A program made the translations under genes and the position numbers. A stretch of DNA of 50,470 nt from a virus, in IMG/VR virus record IMGVR_UViG_3300020123_000124, positions 1-50,470 of that record; one strand, given 5' to 3'. Positions 1-50,470 of this stretch are shown piece after piece. Below the pieces are notes generated by a model. That model did no database searches, was not told the DNA's origin, and saw only the letters and a program-made list of their open reading frames with translations. The stretch's first letter is position 1, and every line of letters begins with the position of its first letter.

Positions 1-127
1 TCTGGCGGGCGTTGGCACCCTCACAGCGACGCTCTCACTTGCCACAGCCCTGACCGAAACGAATACAGGCATAGGCCAGCTTTCAGGTACCCTTGCAGCG
101 AACACCGCCCTGAGTTTGAGTATGGCA
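1..127. repeat. Terminal overlap, copy 1 (identical to 50344-50470)
   Basis: The first 127 bases match the last 127 bases exactly. This length equals a k-mer size commonly used by short-read assemblers, so the duplication is most simply the overlap left when a circular assembly graph is written out linearly. It need not be a physical terminal repeat. The LamG tail-fibre frame stays open through the join, which supports true circularity or circular permutation. Confidence 0.95.
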
Positions 128-412
128 GGTGTTGGGACGCTGGCCGCTCAGATGTCCGCACACGTGATACTCTCGACATCACTCGTTGGGGCGGGTACAC
201 TTTCCGGCGTCTTCTCACTTCGAGTCGCCCTGTCGCTCACCTGTGCCGGAGCTGGCACGTTCATATCCAATCTCACCATCACAGGCACGACCATCCAATT
301 TCTCACGGCGACCTGGGTCACGAGAGACGGGAACGCAACGTGGACGACGAGAGATGAACAGGCGTCGTGGCAAACGCGCGACGAACTAGTAGCAGCATGG
401 AAAGGAAGGTGA
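1..412 (+). CDS. LamG-domain tail fibre, 3' part (continued from 48824)
   Basis: Read in the frame starting at base 2. It carries the last five 20-residue repeat units and then a short non-repetitive C-terminus with three WxTRD-type motifs (TWVTRD, TWTTRD, SWQTRD), and ends at TGA 410-412. No start codon belongs here, because the reading frame enters from the end of the window. The three tryptophan/TRD motifs look like a small terminal repeat of their own and may form the fibre tip. The function is inferred from the N-terminal LamG part. Confidence 0.8.
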   Translation, partial: LAGVGTLTATLSLATALTETNTGIGQLSGTLAANTALSLSMAGVGTLAAQMSAHVILSTSLVGAGTLSGVFSLRVALSLTCAGAGTFISNLTITGTTIQFLTATWVTRDGNATWTTRDEQASWQTRDELVAAWKGR

Positions 413-430
413 CGAGATTAGAGGTCATCC

Positions 431-544
431 ATGTCGGAAAAGAAGGCAATGGCGAGCTGCTCAAAGAAATCACGAATGGGCTTCGTCACGATACGAAAAA
501 ACTTTTTCATGGGAGAGAGTATACCACAGCAGGCAAGGAGGTAA
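431..544 (+). CDS. Possible small basic protein (37 aa)
   Basis: Short frame from ATG 431 to a TAA that touches the ribosome site of the next gene. It is rich in Lys/Arg, with no recognisable domain. A weak AGAGG lies upstream. A competing frame from 367 or 397 would overlap the next gene by about 65 bases. I prefer this non-overlapping frame, but neither is well supported. Confidence 0.3.
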   Translation: MSEKKAMASCSKKSRMGFVTIRKNFFMGESIPQQARR

Positions 545-547
545 CAC

Positions 548-907
548 ATGTCATGGTCGCCTTTGACCGCCGGAGACGGGCGGGCATCACATCACACATT
601 TACGACCGATAGCGGCACGTTTCTCTTGACAGGGGTGGCGAATGGTTCACTAGCGATGCACTTAGAGGACATTAACAACAACTATGCGTTATACATATGT
701 ACGGGGGCCTGGAACATCACGAACGTCGGCTCGGTAGGCCCGCCGGTTGTGGCATCGACGGCAGACTTTACGCCGTCTGCTGCCGATCTCTTACCTGCCA
801 ATCCGCTCGGCAAGCCAGGCCTGTACAAAGCCTACCCGGTCGTGACGCTCGGCACCGGGCCGGTTGCGATGGACAGCCAGTTACTTCAGGTAATAAGTGA
901 GCCATAG
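548..907 (+). CDS. Tail-fibre accessory protein (119 aa)
   Basis: Starts at ATG 548 with AAGGAGG seven bases upstream. The sequence carries a GxFLLTGV...LAMHLEDINNNYALY start and a later ADFTPSAADL...PGLYKAYPVVTL...GPVAMDSQ pattern. These are typical of small beta-sandwich proteins encoded beside tail fibres in actinobacterial siphoviruses. It lies directly after the LamG fibre gene, so a structural tail role is likely. No catalytic motif is visible. Confidence 0.7.
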   Translation: MSWSPLTAGDGRASHHTFTTDSGTFLLTGVANGSLAMHLEDINNNYALYICTGAWNITNVGSVGPPVVASTADFTPSAADLLPANPLGKPGLYKAYPVVTLGTGPVAMDSQLLQVISEP

Positions 908-918
908 AAAGGAGTTCT

Positions 919-1116
919 ATGAAACGATCATTTCTTCTCGCTCTCATAGGTGTCGCCATCATTGTCGTCGTGATCAGTGGAGTGCTCGCCTTCACCCGTG
1001 CGGCACCGACAATCGTTCCAACACCAACACCAACTCATACCCCGACGAGTGTACCAACTGGCACACCGACACACACGCCTACGCCTATCATGACACCTGA
1101 GAACGGGCTAGGCTAA
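919..1116 (+). CDS. Membrane-anchored Pro/Thr-rich protein (65 aa)
   Basis: Starts at ATG 919 after AAAGGAG. Residues 5-27 form one hydrophobic segment (LLALIGVAIIVVVISGVLAF) followed by a Pro/Thr-rich tail with repeated PTPTP/HTPT motifs. This is a small membrane protein with an extended exported or wall-spanning tail. It lies in the lysis region before a two-segment membrane protein and the endolysin, so a lysis-accessory role is possible. No family was recognised. Confidence 0.6.
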   Translation: MKRSFLLALIGVAIIVVVISGVLAFTRAAPTIVPTPTPTHTPTSVPTGTPTHTPTPIMTPENGLG

Positions 1117-1135
1117 CACTGAAAGGAAACATTTT

Positions 1136-1330
1136 ATGTCTCTCTTACTCAAACTCGTTCAACCCCATGCCGTCACCATGTTTATATTAGCTCTTATCTG
1201 TCTCGTCGGGTATGGCTATCCAGGGTATCGAGGACGATCAGAGTCGGGAGGCGGCGGCTTCCTCTGGCTGCTGTGGCTCATCGGTGGGATAATGGCGGTC
1301 GTTGCCTGGATTATACTCGTCTTCGCGTAA
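1136..1330 (+). CDS. Small two-segment membrane protein, holin candidate (64 aa)
   Basis: ATG 1136 follows GAAAGGAAAC. Two hydrophobic segments (about residues 13-28 and 42-63) are separated by a basic, Gly-rich loop (GYRGRSESGGGG). Size, topology and position two genes before the endolysin fit a class II holin. The protein at 2668 is a second candidate. Confidence 0.55.
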   Translation: MSLLLKLVQPHAVTMFILALICLVGYGYPGYRGRSESGGGGFLWLLWLIGGIMAVVAWIILVFA

Positions 1331-1340
1331 AGGAAATCTC

Positions 1341-1547
1341 ATGAAATGCATATGGTGTCGTAAGCGTGAAGCTACACAAGATATGTATTGCGAACAATGT
1401 AACGCTGCGCTGACAGAAGTGCAAAAGGCTTTCATGGCTGATACATTTGAGGCGGCGTGCTGGCGTTTAGCCAAAAGCATCCTTGAATTGAAGAAGGCCA
1501 TTCGAGCAGATTTGCCACGCTGGTTGAAATGGTTGGTAAGCGTATGA
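1341..1547 (+). CDS. Zn-ribbon small protein (68 aa)
   Basis: Starts at ATG 1341 after AAAGGAAATCTC. An N-terminal CxxC...CxxC pair (CIWC, CEQC; residues 3-6 and 20-23) suggests a small zinc ribbon, followed by an amphipathic helical C-terminus rich in Trp/Lys. Its stop overlaps the endolysin start (ATGA), implying translational coupling. The function is unknown. Confidence 0.6.
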   Translation: MKCIWCRKREATQDMYCEQCNAALTEVQKAFMADTFEAACWRLAKSILELKKAIRADLPRWLKWLVSV

Positions 1548-2656
1548 CATTATTTGGTCTAGATTATATAACCGGCCCACCGATTGCCGATATGAAGGCG
1601 GCTGGTGTCTCGTTTGTGTGCCGCTATCTCTCCTTTGTGAATAGCCTGACACAGATCAAGCTGCTGACCCCAGGTGAAGCCAAAGCACTTTCAGGTGCGG
1701 GTATCTCCATCGTGAGCAATTATGAGTGGTATGCGGCGCGAGTAGTCGAAGGCGCAGTTGCAGGTCAGCAGGATGCACAGATCGCGGCAAAACAGCACGC
1801 CGCATGTGGCGGACCACCTGATAGGCCGATCTACTTTAGCGTGGATGCCGATCTCACAGGTTCGCTATGCGCGGAGTATTTTCAGGGCGTCGCATCGGTG
1901 ATAGGCAAGGGTCGCACAGGCGCCTATGGCTCCTATCGGGTCTTGCATGACTTGTTCAACGCGGGACTCATTACCTGGGGATGGCAGACGTATGCATGGT
2001 CGGGAGGCGCATGGGAGCCAAGGGCGCACATCCAGCAATACCTGAATGGTGTTTCAATGTCCGGCCATTCAGTCGATTATGACCGCTCGATCAAGGGCGA
2101 CTTCGGACAGTGGCGAGTAGGAGGTACGTTTATGATTGATCTCTCGACGCCTGGCGTGGGCAACTACTTTACGCAAGGAGCAAATGGGTGGTGGATTTCG
2201 ACACGAACAAAAACATCAACAGGACAGCCGATCTATATCCACGGCGAAATCCTGGCCACGTATCAAACCTTTGGAGGGAATTACTCATGTGGTCTGACAC
2301 ATCTCGGACTTCCTGTGAGTAACGAGATACCGCTTGGCGGTACGCATGGGGCCACGAAACAGCACTTCGAGAACGGGGTACTATTCTATGACCCGGCGCA
2401 TGAATTCGATAGCAGACCAGGAGAGCCAACGTCGGTATCAGTCTATCTGGCGCACATTTACAGCGGGCCGGGAATGGATCCTCTCGTTGCTGAACTGCAA
2501 ACCGAAGTAGGGCAATTACAACAACAGCTTGCAGTGGCTACGCAACCGATAGGCATACCAGCCGAGAAGGTGGCTATTCGATTGGAAGCGATTGGGCTTG
2601 CTTCTCACAATGGGGATGCCGCTATTCAGGCGTTGGTCACACAGCCTATTAGTTAG
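1544..2656 (+). CDS. Endolysin with DUF1906 glycoside-hydrolase-like domain (370 aa)
   Basis: Residues 1-190 match the Rv2525c-like DUF1906 fold. They begin GLDYITGP, carry SVDAD (a conserved acidic strand end) and YGSYRVL, and end with WQTYAW...IQQYLNG...VDYDRS. DUF1906 is a TIM-barrel, glycoside-hydrolase-like domain used by phages and bacteria with single-membrane envelopes. Residues about 200-300 resemble an LGFP-type wall-binding segment (LGLPVSNE, QHFENGVLFYDP). The C-terminus is a short Gln-rich helix. It is predicted to degrade host cell wall at lysis. ATG 1544 is preferred because it overlaps the previous stop (ATGA). ATG 1529 has no ribosome site. Confidence 0.85.
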   Translation: MTLFGLDYITGPPIADMKAAGVSFVCRYLSFVNSLTQIKLLTPGEAKALSGAGISIVSNYEWYAARVVEGAVAGQQDAQIAAKQHAACGGPPDRPIYFSVDADLTGSLCAEYFQGVASVIGKGRTGAYGSYRVLHDLFNAGLITWGWQTYAWSGGAWEPRAHIQQYLNGVSMSGHSVDYDRSIKGDFGQWRVGGTFMIDLSTPGVGNYFTQGANGWWISTRTKTSTGQPIYIHGEILATYQTFGGNYSCGLTHLGLPVSNEIPLGGTHGATKQHFENGVLFYDPAHEFDSRPGEPTSVSVYLAHIYSGPGMDPLVAELQTEVGQLQQQLAVATQPIGIPAEKVAIRLEAIGLASHNGDAAIQALVTQPIS

Positions 2657-2667
2657 GAGGAATTATC

Positions 2668-3195
2668 TTGAATACGAATACGACCCGTCTTATTGACATA
2701 CCATCAACCATCCTGGCCATCCTTCTCATCGTTGGTGGCCTCATCCTCTTGTTCTTTGGCAAGGTGACGTATGTGGAGCTGTCCTTTTTCATCGTGACGG
2801 GCGTGGGACTCGTCGGTGGCGTTGCCGCGCTCAAAGCCCCATCACCAGCTCAGGCGCAACAACTCTCGACGCTTGCAGAGACAGCACAGACGCACGCAGA
2901 CCAGATGAGCGCAACGCAACAACAACTCGGGCAAGTGCAAGAACTGGCGTTACGCGCTGCCAATGGTGTGTCATACCTACAGCAGCAAGGACAAGCTCCT
3001 ATGCAACCACAGGGGATGGTCAATCTTGCAACGATGGCAACGTCAGCACAACCACAACTGCAAACGCAATTCATACAGCCCGTTCCGCAGCCTGTACAAT
3101 ATGTAGACTACGGGAGGCATTTCGGTGATTCACAGGTGATGCCCGCCGCACAGGTCGGCCCGACTCTGCCCTATCCAACCGTGCCAGCGCAGTAG
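2668..3195 (+). CDS. Holin-like membrane protein with coiled tail (175 aa)
   Basis: A TTG start at 2668 is well placed behind AGGAGG (2655-2660). Two membrane segments (about residues 11-31 and 36-56) are followed by a Gln/Ala-rich probable coiled coil (AETAQTHADQMSATQQQL) and a Pro/Gln-rich C-terminus. It lies directly after the endolysin as the last gene of the rightward block, so a holin or lysis-regulator role is likely. The long tail is unusual for a holin. Confidence 0.6.
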   Translation: MNTNTTRLIDIPSTILAILLIVGGLILLFFGKVTYVELSFFIVTGVGLVGGVAALKAPSPAQAQQLSTLAETAQTHADQMSATQQQLGQVQELALRAANGVSYLQQQGQAPMQPQGMVNLATMATSAQPQLQTQFIQPVPQPVQYVDYGRHFGDSQVMPAAQVGPTLPYPTVPAQ

Positions 3196-3200
3196 ACACG

Positions 3201-3228
3201 AAAAAGCCCTGGTGATGAGCCAGGGCTT
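3201..3228 (-). terminator. Terminator between convergent blocks
   Basis: A 9-base-pair perfect stem (AAGCCCTGG/CCAGGGCTT at 3204-3212 and 3220-3228) has a 7-base loop. On the minus strand it runs straight into five T residues, so it is a good intrinsic terminator for the leftward early operon. On the plus strand the T-run is missing, so rightward termination would be weaker. Confidence 0.8.
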
Positions 3229-3250
3229 GGGATGGACGAGGGAGTGCGAG

Positions 3251-3523
3251 CTATTCCATGATCTCTCCATTTTTCTTTGAGAGATAGAGGCAGTACGTAA
3301 ATCCGCCCAATCCATTTGGACGCTTGAACTCGCGGCAATCTCGCCCGATTCCTTGCGTATCGGTGAATGTCCAGTGTTTCACGCCAGCACGATCAGAGAC
3401 GTGTGTATCAGGCGGGAAAGATACATAGACTCCATCAGATCGCAATACTCTATTCTCTGAGCCAATGACGGCCCTGATATTGCCATGCACAAAATCAAAT
3501 CGCTCGATGATCTGTTCGTTCAT
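3251..3523 (-). CDS. Conserved-looking hypothetical protein (90 aa)
   Basis: Last gene of the leftward operon. I place the start at 3523, where AAAGGA sits seven bases upstream. An in-frame ATG at 3529 is too close to it. The mixed alpha/beta protein has a central GIGRDCREF and a C-terminal GGFTYCLYLS strand. No family was recognised. Confidence 0.6.
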   Translation of the reverse strand: MNEQIIERFDFVHGNIRAVIGSENRVLRSDGVYVSFPPDTHVSDRAGVKHWTFTDTQGIGRDCREFKRPNGLGGFTYCLYLSKKNGEIME

Positions 3524-3591
3524 GCTCATTTCCTTTCCTGCCCTCTTGCGGGCTACTCGCTCGGCACTGCGGCGTGTGCGATAACTACTAC

Positions 3592-3948
3592 TTAATTTGC
3601 AAACACTTCGTCAAAATTGGCTAGAAGCAATTTATAGGCGGCCTCATAATCGCCTAACTCGTTTCTTTCGCAGTACAAGACAGCCTTTTTGTAAGCGTCG
3701 AACTGCGCTTGACTGCAATTCTTTGCTCCATGTTGCAAGTGATCGGCGTAACGACGTTCAATCGTGATGTATGCGCCATTCTCGCCAAACGCCTTGAAGC
3801 TGTAGCGTGTCTTGATCGTCGGTTGCGCCGCAAGCCTAATAAGCTGTTGGCGTATCCAGGCCTGCCGATCTTGGCCGTCTTCACTAGCCTTGACGGTCAG
3901 AGCATTGGCGATGTCTTCAGGAACATCGCGAATGAGAATATCAGGCAT
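3592..3948 (-). CDS. Ribbon-helix-helix DNA-binding protein, FitA-like N-terminus (118 aa)
   Basis: Residues 1-40 (MPDILIRDVPEDIANALTVK and the following basic helix) have the beta-strand plus two-helix pattern of FitA/Arc-type ribbon-helix-helix regulators. The remaining 75 residues are helical and not recognised. The gene overlaps the upstream 66-residue gene by 8 bases, and both follow a strong promoter with a nearby palindrome. Autoregulation is therefore likely. The pair could be a toxin-antitoxin-like module or a simple repressor operon. No toxin nuclease motif is visible. Confidence 0.65.
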   Translation of the reverse strand: MPDILIRDVPEDIANALTVKASEDGQDRQAWIRQQLIRLAAQPTIKTRYSFKAFGENGAYITIERRYADHLQHGAKNCSQAQFDAYKKAVLYCERNELGDYEAAYKLLLANFDEVFAN

Positions 3949-4141
3949 TGCTTACCTCTTTCTCGACCACTTGCACACGGCACGCTACTTGTTTGCCATT
4001 ATATTCTACGTAGATGCGATCACTTGCGTACACCTCGAAATCTTCTGGCATATCCTTCTCAGCAACTTCGTGAACAATAACATGAGGCACACGGTTCACT
4101 GGTAGAATGCTTACAAACTGTACAACCTTTGCCTTTGCCAT
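3941..4141 (-). CDS. Small partner of the RHH protein (66 aa)
   Basis: Starts at ATG 4141 behind a spaced AAGGAG. Beta-rich, with an SxLPVNRVPHVIVHEV start and a C-terminal NGKQVACRVQVVEKE strand pair. It is first in a two-gene unit with its own promoter (4198-4226). No family was recognised. The compact size and coupling to a FitA-like protein suggest a regulatory pair. Confidence 0.6.
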   Translation of the reverse strand: MAKAKVVQFVSILPVNRVPHVIVHEVAEKDMPEDFEVYASDRIYVEYNGKQVACRVQVVEKEVSNA

Positions 4142-4170
4142 GTCCGTTTCTCCTTGACTCTTCTCTCATT

Positions 4171-4189
4171 CAGATATCACATATATCTG
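4171..4189. promoter_or_regulatory. Palindromic operator candidate
   Basis: A 7-base inverted repeat (CAGATAT/ATATCTG) with a 5-base spacer lies between the 4198-4226 promoter and the first gene it drives. A second AGATATCT palindrome lies within that promoter's spacer (4210-4217). Shared half-sites across the start region are what a small dimeric repressor, such as the RHH protein, would use. Confidence 0.55.
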
Positions 4190-4197
4190 ATAGAGTA

Positions 4198-4226
4198 AGT
4201 ATATATCGTAGATATCTGTATGTCAA
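4198..4226 (-). promoter_or_regulatory. Leftward promoter TTGACA-17-TATACT
   Basis: On the minus strand TTGACA (4221-4226) is followed after exactly 17 bases by TATACT (4198-4203). It lies in the 131-base gap upstream of the 66-residue and RHH genes and overlaps candidate operator half-sites. Confidence 0.75.
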
Positions 4227-4272
4227 GTGTTTTTGGCACCAAAATAAGCACTTTCAAAATATTCGCAAAAAC

Positions 4273-4677
4273 TCATAATCGGAAGTCATCGTCGGATGCT
4301 CGCAGTTCAACTTTATGCGGCGGCTTGACGACTTGCAAGCCTGTGACGGTTTCAGGGCCGAGTGTGCGCGTGATCTGCTTCCTGTGTCTCATATCGGTAT
4401 CGATCTTCAAGAGCTTGCCTGGTGGCTCCATGTTCAACTGACGCCTGAATGATCTCTGACGAGCACCTAAGACCTGTATCGGGCCTGTCGTTTGTGGCGG
4501 CGGCGAGTTCACAGAGAGATGTGGCGCAGTGTTGATGGTAATCATCTCACGCGCGTGCTGCACTTCCGCTTCAAGCTCGTGGATGCGTTCGAGCAACTCT
4601 GCTGCCGTCGGCTTTTCAGGTGGAAAGATGCTATTCAGGAGGCGCAGGAGTGCGAACCTCACCCATATCAGCCTCAT
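4273..4677 (-). CDS. Hypothetical protein with helical N-terminus (134 aa)
   Basis: Residues 1-45 form a hydrophobic and then acidic amphipathic helix (ELLERIHELEAEVQHARE, a likely short coiled coil). A Pro-rich linker and a basic region follow, and the C-terminus is charged. The start at 4677 overlaps the upstream gene by 47 bases. GTG 4662 is an alternative. No domain was recognised. Confidence 0.5.
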   Translation of the reverse strand: MRLIWVRFALLRLLNSIFPPEKPTAAELLERIHELEAEVQHAREMITINTAPHLSVNSPPPQTTGPIQVLGARQRSFRRQLNMEPPGKLLKIDTDMRHRKQITRTLGPETVTGLQVVKPPHKVELRASDDDFRL

Positions 4678-4921
4678 TGCTGTCTTTCTCTCCGTTCTCT
4701 AACCGTTCATCTCGAAGAAGCACCAGGGCATCGAGTCCCATAGCGTGCATCTTTGTGCCATTCGCCTCTGTGAAAAGCGGTGCTGCTCTCTCGTAGCCTT
4801 GCACATGCCTGGGGTCAGATCCCATCAGGGCAACCATACAGATAGAGTTGAGCTCCAGATCAGTCAGTTGATCTGTGATCATTTTCACGGCTGCATAGAC
4901 GTATGCGGGTATGTCACTCAT
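4631..4921 (-). CDS. Hypothetical protein (96 aa)
   Basis: Starts at ATG 4921, overlapping the preceding gene by 8 bases. A longer upstream frame to 5080 is only read-through of overlapping genes. Mostly helical (VYAAVKMITDQLTDLEL) with an acidic C-terminus. No family was recognised. Confidence 0.55.
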   Translation of the reverse strand: MSDIPAYVYAAVKMITDQLTDLELNSICMVALMGSDPRHVQGYERAAPLFTEANGTKMHAMGLDALVLLRDERLENGEKDSNEADMGEVRTPAPPE

Positions 4922-5105
4922 GCTCTTCCACTTTCTTTCGCCTGGCTTCATCTTGCACGCGCAACTCTTCCAGCAGTCGGTACCGATGCTTTGCGACCCA
5001 CTCGTAAACGTACAAGGCGCTTTCGATGTCGATGTCGATGAACGAGTTATCCACATCAAAGAGGCGCACACGCCGATCAACCTGCACGATGTTTCCTATC
5101 AGCAT
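4914..5105 (-). CDS. Small hypothetical protein (63 aa)
   Basis: ATG 5105 lies seven bases after AAGGAG and overlaps the upstream stop (TGATG). The protein starts with a beta hairpin (IGNIVQVDRRVRLFDVD) and ends in a highly charged helix (RLLEELRVQDEARRKKVEE). The function is unknown. Confidence 0.55.
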   Translation of the reverse strand: MLIGNIVQVDRRVRLFDVDNSFIDIDIESALYVYEWVAKHRYRLLEELRVQDEARRKKVEEHE

Positions 5106-5350
5106 CACGCATCTCCTTTCGCAGCCTCACGCCTGACAGGATGTACTGGTATACAGAGCATACCATCTTGCCACTTGCGACCATAATGATTGCAGAGGAA
5201 GACACACTGAGCCCTGAACTCTCCAATTTGTTGTGCCGACAACCTCAGTTCAATCACGGATACATCAGTCCAGAGATAGAGTGCGCCTTGTTCCTCGTCA
5301 ATACTCCACCGTGTCGGGGCAACTCCATAGCGCGCCAATTCACTGCTCAT
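5105..5350 (-). CDS. Small hypothetical protein (81 aa)
   Basis: ATG 5350 has AAAGGAGG upstream and overlaps the previous stop. Contains a WSIDEEQGALYLWTDVSVIE strand region and two cysteines (CVFLC). No family was recognised. Part of a tightly coupled run of leftward genes. Confidence 0.55.
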   Translation of the reverse strand: MSSELARYGVAPTRWSIDEEQGALYLWTDVSVIELRLSAQQIGEFRAQCVFLCNHYGRKWQDGMLCIPVHPVRREAAKGDA

Positions 5351-5832
5351 CACGCGCCTCCTTTCGGCAGGCGCGTGACTCGTCGAGGTCGTGCTGGTAT
5401 GGGGGAAGGTAGTTCGATGGTTCGCATCTCAAGCGCCTTGATATCAGTTCGTGCCTCCTGTAAGGCATCGTTCAAGGCGGCATTCTGCGCCATGAAGTGC
5501 TCGCTCTCTTGCTGGTAGCGAGTTATAGAATCCCTCTGATTGAGCAGCTTTTCGTGCAGATCATCATTCTCACGGTTGAGTTTGTCGCGCTGTACACGCG
5601 CCTCAGCAAGCTGGGCTGAGATCCTCAAATTCTCCGCGCGTGCTAGACGCAGGTTTTCGACCGCGCCTGTGAGCGTGCTATTCTCCGCGCGTACCGTATC
5701 GAGTGTTGCCGTCACTTCTCTCGCTCCGCGCTCATAGCCCTGGATCTGCCCTGCAATCAGGCCTACGATAGCACTTGTCACGCCGACACCGAGCAGCATG
5801 ACCACGGCAATCGGCCAATAAAAAGTAAGCAT
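5350..5832 (-). CDS. Membrane-anchored coiled-coil protein (160 aa)
   Basis: One N-terminal membrane segment (residues 6-28, PIAVVMLLGVGVTSAIVGLI) is followed by about 100 residues of uninterrupted heptad-like coiled coil (LDTVRAEN, LRLARAENLRI, LNRENDDLHEKL). The C-terminus is basic and Pro-rich (PIPARPRRVTRLP). The topology recalls a spanin or membrane-bound scaffold, but the gene sits in the early operon, so lysis is unlikely. It begins behind GAAAGGAAA. It belongs to the run of membrane proteins at 5350-9915. Confidence 0.6.
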   Translation of the reverse strand: MLTFYWPIAVVMLLGVGVTSAIVGLIAGQIQGYERGAREVTATLDTVRAENSTLTGAVENLRLARAENLRISAQLAEARVQRDKLNRENDDLHEKLLNQRDSITRYQQESEHFMAQNAALNDALQEARTDIKALEMRTIELPSPIPARPRRVTRLPKGGA

Positions 5833-5843
5833 ACGTTTCCTTT

Positions 5844-6056
5844 CTACAATGCTGCAAACAACTTTGCGAGGCCACCAACAAAGAACCAGTAGAGGACAGC
5901 CCCTGCCAGGTTAAAGCCTTGCGTCAGCCATATAGCAATGCCCGACGTGGGCGCGACAAACTTCACGATCACCGCGATTACAATAAGGATGATCAGCCAT
6001 TCGATCAATTTCAATCCCCAGCGTGTCGGTAATACATTTGCAACTCCACTAGCCAT
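5844..6056 (-). CDS. Small two-segment membrane protein (70 aa)
   Basis: ATG 6056 follows AGGAAGGAG by six bases. An upstream in-frame ATG at 6083 lies inside the GIY-YIG gene. Two hydrophobic segments (IEWLIILIVIAVIVKFV and AGAVLYWFFVGGLAKLF) are visible. The function is unknown. Confidence 0.6.
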   Translation of the reverse strand: MASGVANVLPTRWGLKLIEWLIILIVIAVIVKFVAPTSGIAIWLTQGFNLAGAVLYWFFVGGLAKLFAAL

Positions 6057-6057
6057 G

Positions 6058-6573
6058 TCATGCTCCTTCCTGAGCGGCTTCATCGTTCAACAGTTCAACA
6101 CCGCTTTTCAGGTAGGAATGTATCCAGCCTATTTCACGCTCTCTGGGCGAAACGTTATCGTCAACGACTTCTAACGTTAACATCCAAGGCAGCATATCGG
6201 CATCAAGGATGGCTTGTATCCTATCTTGCTTAGGTTTATTCTCACCTGTCATAAGCATGTGTTGCTTGAATCGAAGATAAAGGTTATTGGTAAATCCAAT
6301 GTAAAAAACTTGTCTATCTCGTGGGTCAACTATTCCATAAATCACCGTTGAACCTTTGTGATAGGCCGCTCCCATGTTGGAGCCATCATTGATACGCTTA
6401 TTGTAGCGGTTCGTTTTGCTGCCATCGAATACGAGGTCTAGCTTCTTGATTTTGCGCTGAGGGGTATCTTGAGGTATAGTATTATCCATGCGAGAACTCA
6501 CTTTCTTGCATCGGCTAGGGGTATTCCAAGTACCGCCTAGCACCACAATATCTTTACACTCATTATACCACAT
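6058..6573 (-). CDS. GIY-YIG homing-type endonuclease (171 aa)
   Basis: Residues about 78-100 contain VIYGIVDP followed by VFYIGFTNN, the paired GIY and YIG elements. LRFKQH follows with the conserved Arg, and a downstream Glu-rich helix (PREREIGWIH) carries the likely metal-binding Glu. The single GIY-YIG core has a basic N-terminal extension, as in stand-alone mobile nucleases of phages. It sits between early-operon membrane genes without interrupting either one, so it behaves as a freestanding homing gene and not as an intron. The start could be 6573 or, less likely, 6489. Confidence 0.8.
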   Translation of the reverse strand: MWYNECKDIVVLGGTWNTPSRCKKVSSRMDNTIPQDTPQRKIKKLDLVFDGSKTNRYNKRINDGSNMGAAYHKGSTVIYGIVDPRDRQVFYIGFTNNLYLRFKQHMLMTGENKPKQDRIQAILDADMLPWMLTLEVVDDNVSPREREIGWIHSYLKSGVELLNDEAAQEGA

Positions 6574-6581
6574 AAGTCAAC

Positions 6582-6926
6582 TCACCCCGCCTCAGAAGCC
6601 GCTTCAACAGGTGTTTCTGTTAAAGGAAAATCATAGCCTTCCGTTAAACAATACTCCCACAATTCGTTAACCAAATCACGCCTGACTTCCAACGGCCAGA
6701 CTGTTGTATCAACGTCTTCTACATCGGCAAAGGCTTCAGCAAAGGCTTGAAACTGCTCAGGTGTGCATGTCTCAGCATCACATACCTGTTCCAGTCCTTC
6801 GAGATTGAAGGTCAATCGGTGTAGATCGAGTAACTTGAACCTTCTTTCCTTTTCGTGCTTTGCGGAAGTATTCTGGATATTGCCGTCTGTAGTATCGTCG
6901 CATTTGTTCTGAGACGTAGTTGTCAT
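6582..6926 (-). CDS. Acidic hypothetical protein overlapping its upstream neighbour (114 aa)
   Basis: The C-terminal 75 residues look well structured (HRLTFNLEGLEQVC, PEQFQAFAEAFADVEDVD, RRDLVNELWEYCLTEG). The first part is low-complexity. With the ATG at 6926 it overlaps the 221-residue gene by 149 bases in another frame, which is unusually long. A later non-ATG start (for example TTG near 6823) would shorten the overlap. No family was recognised. Confidence 0.5.
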   Translation of the reverse strand: MTTTSQNKCDDTTDGNIQNTSAKHEKERRFKLLDLHRLTFNLEGLEQVCDAETCTPEQFQAFAEAFADVEDVDTTVWPLEVRRDLVNELWEYCLTEGYDFPLTETPVEAASEAG

Positions 6927-7443
6927 TAGGCCACGCTCCATTTCTAGCTTGGACTAGAGTTAACAAATCAATCACTTGTTCGTTTGTTCGCTGCCTCCCT
7001 ATCTTCCCTTTGAAGTGCATTTTTTTTGGAAACTTTGGGCCGGAAAAAATTAACGGCTTCGTTTCCTTATTCGTGCCTGAAAAATTATTTTTTGTTAATT
7101 TTTCAGGCTTCGATTTCTGAACATTTGTTAATGGTTTTTCCTTAACGGGCGTTAAAATCTTCGAAGGCTCTGGCGTTAAACTTTTCGAAGGTTCGGGTTG
7201 CCTCACGACCTCCTGCACAGGTGACGTTGCCACCGTCTCAGGATGCCGAGTCACGACAGGTTGTTCAGGTACGACAGGCTGCACACGCGCTACAGGTTTT
7301 TCGGGTATCACAGGGCGGTACGGTGCGGTGATAAACGGCCTATGTGGTCGTTGGTAGGGCGGTAATGATTCGGGTCGGCGTTTCGGTTGTTCAGGTACAC
7401 GGTCTACAATAGGTGCCGGGTATTCGTAGGGCAGGGGTGGCAC
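6778..7443 (-). CDS. Proline-rich protein with basic helical C-terminus (221 aa)
   Basis: Residues 1-105 are Pro/Val-rich repeats (PVIPEKPVARVQPVVPEQP). Residues about 145-200 form a basic helical domain (RTNEQVIDLLTLVQARNG, MRRYYRRQYPEYFRKARKG) that may bind nucleic acid. The start is uncertain. GTG 7443 has no ribosome site, while a strong AGGAGG-ATG at 7508 is one base out of frame, and this frame stays open back to about 7524. It lies between two membrane proteins and could be a cytoplasmic or envelope linker. The function is unknown. Confidence 0.5.
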   Translation of the reverse strand: MPPLPYEYPAPIVDRVPEQPKRRPESLPPYQRPHRPFITAPYRPVIPEKPVARVQPVVPEQPVVTRHPETVATSPVQEVVRQPEPSKSLTPEPSKILTPVKEKPLTNVQKSKPEKLTKNNFSGTNKETKPLIFSGPKFPKKMHFKGKIGRQRTNEQVIDLLTLVQARNGAWPNDNYVSEQMRRYYRRQYPEYFRKARKGKKVQVTRSTPIDLQSRRTGTGM

Positions 7444-7469
7444 AATCTCGATTGGCTCAAAATTGCGCT

Positions 7470-7508
7470 CTATCCCGATAGGCTCAGATGGCCGGTCTTC
7501 TTCTTCAT
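7470..7508 (-). CDS. Possible 12-residue leader or frameshift entry (low confidence)
   Basis: ATG 7508 sits five bases after a perfect AGGAGG and is followed by three Lys codons, but hits TAG after 12 codons. The next large frame is in the -1 register. This could be a leader peptide, a -1 frameshift start for the 221-residue protein, or a base-calling error in the GAA repeat. Confidence 0.25.
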   Translation of the reverse strand: MKKKTGHLSLSG

Positions 7509-7517
7509 CTGAGCCTC

Positions 7518-8261
7518 CTATTTTGGGCTATTGCCATTGCTTGATATAGGCTCATAGTTCATGAAATCATTGGCCATGCGCTCATTTTCATCAAAGGTTT
7601 TCTGTGCGGCGTCTTCACGATCCTTCGTACGGCGCGCATCTTCCCGTCGTGCAGCTTCATCGGCATCAAGTGGCTCATGTAAAGCAGTCGGATCACCTTT
7701 CCAGAAACGACGAAGGCCAGGAAGCCCCAGGCGTTTTGCCTGCTTATATCCAGTTGTGGCAATCTCACGACCTGCTTGTTCACGTGTTCGCCCGAACTCA
7801 AGAGAGGCTGGTCGGTTCGTCTGCGCGTGGATAATGAGTCCCAGGTTATAGGCGAAGCGTAGCATGAGGATACCGATAATCCCCGTGATAATCGCACCAA
7901 CTGGTGAGACGAACCATGTCATATAGCAGCGATAGGCAAGGCTTGAAAGTTCTAAGGCCGCGACGATCTTCTGACTTTCACTTAAAGCAGGTAGGAAATG
8001 ATTGGTGTTGGATTTACGCTGGTAGGCTTCAAGGTCTTCGCGCGTATACTCGTGATAGACGAAGACGATCATGGCAGCAATAAACAAGACGACACCCATA
8101 ATGATGCCGAAGATCTCACCACCATGTGGGATATCTCCGAGGATGAGGCTTCCTAACAGACGCCCCAGGTAAAACATTCCGATGGCAAACAAGAGGTGGA
8201 CGCCGATACAGACGACGACGATAAGCGTACGGCCAACCTTGCCGTTAAAGATAGCTCGCAT
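7518..8261 (-). CDS. Polytopic membrane protein (247 aa)
   Basis: About four hydrophobic segments lie in the first 145 residues: VGRTLIVVVCIGVHLLFAIG, IFGIIMGVVLFIAAMIVFVY, a segment around LSSLAYRCYMTWFV, and VGAIITGIIGILMLRFAYNL. A hydrophilic, Arg/Asp/Glu-rich cytoplasmic tail follows (ARREDARRTKDREDAAQK). ATG 8261 follows GAAAGGACT. It is the largest member of the early membrane module. No transporter or enzyme motif was recognised. Confidence 0.65.
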   Translation of the reverse strand: MRAIFNGKVGRTLIVVVCIGVHLLFAIGMFYLGRLLGSLILGDIPHGGEIFGIIMGVVLFIAAMIVFVYHEYTREDLEAYQRKSNTNHFLPALSESQKIVAALELSSLAYRCYMTWFVSPVGAIITGIIGILMLRFAYNLGLIIHAQTNRPASLEFGRTREQAGREIATTGYKQAKRLGLPGLRRFWKGDPTALHEPLDADEAARREDARRTKDREDAAQKTFDENERMANDFMNYEPISSNGNSPK

Positions 8262-8311
8262 ATTCGAGAGTCCTTTCTATGCCTCATCCGTTTATACAGA
8301 CAAGGTGATGA

Positions 8312-8354
8312 GCCGCGTTGAGAGACTTGGGAGCGCGGCGACTCCCTTTTTTTT
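8312..8354 (+). terminator. Hairpin with T-tract, opposite to local transcription
   Basis: The gap between two leftward genes contains GCCGCG/CGCGGC (8312-8317, 8334-8339) and an alternative GGGAG/CTCCC stem (8329-8333, 8342-8346) followed by eight T (8347-8354). Only rightward transcripts would meet the T-run, so it may block antisense transcription into the operon. No rightward gene precedes it. Confidence 0.4.
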
Positions 8355-8368
8355 GAAGCTTTACGGTT

Positions 8369-8875
8369 TTATGCGCTCAGTGGCTTGCAGGGTAATACTT
8401 GTGAGGTAATCACCAGATTTGGCTCAACAAACGCTATAGAAGTCTTGCCCGTTGCAGGGTCTATCAATTGCACCCAGTCAGCATTGGTATTTCCACCAGG
8501 ATAGAGGGCATTTGGTTCGGGGACAGACCCGCCACTACCACCTGAGTTTGGCTGTGACCACTGTGTATCATACGGCACTCCAAAGCCTTTGACTTTCCCC
8601 AGGCATCGTAAACTTCCATCATTCGCAGCAATGTAGGCATTCAGCACAAGTTGAGGATTATCACGCGCTTCATAGATTTGCTTCAACTGCAAGTATTCAT
8701 AGTAGTTTGTGATGTTAGGTGAAGCCCCCCACTTATTAGCGGCTGTATTCGCATTGTTGATAGTGGCCTGTGTTTGTCCTCCACAGGTATCTGCCATAAA
8801 TGCAACTGCTATAAGGCATAAAACAAAGGGCAAGAGGACTTTCCACACAGGGACTTCTTTCTTGAAAATTGACAC
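8369..8875 (-). CDS. Exported/membrane-anchored phage protein (168 aa)
   Basis: GTG 8875 has AAGGAG seven bases upstream. The longer frame to 8926 only overlaps the previous gene. One N-terminal hydrophobic segment (VLLPFVLCLIAVAFM) is followed by an exported domain. The NYYEYLQLKQIYEARDNP...LVLNAYI segment with later GKVKGFGVPYDTQ and PEPNALY resembles a widespread but uncharacterised family of phage and plasmid lipoprotein-like proteins (from memory). Two or three cysteines could form a disulphide. It probably acts outside the membrane. Confidence 0.6.
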   Translation of the reverse strand: MSIFKKEVPVWKVLLPFVLCLIAVAFMADTCGGQTQATINNANTAANKWGASPNITNYYEYLQLKQIYEARDNPQLVLNAYIAANDGSLRCLGKVKGFGVPYDTQWSQPNSGGSGGSVPEPNALYPGGNTNADWVQLIDPATGKTSIAFVEPNLVITSQVLPCKPLSA

Positions 8876-8886
8876 GGTATTTCTCC

Positions 8887-9240
8887 TTACGGATGGGTTA
8901 CATCCTGAATAGCCTGATTGACACAAGATCGTGTCGTATCGGGCATCTGAATTTTAGTGAGATCAACGGTAGAGGCAACTTGATAGATATCTTGTTCTAT
9001 CGCTTTTTTGGTTGTCGTATCCTTGGCTTGTGCTAACTGTAAACAATCATCGCTGAACTTCTGAGCTACAGCATTGGTATGTTGTGCTGAGTTATTAAAG
9101 AGGTTATAATCTAGCTGGTTAAATGCTGGCCCTAAAATGTTGACCCAGGCAAGCACTAAAGCACCAATGAGTAAGCAAGCAACGAAGCCATAGATAATCC
9201 ATTTTAGCCAATATGCCAGTTCTACTTCATCTTCTCCCAT
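8887..9240 (-). CDS. Single-pass membrane protein with exported helical domain (117 aa)
   Basis: One membrane segment (residues 13-34, IIYGFVACLLIGALVLAWV) precedes a helical domain with two conserved-looking cysteines (DDCLQLA, RSCVNQA). Their spacing suits a disulphide outside the cell membrane. ATG 9240 follows GAAAGGAAAA. It is adjacent to another exported protein (8369-8875), and the two may work together. Confidence 0.6.
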   Translation of the reverse strand: MGEDEVELAYWLKWIIYGFVACLLIGALVLAWVNILGPAFNQLDYNLFNNSAQHTNAVAQKFSDDCLQLAQAKDTTTKKAIEQDIYQVASTVDLTKIQMPDTTRSCVNQAIQDVTHP

Positions 9241-9254
9241 GACTATTTTCCTTT

Positions 9255-9356
9255 CTACACAAGTAATATCAGCAGGCCGAGTACCGCGAAGACGATGATC
9301 CCCACAAAGACGGCGAACGCGGCAAGCCTGAGCATGAGCCAGAGCACACGTATCAT
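9255..9356 (-). CDS. Membrane peptide (33 aa)
   Basis: ATG 9356 overlaps the upstream stop (ATGA) and has GAGG seven bases before it. Almost the whole peptide is one hydrophobic helix (FAVFVGIIVFAVLGLLILLV) with Arg residues at its N-side. Coupled start and clean topology support it as real despite its length. Confidence 0.55.
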   Translation of the reverse strand: MIRVLWLMLRLAAFAVFVGIIVFAVLGLLILLV

Positions 9357-9763
9357 GCTGATACCTCTATCAATCCTTTCACGATGCATGTCTCAACGAA
9401 AATACACATATTCTTATGGCCTTGCTCTGCCTCTTGTCGGGTGGCATAGCGTTTCTGGATGTCGATACCGCCAAAGAAGGTGCTAAAAATGCTCCTGTCA
9501 TCGGTCTCTGAAATCTCTAAAAGTCTTTCTATGACTTCATCAGAAGCAAACACCATCGTCTCATACAGCATCACATTGTCATTGCCGATCTCTTTACTGA
9601 TGTGAGCCGAAGCAAGAAAGATGGTAGATATCCACATATCTCCGAAATGATCATTCCCGATATGCCTTTCGTCATGTCGCTCTGCTCTCTCAAACCACAC
9701 GGCCCATTTCAGATAATCAGGTTCAAGGATTGGGTTTCCTTGGCTATCCAATATATAATTCAC
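9353..9763 (-). CDS. Conserved phage protein (136 aa)
   Basis: GTG 9763 overlaps the upstream stop (GTGA), with AAGGAGG ten bases upstream. It has the YILDSQGNPILEPDYLKWAVWFE start, the WISTIFL strand, an LYETMVFASDE segment and a C-terminal ATRQEAEQGH. This pattern is widespread in siphovirus early regions (recognised from memory), and its function is unknown. Confidence 0.65.
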   Translation of the reverse strand: MNYILDSQGNPILEPDYLKWAVWFERAERHDERHIGNDHFGDMWISTIFLASAHISKEIGNDNVMLYETMVFASDEVIERLLEISETDDRSIFSTFFGGIDIQKRYATRQEAEQGHKNMCIFVETCIVKGLIEVSA

Positions 9764-9915
9764 TTCTTCTGTACCTCCTTCAGCACGCCTTCCCAATCAA
9801 CGAACGGCTCCGGCTCCCTCGGCGCGATAGGGCAACGATGCCACAGGCCGTGTACACTCAGGCCCAGGATGAAAAACACCAGGGCAGTCAGGCACAGGGC
9901 CATCAGATCAAACAT
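9760..9915 (-). CDS. Small membrane protein (51 aa)
   Basis: ATG 9915 has GAGG six bases upstream, and the stop overlaps the next start. One hydrophobic helix (MALCLTALVFFILGLSV) is followed by a 30-residue soluble tail (REPEPFVDWEGVLKEVQ). First of the membrane module after the helicase loader. The function is unknown. Confidence 0.55.
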   Translation of the reverse strand: MFDLMALCLTALVFFILGLSVHGLWHRCPIAPREPEPFVDWEGVLKEVQKK

Positions 9916-9929
9916 ACTGCACCTCTTTC

Positions 9930-10751
9930 TTACAAATTCGCTCTGTAGTCATCACCAGACATGTCAACGGCAATCTGGCCAATAGACAAGCGCGAGCATG
10001 CCGCGCCACCGACGAACACCGCCAGCTCGCTTACACGGTTCGTCGAGAGTGCAATCGGTAAGCCTCTGTTCACACGCTCATTGATAATCTGGAAGTAGAC
10101 ATCTTGCCTGAACTCGTTTGACTTTGCCTTATCTACATCATCCAAGACAAGGAGAGGCGTAAAGATGGCCTTGTGGATAAATTGTGCATACGGTTCGTTA
10201 TGCGCGATACGGTCTTGAATGGCAAAGAACAATTTCGGCATGGTCACAAACCTGGATGCCTTGCCATTGAAGCGCAACGTGTTGACGATAGCGGCGAGCA
10301 AGTGCGTCTTGCCAGTGCCGAAATCCTCAGAGTGTAGGATGAGCGAACCATGCATATCCTGCATCCATTCCTGCACCGTTGCAAAGGCTTCATCCTGATA
10401 GCCTGCCTCGAAGTTACCGAACGCCTTATCAACAAGAGATGCGTCTGACCAGTGCTCGCCAAGCCATTCATAATTCTCTTTGATCTGAGAGACCATGAAA
10501 GCAAGTCTTTCTTTGGCTTGCTGCTTTTCCTGGTAGCGGACTTCGTAACACTGGCATGTCCCTTTAAGCCAGCGACCAGTTAAGACGACGTAGCGCGGGA
10601 TGATCGGGCCGCACTTGGCACATTCGTCATATGCCTCTTCCGGTGTCAGATAGCCGCGGCGCGTGACACCATGCGCGGGGTCTGGTACGTTGCGTCGTTC
10701 TTGCTGCATGCCTTGCTCCAAACGGGCCACAATGCTGTAGATGTTATCCAT
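9930..10751 (-). CDS. DnaC-like AAA+ helicase loader (273 aa)
   Basis: Walker A is at residues 140-149 (ends FGTGKTHLL) and Walker B at 200-205 (LLVLDD). A sensor-1 ALSTN follows, and an Arg-finger-like CSRLS lies near the end. The order fits DnaC/DnaI-type loaders that place the replicative helicase at the phage origin. An N-terminal zinc ribbon is suggested by C44, C47, C66 and C68, as in DnaI. The P-loop is atypical, with Glu142 in place of the first glycine. The start overlaps the initiator gene by 8 bases, matching the lambda O/P arrangement. Confidence 0.8.
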   Translation of the reverse strand: MDNIYSIVARLEQGMQQERRNVPDPAHGVTRRGYLTPEEAYDECAKCGPIIPRYVVLTGRWLKGTCQCYEVRYQEKQQAKERLAFMVSQIKENYEWLGEHWSDASLVDKAFGNFEAGYQDEAFATVQEWMQDMHGSLILHSEDFGTGKTHLLAAIVNTLRFNGKASRFVTMPKLFFAIQDRIAHNEPYAQFIHKAIFTPLLVLDDVDKAKSNEFRQDVYFQIINERVNRGLPIALSTNRVSELAVFVGGAACSRLSIGQIAVDMSGDDYRANL

Positions 10752-12258
10752 TCGCTACAAGTCTCCTTTTCTCAGCGTTGCGCGCTTTCATGGCGTCGAT
10801 GTTGCGCTGGTTACGCTCTTCATCAATCACAAATGGCTTCGCTCCATTCGTCTTGGCTGTTGGCTGTTGTGCCTGCTTCCAGCCGCTATAACAGTTGACG
10901 CAATTACCAAGCTGCACCGCTTTGCGCTTGATACCGGCTGACTCAGCGAGGTCTTTGCGGGTATAGTCGATGAGGCTGTTCAACTGTTTGGCAGTGGTGA
11001 TAAACGGCGCGAGTTCCGTCACATGCCTATGCGCTGTCTCTGTCATCGTAGGCTTGATATCCTGATTAAACCAGACGTTGCACCACAGCGACCAGAACGC
11101 TTGCTGCTGTTCTGTGAGCAGAAAGGGCGGCGTTGGTCGTTTCGGGATGATCTTACGCTTCACCGGAGCACCCCCCTGCACAGCACCGGCACTGTTGGCG
11201 GGGGAGTCAACAGAAGAGATGCCGCTATGCTGTGCAGGTGTTTCGCCGGGTTCACCAGTGGAAGTAGCCTGGTCGCTGGTGCTCTCATCCTGGCCGTCAC
11301 CTGGGGGAGTGACGACTGAGGCGCGCATTCCAGCGCCAGGCGAGTGCTGTGAAGGACTTACCACCTGTCTTTGGTCTTGTCCGTCAGATTGCTCAGAAAG
11401 AAGCCGATTCTGGTTCCCAGGTAGAAGCCCCCTATCGTCGTGATCATCACGATCACCAATGCGGTGAGGGCTATCAACAGTTCTTGCATCGCTGTGTCCT
11501 TTCGTGGGTGTGAGCGTGAGCACAATCGGGCGCTTTGCCGTGTCCTCAAGGTCACTCTCCTCTTCGTCCAGGTCTTTCGCATAGTCACTTGCTATATGAA
11601 GACTGACGGCTTTCTGCTTACCCGTGTCCTCTTTCCATTTTTCAATGTCTGTTACATTTTCGGTGGGCATACTGCGATCTTCGTCAGAAGTCGCAGTAAT
11701 TACTTCTTGCTCTGTAGTCTTAAAAGAAAGTGTAGTCTTATCTTGTAATCTTATATTTGTATCAAAATCTGAACGCTCTCGTTCATTTTCTGAACGCTCT
11801 TTGCTAGAAGTGTTCATATTTTGAACAGTAGCGTTCATTTTCTGAACACCTGTATCATGAGACTGTTCATTTTCTGAACACCTTGAGAAGAAATCAAGAT
11901 TCAATTGCCAGATATCGGTAATGGTGATGTGGTATTGTGCTTGATCTGATTGCTTCCCACTTCTGCTCACCCTGCGCTTGATCTCTGCATGAATAAGGCC
12001 AGCATGATGCAGGTTGCGTATCATGCCAGGATTGTTTTTCTCAGGGTCTTTCGAGCCGCTTAGTGCTCCAATAGAAATACCTGTTCGATCTGAGATATAG
12101 CGTAGGGATAAATGGCGTGTCCCCTCTTTGCCACACAAATAGGCAAGATTGATAAACAGCCACTTTTCTTGTGGGTGTAAGTCCTGATAAGACTCAAAGA
12201 GTATGTTCGGTGTGCGCGTATAATACTTTGCTTCCTGCTTGATCTGCTGTGCGCTCAT
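10744..12258 (-). CDS. Replication initiator with internal origin repeats (504 aa)
   Basis: Residues 1-120 form a winged-helix-type N-terminus (LHPQEKWLFINLAYLCGKEG, LSLRYISDRTGIS, MIRNLHHAGLIH), as in phage replisome organisers and lambda O-like initiators. A long polar low-complexity linker (130-360) follows. The C-terminal 110 residues (QQQAFWSLWCNVWFN, TELAPFITTAKQLNSLIDYT) may recruit the loader encoded next. The linker DNA holds five phased TGAAC-type sites (11760-11879). ATG 12258 has AGGTGAAG upstream. Expected role: origin binding and melting. Confidence 0.75.
   Translation of the reverse strand: MSAQQIKQEAKYYTRTPNILFESYQDLHPQEKWLFINLAYLCGKEGTRHLSLRYISDRTGISIGALSGSKDPEKNNPGMIRNLHHAGLIHAEIKRRVSRSGKQSDQAQYHITITDIWQLNLDFFSRCSENEQSHDTGVQKMNATVQNMNTSSKERSENERERSDFDTNIRLQDKTTLSFKTTEQEVITATSDEDRSMPTENVTDIEKWKEDTGKQKAVSLHIASDYAKDLDEEESDLEDTAKRPIVLTLTPTKGHSDARTVDSPHRIGDRDDHDDRGLLPGNQNRLLSEQSDGQDQRQVVSPSQHSPGAGMRASVVTPPGDGQDESTSDQATSTGEPGETPAQHSGISSVDSPANSAGAVQGGAPVKRKIIPKRPTPPFLLTEQQQAFWSLWCNVWFNQDIKPTMTETAHRHVTELAPFITTAKQLNSLIDYTRKDLAESAGIKRKAVQLGNCVNCYSGWKQAQQPTAKTNGAKPFVIDEERNQRNIDAMKARNAEKRRLVANG
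11690..11880. other. Putative replication origin with phased iterons
   Basis: Four 15-base sites of type GTTCATTTTCTGAAC start at 11781, 11812, 11833 and 11865, with a degenerate fifth at 11760. Each is an inverted repeat (GTTCA-5-TGAAC). Successive starts are 21, 31, 21 and 32 bases apart, close to two or three helical turns, so all sites face the same side. The adjacent 11690-11760 stretch is AT-rich and could be the unwinding element. The location inside the initiator linker matches lambda-type origins. Confidence 0.7.
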
Positions 12259-12320
12259 TCTTCACCTGTCGATCTATACACTCTGGCTTGCGCCAGGAAC
12301 ATGTGTCGCTTGTTTTGCCC

Positions 12321-12965
12321 TCACGCTGGTATCTCCAATTCTCCTTGTTGTGGCATATCAGGCATGAGGAACGGTTGCACGGTCTGTAATCGAGCTCGAG
12401 CGATTGCAGCCGCATCAGGGTCTATCTCATAGGCAATGAAGTTACGATCTAATACCTTACAGGCTACAAGTGTCGTACCACCTCCTGTAAATGGCTCCCA
12501 AATGGTATCACCCGAGCTCGAGAAACAATCAATATAGTAGCGTGCCGTACTCTCATCTTGCCCCCACACATGGAAGCGTTTATCCTGCACTCCTGTAGAC
12601 CACAGACTCATCACATTGCAACGAGGTAATCCTCTTCCTTTTGAAAATGCCAGAATTGATTTATGGCGGGAAATGATTTTACGCTGCCACATGATAGGCG
12701 CATGACCCAAATTCGTTGAAACAAAGTCCCAAAAGTAATCAAGATGTTTAGACATATCCGCTAGTACCTGAGCTTTCCAGTACACGCCGGCATAGGCAAG
12801 GCAAAAACCTCCTGGTTTCAAGGCTCGCTGTGCTTCCTGCGCCAGCCATCCGTAGAGTGGTATATACTCTCTGAGGTAAGGCGGATCGGTGAAAATCAGG
12901 TCTATCGAATTGTCGGGGATGCTCGAGCTCAGAAGACGAGCATCCCCTGTGATAATCTCATTCAT
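12321..12965 (-). CDS. DNA methyltransferase, beta-class order, N6-A or N4-C (214 aa)
   Basis: Residues 25-30 carry FTDPPY (catalytic motif IV), preceded by a conserved GDAR start. The AdoMet-binding FxGxG-type motif (EPFTGGGTTL, 157-166) comes after it, which is beta-class order. The DPPY form indicates amino-group methylation of adenine or cytosine. No restriction enzyme lies nearby, so it is an orphan enzyme that probably protects phage DNA or marks replication. ATG 12965 overlaps the XRE gene by 8 bases. The longer frame to 13085 is read-through. Confidence 0.85.
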   Translation of the reverse strand: MNEIITGDARLLSSSIPDNSIDLIFTDPPYLREYIPLYGWLAQEAQRALKPGGFCLAYAGVYWKAQVLADMSKHLDYFWDFVSTNLGHAPIMWQRKIISRHKSILAFSKGRGLPRCNVMSLWSTGVQDKRFHVWGQDESTARYYIDCFSSSGDTIWEPFTGGGTTLVACKVLDRNFIAYEIDPDAAAIARARLQTVQPFLMPDMPQQGELEIPA

Positions 12966-13209
12966 GCTGCACTGCCTCTGGTTCCCCTGGCAACTCTGTG
13001 ACGAGTTGCCAGGGGGTGATACCAAGCGCGTCTGCGATCTTGCAGATGGTCTCGTTGTGCGCGCCCTGGTATTTGCCCATCTCAATATTCATGATGGTGT
13101 ATTTACTCACGCCTGCAAGACGGCTTAATTGCTGCTGTGAGAGAAAGGCTGCTTTGCGCCATGCGAGTAAATGGGGTACGGGCGTCCCAGTGTTGTCAAT
13201 CTTTCTCAT
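12958..13209 (-). CDS. XRE-family helix-turn-helix regulator (83 aa)
   Basis: Classic HTH_3 pattern at residues 14-70: WRKAAFLSQQQLSRLAGVSK, then TIMNIEMGK and ICKIADALGITPWQL. ATG 13209 has GGGAGGA upstream. Its overlap with the methyltransferase gene suggests a paired unit, as in controller-protein/methyltransferase pairs, although no nuclease is present. It may instead regulate the early operon. Confidence 0.8.
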   Translation of the reverse strand: MRKIDNTGTPVPHLLAWRKAAFLSQQQLSRLAGVSKYTIMNIEMGKYQGAHNETICKIADALGITPWQLVTELPGEPEAVQHE

Positions 13210-13212
13210 GCG

Positions 13213-13446
13213 CTATCCTCCCTGATGCGTGCCGAAAAATTTGGTAATGATTCGTCGCACTTCCGCGACCGTCTGGTAATGGTAGTTGAAGTGGAACTCC
13301 GCACCTTCCAGCGTCCCGGAAGCCGTTCCTACAAAGCGGCTTGTCGCGCTCTCTTCAACCGTTACCGGGATGCCGCTTTGTGCAAAGATCGTGCTTACAT
13401 CCTCACCCCATGCGAGAACATACTTCTCTTTCTCTTCTTCATTCAT
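13213..13446 (-). CDS. Small hypothetical protein (77 aa)
   Basis: ATG 13446 overlaps the previous stop (ATGA). A GTG at 13458 is also possible. Beta-rich middle (GTASGTLEGAEFHFNYHY) followed by a helix (TVAEVRRIITKFF). No family was recognised. Confidence 0.55.
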   Translation of the reverse strand: MNEEEKEKYVLAWGEDVSTIFAQSGIPVTVEESATSRFVGTASGTLEGAEFHFNYHYQTVAEVRRIITKFFGTHQGG

Positions 13447-13598
13447 GCTCTTACCCACTTTCGCCAGAAGTCACGCCGTCGCCGGTAGCGATCTTCTAAC
13501 AGACAGGGTTGATCGAAGTCGCAGATGATGCACTCCGATACATGCTCATGCCAACGAATATCGGCACAGTGGAAGCGCCACGCGGCAAACCGTTTCAT
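13443..13598 (-). CDS. Small cysteine-containing basic protein (51 aa)
   Basis: ATG 13598 lies behind GAGGAGG, and its stop and start overlap both neighbours. HxC...CxxC pattern (FHCADI, SECIICDF) with a strongly basic C-terminus (RYRRRRDFWRKW) suggests a small zinc or nucleic-acid binding peptide. Confidence 0.55.
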   Translation of the reverse strand: MKRFAAWRFHCADIRWHEHVSECIICDFDQPCLLEDRYRRRRDFWRKWVRA

Positions 13599-13927
13599 AA
13601 CGCCTCCTCAAGCAACGGACGTGGATCTACTTTGCCGAATGATTTGGGGATTTGTTTGCGGTTCTCGTAGCGTCTACCCATCCAATAGCCAGCCTTGCTC
13701 CGGTAGATCGTCATAGGCTCGCCATTCACCATGTAGCGTACAGCCATATCCGCTTTCTCTTTGAGTATCTCGGCACGGCGTTCTTCTTCTCGTTGCTCTT
13801 TCTCATAGCAGAGGTCACATGCCCGATTCGGGAAGATTTCTCGGCTGACTCTCGGCGGCTGCACTGGCCGCGCCTTCACACATCCGCACTTGTATGTCAC
13901 CGTCACGTACACAAGCTCAATGACCAT
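13595..13927 (-). CDS. Zn-ribbon-like hypothetical protein (110 aa)
   Basis: ATG 13927 follows AAGGAGG. Cysteine pairs (KCGC near residue 13 and CDLC near 37) bracket a basic stretch, then a long charged helix (KEQREEERRAEILKEKAD) and a C-terminal basic beta region (TIYRSKAGYWMGRRYENRK). No family was recognised. Confidence 0.55.
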   Translation of the reverse strand: MVIELVYVTVTYKCGCVKARPVQPPRVSREIFPNRACDLCYEKEQREEERRAEILKEKADMAVRYMVNGEPMTIYRSKAGYWMGRRYENRKQIPKSFGKVDPRPLLEEAL

Positions 13928-13938
13928 GTTGCGCCTCC

Positions 13939-14178
13939 TTATCCTGGCTGCTCATTGCCGAATCCTGCTTCGTAGACATTGAATACATCCGACGATTCAA
14001 AATCTGCCTTACCTTGCTCTTCCGCTTCAATCAATAATTCATAGCCGAATGTATGCCCATTTGGACATTGCATTCCAGCCCACATTTTGAGAGTGGTAGG
14101 CGTGAAGACATAGAGGTCGCTATAGTCAAACACCTTTAGGATATGAGTGCAAAATGGGCAGCGTATTGTCACTTTCAT
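13939..14178 (-). CDS. Zn-ribbon protein (79 aa)
   Basis: CPFC (residues 7-10) and CPNGH (near 38) form a typical treble-clef or ribbon metal site. ATG 14178 follows GGAGGTGAG. The acidic C-terminus has no recognised domain. Part of a chain of small metal-binding proteins in this operon. Confidence 0.6.
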   Translation of the reverse strand: MKVTIRCPFCTHILKVFDYSDLYVFTPTTLKMWAGMQCPNGHTFGYELLIEAEEQGKADFESSDVFNVYEAGFGNEQPG

Positions 14179-14372
14179 TTGCTCACCTCCATCTGTGCTA
14201 TATCGACGTTCAGGTATATGGCCAGACCGTTATAGAGTTCCTTTTCATGCGAACTCAGATCGTCCCACTTCCTGATCGTGCTCTGTGGAAACTTCATGCC
14301 ATGCAGATACTTCTCATCGCGTAACACCTTGTTATAGGCGGCGTGAACCTGCTCGCCTGTGAGTGCAATCAT
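14175..14372 (-). CDS. Small helical hypothetical protein (65 aa)
   Basis: ATG 14372 lies six bases behind AAGGAGG, so the longer frame to 14420 is rejected. Helical, with IALTGEQVHAAYNKVLRDE and IRKWDDLSSHEKELYNGLAI. The stop overlaps the next gene's ATG. The function is unknown. Confidence 0.55.
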   Translation of the reverse strand: MIALTGEQVHAAYNKVLRDEKYLHGMKFPQSTIRKWDDLSSHEKELYNGLAIYLNVDIAQMEVSK

Positions 14373-14698
14373 GCAGCGCCTCCTTCTGGCTGTGCGCTCT
14401 GCCCATCGGCACGAACGCACATCTGCGTGAAGGCGTAGCAGGAGCTACACAGGCGTTTCAGGTCATTTTCCGATGTGATGTAGAGGTACGTCCACTGCGC
14501 TTCGCACCGCTCTCTGATTTCTTCACCGTCTTCATCTATACCCATCAGGAATTGAGACTCGCACTGCCGATCGCTGGCCTTGTGCTGGAAGTAGTGCAGG
14601 TCGCACAGCATTACCGCGCGGCTATCTGGCAACGTGAACGGGATGATGCCTCGACTCTCACACAGCGAATCAGGCCCGCCGTAACAGGTCGTAGTCAA
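14369..14698 (-). CDS. Cysteine-rich hypothetical protein (109 aa)
   Basis: TTG start at 14698 with GAGGTGG upstream. Cysteine pattern CYGGPDSLC, MLCDLH, RQCESQF, RERCEAQW, RLCSSCYAF suggests two zinc sites. Its stop overlaps the next gene. Zinc-binding regulators are common here, but no family was recognised. Confidence 0.5.
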   Translation of the reverse strand: MTTTCYGGPDSLCESRGIIPFTLPDSRAVMLCDLHYFQHKASDRQCESQFLMGIDEDGEEIRERCEAQWTYLYITSENDLKRLCSSCYAFTQMCVRADGQSAQPEGGAA

Positions 14699-14848
14699 AA
14701 TGCCACCTCGTTCTCGTTTATGGTAGAATGAATGTACGTATTTTTACGGTACAGTGGCACGCTATAGTAATGTATAATTGGATAGTCATAGAAATATGAC
14801 ATCACACAACTCCTTTCGAGTTGTAACTAGGCCCTGTACACACCCCTG

Positions 14849-14878
14849 TTGCGTGTAATACAGCATCTGTGCTATACT
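14849..14878 (+). promoter_or_regulatory. Rightward extended -10 promoter of the small RNA
   Basis: TTGCGT is followed after 18 bases by TATACT (14873-14878) inside the extended motif TGCTATACT (14870-14878). It points away from the leftward operon and towards the hairpin pair at 14897-14963. No protein frame follows. Confidence 0.6.
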
Positions 14879-14884
14879 ACAAGC

Positions 14885-14965
14885 AAAGACAGATGGAGTG
14901 TCCAGGGTGGACACTGACGGAACCTGGAGCGCAAAGTTTTGCCGCCAAACGCTCCAGGTTTTTAA
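14885..14965 (+). ncRNA. Candidate small RNA with terminator
   Basis: The expected transcript from the 14849-14878 promoter is about 80 bases. It contains a perfect 8-base-pair hairpin (AGTGTCCA-GGG-TGGACACT, 14897-14915) and then an 11-base-pair stem (AACCTGGAGCG/CGCTCCAGGTT, 14921-14960) followed by T's, a textbook terminator. No start codon or ribosome site is present. It lies antisense just past the end of the excisionase-like gene. It could regulate the lytic/lysogenic decision. Confidence 0.55.
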
Positions 14966-15168
14966 TTGCCTTCTTTTTTCGGTCGCCTCTGCCTTCTTAG
15001 ATAGTCTTCAAAGTCATCAGGGTCAATGCGCCACTCTCGACCAACCTTATACCCTGTCAAAACTCCGTCACGTAACATCTTATTGACATACCGCGGGTTC
15101 GTTCTCAGAATTTTGGCGACGTCCTCGACCGTCAGCATAGGTTCCAATTGGGTGAGCTCCGCTACCAT
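14962..15168 (-). CDS. Excisionase-like HTH_17 protein (68 aa)
   Basis: Residues 10-60 match the MerR/excisionase-type winged helix: MLTVEDVAKILRTNPRYVNK, GVLTGYKVGREWRI and DPDDFEDYL. Such proteins bend DNA at attachment sites or regulate early promoters. It is the first gene after the TTGACA-17-TATATT promoter and heads the long leftward operon. Its 3' end overlaps the T-run of the plus-strand small-RNA terminator. It may be a recombination directionality factor for the nearby integrase. Confidence 0.75.
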   Translation of the reverse strand: MVAELTQLEPMLTVEDVAKILRTNPRYVNKMLRDGVLTGYKVGREWRIDPDDFEDYLRRQRRPKKEGN

Positions 15169-15217
15169 GATATCTTTTCCTGAATGATACTAATAAGCAC
15201 TAAAACGAACTAAGTAC

Positions 15218-15246
15218 AATATATCATGCTATAGATAAAATGTCAA
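15218..15246 (-). promoter_or_regulatory. Leftward early promoter TTGACA-17-TATATT
   Basis: On the minus strand TTGACA (15241-15246), a 17-base spacer and TATATT (15218-15223). It is placed about 50 bases before the excisionase-like gene and is the best candidate for the main leftward early promoter. Confidence 0.75.
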
Positions 15247-15263
15247 GAAGCAAGCGGTATTCT

Positions 15264-15470
15264 TTATGCAATCTTTATATGTTCGTTCTTTACAACCGCC
15301 TCGCACTCGAAACGGAAGGTGAGCTGTATCTCAGGATGATACACATAGAACGCCTCTAGTTCTGCTAAGATATGTCGTCTTAGGCGATCGCGTAGAGCCA
15401 ACAAGTCCTTTTGTTGCTCTGGCGTCAACTTTTCCCAATTACTCGTACCCGCAGGATCCCATTCGTTCAT
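15264..15470 (-). CDS. Small protein, paralogue of 23688-23900 (68 aa)
   Basis: ATG 15470 has GAGGGAA upstream. The core (NWEKLTPEQQ...LRRHILAELEAFYVYHPEIQ then F.FE.EA) aligns with the plus-strand gene after TerL (DWDKLSLSQH...IAETEAFYKVHPELR). Two copies on opposite strands in one phage imply duplication or independent acquisition. The function is unknown. Confidence 0.6.
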   Translation of the reverse strand: MNEWDPAGTSNWEKLTPEQQKDLLALRDRLRRHILAELEAFYVYHPEIQLTFRFECEAVVKNEHIKIA

Positions 15471-15531
15471 CGTTCCCTCTTTTCAGCAGAAATGCCTATC
15501 CATTGTACACCGCCCGACCATTGAGAAATCT

Positions 15532-15771
15532 TCACCGATTTGGTTGAGAAACGATATCATGAAACTGTAGCTGCTTTATCTCTTCAACAATGTCATTGAG
15601 CGTTGCAAACTCCCGCTCCAGCAGTTCTCTATTCTTTGCATTGGCTGCTCGCATACGTGCAAGATCAGCCTTCGTGTGTTTGTACCGGGGCGCATTGCGC
15701 GGGCGAGCAATCTTTACTTCGAGCGTATAGCACTCTTTCCATTGCCGTATCGTGAAAATATCAAAATACAA
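15532..15771 (-). CDS. Small basic helical protein (79 aa)
   Basis: Probable TTG start at 15771 with only a weak ribosome site. A shorter form is possible. Basic centre (ARPRNAPRYKHTKADLARMR), then an amphipathic helix (NRELLEREFATLNDIVEEIK). It lies beside the integrase and could be a small DNA-binding or recombination accessory. No family was recognised. Confidence 0.45.
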   Translation of the reverse strand: MYFDIFTIRQWKECYTLEVKIARPRNAPRYKHTKADLARMRAANAKNRELLEREFATLNDIVEEIKQLQFHDIVSQPNR

Positions 15772-15901
15772 TTTTTACATTCTTCACTTTCTCACGTCTC
15801 TTATAGTGTATACTGTTTGTAGGCATCTCGTAGCGCATCCTCGTACCTCTTCCCTTTGTGTTGCCCTGGCGTCCGTGTACCATTTTGCATAGTGCTGGAA
15901 C

Positions 15902-16891
15902 GTGTATATGGATGCCAGTTGGCAACGCTGCCTCGATGCATTTCTCGACTCCATCGAAGACATTTCTGGCTCTCAGAGGAGCCGCGCCCGCTATGCCTAC
16001 ATCCTGGCATCATTCTTCACTGATCCAGAGCGTAACCCTGATACGTATACTCATACAGAAGTACAGTCATTTCTCAACGCCAAAAGTACCAGTCCTCGCA
16101 ATCGAGGCCGCGACATCTCCCCCAACACGAAAAATAACCGGCTCATGGTGCTCAACTCATTCTACAAGTTTGCCGCCACCTATCAGATCAATGGCGATGC
16201 GCTCTTGCAAACCAAACCGCCGACTTATGGCCTGAAATATCTCAAGATCAGAAGCAACCCTCATGCGCTCTCCGCCCAAGAAATCGAACGCTTCTTTGCT
16301 GCTATCCCTCATGATACCATCAAAGGCGTGCGTGATCATGCGCTCTTTCTAACCTATTTCCTGACGGCCAAACGAAGAGCCGAAATCATCTCCCTCACCG
16401 TGTCCGATATCCAGGAGGCAACGCTCATTGATCGAGCAGGCGAACGTTACCAGGGTCATCTCTTCCAGTACCATGCAAAGGGCCGCTCACGTATCCTCGA
16501 GACGCACGAACTACCACCACTGGCCTATGATGCTATCCTGCGCTACTGGCGGGCGTCTGGCCGCTTTGATACATTGCAGCCGACCGATCCGGTGTTCACT
16601 TCAACCAGGCCAGATCAGCTCAACCAGATGCTGACCGGCGACTACGCCAACGCACTGTATAAAGACTACAATACGAAAGCAGGATTGGACTCGCGCTATA
16701 GTCTGCACTCGCTTCGACATGCTTCCGCACGCCAACGCTACGAACTCGGCTCTGATATTAGAGCCATACAAGAGACGCTCGACCACACATCGCTCACAAC
16801 CACATCACTGTACCTGAAATCGCTGACGGTGAACCACGATAGCGGAGCCGACTTACTCACGAAACGGTTCGGCCATCTCGGTCATTTCTAG
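15902..16891 (+). CDS. int: Tyrosine integrase (329 aa)
   Basis: N-terminal SAM-like core-binding domain (residues 5-105) and a catalytic domain with all tyrosine-recombinase residues: R158 in TAKRRAE, K193 in YHAKGR, H269-x-x-R272 in HSLRHA, H295 in LDHTS and Y304 in TSLYLK. No arm-binding domain is obvious, so it resembles XerC/D-sized enzymes. It should catalyse phage integration and, with a directionality factor, excision. Starts GTG 15902 or ATG 15908, both with weak ribosome sites. attP is expected close by but no core could be identified. Confidence 0.9.
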   Translation: MYMDASWQRCLDAFLDSIEDISGSQRSRARYAYILASFFTDPERNPDTYTHTEVQSFLNAKSTSPRNRGRDISPNTKNNRLMVLNSFYKFAATYQINGDALLQTKPPTYGLKYLKIRSNPHALSAQEIERFFAAIPHDTIKGVRDHALFLTYFLTAKRRAEIISLTVSDIQEATLIDRAGERYQGHLFQYHAKGRSRILETHELPPLAYDAILRYWRASGRFDTLQPTDPVFTSTRPDQLNQMLTGDYANALYKDYNTKAGLDSRYSLHSLRHASARQRYELGSDIRAIQETLDHTSLTTTSLYLKSLTVNHDSGADLLTKRFGHLGHF

Positions 16892-16900
16892 CAATCTGGA

Positions 16901-17146
16901 TTAGACGCCGTTAGACTTCCTACGGAATGCAATAGCGAGATTTCTGTTGAGAACTGTAATAGACAGCCAATCTAACTCTTCATCGGTGAAATTAATTTCA
17001 ATATTTCCACTCGGATAAATTCTATCTACCTTACATGAATACCAACCAGTTCCAGGTAATAGGTTTGCTCCCTGTTCTACTCCCATAACGTGATATTCAA
17101 TTTCTTCATCGTCTTCTAGTGCCTTGCGTATTTCATCTAAATTCAT
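16901..17146 (-). CDS. Small hypothetical protein (81 aa)
   Basis: ATG 17146 has GGAG eight bases upstream. An acidic N-terminal helix (LDEIRKALEDDEEIEYHV) is followed by beta strands (GWYSCKVDRIYPSGNIEINF). Convergent with the integrase, with an 9-base gap. No family was recognised. Confidence 0.55.
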   Translation of the reverse strand: MNLDEIRKALEDDEEIEYHVMGVEQGANLLPGTGWYSCKVDRIYPSGNIEINFTDEELDWLSITVLNRNLAIAFRRKSNGV

Positions 17147-17173
17147 ACTAATCTCCATGTAACTGCGCACATG

Positions 17174-17362
17174 TTACCTCACGTACACGACGGTGATTCC
17201 CTTGCGGCCCAGGCTCACCTTCTCCAACGGCGATTGACTGGTCACCCGCCAACCCTGCTTGGCCAGCTTCTGTGCGTCGTGTTGAAACGATTTGACCGCC
17301 GAGTACCTGGGCCAGCTCCCTTTGTAGACCTTGATTAACTGCTCCGGTGGGCGTTGTATCAT
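17174..17362 (-). CDS. Small hypothetical protein (62 aa)
   Basis: ATG 17362 follows AAAGGAT. The pattern Y..VKSFQHDAQKLAKQGWRV..QSPLE...LGRKGITVVYV resembles a small beta-alpha-beta-like family seen after membrane anchors in actinobacterial and Chloroflexota proteins. No enzyme motif. Confidence 0.5.
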   Translation of the reverse strand: MIQRPPEQLIKVYKGSWPRYSAVKSFQHDAQKLAKQGWRVTSQSPLEKVSLGRKGITVVYVR

Positions 17363-17373
17363 GATTTTATCCT

Positions 17374-17637
17374 TTATGGTATCTGGTATATCAGCTCCTG
17401 TGTAGTCGTTTCTATTGTGTGCTTTTCTCTATTGTGTACGGCTCTAGCCCACAGTGGAGGAGGGCTCGTGTGGAGTAGTAAATACTGCAATTGCCCTTGG
17501 CATTCTTCAAAACTATTGCAAGCTATAGAAGAGATACCTAGATTCGGGCCAGGTGAGCCGTAAGAATATTCCAAACTCCAGGTTTCATGTATGTCTAATA
17601 TCGTTTCCAATGTAGGCTCCATACTGCGCCGTGGCAT
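17374..17637 (-). CDS. Hypothetical protein (87 aa)
   Basis: ATG 17637 is preceded by GAGGAAAG. Mixed composition with two cysteines (ACNSFEEC). No domain was recognised. Third gene of the leftward group from the switch. Confidence 0.5.
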   Translation of the reverse strand: MPRRSMEPTLETILDIHETWSLEYSYGSPGPNLGISSIACNSFEECQGQLQYLLLHTSPPPLWARAVHNREKHTIETTTQELIYQIP

Positions 17638-17667
17638 ACTCTTTCCTCTCTATGGTATACTATCCTT

Positions 17668-17752
17668 GTGGTTGTTGAGCAGCGATGAAACTGTGATGAG
17701 GAAGCATCATTGCTCATGACTCAGGGCGGCGGTCGGTCAGGCCGCCGTTTTG
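17668..17752 (+). ncRNA. Candidate small RNA antisense to the HTH gene end
   Basis: A TGGTATACT extended -10 (TATACT 17656-17661) precedes a stretch without a protein frame. It holds an imperfect stem (TGAGCA..GATG/CATC..TGCTCA, 17676-17716) and then a GC-rich terminator-like hairpin (GGCGGC/GCCGCC, 17725-17746) ending in GTTTT. It overlaps the stop codon of the minus-strand HTH gene, so it could act as its antisense regulator. The -35 match is poor. Confidence 0.4.
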
Positions 17753-17991
17753 ATTGCTGGCCTCTTATCGGTATCATCCTTTGGCTTCCGACCCGCGCCT
17801 TTTCGCCTGATAAGCAGAATTTTCTCAGCATCTTGCTTGCTGTACACATACGTTCTCCTATCTATCTGCTTTCTGGCTATTCTGCCTTTCCTTGCCAGGA
17901 TAGATAAATAGTTCGGGTGTACATCCCTCTGATTATTCCTGCTCAATATTTCCAAGACCTCGGGTGCGCCAATCCAATCAACTTTTGTCAA
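17737..17991 (-). CDS. Small HTH protein, candidate repressor (84 aa)
   Basis: TTG start at 17991, six bases after AAGGAGG. Residues 5-60 resemble a MerR/HTH_17-type helix-turn-helix (APEVLEILSRNNQRDVHPNY then ILARKGRI..KQIDRRTYVY). The C-terminus is basic. It is transcribed from the leftward half of the divergent promoter pair at 18020-18114 and is the natural candidate for the regulator acting there. Confidence 0.65.
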   Translation of the reverse strand: MTKVDWIGAPEVLEILSRNNQRDVHPNYLSILARKGRIARKQIDRRTYVYSKQDAEKILLIRRKGAGRKPKDDTDKRPAIKTAA

Positions 17992-18019
17992 TGTGCGCCT
18001 CCTTTATGTACTAGATAAT

Positions 18020-18048
18020 AGTATACTATGTTCTAGCCAATTTTGCAA
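18020..18048 (-). promoter_or_regulatory. Leftward switch promoter TTGCAA-17-TATACT
   Basis: Minus-strand -35 TTGCAA (18043-18048) and -10 TATACT (18020-18025), 17 bases apart, driving the HTH gene at 17991. The -35 overlaps the left arm of the operator inverted repeat. Confidence 0.7.
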
Positions 18049-18066
18049 GATACGGTAAAATTGGCT
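18035..18066. promoter_or_regulatory. Operator inverted repeat in the switch
   Basis: AGCCAATTTT (18035-18044) and AAAATTGGCT (18057-18066) are perfect 10-base inverted arms with a 12-base spacer. A third half-like AAATTGGT follows at 18069. CTAGATAATA is also directly repeated at 18011 and 18099. These flank both promoters and suit a dimeric repressor. Confidence 0.65.
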
Positions 18067-18085
18067 GAAATTGGTCTAAAAACAC

Positions 18086-18114
18086 TTGACATTATTAGCT
18101 AGATAATATATAAT
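18086..18114 (+). promoter_or_regulatory. Rightward consensus promoter TTGACA-17-TATAAT
   Basis: TTGACA (18086-18091), 17 bases, TATAAT (18109-18114): a full consensus match on the plus strand. It drives the rightward early genes and faces away from the HTH gene. Confidence 0.85.
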
Positions 18115-18124
18115 ATATATAGAT

Positions 18125-18188
18125 GAGGGAAGTGGGGAGGCTCGGAAAGCCATTTACCGGACTGGTTGCAGGATGGCACACTTCCCTC
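18125..18188 (+). promoter_or_regulatory. Structured 5' leader
   Basis: The leader between the consensus promoter and the first gene closes on itself through a perfect 10-base-pair stem (GAGGGAAGTG 18125-18134 with CACTTCCCTC 18179-18188). Inner hairpins include GGCT-CGGAA-AGCC. It ends about 15 bases before the ribosome site. It matches no riboswitch I recognise. It may control translation or antitermination. Confidence 0.5.
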
Positions 18189-18212
18189 TCAGAGACACGA
18201 AGGAGTGAGACA

Positions 18213-18356
18213 GTGGAAGAGTTTAACGAGTTACAAAAATTCATGATCGAAGTCTTGTACGATGAGCAATATACGCAGGAGTGGAGCGATCTCTACTGGG
18301 GATGGTTCAACTACCTGGCGCTCACGCGTAAGATGGCCGAGTTGAAACAAGCATGA
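18213..18356 (+). CDS. Small rightward early protein (47 aa)
   Basis: GTG 18213 lies seven bases after AAGGAG. A frame from ATG 18123 would run through the structured leader, so the later start is chosen. Acidic and aromatic (EEFNELQKFMIEVLYDEQYT, DLYWGWFNYLA). First gene after the consensus promoter. The function is unknown. Confidence 0.55.
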   Translation: MEEFNELQKFMIEVLYDEQYTQEWSDLYWGWFNYLALTRKMAELKQA

Positions 18357-18625
18357 GGTTACTAGAAGACGAGCGGGAGTCATGGCGGCTCTTGCTCGAA
18401 GAGGCGCAGAGAGAAGGAGAATTTTCGATGTTTGTGAAGATTGGTGAGATGGCGATAAACCTGAACAATGTCCTGTTTATTGAGCGTGGTACGTATGATA
18501 ATCGCGCTTGCGTGAAAATCTGGTTTAGTGGATTAAAACATCCTTTATATATCTTTCCCAAGGAACCTGGGTACGCTGAGCTAGTAGCATTTATCGAGGA
18601 GCAAACCGCGCTCCTCCACGATTAA
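18353..18625 (+). CDS. Hypothetical protein (90 aa)
   Basis: ATG 18353 overlaps the previous stop. An internal ATG at 18428 also has AAGGAG eight bases upstream and would give 65 residues. The C-terminal part (INLNNVLFIERGTYDNRACV then KHPLYIFPKEPGYAELVAFI) has a compact beta-alpha look similar to small phage regulators. No family was recognised. Confidence 0.5.
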   Translation: MRLLEDERESWRLLLEEAQREGEFSMFVKIGEMAINLNNVLFIERGTYDNRACVKIWFSGLKHPLYIFPKEPGYAELVAFIEEQTALLHD

Positions 18626-18637
18626 GGAGAGTTTGAA

Positions 18638-18847
18638 ATGGAACACCAAGAATTTTACGAGGGCTTATTCCTGACGATGGAGCGATCAGGTCAGGACTTC
18701 CGATCTGAGCATGAAAAGCTCGAACAGGAATTGATTGACTGGATAATGACCATTGACCTGTGGAACGTCTACACGAACAAGATTGGGCAGGCCAGTTTGA
18801 CCGTCAGTTGCTACGATGAACAGTCGCAGCATGAGTTCTACTTCTAA
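18638..18847 (+). CDS. Hypothetical protein (69 aa)
   Basis: ATG 18638 follows AAGGAG. Helical N-terminus (EFYEGLFLTMERSGQDF, EKLEQELIDWIMTID) and a short beta C-terminus. The function is unknown. Confidence 0.5.
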   Translation: MEHQEFYEGLFLTMERSGQDFRSEHEKLEQELIDWIMTIDLWNVYTNKIGQASLTVSCYDEQSQHEFYF

Positions 18848-18857
18848 GGAGCACATC

Positions 18858-19052
18858 ATGCAAGAAGCTATCAGAATCCTGTATGAAGAGAACGACCCGA
18901 TTGAGCACAACGAGGGCCGCCCCTTCTGTGGTCGGCCTGAGTGTCCGTGTAAAGAAGACCGTGAGAATATCAACCTGCTCAACGACTTGATTGAGCGGGG
19001 CTTGCTCACCAAAGACGAGGCTGCGTTGATTCTGCGCGGCGCCACGATTTAA
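18858..19052 (+). CDS. Small Cys-containing protein (64 aa)
   Basis: ATG 18858 has AAGGAG six bases upstream, so the track-like longer frame is rejected. CGRPECPC near residue 22 could bind a metal. The rest is helical (NINLLNDLIERGLLTKDEAA). The function is unknown. Confidence 0.55.
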   Translation: MQEAIRILYEENDPIEHNEGRPFCGRPECPCKEDRENINLLNDLIERGLLTKDEAALILRGATI

Positions 19053-19062
19053 GGAGGGTAGT

Positions 19063-19182
19063 ATGAAGAAAAATGTCGTTTACGCGGTTCGTGTTCATTC
19101 TGTCGATGGCAAGCGCATCATCGTTCGCGAGAATAAAACGCACGTGTGGCGCATCGGCAAATACACGCCACGAAAGGTATAG
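19063..19182 (+). CDS. Small basic protein (39 aa)
   Basis: ATG 19063 sits behind AAGGAGG. Basic beta-rich peptide (VVYAVRVHSVDGKRIIVREN, VWRIGKYTPRKV). It ends five bases before the Rad52-like gene. The strong ribosome site supports translation. The function is unknown. Confidence 0.55.
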   Translation: MKKNVVYAVRVHSVDGKRIIVRENKTHVWRIGKYTPRKV

Positions 19183-19186
19183 TACA

Positions 19187-19909
19187 ATGACCACATTGAG
19201 AGAGATTGCAGCACAATTATCCGAGCCATTTGCGCTCGACGATATAGACTTCTTGCCGAAGAAGACCATCGAGAAGGAGGGCAAGACGCTGTGTATGGCC
19301 TTGCCCTATGCAGACCCACGCGCCTATGAGGACAGATTGAACGCGCTCTGTCCTGGCGAATGGTCAACGCCACCTCCAACCGCCATTGTCGTTGGCACGA
19401 AGCTGGTCTGCTTCGTCACCGTTGTGATCTGTGACGTGCCACATAGCGATGTTGGCGAAGCAGGTCCAGGAGAAAATCAGGGAACGGAGGCATGGGCGCA
19501 AGGATTTAAGCGAGCATGTTCACAGGCTGGCCTTGGTAGGTACCTGTACAATCTTGAAAAGGAATGGGTGCCGTTCAGTGTGCAGCGTAAGGTGATCGAT
19601 CTTGACAAGGCTGGCAAGTACGCTATTGTGCGTAAGATGTATCAGAAGGCGGGTATCATATCAGGACAGCCACCACAACCAAAGCCAGCCTTGCAGACGG
19701 TACCAGCACAGTCTGAGACACCATCCGTCAAGGATTTACAAAAACGTTGTAACTCACTCTTCGGCGTGGGTTACTGGCAAGCCATGATCTTGAAGGCGTT
19801 GAAAGTTGAGAACATGGATATCGTGCTTAAAGCAGATGACCTGACGGCAGATGACCGGCTCAAGATCGCGGCGTATATGGACTTTGCCGAGGCGAAGAAG
19901 GCAAGTTGA
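19187..19909 (+). CDS. Rad52/DdrA-like single-strand annealing protein (240 aa)
   Basis: Residues 1-140 match the Rad52_Rad22 core: LREIAAQLSEPFALDDIDFL, YADPRAYEDRLNALCPGEW, then GTEAWAQGFKRACSQAGLGR followed by YLYNLEKEWVPF. These proteins anneal complementary single strands in phage recombination and often pair with an exonuclease, which is not evident here. A linker and a small C-terminal helical domain (SLFGVGYWQAMILKALKVE) follow. ATG 19187 is chosen because the longer frame overlaps the 39-residue gene. The start has AAAGG nine bases upstream. Confidence 0.75.
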   Translation: MTTLREIAAQLSEPFALDDIDFLPKKTIEKEGKTLCMALPYADPRAYEDRLNALCPGEWSTPPPTAIVVGTKLVCFVTVVICDVPHSDVGEAGPGENQGTEAWAQGFKRACSQAGLGRYLYNLEKEWVPFSVQRKVIDLDKAGKYAIVRKMYQKAGIISGQPPQPKPALQTVPAQSETPSVKDLQKRCNSLFGVGYWQAMILKALKVENMDIVLKADDLTADDRLKIAAYMDFAEAKKAS

Positions 19910-19923
19910 AGCATCATAACACA

Positions 19924-19952
19924 TTGCTTTTTCCTCTCAATGTGGCTATACT
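19924..19952 (+). promoter_or_regulatory. Promoter TTGCTT-17-TATACT
   Basis: TTGCTT (19924-19929), 17-base spacer, TATACT (19947-19952), just after the Rad52-like gene and about 35 bases before the next start. It provides separate expression of the 67-residue gene and the structured RNA block beyond it. Confidence 0.7.
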
Positions 19953-19986
19953 ACTCTTAGATAACCATCGTACCAGGAGTCATCTC

Positions 19987-20190
19987 ATGCATTGCTGCGA
20001 CACCGGAAAAGTGCCAGCCGTGAGGCTCGAGCATCTCACGGTGAAAGATACCAAGAAGCTCAACCGCGTGGTTGGCGCGATCAAGAACGTCTTTCGCGGC
20101 GATGCCAATATCATGCTGATGTTCAGTGGCGGCAAGATCAGCAAGATCAAGTTCCTGGAAACCACCATCCCACTTCCTGACGAGGAATAG
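19987..20190 (+). CDS. Small conserved-looking protein (67 aa)
   Basis: ATG 19987 has CAGGAG seven bases upstream. A start at 19906 would lie before the promoter. Basic core (LEHLTVKDTKKLNRVVGAIK) and a C-terminal strand (ANIMLMFSGGKISKIKFLET), reminiscent of small nucleic-acid-binding folds. The function is unknown. Followed by the structured non-coding block. Confidence 0.55.
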   Translation: MHCCDTGKVPAVRLEHLTVKDTKKLNRVVGAIKNVFRGDANIMLMFSGGKISKIKFLETTIPLPDEE

Positions 20191-20201
20191 TAACTGTCCT
20201 T

Positions 20202-20467
20202 GCTGGCCGGCCAGCACCCATGATGCAGCATGGTGAGTACTAGGCACGCTGCATACGGCCTAGTACACGTGAAGTGTCGTAGCAGGCGTACTCCGCCAAA
20301 ACGCAGACGCTGGATCTGAACATGATCTGGCGTCTTTTTTATGTCCTGGTCATGCCTGCTCTCATCGATCTCTGCCAGTGTCCTCGATGGAGAGCAGGGC
20401 ATGGGGTAGAGCTTTAATAGGGCAACATAAGGGTCGTTTGGTAGCCCTATTTCAATAGAACTCTACC
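20202..20467 (+). ncRNA. Dense RNA-structure block, no gene (gap 20191-20519)
   Basis: This 329-base gap has no credible reading frame but five strong inverted repeats. They are GCTGGCC/GGCCAGC (20202-20215), GTACTAGGC/GCCTAGTAC (20237-20266), a terminator stem (20305-20335), a long near-perfect hairpin CATGCC.TGCTCTC (20351-20403), and a two-step stem GGTAGAG/CTCTACC enclosing ATAGGGC/GCCCTAT (20405-20467). It could hold one or more regulatory RNAs, the attachment site, or a packaging signal upstream of the terminase genes. Confidence 0.55.
20305..20340 (+). terminator. Intrinsic terminator
   Basis: A 12-pair stem with two G-T wobbles (AGACGCTGGATC with GATCTGGCGTCT) and a 7-base loop, followed by T's at 20335-20340. 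Ends the rightward early transcript from 19924. Confidence 0.85.
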
Positions 20468-20519
20468 ATACAAAACAAGCAATAAACGTACTTAGGGCAA
20501 GCAAGCAAGCGGTGTCACG

Positions 20520-20687
20520 ATGATCGAAATGCTCAGTTATATCCTGTATGCACAGTTCTTGTTCTATCTCTATCAGACGTTCTTTCTCATGCTCGGCATC
20601 GCCACCCTGCTCGTCGTCCTGTATATCGTGGTTGGCCTGCTGCTCTGGAAACGCTACATGCAACGAGGTGAAGATGTTTCGCAATGA
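20520..20687 (+). CDS. Small membrane protein (55 aa)
   Basis: ATG 20520 has a weak ribosome site. One or two hydrophobic segments (LYAQFLFYLYQTFFLML, GIATLLVVLYIVVGLLLW) and a basic end. Starts a run of four short genes leading to the terminase. The function is unknown. Confidence 0.5.
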   Translation: MIEMLSYILYAQFLFYLYQTFFLMLGIATLLVVLYIVVGLLLWKRYMQRGEDVSQ

Positions 20688-20781
20688 CTATCGCTACCCG
20701 AAACGTGCATGTTGCCTGCTGAGTATAGGCACGGCCATCGTCCTCTGTCTGATTGTGGCACTACTCACACACGCGCATTAG
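20674..20781 (+). CDS. Membrane peptide (35 aa)
   Basis: ATG 20674 lies inside the end of the previous gene, behind GAGGTG. A short basic head (NDYRYPKRACC) and one hydrophobic helix (LLSIGTAIVLCLIVALL). Same organisation as its neighbours. Confidence 0.45.
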   Translation: MFRNDYRYPKRACCLLSIGTAIVLCLIVALLTHAH

Positions 20782-20791
20782 GAGGTGAAAG

Positions 20792-20911
20792 GTGAGTACA
20801 TTCGAGCGCCGTGCCTGGCAGATTGCCGGTCTTCTCTTGCTTGTGTGGGCCATCACCTTTGGATTGTGGCTTATGCTCACACCAACCTATCCGCCCATAC
20901 TCTACCCTTGA
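20792..20911 (+). CDS. Membrane peptide (39 aa)
   Basis: GTG 20792 follows AGGAGGTG. Basic head (TFERRAWQ), one hydrophobic helix (IAGLLLLVWAITFGLWLML) and a Pro-rich tail. Third consecutive single-span peptide before the terminase genes. Confidence 0.5.
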   Translation: MSTFERRAWQIAGLLLLVWAITFGLWLMLTPTYPPILYP

Positions 20912-20945
20912 AGGAGGTGTTATCACGTCCGAGAAACCCATTCCC

Positions 20946-21134
20946 ATGCGCCGATCCGCATCCGAACCCATCAAGTTTCCGCCACCTGCGACGTTTGATC
21001 AGCGCATCCGACGCAACATCACCCACATCCTGTACCATGTGCTGCGCTCCTCTATGCCCCTGGATATCAGGAATATGAGCTATCAAGAGTTCGTCGCAAC
21101 CATTGAAAGGATGATTGCCGAGGATGAAGCATGA
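20946..21134 (+). CDS. Small basic protein, start uncertain (62 aa or more)
   Basis: The frame is open from further upstream. ATG 20946 is 25 bases from the good AAGGAGG (20911-20917), while the codons at the right distance are ATC 20922 and ACG 20925. The product is rich in Arg/Pro (ASEPIKFPPPATFDQRIRRN) with an acidic helical end (NMSYQEFVATIERMIAED). The function is unknown. Confidence 0.45.
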   Translation: MRRSASEPIKFPPPATFDQRIRRNITHILYHVLRSSMPLDIRNMSYQEFVATIERMIAEDEA

Positions 21135-21364
21135 GTTCTAGGCGTACCTGGCTTTTACAGGATTTGCGTCTTGTTCGCGTACATCTTGAAAAGGCAGTTG
21201 ATTCTTTACGTGATATGAACCTCTATTCTCTGGAATTGGCGAGTGTTGCGTTATTGAGAACAGAGGAAGCACTTGAAGCTCTCAATATGGAAATTGACAA
21301 AGGCACTGCTCCACATAATCACGATTGGCCTAAACGCTCAGAGGATGAGGTGAATGTATCATGA
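21131..21364 (+). CDS. Helical hypothetical protein (77 aa)
   Basis: ATG 21131 overlaps the previous stop, with GAGG upstream. Two amphipathic helices (LVRVHLEKAVDSLRDMNL and LASVALLRTEEALEALNMEI). The function is unknown. Confidence 0.5.
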   Translation: MSSRRTWLLQDLRLVRVHLEKAVDSLRDMNLYSLELASVALLRTEEALEALNMEIDKGTAPHNHDWPKRSEDEVNVS

Positions 21365-21531
21365 TTGAAGTGAGTGCTGCCATCACGCTGTTCCTGTTTG
21401 GCGTCGGTATGGCCCTCTTGTGCGTCTTCGCTGGTGCCATCCTGCACATGCGCTTCCTTGATCGCAAGTTGCTCCCACCTGTTCCCAAAGCCGCGCCCAT
21501 CACGCAGCAGATACCGGCGGTGAAGAAGTGA
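21361..21531 (+). CDS. Membrane protein (56 aa)
   Basis: ATG 21361 overlaps the stop before it. One hydrophobic segment (AAITLFLFGVGMALLCVFAG) and a Pro-rich cytoplasmic end. The stop overlaps the TerS GTG start, so it is coupled to the packaging operon. Confidence 0.5.
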   Translation: MIEVSAAITLFLFGVGMALLCVFAGAILHMRFLDRKLLPPVPKAAPITQQIPAVKK

Positions 21532-21983
21532 GTCACGTTGATTGGCAAGCGATACGAAGTGAATATGAGCATGGAGCTTCTCAAAAGTCGCTTGCTGCTA
21601 AATATGGTATCACTCAGCAGGCAATCTCTAAACGCGCACTCAAAGAAGGGTGGGTTGTATCCCCCCTGGTTGTAGTTGTACCCTCTACAACCAATGAACC
21701 GGCCCTTGTCGATCTGGCATTAGCGGATTTGGCTATTCACCTCACTGGTGATCCAGTAAAAGCAAAGTTGCAATTGAATCAGCATAAGCTCTTTGCCGAT
21801 TCATTTAGCCAGTACATGAAAGCTAAATTGCTTTCATCACAGGACCAGGAGTTACCCAAAGGTATCGATTGGAGCATGTTCACTCAGGCTGAACTAGATA
21901 TCATTCAGCCTATTTTTGCGCAGGCCGAGGCTCGCCAACGAGGGCTACAGGAGAATATTATAGCGATAAGGAGAGTTGGATGA
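21528..21983 (+). CDS. terS: Terminase small subunit (151 aa)
   Basis: GTG 21528 overlaps the previous stop. Residues 1-45 are a helix-turn-helix DNA-recognition domain (WQAIRSEYEHGASQKSLAAK, YGITQQAISKRALKEGW). A helical oligomerisation region follows (ADLAIHLTGDPVKAKLQLNQ). Position immediately before TerL, overlapping it by 4 bases, makes it the packaging-site recognition subunit. Confidence 0.75.
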   Translation: MSHVDWQAIRSEYEHGASQKSLAAKYGITQQAISKRALKEGWVVSPLVVVVPSTTNEPALVDLALADLAIHLTGDPVKAKLQLNQHKLFADSFSQYMKAKLLSSQDQELPKGIDWSMFTQAELDIIQPIFAQAEARQRGLQENIIAIRRVG

Positions 21984-23695
21984 TTGCCACACTTCCGCTC
22001 TCCAAAGAGATACAGGCAGAGCGCGCCTACAACTCCTTCTCTCTCTTTGCCAAAGAAGCCTGGCACATCATCGAGCCAGGCAAGTCCTATGTAAGCGGTT
22101 GGCATCTTGACGCTATAGCGGAGCATCTACAGGCTGTCATTGAAGGCGATATCAAACGCCTTCTGGTAAGTATGCCACCTCGTCATGGCAAATCTAGTTA
22201 TATCTCTACGCTTATTCATCCCTGGTCCTGGCTGCATAACCCGTCTCTTCGATGGCTGTGCGCTTCCTATGCACTCAACCTCGCAACGAGAGATAATCTC
22301 AAATGCCGGAGAATTATCAAATCAAGATGGTGGCAGCAGTATTATGGGAACAGGTGGTGGCAGCAACGCTATGGTCACTTATTTGAGCTTACCAAAGATC
22401 AAGATGCCAAAATGAAGTTTGAGAATAACTTCTCTGGCTATAGACAGGCTGTGAGCGTTGGCGCGGCTGGGACCACTGGCGAAGGCGGCGATATTCTTGT
22501 CATCGATGACCCACACCCTATTGAGCAGAAACGGTCTGACATCAAACGTGAAACGGTGCTTGACTGGTTCCTTAATACCTGGACATCCAGGCTGAATGAT
22601 GAGGCTACGGGCGCTATGATCGTGGTAGGGCAACGAGTACATAGCCAGGATGTCTCAGGGTTGATTATCGAAGGTGGAGCTGGTGGACAATGGGTGCATC
22701 TCAACTTACCTGCTGAATACGAAACTGGTTCGCCATGCAGAACACTATTTTTACCACGGCTCGGTAAAGTGTGGGAAGACGAAAGAAAAGAAGAGGGCGA
22801 GCTTTTATGGGAGGAAAGGTTTCCTAGGCCGGTTATCGAGCAAAAGAAACGCATTCATGGTCCACTTGGCTATGCATCCATTTATCAGCAAAGGCCGGTT
22901 CCTGCTGGCGGCAATATCTTTCAGCGTGCAAATCAGCGGTACTTTACCATCGACTACACCACAGAATGCTATTTGCTGGAAACACCACGAGGTATCAAAC
23001 CTGTTCCTTTCAGTGATTGTTGGAAGCTCTGTACCGTCGATCTGGCAATCTCTGAGAAACAATCAGCAGATTATACCGTGTTTGCGGCCTATGCGGTGAC
23101 ACCGTTCAAAGATTTACTTCTGCTGGAAATCATCCACGAGCATTTCCCCTTCAAAGAGCAGACTGATCAATTGGTTCTGTTCCATGAAAAGCACGGTTTC
23201 TCTTTAGCGGCTATTGAGTCAGTCTTCTATCAGCTCGCTATGGTTCAGACCGCAAGAGATAAAGGTTTGCCCGCGCAAGAATTTCATCCTCCATCTGACA
23301 AGGTGACACGCTCAACTACCGCATCGATTTGGGAAGCGAACGGGAAAAGCTACAGCCATAAGAATTCAAGCTGGCTATTTGAATACGAGAAAGAAATCTT
23401 TGACTTTCCGAAAGCCACTCATGACGATCAGGTGGATACGCGTTCAATGGCGGCTATTGTCGTTTGCACGCGCAAGGTGCCAGGCATACTAGACCTGAAT
23501 AGTGATGATACCGTGGGTAAGATTGACCCGACACTCTCCATAGAGCAGATTATCGATGCATCCGCAATTCAGGCAGAGCAAGCCTTACTAGCACTGGAGG
23601 AAGCCAAAGAGCAAGAGGCAGATTTATACAAGCGTGGGCCGCAGATAGACCCGTTTCAATGGGCTACGACAAACGAGGGAGGTTGGTATGAGTGA
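21980..23695 (+). CDS. terL: Terminase large subunit (571 aa)
   Basis: The N-terminal ATPase has a Walker A-like MPPRHGKSS (about residues 65-73) and Walker B ILVIDDP (about 173-179), with TTGEGGD before it. The C-terminal RNase H-like nuclease has CTVDLAISEKQSADYT (about 350) and HDDQVDTRSMA (about 484), giving the acidic metal ligands. It drives DNA into the prohead and cuts concatemers. Start ATG 21980 overlaps TerS. The length is typical. The packaging mode (cos or headful) cannot be read from the sequence. Confidence 0.95.
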   Translation: MIATLPLSKEIQAERAYNSFSLFAKEAWHIIEPGKSYVSGWHLDAIAEHLQAVIEGDIKRLLVSMPPRHGKSSYISTLIHPWSWLHNPSLRWLCASYALNLATRDNLKCRRIIKSRWWQQYYGNRWWQQRYGHLFELTKDQDAKMKFENNFSGYRQAVSVGAAGTTGEGGDILVIDDPHPIEQKRSDIKRETVLDWFLNTWTSRLNDEATGAMIVVGQRVHSQDVSGLIIEGGAGGQWVHLNLPAEYETGSPCRTLFLPRLGKVWEDERKEEGELLWEERFPRPVIEQKKRIHGPLGYASIYQQRPVPAGGNIFQRANQRYFTIDYTTECYLLETPRGIKPVPFSDCWKLCTVDLAISEKQSADYTVFAAYAVTPFKDLLLLEIIHEHFPFKEQTDQLVLFHEKHGFSLAAIESVFYQLAMVQTARDKGLPAQEFHPPSDKVTRSTTASIWEANGKSYSHKNSSWLFEYEKEIFDFPKATHDDQVDTRSMAAIVVCTRKVPGILDLNSDDTVGKIDPTLSIEQIIDASAIQAEQALLALEEAKEQEADLYKRGPQIDPFQWATTNEGGWYE

Positions 23696-23900
23696 AGTAG
23701 GTACGGCAATCTACGCTGATTGGGATAAGTTGAGCCTTTCACAGCATGTCGATGTGAAGCTCTTACGTGAGAAAATCAGCACTCTCTTCATAGCTGAAAC
23801 CGAAGCCTTTTACAAAGTACATCCTGAATTACGGATAGACTGGCAATTTACCCTTCGTGCAGACATATGGGAGGCGAAAGTGAGGGTCAATCATGAGTAG
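23688..23900 (+). CDS. Small protein between TerL and portal, paralogue of 15264-15470 (70 aa)
   Basis: ATG 23688 behind GGGAGG, overlapping TerL and portal by 8 bases each. It shares the (D/N)W(D/E)KL...LR...AE.EAFY..HPE core with the leftward gene near the integrase. The function is unknown. Confidence 0.6.
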   Translation: MSEVGTAIYADWDKLSLSQHVDVKLLREKISTLFIAETEAFYKVHPELRIDWQFTLRADIWEAKVRVNHE

Positions 23901-25419
23901 ACGCCGTAATCGCCCAACACAACACTACACCGAAAAGGCTGACCCCAACATCCAGGTTGTCGTCGCGCAGCAAGGCGTCGCCACACCCGCCACCATGCCA
24001 CGTCACACCCGCGCCTACATCCAGGAGGGCTACCGTGGCAATAAGACGGTCTTTCGCGTGGTCGGGCATATCGCCCGCGCATCGGCCGGCATCAAGTGGA
24101 AGCACTATACCGACGAGACGAAGGAACGTGAAGTAGCCAACTCCGACTTGCTGACACTCTGGAACCAACCCGCGCCCAAGACGGCAGGCACGGCATTCAG
24201 GGAGGCCATGGTCGCCTACTACTGTATGACGGGTAACTCCTACGTCCTGGGCATCCAGGGCAAGCTGGTACAAAACCCCACCGCCAAGTTCGACGAACTC
24301 TACAACCTGCGCCCCGATCTCACCAAGATCAAGGTAGATGACAACGGCCCTTTGTACTACGAGTTCGGCAACTTCTCACCGCCACGCCGCTATGCAGACC
24401 CCTTTGTGATGCACAACAAACTCTTTGCCGGTAACGATGACGTGTACGGCATGAGTCCGGTAGAGGTAGCGGCCATGCTGGTTGACATCCAGAAAGCGGG
24501 GCAAAAATGGAACTTAGGTTTGCTATCCAACATGGCTCGCCCTGGCGGCGCGTGGGTAACGGACGCCTTGTTGGGCGATACGGAATACAAGAGCCTGAAA
24601 GAAGAGATACGGAGGAAGTTCGCAGGGCCGCGCAACGCTGGCGAAACCGCTATTTTACATGGCGGCGTGAAATGGCAATCCATGAGCATGTCACCGTACG
24701 AGTTAGATTGGTTAGAAAGCGATACCAAGGGTGATCGAGATATAGCGGGTATCTTCTTCAACTTCCCCTTGTTCTTGCTCGGGTTAGCTGACAGCACCTA
24801 CAGCAATCAGGAAGAGGCGCGTTACGCCTTGTATACTGAGATCGTCTTTCCCATTCTGGATCTCTTTCAAGATAGCTTGAATATGTGGCTCACGCCGCGT
24901 TACGGTGGGTACCTGGGCTACGACCAGCGGGATGTAGAGGCCATCCAGCGACGCTTGCAGGAAGCCTTAGCGCAAGCCTCAGACCGCGCGCAGAATGAGT
25001 TTACCGCAGGGACGAAGACCTTTCACGAGGCGCGTGAAATCCAGGGTGCTCCCAAGTTGCCCGTCAAGGACTTCGTGATCCTCAATCAGATACCGGTACA
25101 TGTCGAAGACCTGGACGACTACATCGCAGCCATGAGTGGTAAGACCATCAACCCGCCGCCGCAGTTACCACCACCGCATACAACCGTGACAGAAATTCCC
25201 GATGACAACGGTGTGGATAACTCAGATGGGAATGTGGATAACCAAACGAGCAGTGATAATGCACCACCGCAGAAAAGCCTGGATGATGCTGAACTTGACA
25301 CGAAACACGAAGAGGACGAAGATGAGACGAGCGAGGCATTGAAGAAGTACGTGAACACGCTGCCACAACTGGCCGTGACGAGAGAACAATACAGGGAACT
25401 ATTGAGGGCAAAGCGATGA
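23893..25419 (+). CDS. Portal protein, HK97 family (508 aa)
   Basis: Has the portal pattern: early FRVVGHIARASAGI, then FREAMVAYYCMTGNSYVLGI (wing), GMSPVEVAAML, a clip/stem region and GIFFNFPLFLLG near residue 290. The last about 100 residues are acidic and low-complexity (VDNSDGNVDNQTSSDN). It forms the dodecameric DNA gate at the capsid vertex. Overlaps both neighbours slightly, consistent with a packaging operon. Confidence 0.9.
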   Translation: MSRRRNRPTQHYTEKADPNIQVVVAQQGVATPATMPRHTRAYIQEGYRGNKTVFRVVGHIARASAGIKWKHYTDETKEREVANSDLLTLWNQPAPKTAGTAFREAMVAYYCMTGNSYVLGIQGKLVQNPTAKFDELYNLRPDLTKIKVDDNGPLYYEFGNFSPPRRYADPFVMHNKLFAGNDDVYGMSPVEVAAMLVDIQKAGQKWNLGLLSNMARPGGAWVTDALLGDTEYKSLKEEIRRKFAGPRNAGETAILHGGVKWQSMSMSPYELDWLESDTKGDRDIAGIFFNFPLFLLGLADSTYSNQEEARYALYTEIVFPILDLFQDSLNMWLTPRYGGYLGYDQRDVEAIQRRLQEALAQASDRAQNEFTAGTKTFHEAREIQGAPKLPVKDFVILNQIPVHVEDLDDYIAAMSGKTINPPPQLPPPHTTVTEIPDDNGVDNSDGNVDNQTSSDNAPPQKSLDDAELDTKHEEDEDETSEALKKYVNTLPQLAVTREQYRELLRAKR

Positions 25420-25658
25420 ATGAGAAAGTTGAAGCATTTCTCCTTGCTATGCTGTACATGGGACTGAAGACTGGCCAAGTGAATAAAAAAACGTATGAGT
25501 ATGCGCTTGCGTTACTGCTTGACCAGGAGCCTATAGGCAGTTGCATAACTGCAACCATGATGGAAAGCGCGGTAGGACTCGTCAAGGATGCATGGGCAAG
25601 TAAGGATGTAGATCGCTTTGCCAAAGAAATGCTACTTCAGGAGAGGGCGAAACGATGA
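25416..25658 (+). CDS. Hypothetical protein, head-gene insert 1 (80 aa)
   Basis: ATG 25416 overlaps the portal stop. Helical (KVEAFLLAMLYMGLKTGQVN, TYEYALALLLDQEPIG). First of six short coupled genes placed between portal and protease. No family was recognised. Confidence 0.55.
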   Translation: MNEKVEAFLLAMLYMGLKTGQVNKKTYEYALALLLDQEPIGSCITATMMESAVGLVKDAWASKDVDRFAKEMLLQERAKR

Positions 25659-25993
25659 ACGGCACTGAGCTTTTCAAGAAGGCAGAGAAAGCAGCCTATA
25701 CCTATAAATCAGTGTATGGCACGTTTCCCGATAAGATAGGTATTCACCATCGGCAGTTGGAATTATTACCATTATATATCAGGTTTCCTCTTCTGCCTCA
25801 GGTAAACATATGCTCTAAAACTGAAATGGAAGACATAGGAAGTTACATGATAGAGGTACATGAGACAAAATTTGAACCAGTCATAGGGCATGATATTCAT
25901 ATGGATGAAGTGTATTTTCAAATGCCAGGAACCCGCTCGAATAGAACTATGAGCAGCGAGCTTGTAGCGAAAATGGCAAAGGAGTTTGAGTAA
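25655..25993 (+). CDS. Hypothetical protein, head-gene insert 2 (112 aa)
   Basis: ATG 25655 overlaps the previous stop, with AGGAG upstream. Alpha/beta protein with SVYGTFPDKIGIHHRQLELL and a later GHDIHMDEVYFQMPG. Several histidines could be metal ligands. No family was recognised. Confidence 0.55.
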   Translation: MNGTELFKKAEKAAYTYKSVYGTFPDKIGIHHRQLELLPLYIRFPLLPQVNICSKTEMEDIGSYMIEVHETKFEPVIGHDIHMDEVYFQMPGTRSNRTMSSELVAKMAKEFE

Positions 25994-26269
25994 ATGACAG
26001 AAGAAAACGGATCCGTTGCATTACAGACAGAACAGCCACCACAGCCTGCACCTGGGCAAGTGGGCTTGAACATGCAGATCAACCCGCAAGGCGTGGTACT
26101 CTCGTTTCCCGTCAATCTCGGCATTGACAACGAGACGATGAAGCAACTCATAAAAGCCTACCTGCAAGCACATCCCGAACTCATGCAAGAGATCGCGAGG
26201 GAAGCACTGGCACAGAAACAACAAGAGTGGAACATTTTACAGATGGTGAAACAGAGTCGGACGGATTGA
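25994..26269 (+). CDS. Hypothetical protein, head-gene insert 3 (91 aa)
   Basis: AAGGAG lies nine bases before ATG 25994. Pro/Gln-rich start, a beta segment (NPQGVVLSFPVNLGI) and a helical end (MKQLIKAYLQAHPELMQEIA). The function is unknown. Confidence 0.55.
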   Translation: MTEENGSVALQTEQPPQPAPGQVGLNMQINPQGVVLSFPVNLGIDNETMKQLIKAYLQAHPELMQEIAREALAQKQQEWNILQMVKQSRTD

Positions 26270-26278
26270 GGTGAAGCC

Positions 26279-26467
26279 ATGAGCGGACATGACGGTGATC
26301 TTGGTGATGGGTATACCGTCGCCATGCATTACTCTAATGTCGAGATCGAAGATGGCAAGGCTGAGTTTGTCGCATTGACACCTGAACAAGCTATCAAACT
26401 TCTTGCATGGCTAGAGCAAGAATATCCGAACTTGCTCCAGCTAATGAGAGGGGAACAAAAGCCATGA
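26279..26467 (+). CDS. Hypothetical protein, head-gene insert 4 (62 aa)
   Basis: ATG 26279 follows GAGGTG. A beta strand pair (GYTVAMHYSNVEIEDGKAEF) and a helix (PEQAIKLLAWLEQEYPNLLQ). Overlaps the next gene by 4 bases. The function is unknown. Confidence 0.5.
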   Translation: MSGHDGDLGDGYTVAMHYSNVEIEDGKAEFVALTPEQAIKLLAWLEQEYPNLLQLMRGEQKP

Positions 26468-26682
26468 CAGCACAGTCAGGAGAGTATATTGATGAACAGA
26501 CAGGTATACGCCTCACCGTTGAGACGGAGTATCCTTACGACCCTGACTGGCCTCATATCACGGCATACCCGCCTGAACCATGCACACTGACGAGTGAGGA
26601 AATAGAGGAAGCGGTCAAACGCTTAGTACGTCAAGCGGGCTACGATGAAGCTCTCCAAGAGTGGGCAGAAAGGAAGCCATGA
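26464..26682 (+). CDS. Hypothetical protein, head-gene insert 5 (72 aa)
   Basis: ATG 26464 overlaps the previous stop, so the longer start at 26407 is rejected. Acidic, with TGIRLTVETEYPYDPDWPHI and a helix EEIEEAVKRLVRQAGYDEA. The function is unknown. Confidence 0.5.
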   Translation: MTAQSGEYIDEQTGIRLTVETEYPYDPDWPHITAYPPEPCTLTSEEIEEAVKRLVRQAGYDEALQEWAERKP

Positions 26683-26891
26683 CAGCACAAGAATTAGCAC
26701 AACAAATCCTTGAGATCGCGCACAAAGCCACTGAGCAGGAGGCCATACACAACATCGTCTACATCGGGGATGTGTGCCATGCCCAACTCGGCCTTGATGC
26801 CATTGTGAAGCTCTGCCAGGAAGTCCCCAAAGATCAAGAGGCATTCAAGCAGTATGAGAAGAAGGTGAGCCATGCGACTAGCAAAGATTGA
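26679..26891 (+). CDS. Hypothetical protein, head-gene insert 6 (70 aa)
   Basis: ATG 26679 with AAAGGAAG upstream, overlapping the previous stop. Helical (LAQQILEIAHKATEQEAIHN, LDAIVKLCQEVPKDQEAF). Overlaps the protease by 20 bases. The function is unknown. Confidence 0.5.
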   Translation: MTAQELAQQILEIAHKATEQEAIHNIVYIGDVCHAQLGLDAIVKLCQEVPKDQEAFKQYEKKVSHATSKD

Positions 26892-28383
26892 ACGCAAAAC
26901 GGAATATTTTCCTATCCTGAACGGGGAAATCAAGGCTGTGAGTGATAAGGGAATCATTGAAGGCTATCTGAACTATATCGGGAATATTGACTATGGCGAT
27001 GATAGGACGATGCCAGGCGCGTTTAAAAAGACGCTAGCGGATAGCTATGCGAGAAAAGCTGCACAGGGGCTTGACTTCCTGTACCCGTACCTCTGGAATC
27101 ACGACTACAGCATACCCCCTGCGGGCGGTATTTTTGAGGCAGACGAAGATCGTCGTGGCTTGCACGTGAAGGTTCAGATGAATATGGATACGGAACTTGG
27201 AAGGAATCTCTATTCAAGTTTTCGTTCAGGTTTTCTCAAGAAGCAATCGATGGGCTACCGTGCAGTAGTCGTTGATTGGGTCAAGGAGAGTGGGAAATCC
27301 ATTCGCAACTTGATCGAGGTCGCCGTCATGGAAGGCTCGGCGGTCGTCTTCCCGATGAATGATATGGCTCAGGTTGATACCGTCAAACGTTTCTGGCAAG
27401 GCTACAGCGCGAAAGGTAGCGCATCGGGCAAGACATCCTGGCCGTTAGCAGAGCGCGGCGTGTCCTGGGATGGCGGACAAGCTCGTAAAGATATCCAGGC
27501 ATGGGCTAGTGATAGTTCTGGAAATGTCGATTGGTCAAAGGCCGCGCAGTGCTTCTTCTGGGTCGAGAAAAGCCCACCCGAAAATCTCAGTCAGTGTAAA
27601 ATGCCCTTTGTGGCCAAATCGGGCGGCTCCATGAAGGCCATACCGCAAGGCATTATCGCTGCTGCTGGCTCCGTCTCAGGAGCGCGTGGCGGCGCGAACA
27701 TCGATGATGTGGATGGGGTCAAATCAAAAATAGCCAGCTACTACCGTAAAATGAAGATGACCCCACCGTGGGAGAAAGGGAATGTGATGGACATTCATTC
27801 AAAAGACTACGCCGAAAGCTATATGCAGGTTAATCAACAGGACTGGGTATCTGACCTGTGGAACCTGTGGTATCCACTCCGCAACGAAATACTGACGGCA
27901 TTCCAGACAGGCGACACCATCGAGGATGATGTGCAGCAGGCACTCGCACAGTTCGCACCGGCTGTGCTCGCCTATGTGCAGAAGGGCATCGAGTTGGATA
28001 TGATGGAATGCTTGCAGCCATCTGGCGATAGTTCCATGCCGATGATGATGTCATCTGACGACAACCCTGAGACGAAGCTTTACCTGATCTCTCCTGAGAC
28101 GAAGGCAGGCCGCGTGATCTCAGCCGCCAATCACGCCAAACTCAAGGCGGCGGCGAATGGTATCCAGGAGCATGTTGCTACCATTCATGGTGTGCTCAAG
28201 CAAGCATCATCGATCTCTGAAGGGCAGAACAGGCTTTCAGGCTATCAAGTCTACTCAGGCAATGAACCACCTGAGCAGAAAGACGAAGAAGAGCAGAAAG
28301 AAGAGGTTGTCGAGGATATCCATAGCGTATTGCATGACTTGACGTTATTGCTGGCTGCTGACAATGCGAACCGAGCCTTGTAA
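26872..28383 (+). CDS. Prohead protease with fused C-terminal domains (503 aa)
   Basis: Residues 1-165 have the HK97/U35-type protease pattern: EGYLNYIGNIDYGDDRTMPG, a catalytic His in YLWNHDYSIPPAG and Ser in FLKKQSMGYRAV, then IEVAVMEGSAVVFPMN. A second domain (about 185-305; WPLAERGVSWDGGQARKDIQ to KMKMTPPW) matches a module often fused to phage capsid-maturation proteins. The rest (310-503) is helical, ends acidic and may act as scaffold. It should process the capsid shell during assembly. No separate scaffold gene is seen. Confidence 0.8.
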   Translation: MRLAKIERKTEYFPILNGEIKAVSDKGIIEGYLNYIGNIDYGDDRTMPGAFKKTLADSYARKAAQGLDFLYPYLWNHDYSIPPAGGIFEADEDRRGLHVKVQMNMDTELGRNLYSSFRSGFLKKQSMGYRAVVVDWVKESGKSIRNLIEVAVMEGSAVVFPMNDMAQVDTVKRFWQGYSAKGSASGKTSWPLAERGVSWDGGQARKDIQAWASDSSGNVDWSKAAQCFFWVEKSPPENLSQCKMPFVAKSGGSMKAIPQGIIAAAGSVSGARGGANIDDVDGVKSKIASYYRKMKMTPPWEKGNVMDIHSKDYAESYMQVNQQDWVSDLWNLWYPLRNEILTAFQTGDTIEDDVQQALAQFAPAVLAYVQKGIELDMMECLQPSGDSSMPMMMSSDDNPETKLYLISPETKAGRVISAANHAKLKAAANGIQEHVATIHGVLKQASSISEGQNRLSGYQVYSGNEPPEQKDEEEQKEEVVEDIHSVLHDLTLLLAADNANRAL

Positions 28384-28608
28384 CTAAAAGTGTGGAAAAA
28401 GTCTTTGGGCTACTGCTTCCCCAAAGACTTCACCGACAATGCCAATAAAGCTATCTTTTTCACCTTGCTCTATGGTCGCTAGAGGAATGATGATCTTTCT
28501 GCGACATGCCTTGCAGTAGACTGTGTAATCCGATGATGCCATGAGATACACTTCAACTGTGATCTCAGGATGAGGGCATGGGTCAATTGCTATAATCTCT
28601 GTATTCAT
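28384..28608 (-). CDS. Leaderless antisense small zinc-ribbon-like protein (74 aa)
   Basis: Sits on the minus strand inside the head operon. ATG 28608 is only six bases from a TGCTATACT -10, so the mRNA would be essentially leaderless. CPHP and CKAC (residues 11-14 and 32-35) could bind zinc. The stop is back-to-back with the protease stop. The function is unknown. Being a lone reverse gene here, it may be a moron (accessory gene). Confidence 0.6.
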   Translation of the reverse strand: MNTEIIAIDPCPHPEITVEVYLMASSDYTVYCKACRRKIIIPLATIEQGEKDSFIGIVGEVFGEAVAQRLFPHF

Positions 28609-28637
28609 TTCACAAGTATAGCAGGATATGCTATACT
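28609..28637 (+). promoter_or_regulatory. Divergent promoters sharing an inverted repeat
   Basis: Rightward: TTCACA (28609-28614), 17 bases, TATACT (28632-28637). Leftward: TATACT at 28620-28615 feeding the leaderless gene. The two -10 regions form a perfect inverted repeat AGTATAGCA-GGATA-TGCTATACT (28615-28637), so polymerases compete or one factor could block both. Confidence 0.75.
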
Positions 28638-28655
28638 ACGAATAACAAAGTATCA

Positions 28656-28721
28656 ACAGGCGCGGTCAGTCGCCCTGTATCCATACAGAATGAAACCCCG
28701 ATGGGCGCGGTATGTCCGCCC
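28656..28721 (+). promoter_or_regulatory. Hairpins in the major capsid leader
   Basis: The roughly 185-base leader from the 28632 promoter to the capsid start has two GC-rich hairpins: ACAGGCG/CGCCCTGT (28656-28678) and GGGCG/CGCCC (28703-28721). Neither is followed by a T-run, so they are not obvious terminators. They may stabilise the capsid mRNA. Confidence 0.5.
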
Positions 28722-28829
28722 CACCGAGCAGCATACAACTGAATAACGCTGTGAAGCGCTGATATTGAATCTACCTTCGAAGCGTGGATGAAACACCAAA
28801 TTTCAACCATGAACGGAGGTAGATTTTTT

Positions 28830-30146
28830 ATGAACGAGGAAGTAAAAGAGCTTGTAGAGCAAATTCACAAGCTGAACAAGCACCTCGACGAACGTGTCAA
28901 AACCATTGAAGAGCGGCAATCCAAGACCGAAACCAGGATCAGCCAGGGCGGACCTGTTGCTGCTGAAGCACGCGCTGAACTGAACAAGATCAACGACGCG
29001 ATCAGCAATGAGATTAAGGAATACCGCAAACTGGTCTTAGAGCAAAAAGAAGCCATGCTTGCCATGCAGCGCCCGCCTCCCACCAACGGCTATCGTGGGT
29101 CATCCGCCAGTTCGTACAAGCCACTTGCCACTAAAGCCCTTGAGAAATGGATTAGGAAGGGCGGCGATGTGCAAGCCCTCACGATGGAAGAGCGCGGCTA
29201 CATCGACTTCAACCACATGAATTGGGATCAGTATACCCCTGAGCAAAAGGTGATGGTATCAGCCGCCGCCGATTTAGGCGGCTTCTTTGCTGGCACCGAC
29301 CTCTCAGATAAGTTCATTCAAAAGCTGTTCCTGATCTCCCCACTTCGCGCGTATGCCGATACGCAGACCATCGGCGGCGAGAAACTCTTGATACCGAGTG
29401 AGGGCGCGACCGATACCAACATCTTCTGGTCGGACGAGCAAACAGGCTATCAGGCATCGCCTGACCCGAACCTCGGCATGATCGAGATATTCGCGCGTGA
29501 GTTGAACGGCTACTTGAAAATCTCCAGGCAGAACTTAGAAGACTCGGTATTCGATGTCGAGGGCTATATCCTCAAGCGTCTCACTCGTCAATTCGCGCAA
29601 AAGGAAGGCACCGCGTTTATCAACGGCAACGGTGTAGCACGTCCTGAAGGCATCCTGACGGTAGCGGCGCTTGCCTCTTACGGCGGCATGAACGGCCTGC
29701 TCGGAACGAGTGCTTCACACTTGCTCCTGCCCTCAGACCTGATCTCGCTCATGCACGTCGGCAAATCAGGTTACCGTGCGACAGGTACCTGGCTCATGAG
29801 CAACTCGACCATCGGTATCTGTCGGCTGTTTGCGGATACCACAACTCGCCCATTGTGGACGGTCTTCGGTGACGAGTTCCGCGAAACCCTCTTCGGTCGC
29901 CCCATCGTCGAAATGCCCGACATGCCCAACCAGAGCGGAACATTCCCCGCCTTCAGTGCTGGCCAGTTCCCGGTCATCTTCGGTGATATCGGGCAAGGCT
30001 ACCAGATCGTTGATCGTGTGGGACTGACGTTCCAAACCCTCAAAGAACTGTACGCCATTCAAAATCAGGTGGCCTTCTTAGCGCGTCAACGTGTGGGGGG
30101 CAAGGTCGTACTCCCTGAAGCGATTTCCGTCCTGAAGATGATCTAG
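28830..30146 (+). CDS. Major capsid protein, HK97 fold (438 aa)
   Basis: ATG 28830 lies nine bases after GGAGGT. An upstream ATG at 28788 has no ribosome site. Residues 1-85 form a coiled-coil delta-domain-like segment (VEQIHKLNKHLDERVKTIEE, ELNKINDAISNEIKEYRKL) that would be cut by the protease. The remainder has typical capsid signatures: FLISPLRAYADTQTIGGEKL, ARELNGYLKISRQNLEDSVF, FAQKEGTAFINGNGVARPEG and a C-terminal VIFGDIGQGYQIVDRVGLTF. It has its own strong promoter, matching the need for high expression. Confidence 0.95.
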   Translation: MNEEVKELVEQIHKLNKHLDERVKTIEERQSKTETRISQGGPVAAEARAELNKINDAISNEIKEYRKLVLEQKEAMLAMQRPPPTNGYRGSSASSYKPLATKALEKWIRKGGDVQALTMEERGYIDFNHMNWDQYTPEQKVMVSAAADLGGFFAGTDLSDKFIQKLFLISPLRAYADTQTIGGEKLLIPSEGATDTNIFWSDEQTGYQASPDPNLGMIEIFARELNGYLKISRQNLEDSVFDVEGYILKRLTRQFAQKEGTAFINGNGVARPEGILTVAALASYGGMNGLLGTSASHLLLPSDLISLMHVGKSGYRATGTWLMSNSTIGICRLFADTTTRPLWTVFGDEFRETLFGRPIVEMPDMPNQSGTFPAFSAGQFPVIFGDIGQGYQIVDRVGLTFQTLKELYAIQNQVAFLARQRVGGKVVLPEAISVLKMI

Positions 30147-30149
30147 GCC

Positions 30150-30437
30150 ATGAGCAAGAGAGGAAAGAAACCCATGTTAGATGCATATGGGCTGCCAGTC
30201 GAAGAGGCAGCAGTTGAGCCAGAAGCGGCACCGGAAGAGGAAGTCAAGGTTGAGAAAGTCGTGGTCTTGCCCGGCAATTGCGACGGCGAACTGGTGATGC
30301 TGCCCGATGTCGAGGGCGTCACCTATCACGAGTACACCTGCAAGGTGTGCGGGCAATTGGTGCATGTCGGGCTGGAAGACCTTGAGCAGAACGGACTCCC
30401 GCCACAACATCACAAACTTGAGGAGGAGGTCAAATAG
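30150..30437 (+). CDS. Small acidic Cys-containing protein after capsid (95 aa)
   Basis: ATG 30150 or ATG 30174 (GAGGAAAG upstream). An acidic helix (EEAAVEPEAAPEEEVKVEK) precedes a probable zinc motif (NCDGEL and CKVCGQLVHV). Position after the capsid gene suggests a head accessory protein. No family was recognised. Confidence 0.55.
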   Translation: MSKRGKKPMLDAYGLPVEEAAVEPEAAPEEEVKVEKVVVLPGNCDGELVMLPDVEGVTYHEYTCKVCGQLVHVGLEDLEQNGLPPQHHKLEEEVK

Positions 30438-30878
30438 ATGAGCTTTATTGGGCCTGTTGGGAAAAACCCGTCTAGGTACTTCTGGACGATACAACTGTCT
30501 GTGCCTGCGGTCTACAAGACGGCACAGACCACCGTCGTTGACCGCTACCGCAACGGTGGCTATGCCGCGCTCACGCTTGAGTTATGCCCTGGTGCCTGGA
30601 CTGACGGCTCGCACGCCTTCGCGATTAACGACTCGGATGATAACTCAACCTGGGTAGCGGTCGTTGCGAATGACCTGATGCCGAACCCGGAAGTAGGCGT
30701 GTATGGCACAGCAACCTCATTCGTGAGCATCACGGCCGCCACAACTACGGTGCAACGTATCGACTACATCGGGCGCAGACGCTACGTGCAGATCGTGACG
30801 ACCGAGACAGGGGCAACGGGCGCCGCCTACGCGCTCTTAGCACACCTGTTCGCGCCGATGGTCTTACCGGCTGCATAA
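30438..30878 (+). CDS. Head decoration-like protein (146 aa)
   Basis: Begins one base after the preceding gene, behind GAGGAGG. The pattern ALTLELCPGAWTDGSHAFAI, NDSDDNSTWVAVV and DYIGRRRYVQIV is found in small proteins encoded after the capsid gene of many siphoviruses (recognised from memory) and is usually assigned to head decoration or assembly. Beta-rich, without catalytic motifs. Confidence 0.7.
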   Translation: MSFIGPVGKNPSRYFWTIQLSVPAVYKTAQTTVVDRYRNGGYAALTLELCPGAWTDGSHAFAINDSDDNSTWVAVVANDLMPNPEVGVYGTATSFVSITAATTTVQRIDYIGRRRYVQIVTTETGATGAAYALLAHLFAPMVLPAA

Positions 30879-30897
30879 GAAGCAAGAGGCGCAGCAC

Positions 30898-31107
30898 ATG
30901 GAAGTAGAACAGAAGTTTCTCGTATGGAAATTAGCAGACCTTGACACATTTCTGAATGACGAGGAAAAAGCCTTTCTCTTCCGACTTCAGCATAAAATTC
31001 GCGTGCTGAGGGCTACACAAGGAAAGTCGATGAATAGCTACATCGTCATCAACCAGGATGAGCCGTACTTTCCCGATATCCTGAATCTGATGGAAAAGGC
31101 GAACTAG
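30898..31107 (+). CDS. Hypothetical protein (69 aa)
   Basis: ATG 30898 follows AGAGG. Helical, with EEKAFLFRLQHKIRVLRATQ. It lies between decoration and connector genes. No family was recognised. Confidence 0.5.
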   Translation: MEVEQKFLVWKLADLDTFLNDEEKAFLFRLQHKIRVLRATQGKSMNSYIVINQDEPYFPDILNLMEKAN

Positions 31108-31119
31108 GAAGGGTGAGAT

Positions 31120-31311
31120 ATGACGATACAAGCGGCAGAACTTACCGCCAAGATCAATTTTGAGATGACGGACACGAGTAAGGACATACTCAGGAATGAG
31201 ATGCTCAAAATCCTGAGTGAACCTACTGTGCTGCAAGAACTCTTGAAACTCTTAGTGCAGGAAAGTAGCCGAGTAGAAGGCTCAATGTATGACCGACGCA
31301 CTGAAACTTGA
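31120..31311 (+). CDS. Hypothetical protein (63 aa)
   Basis: ATG 31120 behind GAAGGGTGAG. Helical (ILRNEMLKILSEPTVLQELL). Overlaps the connector gene by 23 bases. The function is unknown. Confidence 0.5.
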   Translation: MTIQAAELTAKINFEMTDTSKDILRNEMLKILSEPTVLQELLKLLVQESSRVEGSMYDRRTET

Positions 31312-31957
31312 TTGGGCTGTCACCGTCCCGCCAACGGTTGAGCCTGTGCAGTTGAGCGATCTCCGTTCAACGTCTACAGGCTCCTACCTGCGTGTGGACT
31401 TTAGCGACGACGACTCGGTGCTGCTGTTCTTGATACAGCAGTGCAGGGCCGACGCCGAGCGCATGACGGGTAAAGCGTTCGCGCCGCAGACCATTCAAGC
31501 CATGTGGACCATGCCTCAACTCTCAGGCAATAGTTTGAGCGCGGATAAGCTCTTGTACGACCAGGACTTTTACCAGTACAACGAGAGTCTAGGGGCCAAC
31601 CCGTACAGCCCCGCGCCATTCATCCTGACTTTACCCATGCCGCCGCTTGTTGCTGTCTCGCTGTTTGAGTATCGCATCAACGCCTTCGCCGCGTGGCAGA
31701 CCTGGCCAGCGACGGTTTCGGGCATTGCCAATTATATCGTTGATACCTTGCCTATTCCTGGGTTGGTGTACCTGCAATACCCGCCGCCTGCCTATCAGTA
31801 TCGACTGACCTATACCTGTGGCTACTCGACGTTACCGCCTGAACTGAAGTTAGCATTGGTGCAATATATTGCCTGGAAGTATGAGAACCGCATCGGCGAG
31901 GACAAGTCCGACGAGCTGCGGCTGATCTTCCTGGGTAGAAAGTCGTGGGTGCTGTAA
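31289..31957 (+). CDS. Head-tail connector, gp6-like (222 aa)
   Basis: Pattern of phage connector/adaptor proteins: VEPVQLSDLRSTST, VLLFLIQQCRADAERMTGKA, an extended PPLVAVSLFEYRI strand and a C-terminal LPPELKLALVQYIAWKYENR helix. It would bind the portal and prepare the neck. ATG 31289 follows AGAAGG and overlaps its neighbour. Confidence 0.75.
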   Translation: MTDALKLDWAVTVPPTVEPVQLSDLRSTSTGSYLRVDFSDDDSVLLFLIQQCRADAERMTGKAFAPQTIQAMWTMPQLSGNSLSADKLLYDQDFYQYNESLGANPYSPAPFILTLPMPPLVAVSLFEYRINAFAAWQTWPATVSGIANYIVDTLPIPGLVYLQYPPPAYQYRLTYTCGYSTLPPELKLALVQYIAWKYENRIGEDKSDELRLIFLGRKSWVL

Positions 31958-32322
31958 TGCCAAATCTGCCGGGACTTGATCTCTATGGAAATGTCGGGCT
32001 GTACACCTTCAAGCCGGTCAAGGCGGTTGCGATTACAGCCGCCACGCCCGTTGCGGTCTGGACGCCTGCTACCGGCAAACGATTCAGGTTGCTTGGTTTC
32101 TGCCTTGTGCCTACGGTTGCGGCTTCCATCTTGTTTGAAGATGCGACCGGTGGGAGCAATGAGTTTCTGCGCTTTCCACTGACAGCGGCTGTGCCTACCA
32201 ACCAAATGCCGGTGAGTTTAGGGCTGCTTGGCTATCTGTCAACGGCCATCAACAACGCGCTCTTTCTAGATGTCACCTCGACAGCCACGATTTCGGGCTA
32301 TGTCTACGGAACGGAGGAGTGA
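31957..32322 (+). CDS. Neck-region hypothetical protein (121 aa)
   Basis: ATG 31957 overlaps the connector stop (TAATG). Beta-rich (AVAITAATPVAVWTPATGKR, FRLLGFCLVPTVAASILFED). In position order it lies between connector and head closure, so a head or neck decoration role is plausible. No firm family. Confidence 0.55.
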   Translation: MPNLPGLDLYGNVGLYTFKPVKAVAITAATPVAVWTPATGKRFRLLGFCLVPTVAASILFEDATGGSNEFLRFPLTAAVPTNQMPVSLGLLGYLSTAINNALFLDVTSTATISGYVYGTEE

Positions 32323-32325
32323 TTC

Positions 32326-32712
32326 ATGCCTGGAATAGCAAGTCGCAAAATCGTCGAGAGCCATGCATCGGGCCGTAAGGCCATCGTGCATATCCAACAA
32401 CTCACCGGCGGCAATACGACGCAAGGCGTCACCGATAGCGGCATCTGGGCAGATGTGCCAGGGCTATCAAACGTGCCAGGCACCTTCAAAACATGGAGTC
32501 CCTATGAGAAATTGCAGGCGGGGCAGGACTTCCAGGGCGTCGGGAGTCGCTTCTACATGCGTTGGCGTAAAGGCGTGAACATCCGTTCAAACATGCGCAT
32601 GGTGTACGGGAACCATATCTACCGTATCACGGAAGCCAGCAACTATGACGAGGCGAACACCGATATTGTGCTGTACCTGCAAGAATGGCAGCCCACGGGA
32701 ACGGTGAGGTGA
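32326..32712 (+). CDS. Head closure/head-tail adaptor protein (128 aa)
   Basis: Small beta-barrel pattern of the gp16-like adaptor family: IVHIQQLTGG start, central YMRWRKGVNIRSNMRMVYGN and YRITEASNYDEANTDIVLYL. It should close the capsid after packaging. Placed exactly where head-closure genes lie in siphovirus operons. Confidence 0.7.
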   Translation: MPGIASRKIVESHASGRKAIVHIQQLTGGNTTQGVTDSGIWADVPGLSNVPGTFKTWSPYEKLQAGQDFQGVGSRFYMRWRKGVNIRSNMRMVYGNHIYRITEASNYDEANTDIVLYLQEWQPTGTVR

Positions 32713-32715
32713 GAC

Positions 32716-33165
32716 ATGGCTGTAGTAGCAAGTTTCAATCACTTTCCACTCATCGCAAGTCGCATCATACCTGCGTGCAAACGGGTGGTACGTACAACGG
32801 CAAAAGATATTCGGGATATGGCCACTCTCAATGCGCCAAGGGATACAGGGTGGTTGGAGTCAGGCATGTATGCAGCCACAGATCAGGGTGTGCAGTATTC
32901 AGGCGCGAAGTTCACAGGCACGGGCTATCAGTTGCAGTCAAAAGAGATGTTCCCGCCCGAATTGCCGAGTAACGAGTTGGAGGCTATCGCGGGCGTCGGG
33001 GCAACCTATGGTATCTACGTCGAGATGGGGACGCGCTTTATGCCAGCGCAACCCTACTTTTACCCGGCTGTTGCGTGGGCAGAGAGCCACTTCATGCAAT
33101 CCCTGGATTTTGAAGGGCTGCTGGCATCGGGCGTGACTGGCTCGATAGGAGTAGCGGCTATATGA
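32716..33165 (+). CDS. Tail completion/neck protein, gp10-like (149 aa)
   Basis: ATG 32716 behind GAGGTG. Contains the HK97 gp10 signature near the end: YGIYVEMGTRFMPAQPYFYP and APRDTGWLESGMY. Members join head and tail. Overlaps the tail terminator gene by 4 bases. Confidence 0.8.
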   Translation: MAVVASFNHFPLIASRIIPACKRVVRTTAKDIRDMATLNAPRDTGWLESGMYAATDQGVQYSGAKFTGTGYQLQSKEMFPPELPSNELEAIAGVGATYGIYVEMGTRFMPAQPYFYPAVAWAESHFMQSLDFEGLLASGVTGSIGVAAI

Positions 33166-33590
33166 GTGAGACCGCACAAGCCTATCAGTGGGTCGCCAGT
33201 ACCATGCAGGCCGATAGCGCACTCATGGCAGTAGCAACAGGTGGCATCTATCGGGAATATGCGCCGCTAGATACGGTGGCGCCATTCGTGATCGTGCAAC
33301 AACAGGTCGCAACCGATGTGCTCACGGTGAACGCCATCAGGCTGTTTGTGCAGATCTTGCTGCAAATCAAAGCCCTTGGACCAAGTGGGATAGGCGGGAA
33401 TTATACGGCGCTTATCACGATTGCTGATCGTATAGATGCGCTTTTCAAATCAGTGCGTGATGTGGGACTAGGTAGCGGAGGCGTGCTCTGCTGCTACCGC
33501 GAGCAGAGTCTGGCCTATTCGGAACTTATCAATGGGCAGCCTTGGAGTCATCTCGGAGGCTTGTATCACATAGAACTACAAGGAGTGTGA
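33162..33590 (+). CDS. Tail terminator protein (142 aa)
   Basis: Short alpha/beta protein starting AYQWVASTMQADSAL, with IYREYAPLDTVAPFVIVQQQ and ITIADRIDALFKSVR, then a C-terminal beta strand (GGLYHIELQGV). This pattern and its position before the tail tube identify the terminator that caps the growing tail. Confidence 0.7.
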   Translation: MSETAQAYQWVASTMQADSALMAVATGGIYREYAPLDTVAPFVIVQQQVATDVLTVNAIRLFVQILLQIKALGPSGIGGNYTALITIADRIDALFKSVRDVGLGSGGVLCCYREQSLAYSELINGQPWSHLGGLYHIELQGV

Positions 33591-33594
33591 AATT

Positions 33595-34893
33595 ATGGCC
33601 TGGACAGCCGAACGCTCAACAATCAACCAGACCTTACAATTCGGGCTTGAGACCACCCCAGGCGTCAACGTCCCGGCCAACAAAAGCATCCAGTGCTTTG
33701 CCGTCACCTTTGGGCCAATGGCCGATGTGACCGAGTTTAGTGCCACGGGCCGCAAATACCCGAGTATCCTGATTGAGAATAGCGAGTGGGTCGAGGGGAC
33801 GCTCACCGGCTCGCTTGACTATAACGGCATCGTCTACGCGCTGGCCGGGGTCTGTGGCGCACCCACCATCGGCGCGCATGGCGCGTCAGCCACGGCGAAA
33901 GATTGGCTCTTCGTCCCACCCTTAACCGGGAGTGTGCAGCCCCAAACCTTCACCATTGAGCAAGGTGAAAACAACTCGTTTGGTAACGCCATCTGGAACC
34001 ACAAGGTCAACTACGGCCTGATCAGTGAGTTTGGCTACAAGGGCGACCGCAAATCGGGCTTTAACGTCTCCGGTAAGGTGCTGGCCCAGGCACTGCAACG
34101 CGCCATCACTATGACAGCTTCGCCGACCACGGTCGCCATCCAGCCATCGGCAGGCAAGCACTTCAATATCTACCTGGACTCAACCAGCGCCGCACTCGGC
34201 ACGACGCAACTGTTGAAGTACCTGGATGTTGATTTTGCCTTTACCGGTCTGTATGGGATGTTCTTTCCCTTGAACCGTGCTAATCTTGGATGGGCGGCAC
34301 ACGTCGATCTCAACCCTGGCTGCACGATCAAGATACTGATGGAAGCTGATGCCACCGGTATGACGCCGCTCACCTACCTGCAAGCAGGTACCACGAATTT
34401 CCTGCGCATACAAGGCCAGGGGGCCATCATCGACAATATCCATACGCTCACCTTCGGCGGTGGCGTCACCGGTGGGACGTTCACCCTCTCCTATAAGGGG
34501 TTGACCACTGCGCCAATCACCTATGCCGTTGGCCTGACCGCAGCAACGATAAACACGGCCTTCCAACTGCTCACGACTGTCGGCGCAAACTGTACGGTGA
34601 CAGGTTCAGCAGGCGGGCCATACACCTTTACCTTCTCAGGGCCACTCGCCTCGGATATGTCGCCGGTGACTGTGACGAATGTCAGCCTCTCAGGTGGCAC
34701 ACCGACCGTAACACTCGTCGCCACGGCATACGCCACGTTCCAACATGACATGGCCGTCAAAGTCAGCAAGCCCAACCCGTTCAGCGATAAGGACGGCGTG
34801 TTTGCCGAGGAATGGGAGTTCACCATTGTGGAGGATGCGACCTGGGGCGCCGCGCAGAAGTTCTTGATAACAACGCTTTTAACAGCATTATAG
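33595..34893 (+). CDS. Major tail tube protein with inserted beta domain (432 aa)
   Basis: ATG 33595 follows AAGGAG. The core is a tail-tube fold (QFGLETTPGVNVPANKSIQC, EGTLTGSLDYNGIVYALAG, then MAVKVSKPNPFSDKDGVFAE and EWEFTIVEDATW at the end). Residues about 285-378 are an extra Thr/Gly-rich beta domain (TFGGGVTGGTFTLSYKGLTT, TVTGSAGGPYTFTFSGPL) placed in a surface loop near the C-terminus, as Ig-like decorations often are. The stop codon overlaps the 3' end of the reverse tRNA-like gene. Confidence 0.85.
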   Translation: MAWTAERSTINQTLQFGLETTPGVNVPANKSIQCFAVTFGPMADVTEFSATGRKYPSILIENSEWVEGTLTGSLDYNGIVYALAGVCGAPTIGAHGASATAKDWLFVPPLTGSVQPQTFTIEQGENNSFGNAIWNHKVNYGLISEFGYKGDRKSGFNVSGKVLAQALQRAITMTASPTTVAIQPSAGKHFNIYLDSTSAALGTTQLLKYLDVDFAFTGLYGMFFPLNRANLGWAAHVDLNPGCTIKILMEADATGMTPLTYLQAGTTNFLRIQGQGAIIDNIHTLTFGGGVTGGTFTLSYKGLTTAPITYAVGLTAATINTAFQLLTTVGANCTVTGSAGGPYTFTFSGPLASDMSPVTVTNVSLSGGTPTVTLVATAYATFQHDMAVKVSKPNPFSDKDGVFAEEWEFTIVEDATWGAAQKFLITTLLTAL

Positions 34894-34962
34894 CCCTGGC
34901 CGGATTTGAACCGACACCCTACCCGCCTACAGGTGGGTGCTCTACCGTTAAGCTACAGGGCT
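34891..34962 (-). tRNA. tRNA-like gene, atypical anticodon arm
   Basis: Reads as a 72-base cloverleaf: 7-bp acceptor (AGCCCTG/CAGGGCT), D stem GCTT/GAGC with AACGGTA loop, and T stem GTCGG/CCGGC with a TTCAAAT loop. The anticodon arm is irregular. CCCAC/GCGGG (one A-C mismatch) leaves a 6-base loop CTGTAG, while the alternative ACCCA/CGGGT leaves 8 bases CCTGTAGG. The anticodon would be GTA or TGT. D, T and ASL sequences most resemble tRNA-Thr(TGT) with a base missing. No CCA is encoded. A promoter ends seven bases before its 5' end. It may be a degenerate or a specialised tRNA. Confidence 0.75.
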
Positions 34963-34968
34963 AGAACA

Positions 34969-34977
34969 AGTATAGCA
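34969..34977 (-). promoter_or_regulatory. Extended -10 of the tRNA-like gene
   Basis: Minus-strand TGCTATACT with its -10 hexamer at 34969-34974. It is identical to the motif at 14870 and to both arms at 28615-28637. Transcription would begin at the mature tRNA 5' end. No good -35 is seen, as usual for extended -10 promoters. Confidence 0.6.
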
Positions 34978-34988
34978 TAGGAGTTTAT

Positions 34989-35393
34989 ATGCCAGTTACC
35001 GTTGGGCAGATTACCAGCAATATCGGGAAAGCGACCTTTACCGTCACGATCACGGAAGAAGACGAGAACGGCTCTCTGCACACGTACCAGGAGAAAGTCA
35101 ACCTGACCTACTACCCGGGGCGTGTCACCGAGCGCACCATCGCACTCGCAAATTCGTTTCAGGTGGGTAGTGAAGTTGCCGAGGTCATCGCAGGATTTCA
35201 CGCCTTCAACGCTGAGTTGGTGCGGCTTATCAAATGGTGGGATGTCCTGGAAAATGATGGCGTCACCATGTTCCCGATAGATATTACCCGCCTTGAAGAA
35301 CTCTCGATTGATTTTCGCGGGCAGTTGCTGGTGGCGATTATGGAGGAGATAAGCCCGGAAGCGATAGCGCCTCAGATGAACGGCGCGCACTGA
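34989..35393 (+). CDS. Tail assembly chaperone, upstream frame (gpG-like, 134 aa)
   Basis: AGGAG five bases before ATG 34989. Beta-rich N-terminus and a helical C-terminal half (VAEVIAGFHAFNAELVRLIK). Located between tail tube and tape measure, where siphoviruses encode the chaperone pair. The -1 frame continues as a second coding stretch (35312-35587), the usual G/GT arrangement. Confidence 0.75.
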   Translation: MPVTVGQITSNIGKATFTVTITEEDENGSLHTYQEKVNLTYYPGRVTERTIALANSFQVGSEVAEVIAGFHAFNAELVRLIKWWDVLENDGVTMFPIDITRLEELSIDFRGQLLVAIMEEISPEAIAPQMNGAH

Positions 35394-35587
35394 GGCGATG
35401 GTTAGCGACCGAGGGTAAGTTCGGAGAGCCGCCAGAGGACTACGTGCTCTTTAAGGCAGCGGAATACATGCGTATCCCAACGCCGCAAATTGTGGATGTG
35501 CCGCTCTGGTGGATCCACAAGGCCATCAATTATATGTCAGCAGAGGCCGAAGCACAACAGATTTTAGCAGACAGGAAATAGCCACAT
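35312..35587 (+). CDS. Tail assembly chaperone extension reached by -1 frameshift (gpT-like)
   Basis: The -1 frame is open from 35312 to TAG 35585-35587 without a good start codon, and encodes WLATEGKFGEPPEDYVLFKA then WWIHKAINYMSAEAEAQQ. The shift must occur between 35312 and 35393. No textbook slippery heptamer is present. T-TTT-CGC at 35312 or C-CCG-GAA at 35354 are the best candidates. The fusion would be about 200 residues. Confidence 0.65.
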
Positions 35588-35594
35588 ATGGCAA

Positions 35595-36644
35595 TCAGGC
35601 AAGGAAAGCATGCGGAAGTTTTGTTCCTTTGCGGCTATTGCATGAACGGCAAGCGACACGCAGATTATCGGCGGTATGTGAGCCGCCATGGAAAAGAGGG
35701 ATAACATGATCGAGTGTGACGTTTTGAGGCGTGCAGATCAGCCCACAGAGGTAGCACGTCCATTTGTCGCGCTCAATGATAGCCATGCGGTCAATCTTCT
35801 CAATTCTAGATGCATTCAATTGACGAGCGCGGCGTCGATTCTGCGTATCAGTGTGCTTTTCAGGAAATGTTTGCCTCCAAAGGCGTCCATACGCACGCAA
35901 ATGATTCTTGTTTACCATTCCATATTCTTGACGCCACTCACGTCGTTTCTCATATTCCAGACGGCGAAACTCAGGCGTCTCTTTGCTATGGCGAATGCGA
36001 TCATAAGCATGCCGTTCTTTGCGATGAGTCTCATTGTACTCACGATAATACCTTGTGCGATGCTCTTTATTAGCAGCTTCCCAACGATAATACCTTGCGT
36101 GATGCTCTTCAGGATGCTTATACGTCCATTTACGCGATATAGCACGGTAGTGCTCTGGATTGTTGTCATAGAGAAGCTTTTTAAGTGTCTTATCACATTC
36201 TTTGCATTTACCATGTCGCCTTTTCCCACGTTTGCTGTTTGTATAGAACTCGCTCACCGGCTTTTCGACATGGCAGTACGTACACCGCTTGACCATGACT
36301 CCCGCTGCATTCTCAAAAGCACGGTAGAAGCGCCCCGTAGGGTCATTTCGGTACTGCTCACGTCGCTTCTCATGGTCAAGAGCTACTTCACAAACCTTAC
36401 ATCGACTATGAAAGTAACCAGGGTTAGCAGGGCTAAACTCACTAATAGATTTGACTTCCTGGCATCGTTTGCACTGCTTTGTTTGGATTTTGGGTTGTGG
36501 TGGGTTAAGCTTGCGCTTTGCCATCCACTCCTTGTCCGATTTGGTTTTACATTCTCGACACTCAGCACGCCTGCGGCCTCTGCTAGGTTGCATTGCAAAA
36601 GCCTCTTCAGGCTTCTCGATACCACACTTGGTACATCGCTTCAT
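35595..36644 (-). CDS. HNH homing endonuclease with Zn-ribbon repeats (349 aa)
   Basis: ATG 36644 has GGAGG five bases upstream. Three CxxC...CxxC modules (CTKCGIEK..CREC, CKRCQE..CKVC, CTYCHVEK..CKEC) likely bind target DNA. A His/Arg/Tyr-rich linker with repeated RHYR-like motifs follows, then the HNH core (CYLCG..., VTLDHVIPLFHGGSHTADNL, ACRSCNSRKG). Reverse-oriented between the tail chaperone and tape-measure genes, with its own consensus promoter: a freestanding mobile gene. Confidence 0.9.
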   Translation of the reverse strand: MKRCTKCGIEKPEEAFAMQPSRGRRRAECRECKTKSDKEWMAKRKLNPPQPKIQTKQCKRCQEVKSISEFSPANPGYFHSRCKVCEVALDHEKRREQYRNDPTGRFYRAFENAAGVMVKRCTYCHVEKPVSEFYTNSKRGKRRHGKCKECDKTLKKLLYDNNPEHYRAISRKWTYKHPEEHHARYYRWEAANKEHRTRYYREYNETHRKERHAYDRIRHSKETPEFRRLEYEKRREWRQEYGMVNKNHLRAYGRLWRQTFPEKHTDTQNRRRARQLNASRIEKIDRMAIIERDKWTCYLCGLICTPQNVTLDHVIPLFHGGSHTADNLRVACRSCNSRKGTKLPHAFLA

Positions 36645-36671
36645 GATCGCCTCCAATGTTTTGTAGCTAAC

Positions 36672-36700
36672 ATTATAGTACAAGGAGCAGGAGGTGTCAA
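36672..36700 (-). promoter_or_regulatory. Consensus promoter of the HNH gene at the tape-measure start
   Basis: Minus strand TTGACA (36695-36700), 17 bases, TATAAT (36672-36677), a perfect consensus. Its -35 directly abuts the predicted tape-measure start codon (36701) and overlaps the tape-measure ribosome site. Confidence 0.85.
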
Positions 36701-39244
36701 ATTCCTATCGTAGCAAGCCAACTCGTCGCACAAGTCTCAGTTCAAGGTGCTCAGGCCGCGCAGGGCCAGTTGTTAGGCGTGGGCCAGGCGGCTGATGCAG
36801 CGGAGGCGCGTTTCCGTTCGCTGGCCGTGATCGGTTCGGGGCTGCTGGTGGCAGCCCTGATTGCCGTGGGAGTCATCTCGACCAAAATGGCGGCCGACTT
36901 CCAGCAAGGGGTCAATCGCCTCAAGACCGGCGCCGGTGATGCGACTGATAGCTTCTCAACCCTCGCCGGTGGTATCCTCAAGGTATCGGTAGCAACTGGC
37001 CTGATGTCAGGGCCGCTCACCAAGGCCATGTATGAAATCCTCTCAAGTGGGCAGCGCGGTGCACAAGCCTTTGATACGCTCTCCGCAGCCGCCAAGGGCG
37101 CCGTAATCGAACAAGCCAATGTGGTCGACGTGTCCGATACCTTAGCCGGTGCCATGACCAATTTCGGCACGAAGACCTTTGGCGCGGTGGCCTACATGAA
37201 CGGCCTGATCACGGCAGTCTCAAGAGGGCGCATCACTTTGCAAGACCTCTCAACGGCGATGGGGCCAATCGAGCCAGTGGCGCACGCCATGGGCATCTCC
37301 TTTGCCGACCTCTCTGCTGCCATGAGCACTCAAACCAATGCCGCCATACCGGCGGCCAGGGCTGCGACGGGGCTGCGCTTCATGATGCAAGCCCTGGAAG
37401 TTCCGACGACCAAGGCCAGCAAAGCCATGCAAAAGTGGGGACTCGATACCGTGGCGGTGGCCGATGAGATGAAGGTCAGTCTACCTGGCGCTCTGCAAAT
37501 GATCTATGACGCCGCCAAGAAAGCAGGGCCAGAGGGTTCGGTGCCTTTCGATCGGGCAGTGTCCGATATGGTTGGCGGTCAGCGCAGCCTCGGCGCCTTT
37601 TTGGCACTCACCGGCAGCCACATGAAAGATTTCGCGGCCAATTCTGCGGCCATAGCAGCCTCCATGAGAACCGGCGCAGGTGAGGTAGCAGGGTGGGCTT
37701 TAGCGCAGACGAACTTTAATGTGATCATGGACCGGGCGAAGGCGGCGATTGCGTCGGCGGCTATTGGCCTGGGCCTGCTGCTCCTGCCTGCTCTGGGGCG
37801 TATCGTGGGCATCATTCCGCAAGTCGTGGACTACGTCACCAACTTCTCAGCACATGCCAATGTGCTCGTCCCCATCCTGGCGGGCGTGGCTGCCATCATT
37901 GCGGGCTTCCTGGTTCCGGCAGTCATCGCACTCGCGGCGGGTGTGATTGCCGCCACCTGGCCGGTGCTCGCCATCGGCGCGGCGGTGGCGGGCCTGGTCG
38001 CCATCTTCATGCACTGGTATTCGACGAATGCAGGCTTCAAGGCGTTCATCGACACTCTGGTGAACGGGTTCAGAACGCTGTGGTCGCTCATCCAAGCCAA
38101 TTTCATGCCCACGATGCAGAGGTTAGGGGCTTTCTTCCAATCGACGATCTTACCCGTCTTGCAGCAGGTCGGGAGTTTTATTATCGGCACCTTCAAGCCA
38201 GCCTGGGATCAGCTTGTCACCACCTGGAAACAAAATCTGTTGCCTGGGCTTCAAATGCTGTGGGGCTTGTTCCAACAACTCCTGCCTGTCCTGAAAGTGG
38301 TGGGGATTGTGCTGCTGGCCAGTGTGGTTCTCCCGATGGCGGCGGTGATTGCCATTGTGGTTGTCGCAGGGGTGGCTATCATGAAATTCGTCGCACTGCT
38401 CATCCAGGGTTGGGGCTTGCTGGTCTCGTTTGCGGGCGCCGCTTTCTCGGCTATCGGGACGACCATCACGAATTTCAAGAATCTGGTCGGCAACACCTTC
38501 AATGCCATCGGGACGTTCATCCATGACAAAATTCTCTGGATTTACAACCATAATGTCTATGTCAAGGCGTTCGTCGATCTGATCGTCAACGAGTTCCACC
38601 TGCTGCAAAATATCGTTGGTACCGTCTTCGCGACCATCGCCGCGCTCATCGGGCAAAAACTGGCCCAGGCGCAGGCATTCGTCGCGACCTTTGTGAATGT
38701 ACTCGGTGGGCAATTCAGTCAACTTGGCTCATCCATCCAATCGAAAGTCAGCGCCATCGGCTCCTGGATTGCCAGTACCATCGGCGGGTGGGCCAATGCC
38801 GCCTACCAATGGGGCGCGAACCTCATCGGGAGCTTTATCAACGGCATCTGGAGCATGATCGGGGGCGTGATCTCGGCTGCCCAAAATGTCATGGGACAGG
38901 TGGCCAATATTCTTGGCTTCCACTCGCCCGCCAAAGAAGGGCCAGGTAAGGATGCTGACACCTGGGCGCCCAACCTCATGAAGATGTACACGCAGGGGCT
39001 CGTCGCCGCCCTTCCGAACATGCAAGCCGCGCTTAATACCTTGATGATACCGGTCGGGAATATGCTCTCCGGGCAGAGTCCAACACTGTCGGCACCGATG
39101 AGAGCACCGGCACCTGGCGCGAGTTCGCAGGCCTCGTCCTCACCGATCAATGTCAATGTCTACCTTGCAGGCGCTCCTGTGGCGAAGGCACTCATGCCGC
39201 ATATCGCCCAACAAATCCGCACGGCGACAGGAGCGAAGTTCTGA
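36701..39244 (+). CDS. Tape measure protein, probable AUU start (847 aa)
   Basis: The open frame runs upstream of the first usual start (TTG 36770) to ATT 36701, five bases after GGAGGT. The added residues PIVASQLVAQVSVQGAQAAQ look like a typical tape-measure N-terminus. The body has a phage tail tape measure core (AMTNFGTKTFGAVAYMNGLI, SRGRITLQDLSTAMGPIEPV), hydrophobic stretches (about 330-410, 510-560) and a C-terminal FHSPAKEGPGKDADTW. It sets tail length and may aid DNA entry. TGATG overlap links it to the next gene. Confidence 0.85.
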   Translation: MPIVASQLVAQVSVQGAQAAQGQLLGVGQAADAAEARFRSLAVIGSGLLVAALIAVGVISTKMAADFQQGVNRLKTGAGDATDSFSTLAGGILKVSVATGLMSGPLTKAMYEILSSGQRGAQAFDTLSAAAKGAVIEQANVVDVSDTLAGAMTNFGTKTFGAVAYMNGLITAVSRGRITLQDLSTAMGPIEPVAHAMGISFADLSAAMSTQTNAAIPAARAATGLRFMMQALEVPTTKASKAMQKWGLDTVAVADEMKVSLPGALQMIYDAAKKAGPEGSVPFDRAVSDMVGGQRSLGAFLALTGSHMKDFAANSAAIAASMRTGAGEVAGWALAQTNFNVIMDRAKAAIASAAIGLGLLLLPALGRIVGIIPQVVDYVTNFSAHANVLVPILAGVAAIIAGFLVPAVIALAAGVIAATWPVLAIGAAVAGLVAIFMHWYSTNAGFKAFIDTLVNGFRTLWSLIQANFMPTMQRLGAFFQSTILPVLQQVGSFIIGTFKPAWDQLVTTWKQNLLPGLQMLWGLFQQLLPVLKVVGIVLLASVVLPMAAVIAIVVVAGVAIMKFVALLIQGWGLLVSFAGAAFSAIGTTITNFKNLVGNTFNAIGTFIHDKILWIYNHNVYVKAFVDLIVNEFHLLQNIVGTVFATIAALIGQKLAQAQAFVATFVNVLGGQFSQLGSSIQSKVSAIGSWIASTIGGWANAAYQWGANLIGSFINGIWSMIGGVISAAQNVMGQVANILGFHSPAKEGPGKDADTWAPNLMKMYTQGLVAALPNMQAALNTLMIPVGNMLSGQSPTLSAPMRAPAPGASSQASSSPINVNVYLAGAPVAKALMPHIAQQIRTATGAKF

Positions 39245-41559
39245 TGAGCTATCAATCGACGGTGCTTGCAGACAATCCTATACGGTACTACCGCCTCGGC
39301 GAGTCCTCAGGAACAGTGGTCAATGACCTGGGCAGCCAGGCGCAGAACGGGACGCGCGTCGGCAGTGGCATTACCCTTGCGCAAACAGGACTTGTGAGTA
39401 GTGATACCGATACCTCCTATGCATGGAACGGGACAGCCGATAGTTACCTCACCTGCCCCAATGCGAGCATCACGACAGGCTCATTTACGCTAGAAGCATG
39501 GGTGTACCTGGCAGGGGCCGGAACGGTCGGGTCGGGAACCTATGCGGAGATTTTCGGCATAGGGTCGGGTGGCACGGCGCGCCTCCTTTTTGCGACAGCC
39601 GCCGGAACGCTGTTGACTCAGCAGGGTGGGAACTATGTTTCTACCACCGTCTTATCGTTGAATGCCAGACATCACATCGTCCTGGTCTGGGATGGCACAC
39701 ACGAAAGTTACTGGATAGATGGGATTCAGGACTCCACCTTTACGCCGTCGGGCGCACCAACGTGGAGCGGTGCCTTTCAGATTGGATCGGACATCGGCAA
39801 CTACTGCTGGAATGGACGCATCGACGAAGTAGCCATCTACAATACCGCGCTCACCCAGGCCAAAATTAGCAAGCATTATAACGTCGGGAGTGGACGAACG
39901 TCGGCAGGCGGGCAGGTCTTTCCTCTCAATAATATCTGGAATAGACGCATCGACAATTTGCCAATCCATGCCAGTTCCGCTACCTGGATCAGTAATAGCG
40001 GCACAGCGCTGCAAGCGAATTTCAATGCACTCGGGGGTATTCCCGTGAACACCTCGACCAGTACTGACGCGCTGGTATCAGTGACGTTTACGACCTTCCC
40101 GGCGGAAAGCGATCCAGGGCCGTATCGTATCCCGCTTAATGCCGCGATTGAAGCAGCGGGTGACGCGCATTGCCTGTGTTACGACACCTCGAATAACATC
40201 CTGTATGAGTTGTACGGGGCATCTGCCGGTGGAAGTAGTTGGACGGCCTCCAATGGGGCAAAATGGGATTTATCCTCCAATGCGCTGCGTACCGAAGGAT
40301 GGACGAGCGCCGACGCTGCCGGCCTGCCGGTTGCGCCCGGCCTTGTGCAGTATGACGAAATCTACACGGCTGGCGTCATCAACCACGCGATCCGCATTGT
40401 GCTACCCGGAACCGTGGGGCATATCTGGCCTTCTACGCACACAGCAGGGCCGCAACCGGCAAACTCCCCTCCGCTAGGGGCGCGTCTTCGCCTCAAGGCG
40501 AGCTATAACATCAGCGGCTTTAGCGCAGGTGAACAGGTACTTTACCGATGCCTACAGCAATACGGGGCGTTTGTGGCCGATAACAGCGCAGGGACGACGG
40601 CGGTCGTGCAGGGTGCCACCGATGGACGCTGGGTCGGCACGCCGTTTAATGGCGGCTTGTCTGGTATGCCTGCGCTCTCCAACTTCGAGTATGTTGATGA
40701 ATCTGCTGTGATGCTCTCCAGCACGAGTGCCGCAGTCATCGCGCTTCTCCAATCAGCAACGGGCAGCGTCGGCGGTTCCAATGCCAACAGCGTCACCGTC
40801 ACCACCGCCGCGACCGGCAGCGGGAACCTGCTCGTCGCCTTTGTCATGGTGCAAGGAAGTGCCGTCACCATCACGCCGCCCGCCAACTGGACGCAGGTTG
40901 GCGCAACGCAAGGCATAAGCGGCGGTACTGGCTCCGTTGCCATGTTCGAGCGACAAAACAGCGCGTCGGGCGTGACCTCTCATATTTTCTCTTTTAGCGC
41001 ATCCTGCAACGCGGCGGTGGCCTTTGAAGAGTGGAGCGGCGTGGCGACCTCAAATGCGCTCGATCAGCAAGTCGCAAAGCAGAACGCGAAAAGCGCCACA
41101 TCGGCCACAGGCACAACAGCGGCGCTTGCCGGATCGGGCGAACTGGCTATCTGGGGCTTAGGCGTCCCTGCGACGGGCGTCCTGACCTATAGCGGCATCA
41201 CGAACAGCTATGTAGAGGATACGAGCGCGAACGCCACTTCTTCAGAGACGACGAGAGCGCAGGCCACGCTGTTCTACAATGCCAGCGTGGGCAGTGCCGC
41301 CACCAGTTCAGGGGCCACGATGTCAGGCACCGGCGGCGCTGGCAACACGACCATCCTCGGCGTGTTCAGGGCTGCTGGGGCCGGTACCTCACTCTCAGGC
41401 ACACTTGCCGGTGTCGGCCAGCTTTCCGCGACACTGACCACACCTGGCGCGCACCTCTCAGGTGAGTGTGACGGGGTCGGCACGCTTACAGCCTCGCTCT
41501 CTCTTCCCATGAAGCCGCCCGGCACCTATACCATCGTGATTGGAGGGCTGATTCTCTAA
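39244..41559 (+). CDS. LamG-domain tail tip protein (771 aa)
   Basis: Residues 1-215 are a LamG-type lectin domain (YYRLGESSGTVVNDLGSQAQ; FTLEAWVYLAGAG; WNGRIDEVAIYN). Residues about 225-490 match a module seen in secreted bacterial proteins: FPLNNIWNRRIDNLPIHASS, GDAHCLCYDTSNNILYELYG, EGWTSADAAGLPVAPGLVQY. Residues about 500-715 form a second beta-rich, Ser/Thr-rich lectin-like domain. The last 50 residues hold two AGVG-type repeats shared with the fibre at 48824. A role in receptor or polysaccharide contact is likely. Confidence 0.8.
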   Translation: MSYQSTVLADNPIRYYRLGESSGTVVNDLGSQAQNGTRVGSGITLAQTGLVSSDTDTSYAWNGTADSYLTCPNASITTGSFTLEAWVYLAGAGTVGSGTYAEIFGIGSGGTARLLFATAAGTLLTQQGGNYVSTTVLSLNARHHIVLVWDGTHESYWIDGIQDSTFTPSGAPTWSGAFQIGSDIGNYCWNGRIDEVAIYNTALTQAKISKHYNVGSGRTSAGGQVFPLNNIWNRRIDNLPIHASSATWISNSGTALQANFNALGGIPVNTSTSTDALVSVTFTTFPAESDPGPYRIPLNAAIEAAGDAHCLCYDTSNNILYELYGASAGGSSWTASNGAKWDLSSNALRTEGWTSADAAGLPVAPGLVQYDEIYTAGVINHAIRIVLPGTVGHIWPSTHTAGPQPANSPPLGARLRLKASYNISGFSAGEQVLYRCLQQYGAFVADNSAGTTAVVQGATDGRWVGTPFNGGLSGMPALSNFEYVDESAVMLSSTSAAVIALLQSATGSVGGSNANSVTVTTAATGSGNLLVAFVMVQGSAVTITPPANWTQVGATQGISGGTGSVAMFERQNSASGVTSHIFSFSASCNAAVAFEEWSGVATSNALDQQVAKQNAKSATSATGTTAALAGSGELAIWGLGVPATGVLTYSGITNSYVEDTSANATSSETTRAQATLFYNASVGSAATSSGATMSGTGGAGNTTILGVFRAAGAGTSLSGTLAGVGQLSATLTTPGAHLSGECDGVGTLTASLSLPMKPPGTYTIVIGGLIL

Positions 41560-44500
41560 TGGCATTACGTTCAAATCCCTACGGCGTCACCACGGCGCTG
41601 CGTACCGCGAAAAAGAAAATTGACCCGCAGTTGATCACGGATTTCGTGACCCTGGGCCTGGGGTGGGTACGCATCATGATCTTGTGGACAAGCATCGAAC
41701 TCAGCCCTGGCGTCTATGACCCAGGCGCGCTTGATGTGCTCGACGATGCCGTCAATCGCTGCACCAATGCGGGCCTGCATGTGCAATTCCCCATCCAGCA
41801 GGCACCCGCCTGGCACCTGGTCGCCGCCGACTGCGACCCGTCGAGCAATACCCATCATATGATGGACCCAACGGCGGCGGCGACCTTTGCCTCCTTCCTG
41901 TCAAACCGCTATAACGGCGTGACGAACATACCTGGGTACGGGCCGCTCACCATCGACGCCTTCGAGGTCGGCAACGAGGAGTTTGATGTCTATTTCTGCC
42001 AGGGGCAACCTGTGACCGTCGCGGGTCAGACGTGCCGCACACCCAACTGGTTCATCCCCGTCTTGAAAGCCGTCTCGCCCGTTATACGCGCCAACGCGCC
42101 CAATGCGCTCGTCGGTATGTGTGCCTTGTGGTGGCAGTACAGCCCACACCGCACAAGTTTCATGCAAGCCCTGTATGACAATGGCTGCAAAAATTTGTTC
42201 GATTATGCCAACGCGCATATGTACACCAGCCCGGTTGCGCCCGGCACGAACACCAGTTCTACCCAACTCTCGATGACGGGGCAGATCAACGAAATCTATA
42301 ACGTGATGGCCGCCAATGGGGATGGCAACAAGAACATCTGGATCACGGAATGGGGCGTGCCTGTCCCGACCGATATGAGCGACGCGGCGCGCGTGACCTA
42401 CTACAATGCGGCCTTCGATATCATGCGCACATCAGGTCACGTCGGGGTCACGGATTTCTACACCATGAACTACACTGACCCGTTAGTGAATGCCGCCACG
42501 CAGACCTTCTCGCTCACGCAATTCAACGCCCCGCACTATACGGCCACGTTTACCGGCGTGCAGAACTACATCGCGGCCCACCCCACCTGGCCATCGGGTG
42601 GCGGCGGCGGCGGCGGTGGTGGCGGTGGGAGTGTCGTCGTGCCGCACGTCTGCGTCGTGGCGCTTGAAAACCACTCATACAATGACTCGACCGCCAAATA
42701 CGTGCTCGGTAATCCCAACTTCCCGCATGTGAACGCGCTCGCCACCGCCAACGGCTATGCCACGCATTTCGATGGGCTGACGCATCCTTCCCTGGGCAAC
42801 TATATCGGCTTCGCCTGTGGTGACACGCATGGCATCGTCACCGATACGGTCAACCCGGCAACCAACCCGATTGCCGGGAATACTCTGGTTGATAGCCTGG
42901 CGGCGGCGAATATCGCCTGGAAACACTATGCCGAAAATCTGCCCTCAACCGGCTACTTGGGCGGTGACTCGGGCGGCTATGTGCAGCACCATAACCCGTG
43001 GGTCTACTTCACGAGCGTACGCGGGAGTTCTGCGCAAAATGGCAATATCGTCAATTATAGCGATGCATCGGTAGGGCTGGCACACGACCTGAACAACGGC
43101 GTCGCGCCACCGTTCTTCTTTGTGCAGCCCAACAATACCAATAACGGGCATTCAGGAACGGATACGCAGTGCGACAACTGGGTCAATACGTTTGTCACCC
43201 TCGTACAGGCCTCGAGCTGGTACACGCTCAATAACGGGCAGATCGTCTTGTGGTGGGACGAAAGCAACCCCGATACCGATACGGCTGGCATCGGCGATGC
43301 GACACCAGGCGGCGGGCATTGCATGTTCATCGTGATCAACGCGCAAAACAGCGGCGCCACCTACACGACGAACGTCAATACGTATGGCTTTCTCAAGGCG
43401 CTGGAAGAGTTGTACAGTCTGCCACAACTAGGCAATAGCGCGCATACCACCAACGGCGACCCCTCCGCGCTGTTCGAGGCGGCGCCGGCCTCCGCGATTG
43501 CGGCCAGTCAGACCGCGCTCTCGTATGCCGGGGTCGCGGGAGACGCAGCGCCGACCGCGCAAACGGACACGATCAGCAATAGCGGCGGGAGCGCAGCCGC
43601 CTATACCACCGCTTCCTCACAAAGCTGGCTGACCGTGTCGCCCACGTCCGGCACCATTGCCGCCAATAGCAGCATCATCTCAACCATCAGCGCATCGCCC
43701 ACGAGCCTGTCGGCCGGCACCTATAGCGGCACGATCACGTATACGGGGCCTGCTAACGCGGTCGTCGTCACCGTAACCTTCACCGTCTCCGCGACGGCGT
43801 CGAACCTCCAAATCACCGCCTCGCCGCTCGCGCTCGTCTTCAGTGACGTCATCGGCGGGTCTGACCCAGCGACGCAAAGCCTGACTCTCATCAATGTCAA
43901 TAGTAGTGATGCAAGTTACAGCATCACCAGTTCGGCCTCCTGGCTGTCCGTCTCCCCAGGCGTCGGGGTCGTACCGGCGGGTGGCACCACGCCCCTCACC
44001 GTCAGCGTCACAAGTGGGGGCTTATCAACAGGCTTCTATAGCGGCGTGCTCACCTATGTCACATCAGGCGGTACTGGCGTGGTCGGCGCCTCGTTCGCAG
44101 TCACGACGGATGCAAGCCATTTAGCTATCGCAGGCACCTTGCAGATCAATAACACCATCGGCAAGCGTTCCACGGCCAGTTTTAGCGCGCTCACCGATAC
44201 GAGCCTGCATTTTCAGCAGTACCAGCAGGTGCAGATATACGACCCGAAGAACGTGCTGGTCTTTAGCGGCTATGTCTTCGATGCGCCGGCGCATCAGCCA
44301 GGCTTCCAGAATACCCTCGTTCACGAGATCACCTGCATTGACCAGCACTACCTGGCAGATAAGCGCATCGTGGCGCAACTCTACCGCAACAATACCTGCG
44401 GCTTCATCGTCAATGACATCATCTCAAATATCCTCTCACAAGAAGGCGTGACGGTGGGACTGGTGGCTCTTGGGGCCACCATACCGGTCGCCAACTTCGG

Positions 44501-45566
44501 CTACTGCACCGTCTCTGACGCGCTGGACGCGCTCGTGCAGGCGGCGAGCGCATCAGGTATTCCCCACTACTGGCAAATCAACCCGGACAAGAGCCTGGAT
44601 TTCGTGCCATACACGGCGATTGTCGGGCCGACGGTAGACGGAACAACCATTGATGATGGTCGAGCGTCAGGCGTCGTGCCGAAAGTCTCACCCGGTAATA
44701 TCAAGTATCGCAACACGCAGTATGCCGTGGGGGGCGTAGCGCAGACGCCTTTAAACGATGAGACGGTGCAAGGCGACGGGCAGACACGCGCCTTTCCCTT
44801 CAAGTATGACCTTGCTCAAGCGCCCTCACTCTTCCAACTCAACGGCGTCACCAAGACGCTCGGCACCAAAGGGCAGACCGGCTTTCAATACTACTGGGCG
44901 CAAGGCGACAAGGTCATCGCGCAGGATAGCAGTCAAACCATCCTCGTCTCGACTGATCGCTTGCACATGCAATACATCGGGCAGTACCCATCCGTGTTTA
45001 CCGCGCAAAACGCGGCGCAGGTCGCGGCGCAGGCGGCGCTCGACGGCTCATCAGGCATCAATGAAGCGGTGCTCGAAGACAAGACCATCGCCAATGCCAA
45101 TGATGGCAATGCGAAGACCAATCAACAACTCACGCAGTACGGGATACCAGGCGAACGCTTCCAGTTTGCAACCCTGGATGCGGGGTATGCGGCCGGGCAA
45201 CTGATCACCGTTATCTACCCACCGCTTGGCTTTGGCACGATCGCTACCTTCACGACTAACTCGTATGTGCCGCGCGCCTTTGGCAGCACGCTCCTCAATG
45301 TGCCAATCCAGAACACCGTCATAAGCGGAGCCGTGCAGATGCTGGTGGAAGAGGTGGACACCAGCGACCAGGCCGATAGCAACAATATGTGGAATACGGT
45401 CAATGCCGTGGTGGGGCCATATGACACGACCTGGGTTGAGTTCTTCGGCAATCTCTTTAACAAGCCGACGACCATCGCCAATTCAATCAGCCTGGGTGTG
45501 ACGCTCAACGTGCCACTGGCGCCGTCAACCACCCTGGCACCGTCAACCACCCTGGCGCCAGGCTAG
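41559..45566 (+). CDS. Multidomain tail protein: glycosidase-like + phosphoesterase + hub (1335 aa)
   Basis: Four regions are visible. (1) Residues 1-345: clan-A glycosidase-like barrel with acid/base GNE (138-140) and nucleophile E264 in ITEWGVPV. (2) A poly-Gly linker (about 348-358), then a phosphoesterase of the acid phosphatase/phospholipase C family: VVALENHSYND, HPSLGNYIGF, HHNPWVYF, and D567-E568 in LWWDES. (3) Residues about 655-850: two BACON-like beta sandwiches (SWLTVSPTSGTI; SWLSVSPGVGVV). (4) Residues 860-1335: tail-hub or Gp37-like region. It probably digests surface polymer and wall phosphate during entry. Confidence 0.8.
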   Translation: MALRSNPYGVTTALRTAKKKIDPQLITDFVTLGLGWVRIMILWTSIELSPGVYDPGALDVLDDAVNRCTNAGLHVQFPIQQAPAWHLVAADCDPSSNTHHMMDPTAAATFASFLSNRYNGVTNIPGYGPLTIDAFEVGNEEFDVYFCQGQPVTVAGQTCRTPNWFIPVLKAVSPVIRANAPNALVGMCALWWQYSPHRTSFMQALYDNGCKNLFDYANAHMYTSPVAPGTNTSSTQLSMTGQINEIYNVMAANGDGNKNIWITEWGVPVPTDMSDAARVTYYNAAFDIMRTSGHVGVTDFYTMNYTDPLVNAATQTFSLTQFNAPHYTATFTGVQNYIAAHPTWPSGGGGGGGGGGGSVVVPHVCVVALENHSYNDSTAKYVLGNPNFPHVNALATANGYATHFDGLTHPSLGNYIGFACGDTHGIVTDTVNPATNPIAGNTLVDSLAAANIAWKHYAENLPSTGYLGGDSGGYVQHHNPWVYFTSVRGSSAQNGNIVNYSDASVGLAHDLNNGVAPPFFFVQPNNTNNGHSGTDTQCDNWVNTFVTLVQASSWYTLNNGQIVLWWDESNPDTDTAGIGDATPGGGHCMFIVINAQNSGATYTTNVNTYGFLKALEELYSLPQLGNSAHTTNGDPSALFEAAPASAIAASQTALSYAGVAGDAAPTAQTDTISNSGGSAAAYTTASSQSWLTVSPTSGTIAANSSIISTISASPTSLSAGTYSGTITYTGPANAVVVTVTFTVSATASNLQITASPLALVFSDVIGGSDPATQSLTLINVNSSDASYSITSSASWLSVSPGVGVVPAGGTTPLTVSVTSGGLSTGFYSGVLTYVTSGGTGVVGASFAVTTDASHLAIAGTLQINNTIGKRSTASFSALTDTSLHFQQYQQVQIYDPKNVLVFSGYVFDAPAHQPGFQNTLVHEITCIDQHYLADKRIVAQLYRNNTCGFIVNDIISNILSQEGVTVGLVALGATIPVANFGYCTVSDALDALVQAASASGIPHYWQINPDKSLDFVPYTAIVGPTVDGTTIDDGRASGVVPKVSPGNIKYRNTQYAVGGVAQTPLNDETVQGDGQTRAFPFKYDLAQAPSLFQLNGVTKTLGTKGQTGFQYYWAQGDKVIAQDSSQTILVSTDRLHMQYIGQYPSVFTAQNAAQVAAQAALDGSSGINEAVLEDKTIANANDGNAKTNQQLTQYGIPGERFQFATLDAGYAAGQLITVIYPPLGFGTIATFTTNSYVPRAFGSTLLNVPIQNTVISGAVQMLVEEVDTSDQADSNNMWNTVNAVVGPYDTTWVEFFGNLFNKPTTIANSISLGVTLNVPLAPSTTLAPSTTLAPG

Positions 45567-45581
45567 AAAGGAATCTGTCTC

Positions 45582-46202
45582 ATGACGTTTACAACATACG
45601 GAAACACGGGGCCATTCACGAACAATGTCGTGCCACCGGGCATTAATGCCACATTCTTGAACAATGTGGAAAACTTCTTAGATCAGATCATCAGTTCCGC
45701 CGTGGCAGACTCACACATCACCGCCGATGGCTCAGGCAACGAAACGGCGGTGAGTGTCACGCTGACCGCCTCCGGGACGGGCCTCACGGTGCAGCATAAC
45801 GCGCAAGTTTCAGGCAATATGACGATCTCAGGCACCGAAACGGTAGCGGGAGCAGCCACCTTCAACGGGTCAGGAACGGGCCTCACCGTGGCGCATAATG
45901 CCACGATCAACGGCACGCTCACAGCGCCGACCTATGGCGGCAACCCCACCTTTACCGGCAATGTCTCGCTCAATGGCATCCTGAACTTGATCAATGGCTC
46001 GCTTTCGCGTATCGGCTTTGGCTTTAGCGCGATCACGACGGGCGGCACGGCCATCAATCATGGCCTGGGTGCCAGTCCGGTCGCGATCTTCCTCACGCCG
46101 AGCGCCAACGTCAATGCCTGGGTCAGCTCAACGGTGACATCATCGATCTTCACGGCGTTTGTCTCGAGCAATAACAACTGCTGGTGGCTGGCTATCGCAT
46201 GA
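45582..46202 (+). CDS. Trimeric-fibre-like tail protein (206 aa)
   Basis: ATG 45582 behind AAAGGAATC. A conserved start (GPFTNNVVPPGINATFLNNV) is followed by a repetitive Thr/Gly/Asn-rich beta region with two GTGLTV.HNA repeats, then a C-terminal head with GGTAINHGLGASPVAIFLTP and CWWLAIA. Typical of short phage fibres. Attached near the hub protein. Confidence 0.7.
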   Translation: MTFTTYGNTGPFTNNVVPPGINATFLNNVENFLDQIISSAVADSHITADGSGNETAVSVTLTASGTGLTVQHNAQVSGNMTISGTETVAGAATFNGSGTGLTVAHNATINGTLTAPTYGGNPTFTGNVSLNGILNLINGSLSRIGFGFSAITTGGTAINHGLGASPVAIFLTPSANVNAWVSSTVTSSIFTAFVSSNNNCWWLAIA

Positions 46203-46216
46203 GGAGGGAAGAAGGC

Positions 46217-46768
46217 ATGGACAGTCAGGATATTCGCCCCATACCAGACCCGACGGTGCTCACCACCGAGGCAAGTAACCGCCTGGAAACCATGCTGCGC
46301 ACCCTGATCAAGACGGAGATCGAGCACCAGCACGACCTGTTTACCGAGAAGTTCACGCGCATTATCACGCAGTTCGCCATGCTTGAGGACAGGACGGCCG
46401 AGCAGAAAAGAGACGTCAAAGACGCACTGGATGCGGCATTGGCAGCCCAAAAGGAGGCGGCGGCTTTGCAAACGACGAGTTTAGAGAAGAATATCGCCAA
46501 ATCGGAGACGGCGACCAACGAGCGCATCAAAAGCGTTGAGAACGCGCTGTCCACCTCGACCAAGGCCAGTGACGACAAGATAGGCGACTTGAAAGATCGG
46601 GTCGTGGCCATCGAAGCGGTGAAACTCGGCAACGTCGAAGCGGTGACAGCAAGCCGCGCCGGTGGCGTCGACGCACGCGGCAACATGGCGGCCATCATGA
46701 GCATCATCATGGCCATCATCGCCGTCGCCAGCATCATTATCGCCATTATCGTCGTAACGAAACCATAG
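46217..46768 (+). CDS. Coiled-coil protein with C-terminal membrane segment (183 aa)
   Basis: ATG 46217 follows GGAGGGAAG. Long helical coiled coil (residues 15-145) with several heptad runs, then one C-terminal membrane anchor (IMSIIMAIIAVASIIIAIIV). Inverse topology to the 5350-5832 protein. In the tail-gene region it could be a membrane-directed tail or lysis accessory. Confidence 0.65.
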   Translation: MDSQDIRPIPDPTVLTTEASNRLETMLRTLIKTEIEHQHDLFTEKFTRIITQFAMLEDRTAEQKRDVKDALDAALAAQKEAAALQTTSLEKNIAKSETATNERIKSVENALSTSTKASDDKIGDLKDRVVAIEAVKLGNVEAVTASRAGGVDARGNMAAIMSIIMAIIAVASIIIAIIVVTKP

Positions 46769-46784
46769 AAAGGAACACAAGAAC

Positions 46785-47201
46785 ATGGCAGGCAAAGCAA
46801 CCTACCTGGAAGATCAAGTGCTGAACTACATGAAGGGGACGACCTTTGTAGCCCCCACCACGAATGTCTATGTCGCATTGTTTACCACAGCGCCCGCCGA
46901 TGACGGTACAGGCTACGTGGAGGTGTCGGGCGGCTCCTATGCGCGCGTGCTCATGGCACGCTCAACCGCATGGTCGGCCATCACCGGCGGCACCTCGCCG
47001 CACCAGATCAGCAATAACGGCGTGCTGACCTTCCCAACGCCCACTGTCTCATGGGGGACGGTCGTCGCGGTGGGCATCTTCGATCTCGTGACGCTCAACG
47101 CTGGCAACCTCTTGTACTGGAATACCATCACGTCCCAGGCAATCGGAATTGGGGTCGTGGCAAGTTTTGCCATAGGAGCGCTTGTGATATCTGAGGACTA
47201 G
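46785..47201 (+). CDS. Small tail protein, gp80-like (138 aa)
   Basis: AAAGGAAC precedes ATG 46785. The pattern VYVALFTTAPADDGTGYVEV, SGGSYARVLM and VSWGTVVAVGIFD is shared with small tail-fibre-associated proteins of actinophages. Beta-rich. Structural role inferred from similarity and position. Confidence 0.7.
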   Translation: MAGKATYLEDQVLNYMKGTTFVAPTTNVYVALFTTAPADDGTGYVEVSGGSYARVLMARSTAWSAITGGTSPHQISNNGVLTFPTPTVSWGTVVAVGIFDLVTLNAGNLLYWNTITSQAIGIGVVASFAIGALVISED

Positions 47202-47230
47202 TTGACGTATCTTACACAATGTGATATACT
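47202..47230 (+). promoter_or_regulatory. Promoter TTGACG-17-TATACT of second HNH gene
   Basis: TTGACG (47202-47207), 17 bases, TATACT (47225-47230), immediately after the stop of the small tail protein and before AGGAGG of the HNH gene. Confidence 0.75.
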
Positions 47231-47252
47231 ATACCAATAGGAGGCATATCAC

Positions 47253-48044
47253 ATGAAAAAGATGAGTCAAGAGATCGAGTTGAAGATTGTTCAACTGTAT
47301 CAAGATGGAGCGCGTCCAACGTATATTGCGAAAGACCTGAATGTAAGTGAAAACACAGTTCAGAGGGTGCTTGACAGAAATGGAATAGCCCGACGTGGCC
47401 CTGTACAGCGTCGGATGAAGCCTCATCTACAGGCCAGCATTTGCGAAAGGTATGCAGCGGGAGAAAGCGTCAAACTTTTAGCAAAGGATTTTGATGTATC
47501 AGTCTTCACTATAAGGGATATCGTGAAATCAAATGGTGGAGAAATCAATCCTAGAGGACAGCAATACAGGAGGTTTACTAACGATGAGCTTGAAACTATG
47601 AGACAAATGCGCGATCAAGGAGCTAGCCAGACGGCTATTGCGACAACTCTCAACACAAGCCAAATCGTTGTTAGCCGTGTCATGAAAGAAAATGGGATAG
47701 TACCCAATCAGGTTGGACATGCCACAGGTTCGAAACATGCTTCATGGAGAGGCGGGAGACATATTACTCAGAGTGGTTACTATGAGATATGGCTTGACCC
47801 GAAAGACCCAATGGCTCCATTTATGCGTAATCGTATGGGCTACGTGCTTGAACATCGCTTAGTCCTGGCAAGAAAGTTAGGCAGACCCTTGAAGAAATCT
47901 GAGACTGTTCATCATATCAATGGAGATAAGTTGGATAATCGCTCAGAAAACCTACAGTTACGACAAGGAAGGCATGGCAATGGTGAAGTCTATTGCTGTG
48001 CTGACTGTGGTTCACGAAATATTGTGCAATGTGAAATCGAGTAG
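47253..48044 (+). CDS. HNH endonuclease with HTH modules (263 aa)
   Basis: ATG 47253 is behind AGGAGG. Three helix-turn-helix-like segments of the homeodomain/resolvase type (IVQLYQDGARPTYIAKDLNV, CERYAAGESVKLLAKDFDV, RQMRDQGASQTAIATTLNTS) cover residues 8-145. An HNH_3 nuclease follows (YVLEHRLVLARKLGRPLKKS, TVHHINGDKLDNRSENLQLR), then a terminal CADCGSRNI...C ribbon. Freestanding homing nuclease inserted in the fibre operon on the coding strand. Confidence 0.9.
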   Translation: MKKMSQEIELKIVQLYQDGARPTYIAKDLNVSENTVQRVLDRNGIARRGPVQRRMKPHLQASICERYAAGESVKLLAKDFDVSVFTIRDIVKSNGGEINPRGQQYRRFTNDELETMRQMRDQGASQTAIATTLNTSQIVVSRVMKENGIVPNQVGHATGSKHASWRGGRHITQSGYYEIWLDPKDPMAPFMRNRMGYVLEHRLVLARKLGRPLKKSETVHHINGDKLDNRSENLQLRQGRHGNGEVYCCADCGSRNIVQCEIE

Positions 48045-48134
48045 TTTTTAGAATTGTACGCTTAGTATCTTTTGCCTAGTGCCTGGGCAGTTCGCTGTTC
48101 AGACATTAGGCCAAGGGTGATTAGGAGAAACAAC

Positions 48135-48800
48135 ATGGCGGTAGGAAGTACCCCAAGAGACTCAGGTAATATCCCTCTCGGATGTGTACTCGTTCCTGGC
48201 GACAACACACCGCAAGCCCTGCAAGGAGGGGCAGAATTCACCGATGCTGGCGGCAACGTCTCAGCACCGGCCAGGGTGGAGATCACACCTGGCTCAAAGA
48301 AGACCTACACCTATACCATTTCGGCAACGGCCCCGTATGCCACGCCGACTGATTGGGTGGTGCTGCGTGGGTCAGCCACCACGCTCGTCAAAGTCGTGCA
48401 TATTGAATACTCAGGGGTCGCGACGGCGGCAACGGCGGGCAATATCATTCTGATCAAGAAGCACACGATAGCCAATACAGGTGGCACCAGTACGACCCCT
48501 GCGTTCATCAAGCATGATAGCAATGATGCTGCGGGAACGGCGGTGATCTTGCTCTACTCGGTGGCTCCCACCATTGACGGTACGGCGGTCATCTGGAAGA
48601 CGGTCAGACTGACGTATGGACTGGTCGCGGCGGCGGCTGGCACATGGGCGCAAGACCGCTACGTGTGGGATCATAGCAGTTCGCCATTTGAACCGATGAC
48701 CTTGCGTGGTGTCGCTCAAGAACTGGCGTTCAACTTTAATAGTGTGGCTATCCCATCGGGCGGCGTGTATGACCTGTCCGTGACATGGACTGAGGAATAG
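48135..48800 (+). CDS. Beta-rich tail protein (221 aa)
   Basis: ATG 48135 follows AGGAGAAAC. The earlier frame start at 48072 has no ribosome site. It begins GSTPRDSGNIPLGCVLVPGD and is beta-rich throughout (ARVEITPGSKKTYTYTISAT, WKTVRLTYGLVAAAAGTW, GGVYDLSVTWTEE). It sits between the HNH gene and the LamG fibre, and a tail-tip structural role is inferred. No family was recognised. Confidence 0.6.
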   Translation: MAVGSTPRDSGNIPLGCVLVPGDNTPQALQGGAEFTDAGGNVSAPARVEITPGSKKTYTYTISATAPYATPTDWVVLRGSATTLVKVVHIEYSGVATAATAGNIILIKKHTIANTGGTSTTPAFIKHDSNDAAGTAVILLYSVAPTIDGTAVIWKTVRLTYGLVAAAAGTWAQDRYVWDHSSSPFEPMTLRGVAQELAFNFNSVAIPSGGVYDLSVTWTEE

Positions 48801-48823
48801 CAGAGCTTTAATCAGGATAAGGC

Positions 48824-50470
48824 ATGAGCTATCAAAGCACTATCCTTGCTGACAGCCCTATCCGGTACTACCGTCTCGGTGAGTCATCCGGGACGGTAGC
48901 GACTGATATCGGGAGCCAGGTGCAAAACGGCACGCTCTCCGGCACGATCACGCTCTCGCAACCAGGCTTGCTTGTTGGTGACGCGAATACTTCTATGCTT
49001 TTCGGCGGCGGCTCTATCGCGCTCCCCACGACGGGGATGCCAACGAACGCAGTTCCCTGGTCAGCAGAAGCATGGGTAACGCTGACCGCTGCCGACTCCG
49101 TGTACCGGTCTGTCCTGACATTTGGCACGTTTACAGGCACTCCGCATTCTGGTATACGGTTTGACTACGGTGGCGGGTTCGGGAATGCCTTTGCTCTCAC
49201 AAATGTCAATTACTCCTTTAGTATCCTGAGTGGCGCCCTGACTGCTGGCACCACGTATCATCTGGTGGGAACCTATGACGGGACGACGGTAACATTCTTT
49301 GTGAATGGGACATCTGTTGGAACGCAGGTCGTCACCCTTACGCTTGGAACTGCTCTTTGCAACATAGGCACAAACGAGGCAGGCAACGCCTGGGCTGGTG
49401 TCATTGACGAGGTCTCCTTTTACAGCACAACGCTCTCAACCGGGCAAGTCGCCGCGCACTACACGGCTGGCACAACAGCCCCTGTCATCCTGACACCGCG
49501 TTTCATCGGGCGTGCATTGGGTGCAACCATCATTCCTGAGCCGATCAAACAGCCGCTCCCCTATATCAGGCGTGCGTTCGGCTCAACCATTATCTACGAG
49601 AACCGGACGTTTGTCCCGCGTGCGTTGGGTGGGGTCTACATGCCTGATACGGTGATGTGGGTGCCGCGCGCACTGGTCAGCACAGAGCAATTCGCGCTCT
49701 TGCGTAGCCTCACGCTTGCAGGCGTTGGGACACTCACGCCAACGCTTTCAGCAAATACCGCGCTCAGTAGTACCCTCGCGGGCGTCGGCACACTTGCAGA
49801 AACGTTGACGCTGGCTACCGCGCTTTCTGATACCCTCGCGGGCGTCGGCACACTCACCGGGACGCTCACCCTTGCGACAGCCCTCAGTACGACGATAGCA
49901 GGCGTTGGGACGCTTTCAGGAACGCTTTCAGCCAATACCGCACTCTCCACAACGGATGCAGGGGTAGGAACGCTCTCAGGAACACTGTCAGCGAACACGG
50001 CGCTTGCAGCGCAGCTTGCCGGTACAGGTACACTCACCGGATCACTTTTTGCGGTAAGTCAGCCACTTCCCTACATCGGGCGCGGGCTGCTTTCAACCAT
50101 CGTCTACGAGCAACGGACATTCATTCCGCGCGCCATAGCGGGAACCTACATTCCTGATACGATCTTGCCGGTGCCGCGTGCGCTGCTCAGTACGATACAG
50201 GCGACGGTCGGGCTTTCTTGCACGCTGGTCGGGGTTGGCACCCTCACAGGAGTCCTATCAGGTCCAGGAGTTCTTACATGTACGATGGCCGGGGTTGGAA
50301 CGCTCACCGAAACACTCTCACTGGCAACAAGCCTGACTGATACTCTGGCGGGCGTTGGCACCCTCACAGCGACGCTCTCACTTGCCACAGCCCTGACCGA
50401 AACGAATACAGGCATAGGCCAGCTTTCAGGTACCCTTGCAGCGAACACCGCCCTGAGTTTGAGTATGGCA
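48824..50470 (+). CDS. LamG-domain tail fibre/adhesin, 5' part (continues at 1-412)
   Basis: Open to the window end and continuous in frame with 1-412 once the 127-base overlap is merged, giving about 643 residues. It starts at ATG 48824 after AGGATAAGG. Residues 1-215 form a concanavalin A-like LamG domain, a carbohydrate-binding fold common in phage receptor-binding proteins. The start (MSYQSTILADSPIRYYRLGE) closely resembles that of the protein at 39244. Two copies of a module ending in PRAL..T and containing YE.RTF.PRA are then interleaved with 20-residue repeats of the type LAGVGTLTGTLSLATALS. It probably sits at the tail tip as a host-recognition fibre. The domain call is by sequence pattern and the adhesin role is inferred from position. 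Confidence 0.8.
   Translation, partial: MSYQSTILADSPIRYYRLGESSGTVATDIGSQVQNGTLSGTITLSQPGLLVGDANTSMLFGGGSIALPTTGMPTNAVPWSAEAWVTLTAADSVYRSVLTFGTFTGTPHSGIRFDYGGGFGNAFALTNVNYSFSILSGALTAGTTYHLVGTYDGTTVTFFVNGTSVGTQVVTLTLGTALCNIGTNEAGNAWAGVIDEVSFYSTTLSTGQVAAHYTAGTTAPVILTPRFIGRALGATIIPEPIKQPLPYIRRAFGSTIIYENRTFVPRALGGVYMPDTVMWVPRALVSTEQFALLRSLTLAGVGTLTPTLSANTALSSTLAGVGTLAETLTLATALSDTLAGVGTLTGTLTLATALSTTIAGVGTLSGTLSANTALSTTDAGVGTLSGTLSANTALAAQLAGTGTLTGSLFAVSQPLPYIGRGLLSTIVYEQRTFIPRAIAGTYIPDTILPVPRALLSTIQATVGLSCTLVGVGTLTGVLSGPGVLTCTMAGVGTLTETLSLATSLTDTLAGVGTLTATLSLATALTETNTGIGQLSGTLAANTALSLSMA
49715..50074 (+). repeat. 60-base tandem repeats, array 1 (in tail fibre)
   Basis: Six in-frame 60-base units begin at 49715, 49775, 49835, 49895, 49955 and 50015. 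Each encodes a 20-residue motif around AGVGTL.GTL...TALS. Units differ from each other by scattered substitutions, so this is a degenerate array. The glycine/threonine/alternating-hydrophobic pattern suits a repetitive beta-structured fibre shaft. Confidence 0.85.
50225..50470 (+). repeat. 60-base tandem repeats, array 2 (continues to about 300 at the window start)
   Basis: Units begin at 50225, 50285 and 50345 (the same as position 2), then at 62, 122, 182 and 242. They share the AGVGTL core with array 1. The two arrays are separated by a non-repeat module that itself resembles the segment before array 1, which implies duplication of a module-plus-repeats block. Confidence 0.8.
50344..50470. 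repeat. Terminal overlap, copy 2 (identical to 1-127)
   Basis: Exact second copy of bases 1-127. Removing one copy leaves about 50,343 unique bases. The overlap lies inside the 60-base repeat array of the tail-fibre gene. A repeat-induced false join is therefore conceivable, but the surrounding repeat units differ from each other and the frame is preserved. Confidence 0.95.

Follow-up and report, generated by a model that had tools for sequence, protein, structure and literature searches.

A single gene of the phage genome analysed here appears to encode a tail hub that carries two different enzymes at its N-terminal end. The gene lies in the window, by which we mean the whole stretch of 50,470 nucleotides under study (positions 1 to 50,470 of IMG/VR record IMGVR_UViG_3300020123_000124), and its 1335-residue open frame (41559..45566, + strand) joins a GH39-like glycosidase, a phosphoesterase, two BACON domains, and a tail hub. 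The frame is present exactly where a preliminary description of this DNA had placed it, and every motif quoted there was found, namely GNE (residues 138-140), ITEW with E264, the poly-Gly linker (residues 347-357; 42597..42629, +), ENHSYND (370-376), and WWDES (565-569). In keeping with the proposal that two hydrolases are fused to the tail tip, the two enzyme domains belong to different classes and both look intact in sequence. We regard the dual-enzyme tail hub, known here from sequence and models, as well supported. As the preliminary description had suspected, no described example of a glycosidase, a phosphoesterase, and a tail hub in combination was found in the open-access literature searched, although such an absence is weak evidence. 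What is new is the enzyme pair, which is unreported, and its unusual placement N-terminal to the hub, whereas enzyme-bearing tail hubs as such are already known.

An independent contig (L001) carries a glycosidase-phosphoesterase-BACON part 78-80% identical to that of the window and repeats the order glycosidase, poly-Gly, phosphoesterase, BACON. The L001 contig stops before the hub, and the exact enzyme-to-hub junction is therefore seen in one contig, the window. Comparison of the two sequences gave dN/dS values of 0.15 (glycosidase), 0.22 (phosphoesterase), and 0.36 (the available part of the first BACON domain). Both enzymes are under purifying selection, and these low values, together with the identity to an independent contig, argue that the fusion did not arise by chance.

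The N-terminal domain resembles the glycosidase PslG

Residues 1-345 (41559..42593, +) had been described as a clan-A glycosidase-like barrel with both catalytic glutamates visible. This domain matched the Pfam glycosyl hydrolase core PF11790 at 22.9 bits against a cut-off of 21, and a profile built from plasmid homologues and two phage sequences matched PslG (GH39) with an E value of 1.7e-36. A profile made from viral sequences only also found PslG (E 3.6e-31), and the matches that came next included GH39 xylosidases. The plasmid homologues, bacterial and archaeal, are annotated as cellulase-family enzymes or as a disaggregatase-related protein. Six residues (E136, N139, E140, H220, Y222, and E264) were kept in all eight viral sequences; E140 and E264, the putative acid/base (in GNE) and nucleophile (in ITEW), were also present in five bacterial or archaeal plasmid homologues, and the NE and TE motifs line up with WNEPN and TEWG of PslG. 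Taken together, the Pfam match, the PslG profile matches, and the conserved glutamates bear out the clan-A assignment and narrow it to a PslG-like (GH39) enzyme. The likeness to PslG of Pseudomonas aeruginosa (5bx9/4zn2) comprises a profile match over the barrel and alignment of both catalytic positions, but PslG is a cellular enzyme unconnected with phages or their tails. Since the glycosidase was modelled jointly with the phosphoesterase, and fragment sequences misaligned onto the latter were left out, just two aligned rows covered it, and the structure model over residues 1-345 had pLDDT values mostly below 60; the active-site geometry proposed here is read from the sequence.

The second domain is predicted to be an AcpA/phospholipase C-type phosphoesterase

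The second enzyme (residues 361-640; 42639..43478, +), proposed to be a phosphoesterase of the acid phosphatase/phospholipase C type, matched PF04185 at 50.9 bits (cut-off 23, E 1.7e-13), and a profile search led to AcpA (E 8e-9). Its structure model had pLDDT values above 90 across most of the domain and showed an alkaline-phosphatase-superfamily fold, with phospholipase C and AcpA structures as the top Foldseek matches (E 5.6e-11 to 8e-10); the closest solved structures were phospholipases C, glycerophosphoethanolamine phosphodiesterase, and AcpA. Ten motif residues (E370, N371, H409, S411, N414, H478, H531, D539, D567, and E568) were identical in 30 of 30 aligned sequences. The proposed class therefore stood and could be made narrower, to the AcpA/PLC branch of the alkaline-phosphatase superfamily.

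Cellular relatives are "alkaline phosphatase family" proteins found across soil bacteria, the best of them 26-37% identical, and are small phosphatases of a secreted type, not full-length phospholipases C. Although the window domain passes the curated cut-off of the PF04185 family and keeps its fold and motif residues, it differs from AcpA and phospholipase C family members in being compact and part of a phage tail protein, and in that D567-E568 stands where AcpA presumably has Asp-Asp. With this replacement, the enzyme may act on either mono- or diesters. The significant viral structural relatives in the BFVD viral-model library were giant-virus proteins only, no annotated phage record matched the domain, and the fusion protein had no PHROG match; tail-associated enzymes of the phosphatase superfamily thus appear to be undescribed in tailed phages.

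BACON domains and a gp27/gp44-type hub complete the protein

The BACON-like sandwiches of the preliminary description were recovered by Pfam BACON_2 (52.8 bits, cut-off 25) in two stretches, one at about residues 646-744 (43494..43790, +) and one at about residues 752-846 (43812..44096, +), the second of which appears to occupy the place of the first hub strand of relatives. The C-terminal 478 residues (858-1335; 44130..45563, +), said to resemble siphovirus tail-hub proteins, had no match in Pfam, PHROG, or PDB sequence searches. They are homologous to 67 IMG/VR loci and to the protein whose gene immediately follows that of the tape measure in the Methanosarcinales siphovirus vir515 (31% identity, E 4e-44). 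An AF2 model built from 50 sequences (pLDDT 85.7) matched the MuSo2 43 kDa tail protein (3cdd) in Foldseek with E 1.7e-14 and a target-normalised TM score of 0.67, and further matches were to the HFTV1 tail, Mu gp44 (1wru), T4 gp27, and VgrG. The model thus predicts a hub fold, as proposed, and refines it to the gp27/Mu gp44 type. The position of the gene is that of a tail module, with the tape measure gene (36770..39244, +) two genes upstream, then one adhesin gene, and then the hub; no protein resembling Dit was recognised between the tape measure and the hub. An insertion of about 31 residues in the hub (45237..45329, +), which is a gap in the other alignment rows, holds a VPRAFGST repeat unit that also occurs in the protein at 48824-50470.

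In Tal proteins the hub domain comes first and the extension behind it varies widely, being a glycosidase in Listeria phage PSA (PMC7291167). The window protein is like these in having a gp27-type hub encoded downstream of the tape measure gene and an attached hydrolase. However, the Tal extensions known so far mostly follow the hub, whereas the enzymes described here precede it, and neither of them is recognisable as a peptidoglycan hydrolase. The protein accordingly departs from the layout of a tail-associated lysin, in which the hub is N-terminal and a peptidoglycan-active extension C-terminal, and no peptidoglycan-hydrolase domain was found in it. Partial precedents for the placement are lambda gpJ, whose hub domain is believed to begin around residue 185, and the "evolved Tals", in which carbohydrate-binding modules lie inside the hub fold (PMC7291167). 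The tail modules of enterococcal phages include GDPD phosphodiesterases for which teichoic acid is the proposed target, and these likewise place a phosphodiesterase on a baseplate or tail protein (PMC10194240); they differ in belonging to the unrelated family PF03009, for which the fusion protein had no Pfam match, in forming, in one architecture, the C-terminal end of a BppU-like protein, and in having no fused glycosidase described (PMC10194240). Ectolysins of Gram-positive phages often have two catalytic domains (PMC9863714). No GH39 or alkaline-phosphatase-superfamily enzyme on a phage tail was found in the open-access literature searched, which is weak evidence.

The enzymes appear to have been inserted behind the first strand of the hub

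The gene directly upstream (39244..41559, +) encodes a LamG lectin-like domain and an adhesin segment (residues 502-771) that is homologous to the N-terminal cargo of the hubs of loci L004 and L007. Stand-alone hubs open with the motif YTVxIGG...SLxIxxxIGxRS, and L004, L005, and L007 keep adhesin, IGG (or IGS), and hub in a single frame. In the window and in L001, the upstream adhesin gene ends right after GTYT(I/V)VIGGLI(L/I), which reads YTIVIGGLIL in the window (41527..41556, +) and YTVVIGGLII in L001; in both, the enzyme-bearing gene then starts at an overlapping TAATG (41557..41561, +, in the window), and the window hub resumes beyond the missing strand. Since the upstream genes end in the very strand motif that L004, L005, and L007 retain between adhesin and hub, the simplest reading is that an ancestral gene for adhesin and hub took up a glycosidase-phosphoesterase-BACON cassette directly behind the first strand of the hub, with a new start codon at the TAATG junction. 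This first strand, now supplied by the upstream protein, may still pair with the hub. A programmed frameshift joining the two genes was also considered: the frame is open for ~29 codons upstream, but no slippery heptamer was seen by eye. Re-initiation is favoured because the stop and start codons overlap and a GGAGG (41542-41546) lies ahead of the fusion-gene start.

Most hub relatives are stand-alone proteins of about 480-620 residues in which the match is preceded by 14-53 residues; in others, 157-863 residues lie ahead of it. This additional sequence comprises LamG in L016, L021, L044, and L070, BACON in L014 and L015, and an adhesin-like segment in L004, L005, and L007. The enzymes of the window thus occupy, on the N-terminal side of the hub, a slot that related soil phages leave empty or fill with a lectin, an adhesin, BACON, or another PslG-like domain. 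L015 is a close relative (major tail protein 87% identical, hub 53%) and yet carries a PslG-like glycosidase (29%) and BACON in the slot without a phosphoesterase; for this reason turnover appears to be much quicker in the slot than in the surrounding tail. It provides a concrete model for how hubs may change their host-facing enzymes.

The two enzymes probably act together on a host surface polymer

The pairing is not confined to hubs. A 993-residue protein of locus L084 consists of an N-terminal adhesin-like part, then a phosphoesterase (54%), then a glycosidase (33%), the reverse of the order in the window. Its 11 kb contig carries terminase and portal genes of a phage unrelated to that of the window, and no hub was detectable on that contig, so that the pair occurs there in a non-hub protein. 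Both enzyme domains are rare in the scanned viral collection, and their co-occurrence in two architectures makes chance unlikely and argues for a joint function. In bacteria, no glycosidase relative was found within about 3 kb of 80 phosphoesterase genes. The glycosidase and the phosphoesterase probably work together on a host surface polymer.

We propose that this is the tail-tip hub gene of a temperate siphovirus, and that the N-terminal slot of the hub is loaded with two envelope-polymer hydrolases. The hub would assemble as a trimer, like its structural relatives, and three copies of each enzyme would project around the tail tip on flexible linkers. As the phage adsorbs, the glycosidase would sever the main chain of a polysaccharide on the host surface. 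Phosphate groups on that polymer, or on the layer under it, would be removed or cleaved by the phosphoesterase, and both cuts would let the tail reach the membrane. As a whole, an enzyme-loaded hub that arose by cassette insertion and attacks envelope polymer with both enzymes is the best explanation, and we consider it likely. Teichoic acid or a phosphoglycan as the substrate, as the preliminary description suggested, is a guess, and a phosphomonoester or a phospholipid is just as possible.

The enzymes could instead act on different layers, with the glycosidase clearing exopolysaccharide or biofilm glycan and the phosphoesterase helping the DNA to enter by a phospholipase C-like attack on membrane phospholipid or phospho-lipoglycan. 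PslG cuts an exopolysaccharide, and the solved folds nearest the phosphoesterase model would suit this division of labour. Nonetheless, a linked pair found in two orders points, though not conclusively, to substrates that are shared or lie next to each other, and the secreted-type phosphatases that are the cellular relatives of the phosphoesterase are a poor fit to a phospholipase; we find separate layers possible but doubtful. That both domains have lost catalysis and now bind carbohydrate or phosphate as receptor modules, like the lectin decorations of other hubs, would agree with the LamG or adhesin cargo that the same slot carries elsewhere in the family, but the invariance of the catalytic residues in both domains and the low dN/dS make it improbable. 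An assembly chimaera or annotation artefact would account for the complete glycosidase-phosphoesterase-hub junction being seen once; however, L001 shares the domain order, the TAATG start, and the upstream gene end, and in L015 and L014 a single frame joins glycosidase/BACON or adhesin/BACON to the hub, so that we consider an artefact highly improbable.

Beyond the enzyme-loaded hub itself, we tentatively suggest a broader scheme, which is a good deal less certain: an order-independent, two-enzyme "phosphoglycan depolymerase" may recur in tailed phages, with both enzymes acting on one phosphorylated surface polymer, a hub with a swappable N-terminal slot, the cassette behind the first strand, and the upstream-made strand maybe completing the hub in trans. 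The recurrent pairing predicts that little-studied soil bacteria, Ktedonobacteria perhaps among them, carry a surface glycan with phosphate on it, and both enzymes could serve as tools for finding it.

Phage genes point to a Ktedonobacteria-like host

The phage encodes an integrase, a portal, an S78 protease, an HK97-type capsid, and an Rv2525c-like lysin. The capsid matched best in Chloroflexota prophages (2.7e-36, compared with 6.8e-22 and 2.3e-21 in two other phyla sampled). The best genome was that of Ktedonobacteria bacterium brp13, which contains a syntenic prophage with identities over the aligned parts of 42% for terminase, 33% for portal, 37% for protease, 27% for capsid, 35% for hub, and 37% for lysin. 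Ktedonobacteria prophages were found only by profile search, and a search of 85k genomes for the hub with short conserved peptides found nothing. These matches suggest a Ktedonobacteria-like (Chloroflexota) host as a lead, not proof, and an archaeal host is not favoured given that terminase, portal, protease, capsid, and lysin match the Ktedonobacteria prophage. An ARAGORN "tRNA-???" call at 34890-34963 was set aside as unreliable. Two archaeal resemblances were observed along the way, in that the first hub match was in a Methanosarcinales virus and a "disaggregatase-related" protein of Methanomethylovorans resembles the glycosidase.

Homologues of the tail-hub domain of the fusion protein are encoded by two prophages of the class Ktedonobacteria (Chloroflexota), L194 and L192. 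The L194 homologue (7364-11551, minus strand) reaches 1395 residues because roughly 1000 residues of adhesin- or lectin-like sequence are inserted within the gp27-like fold, between model columns ~108 and 166-180, as they are in the L192 hub.

Repeats of the STTLxP/xTLYP type terminate the hubs of the window (45525-45560) and of the viral loci L009, L016, L017 and L018, and the same type of repeat occupies an internal hub loop in many relatives. A second unit, VPRAFGST, lies in an insertion in the window's hub (45237-45329) and occurs six times, alongside GVGTL repeats, in the LamG protein at 48824-50470, as if a small repeat were moving between tail genes.

Glycosidase-like domains were also found in other viral proteins. 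Downstream of the hub in the related viral locus L021, a separate tail-fibre-like protein (4427-7357) bears one of a different kind that matches the GH profile weakly. An 82 kb viral contig (L088) encodes a stand-alone PslG-like protein (6001-7614, 34% identical) with a BACON-like sandwich at its C-terminus.

Within the late structural region of the window, 47253-48041 encodes an HNH endonuclease domain fused to helix-turn-helix units, probably a homing endonuclease, with a 64% identical counterpart in viral locus L004. The Rv2525c-like glycoside-hydrolase-like protein at 1529-2656, which shows 70-78% identity across relatives, is probably the lysin.
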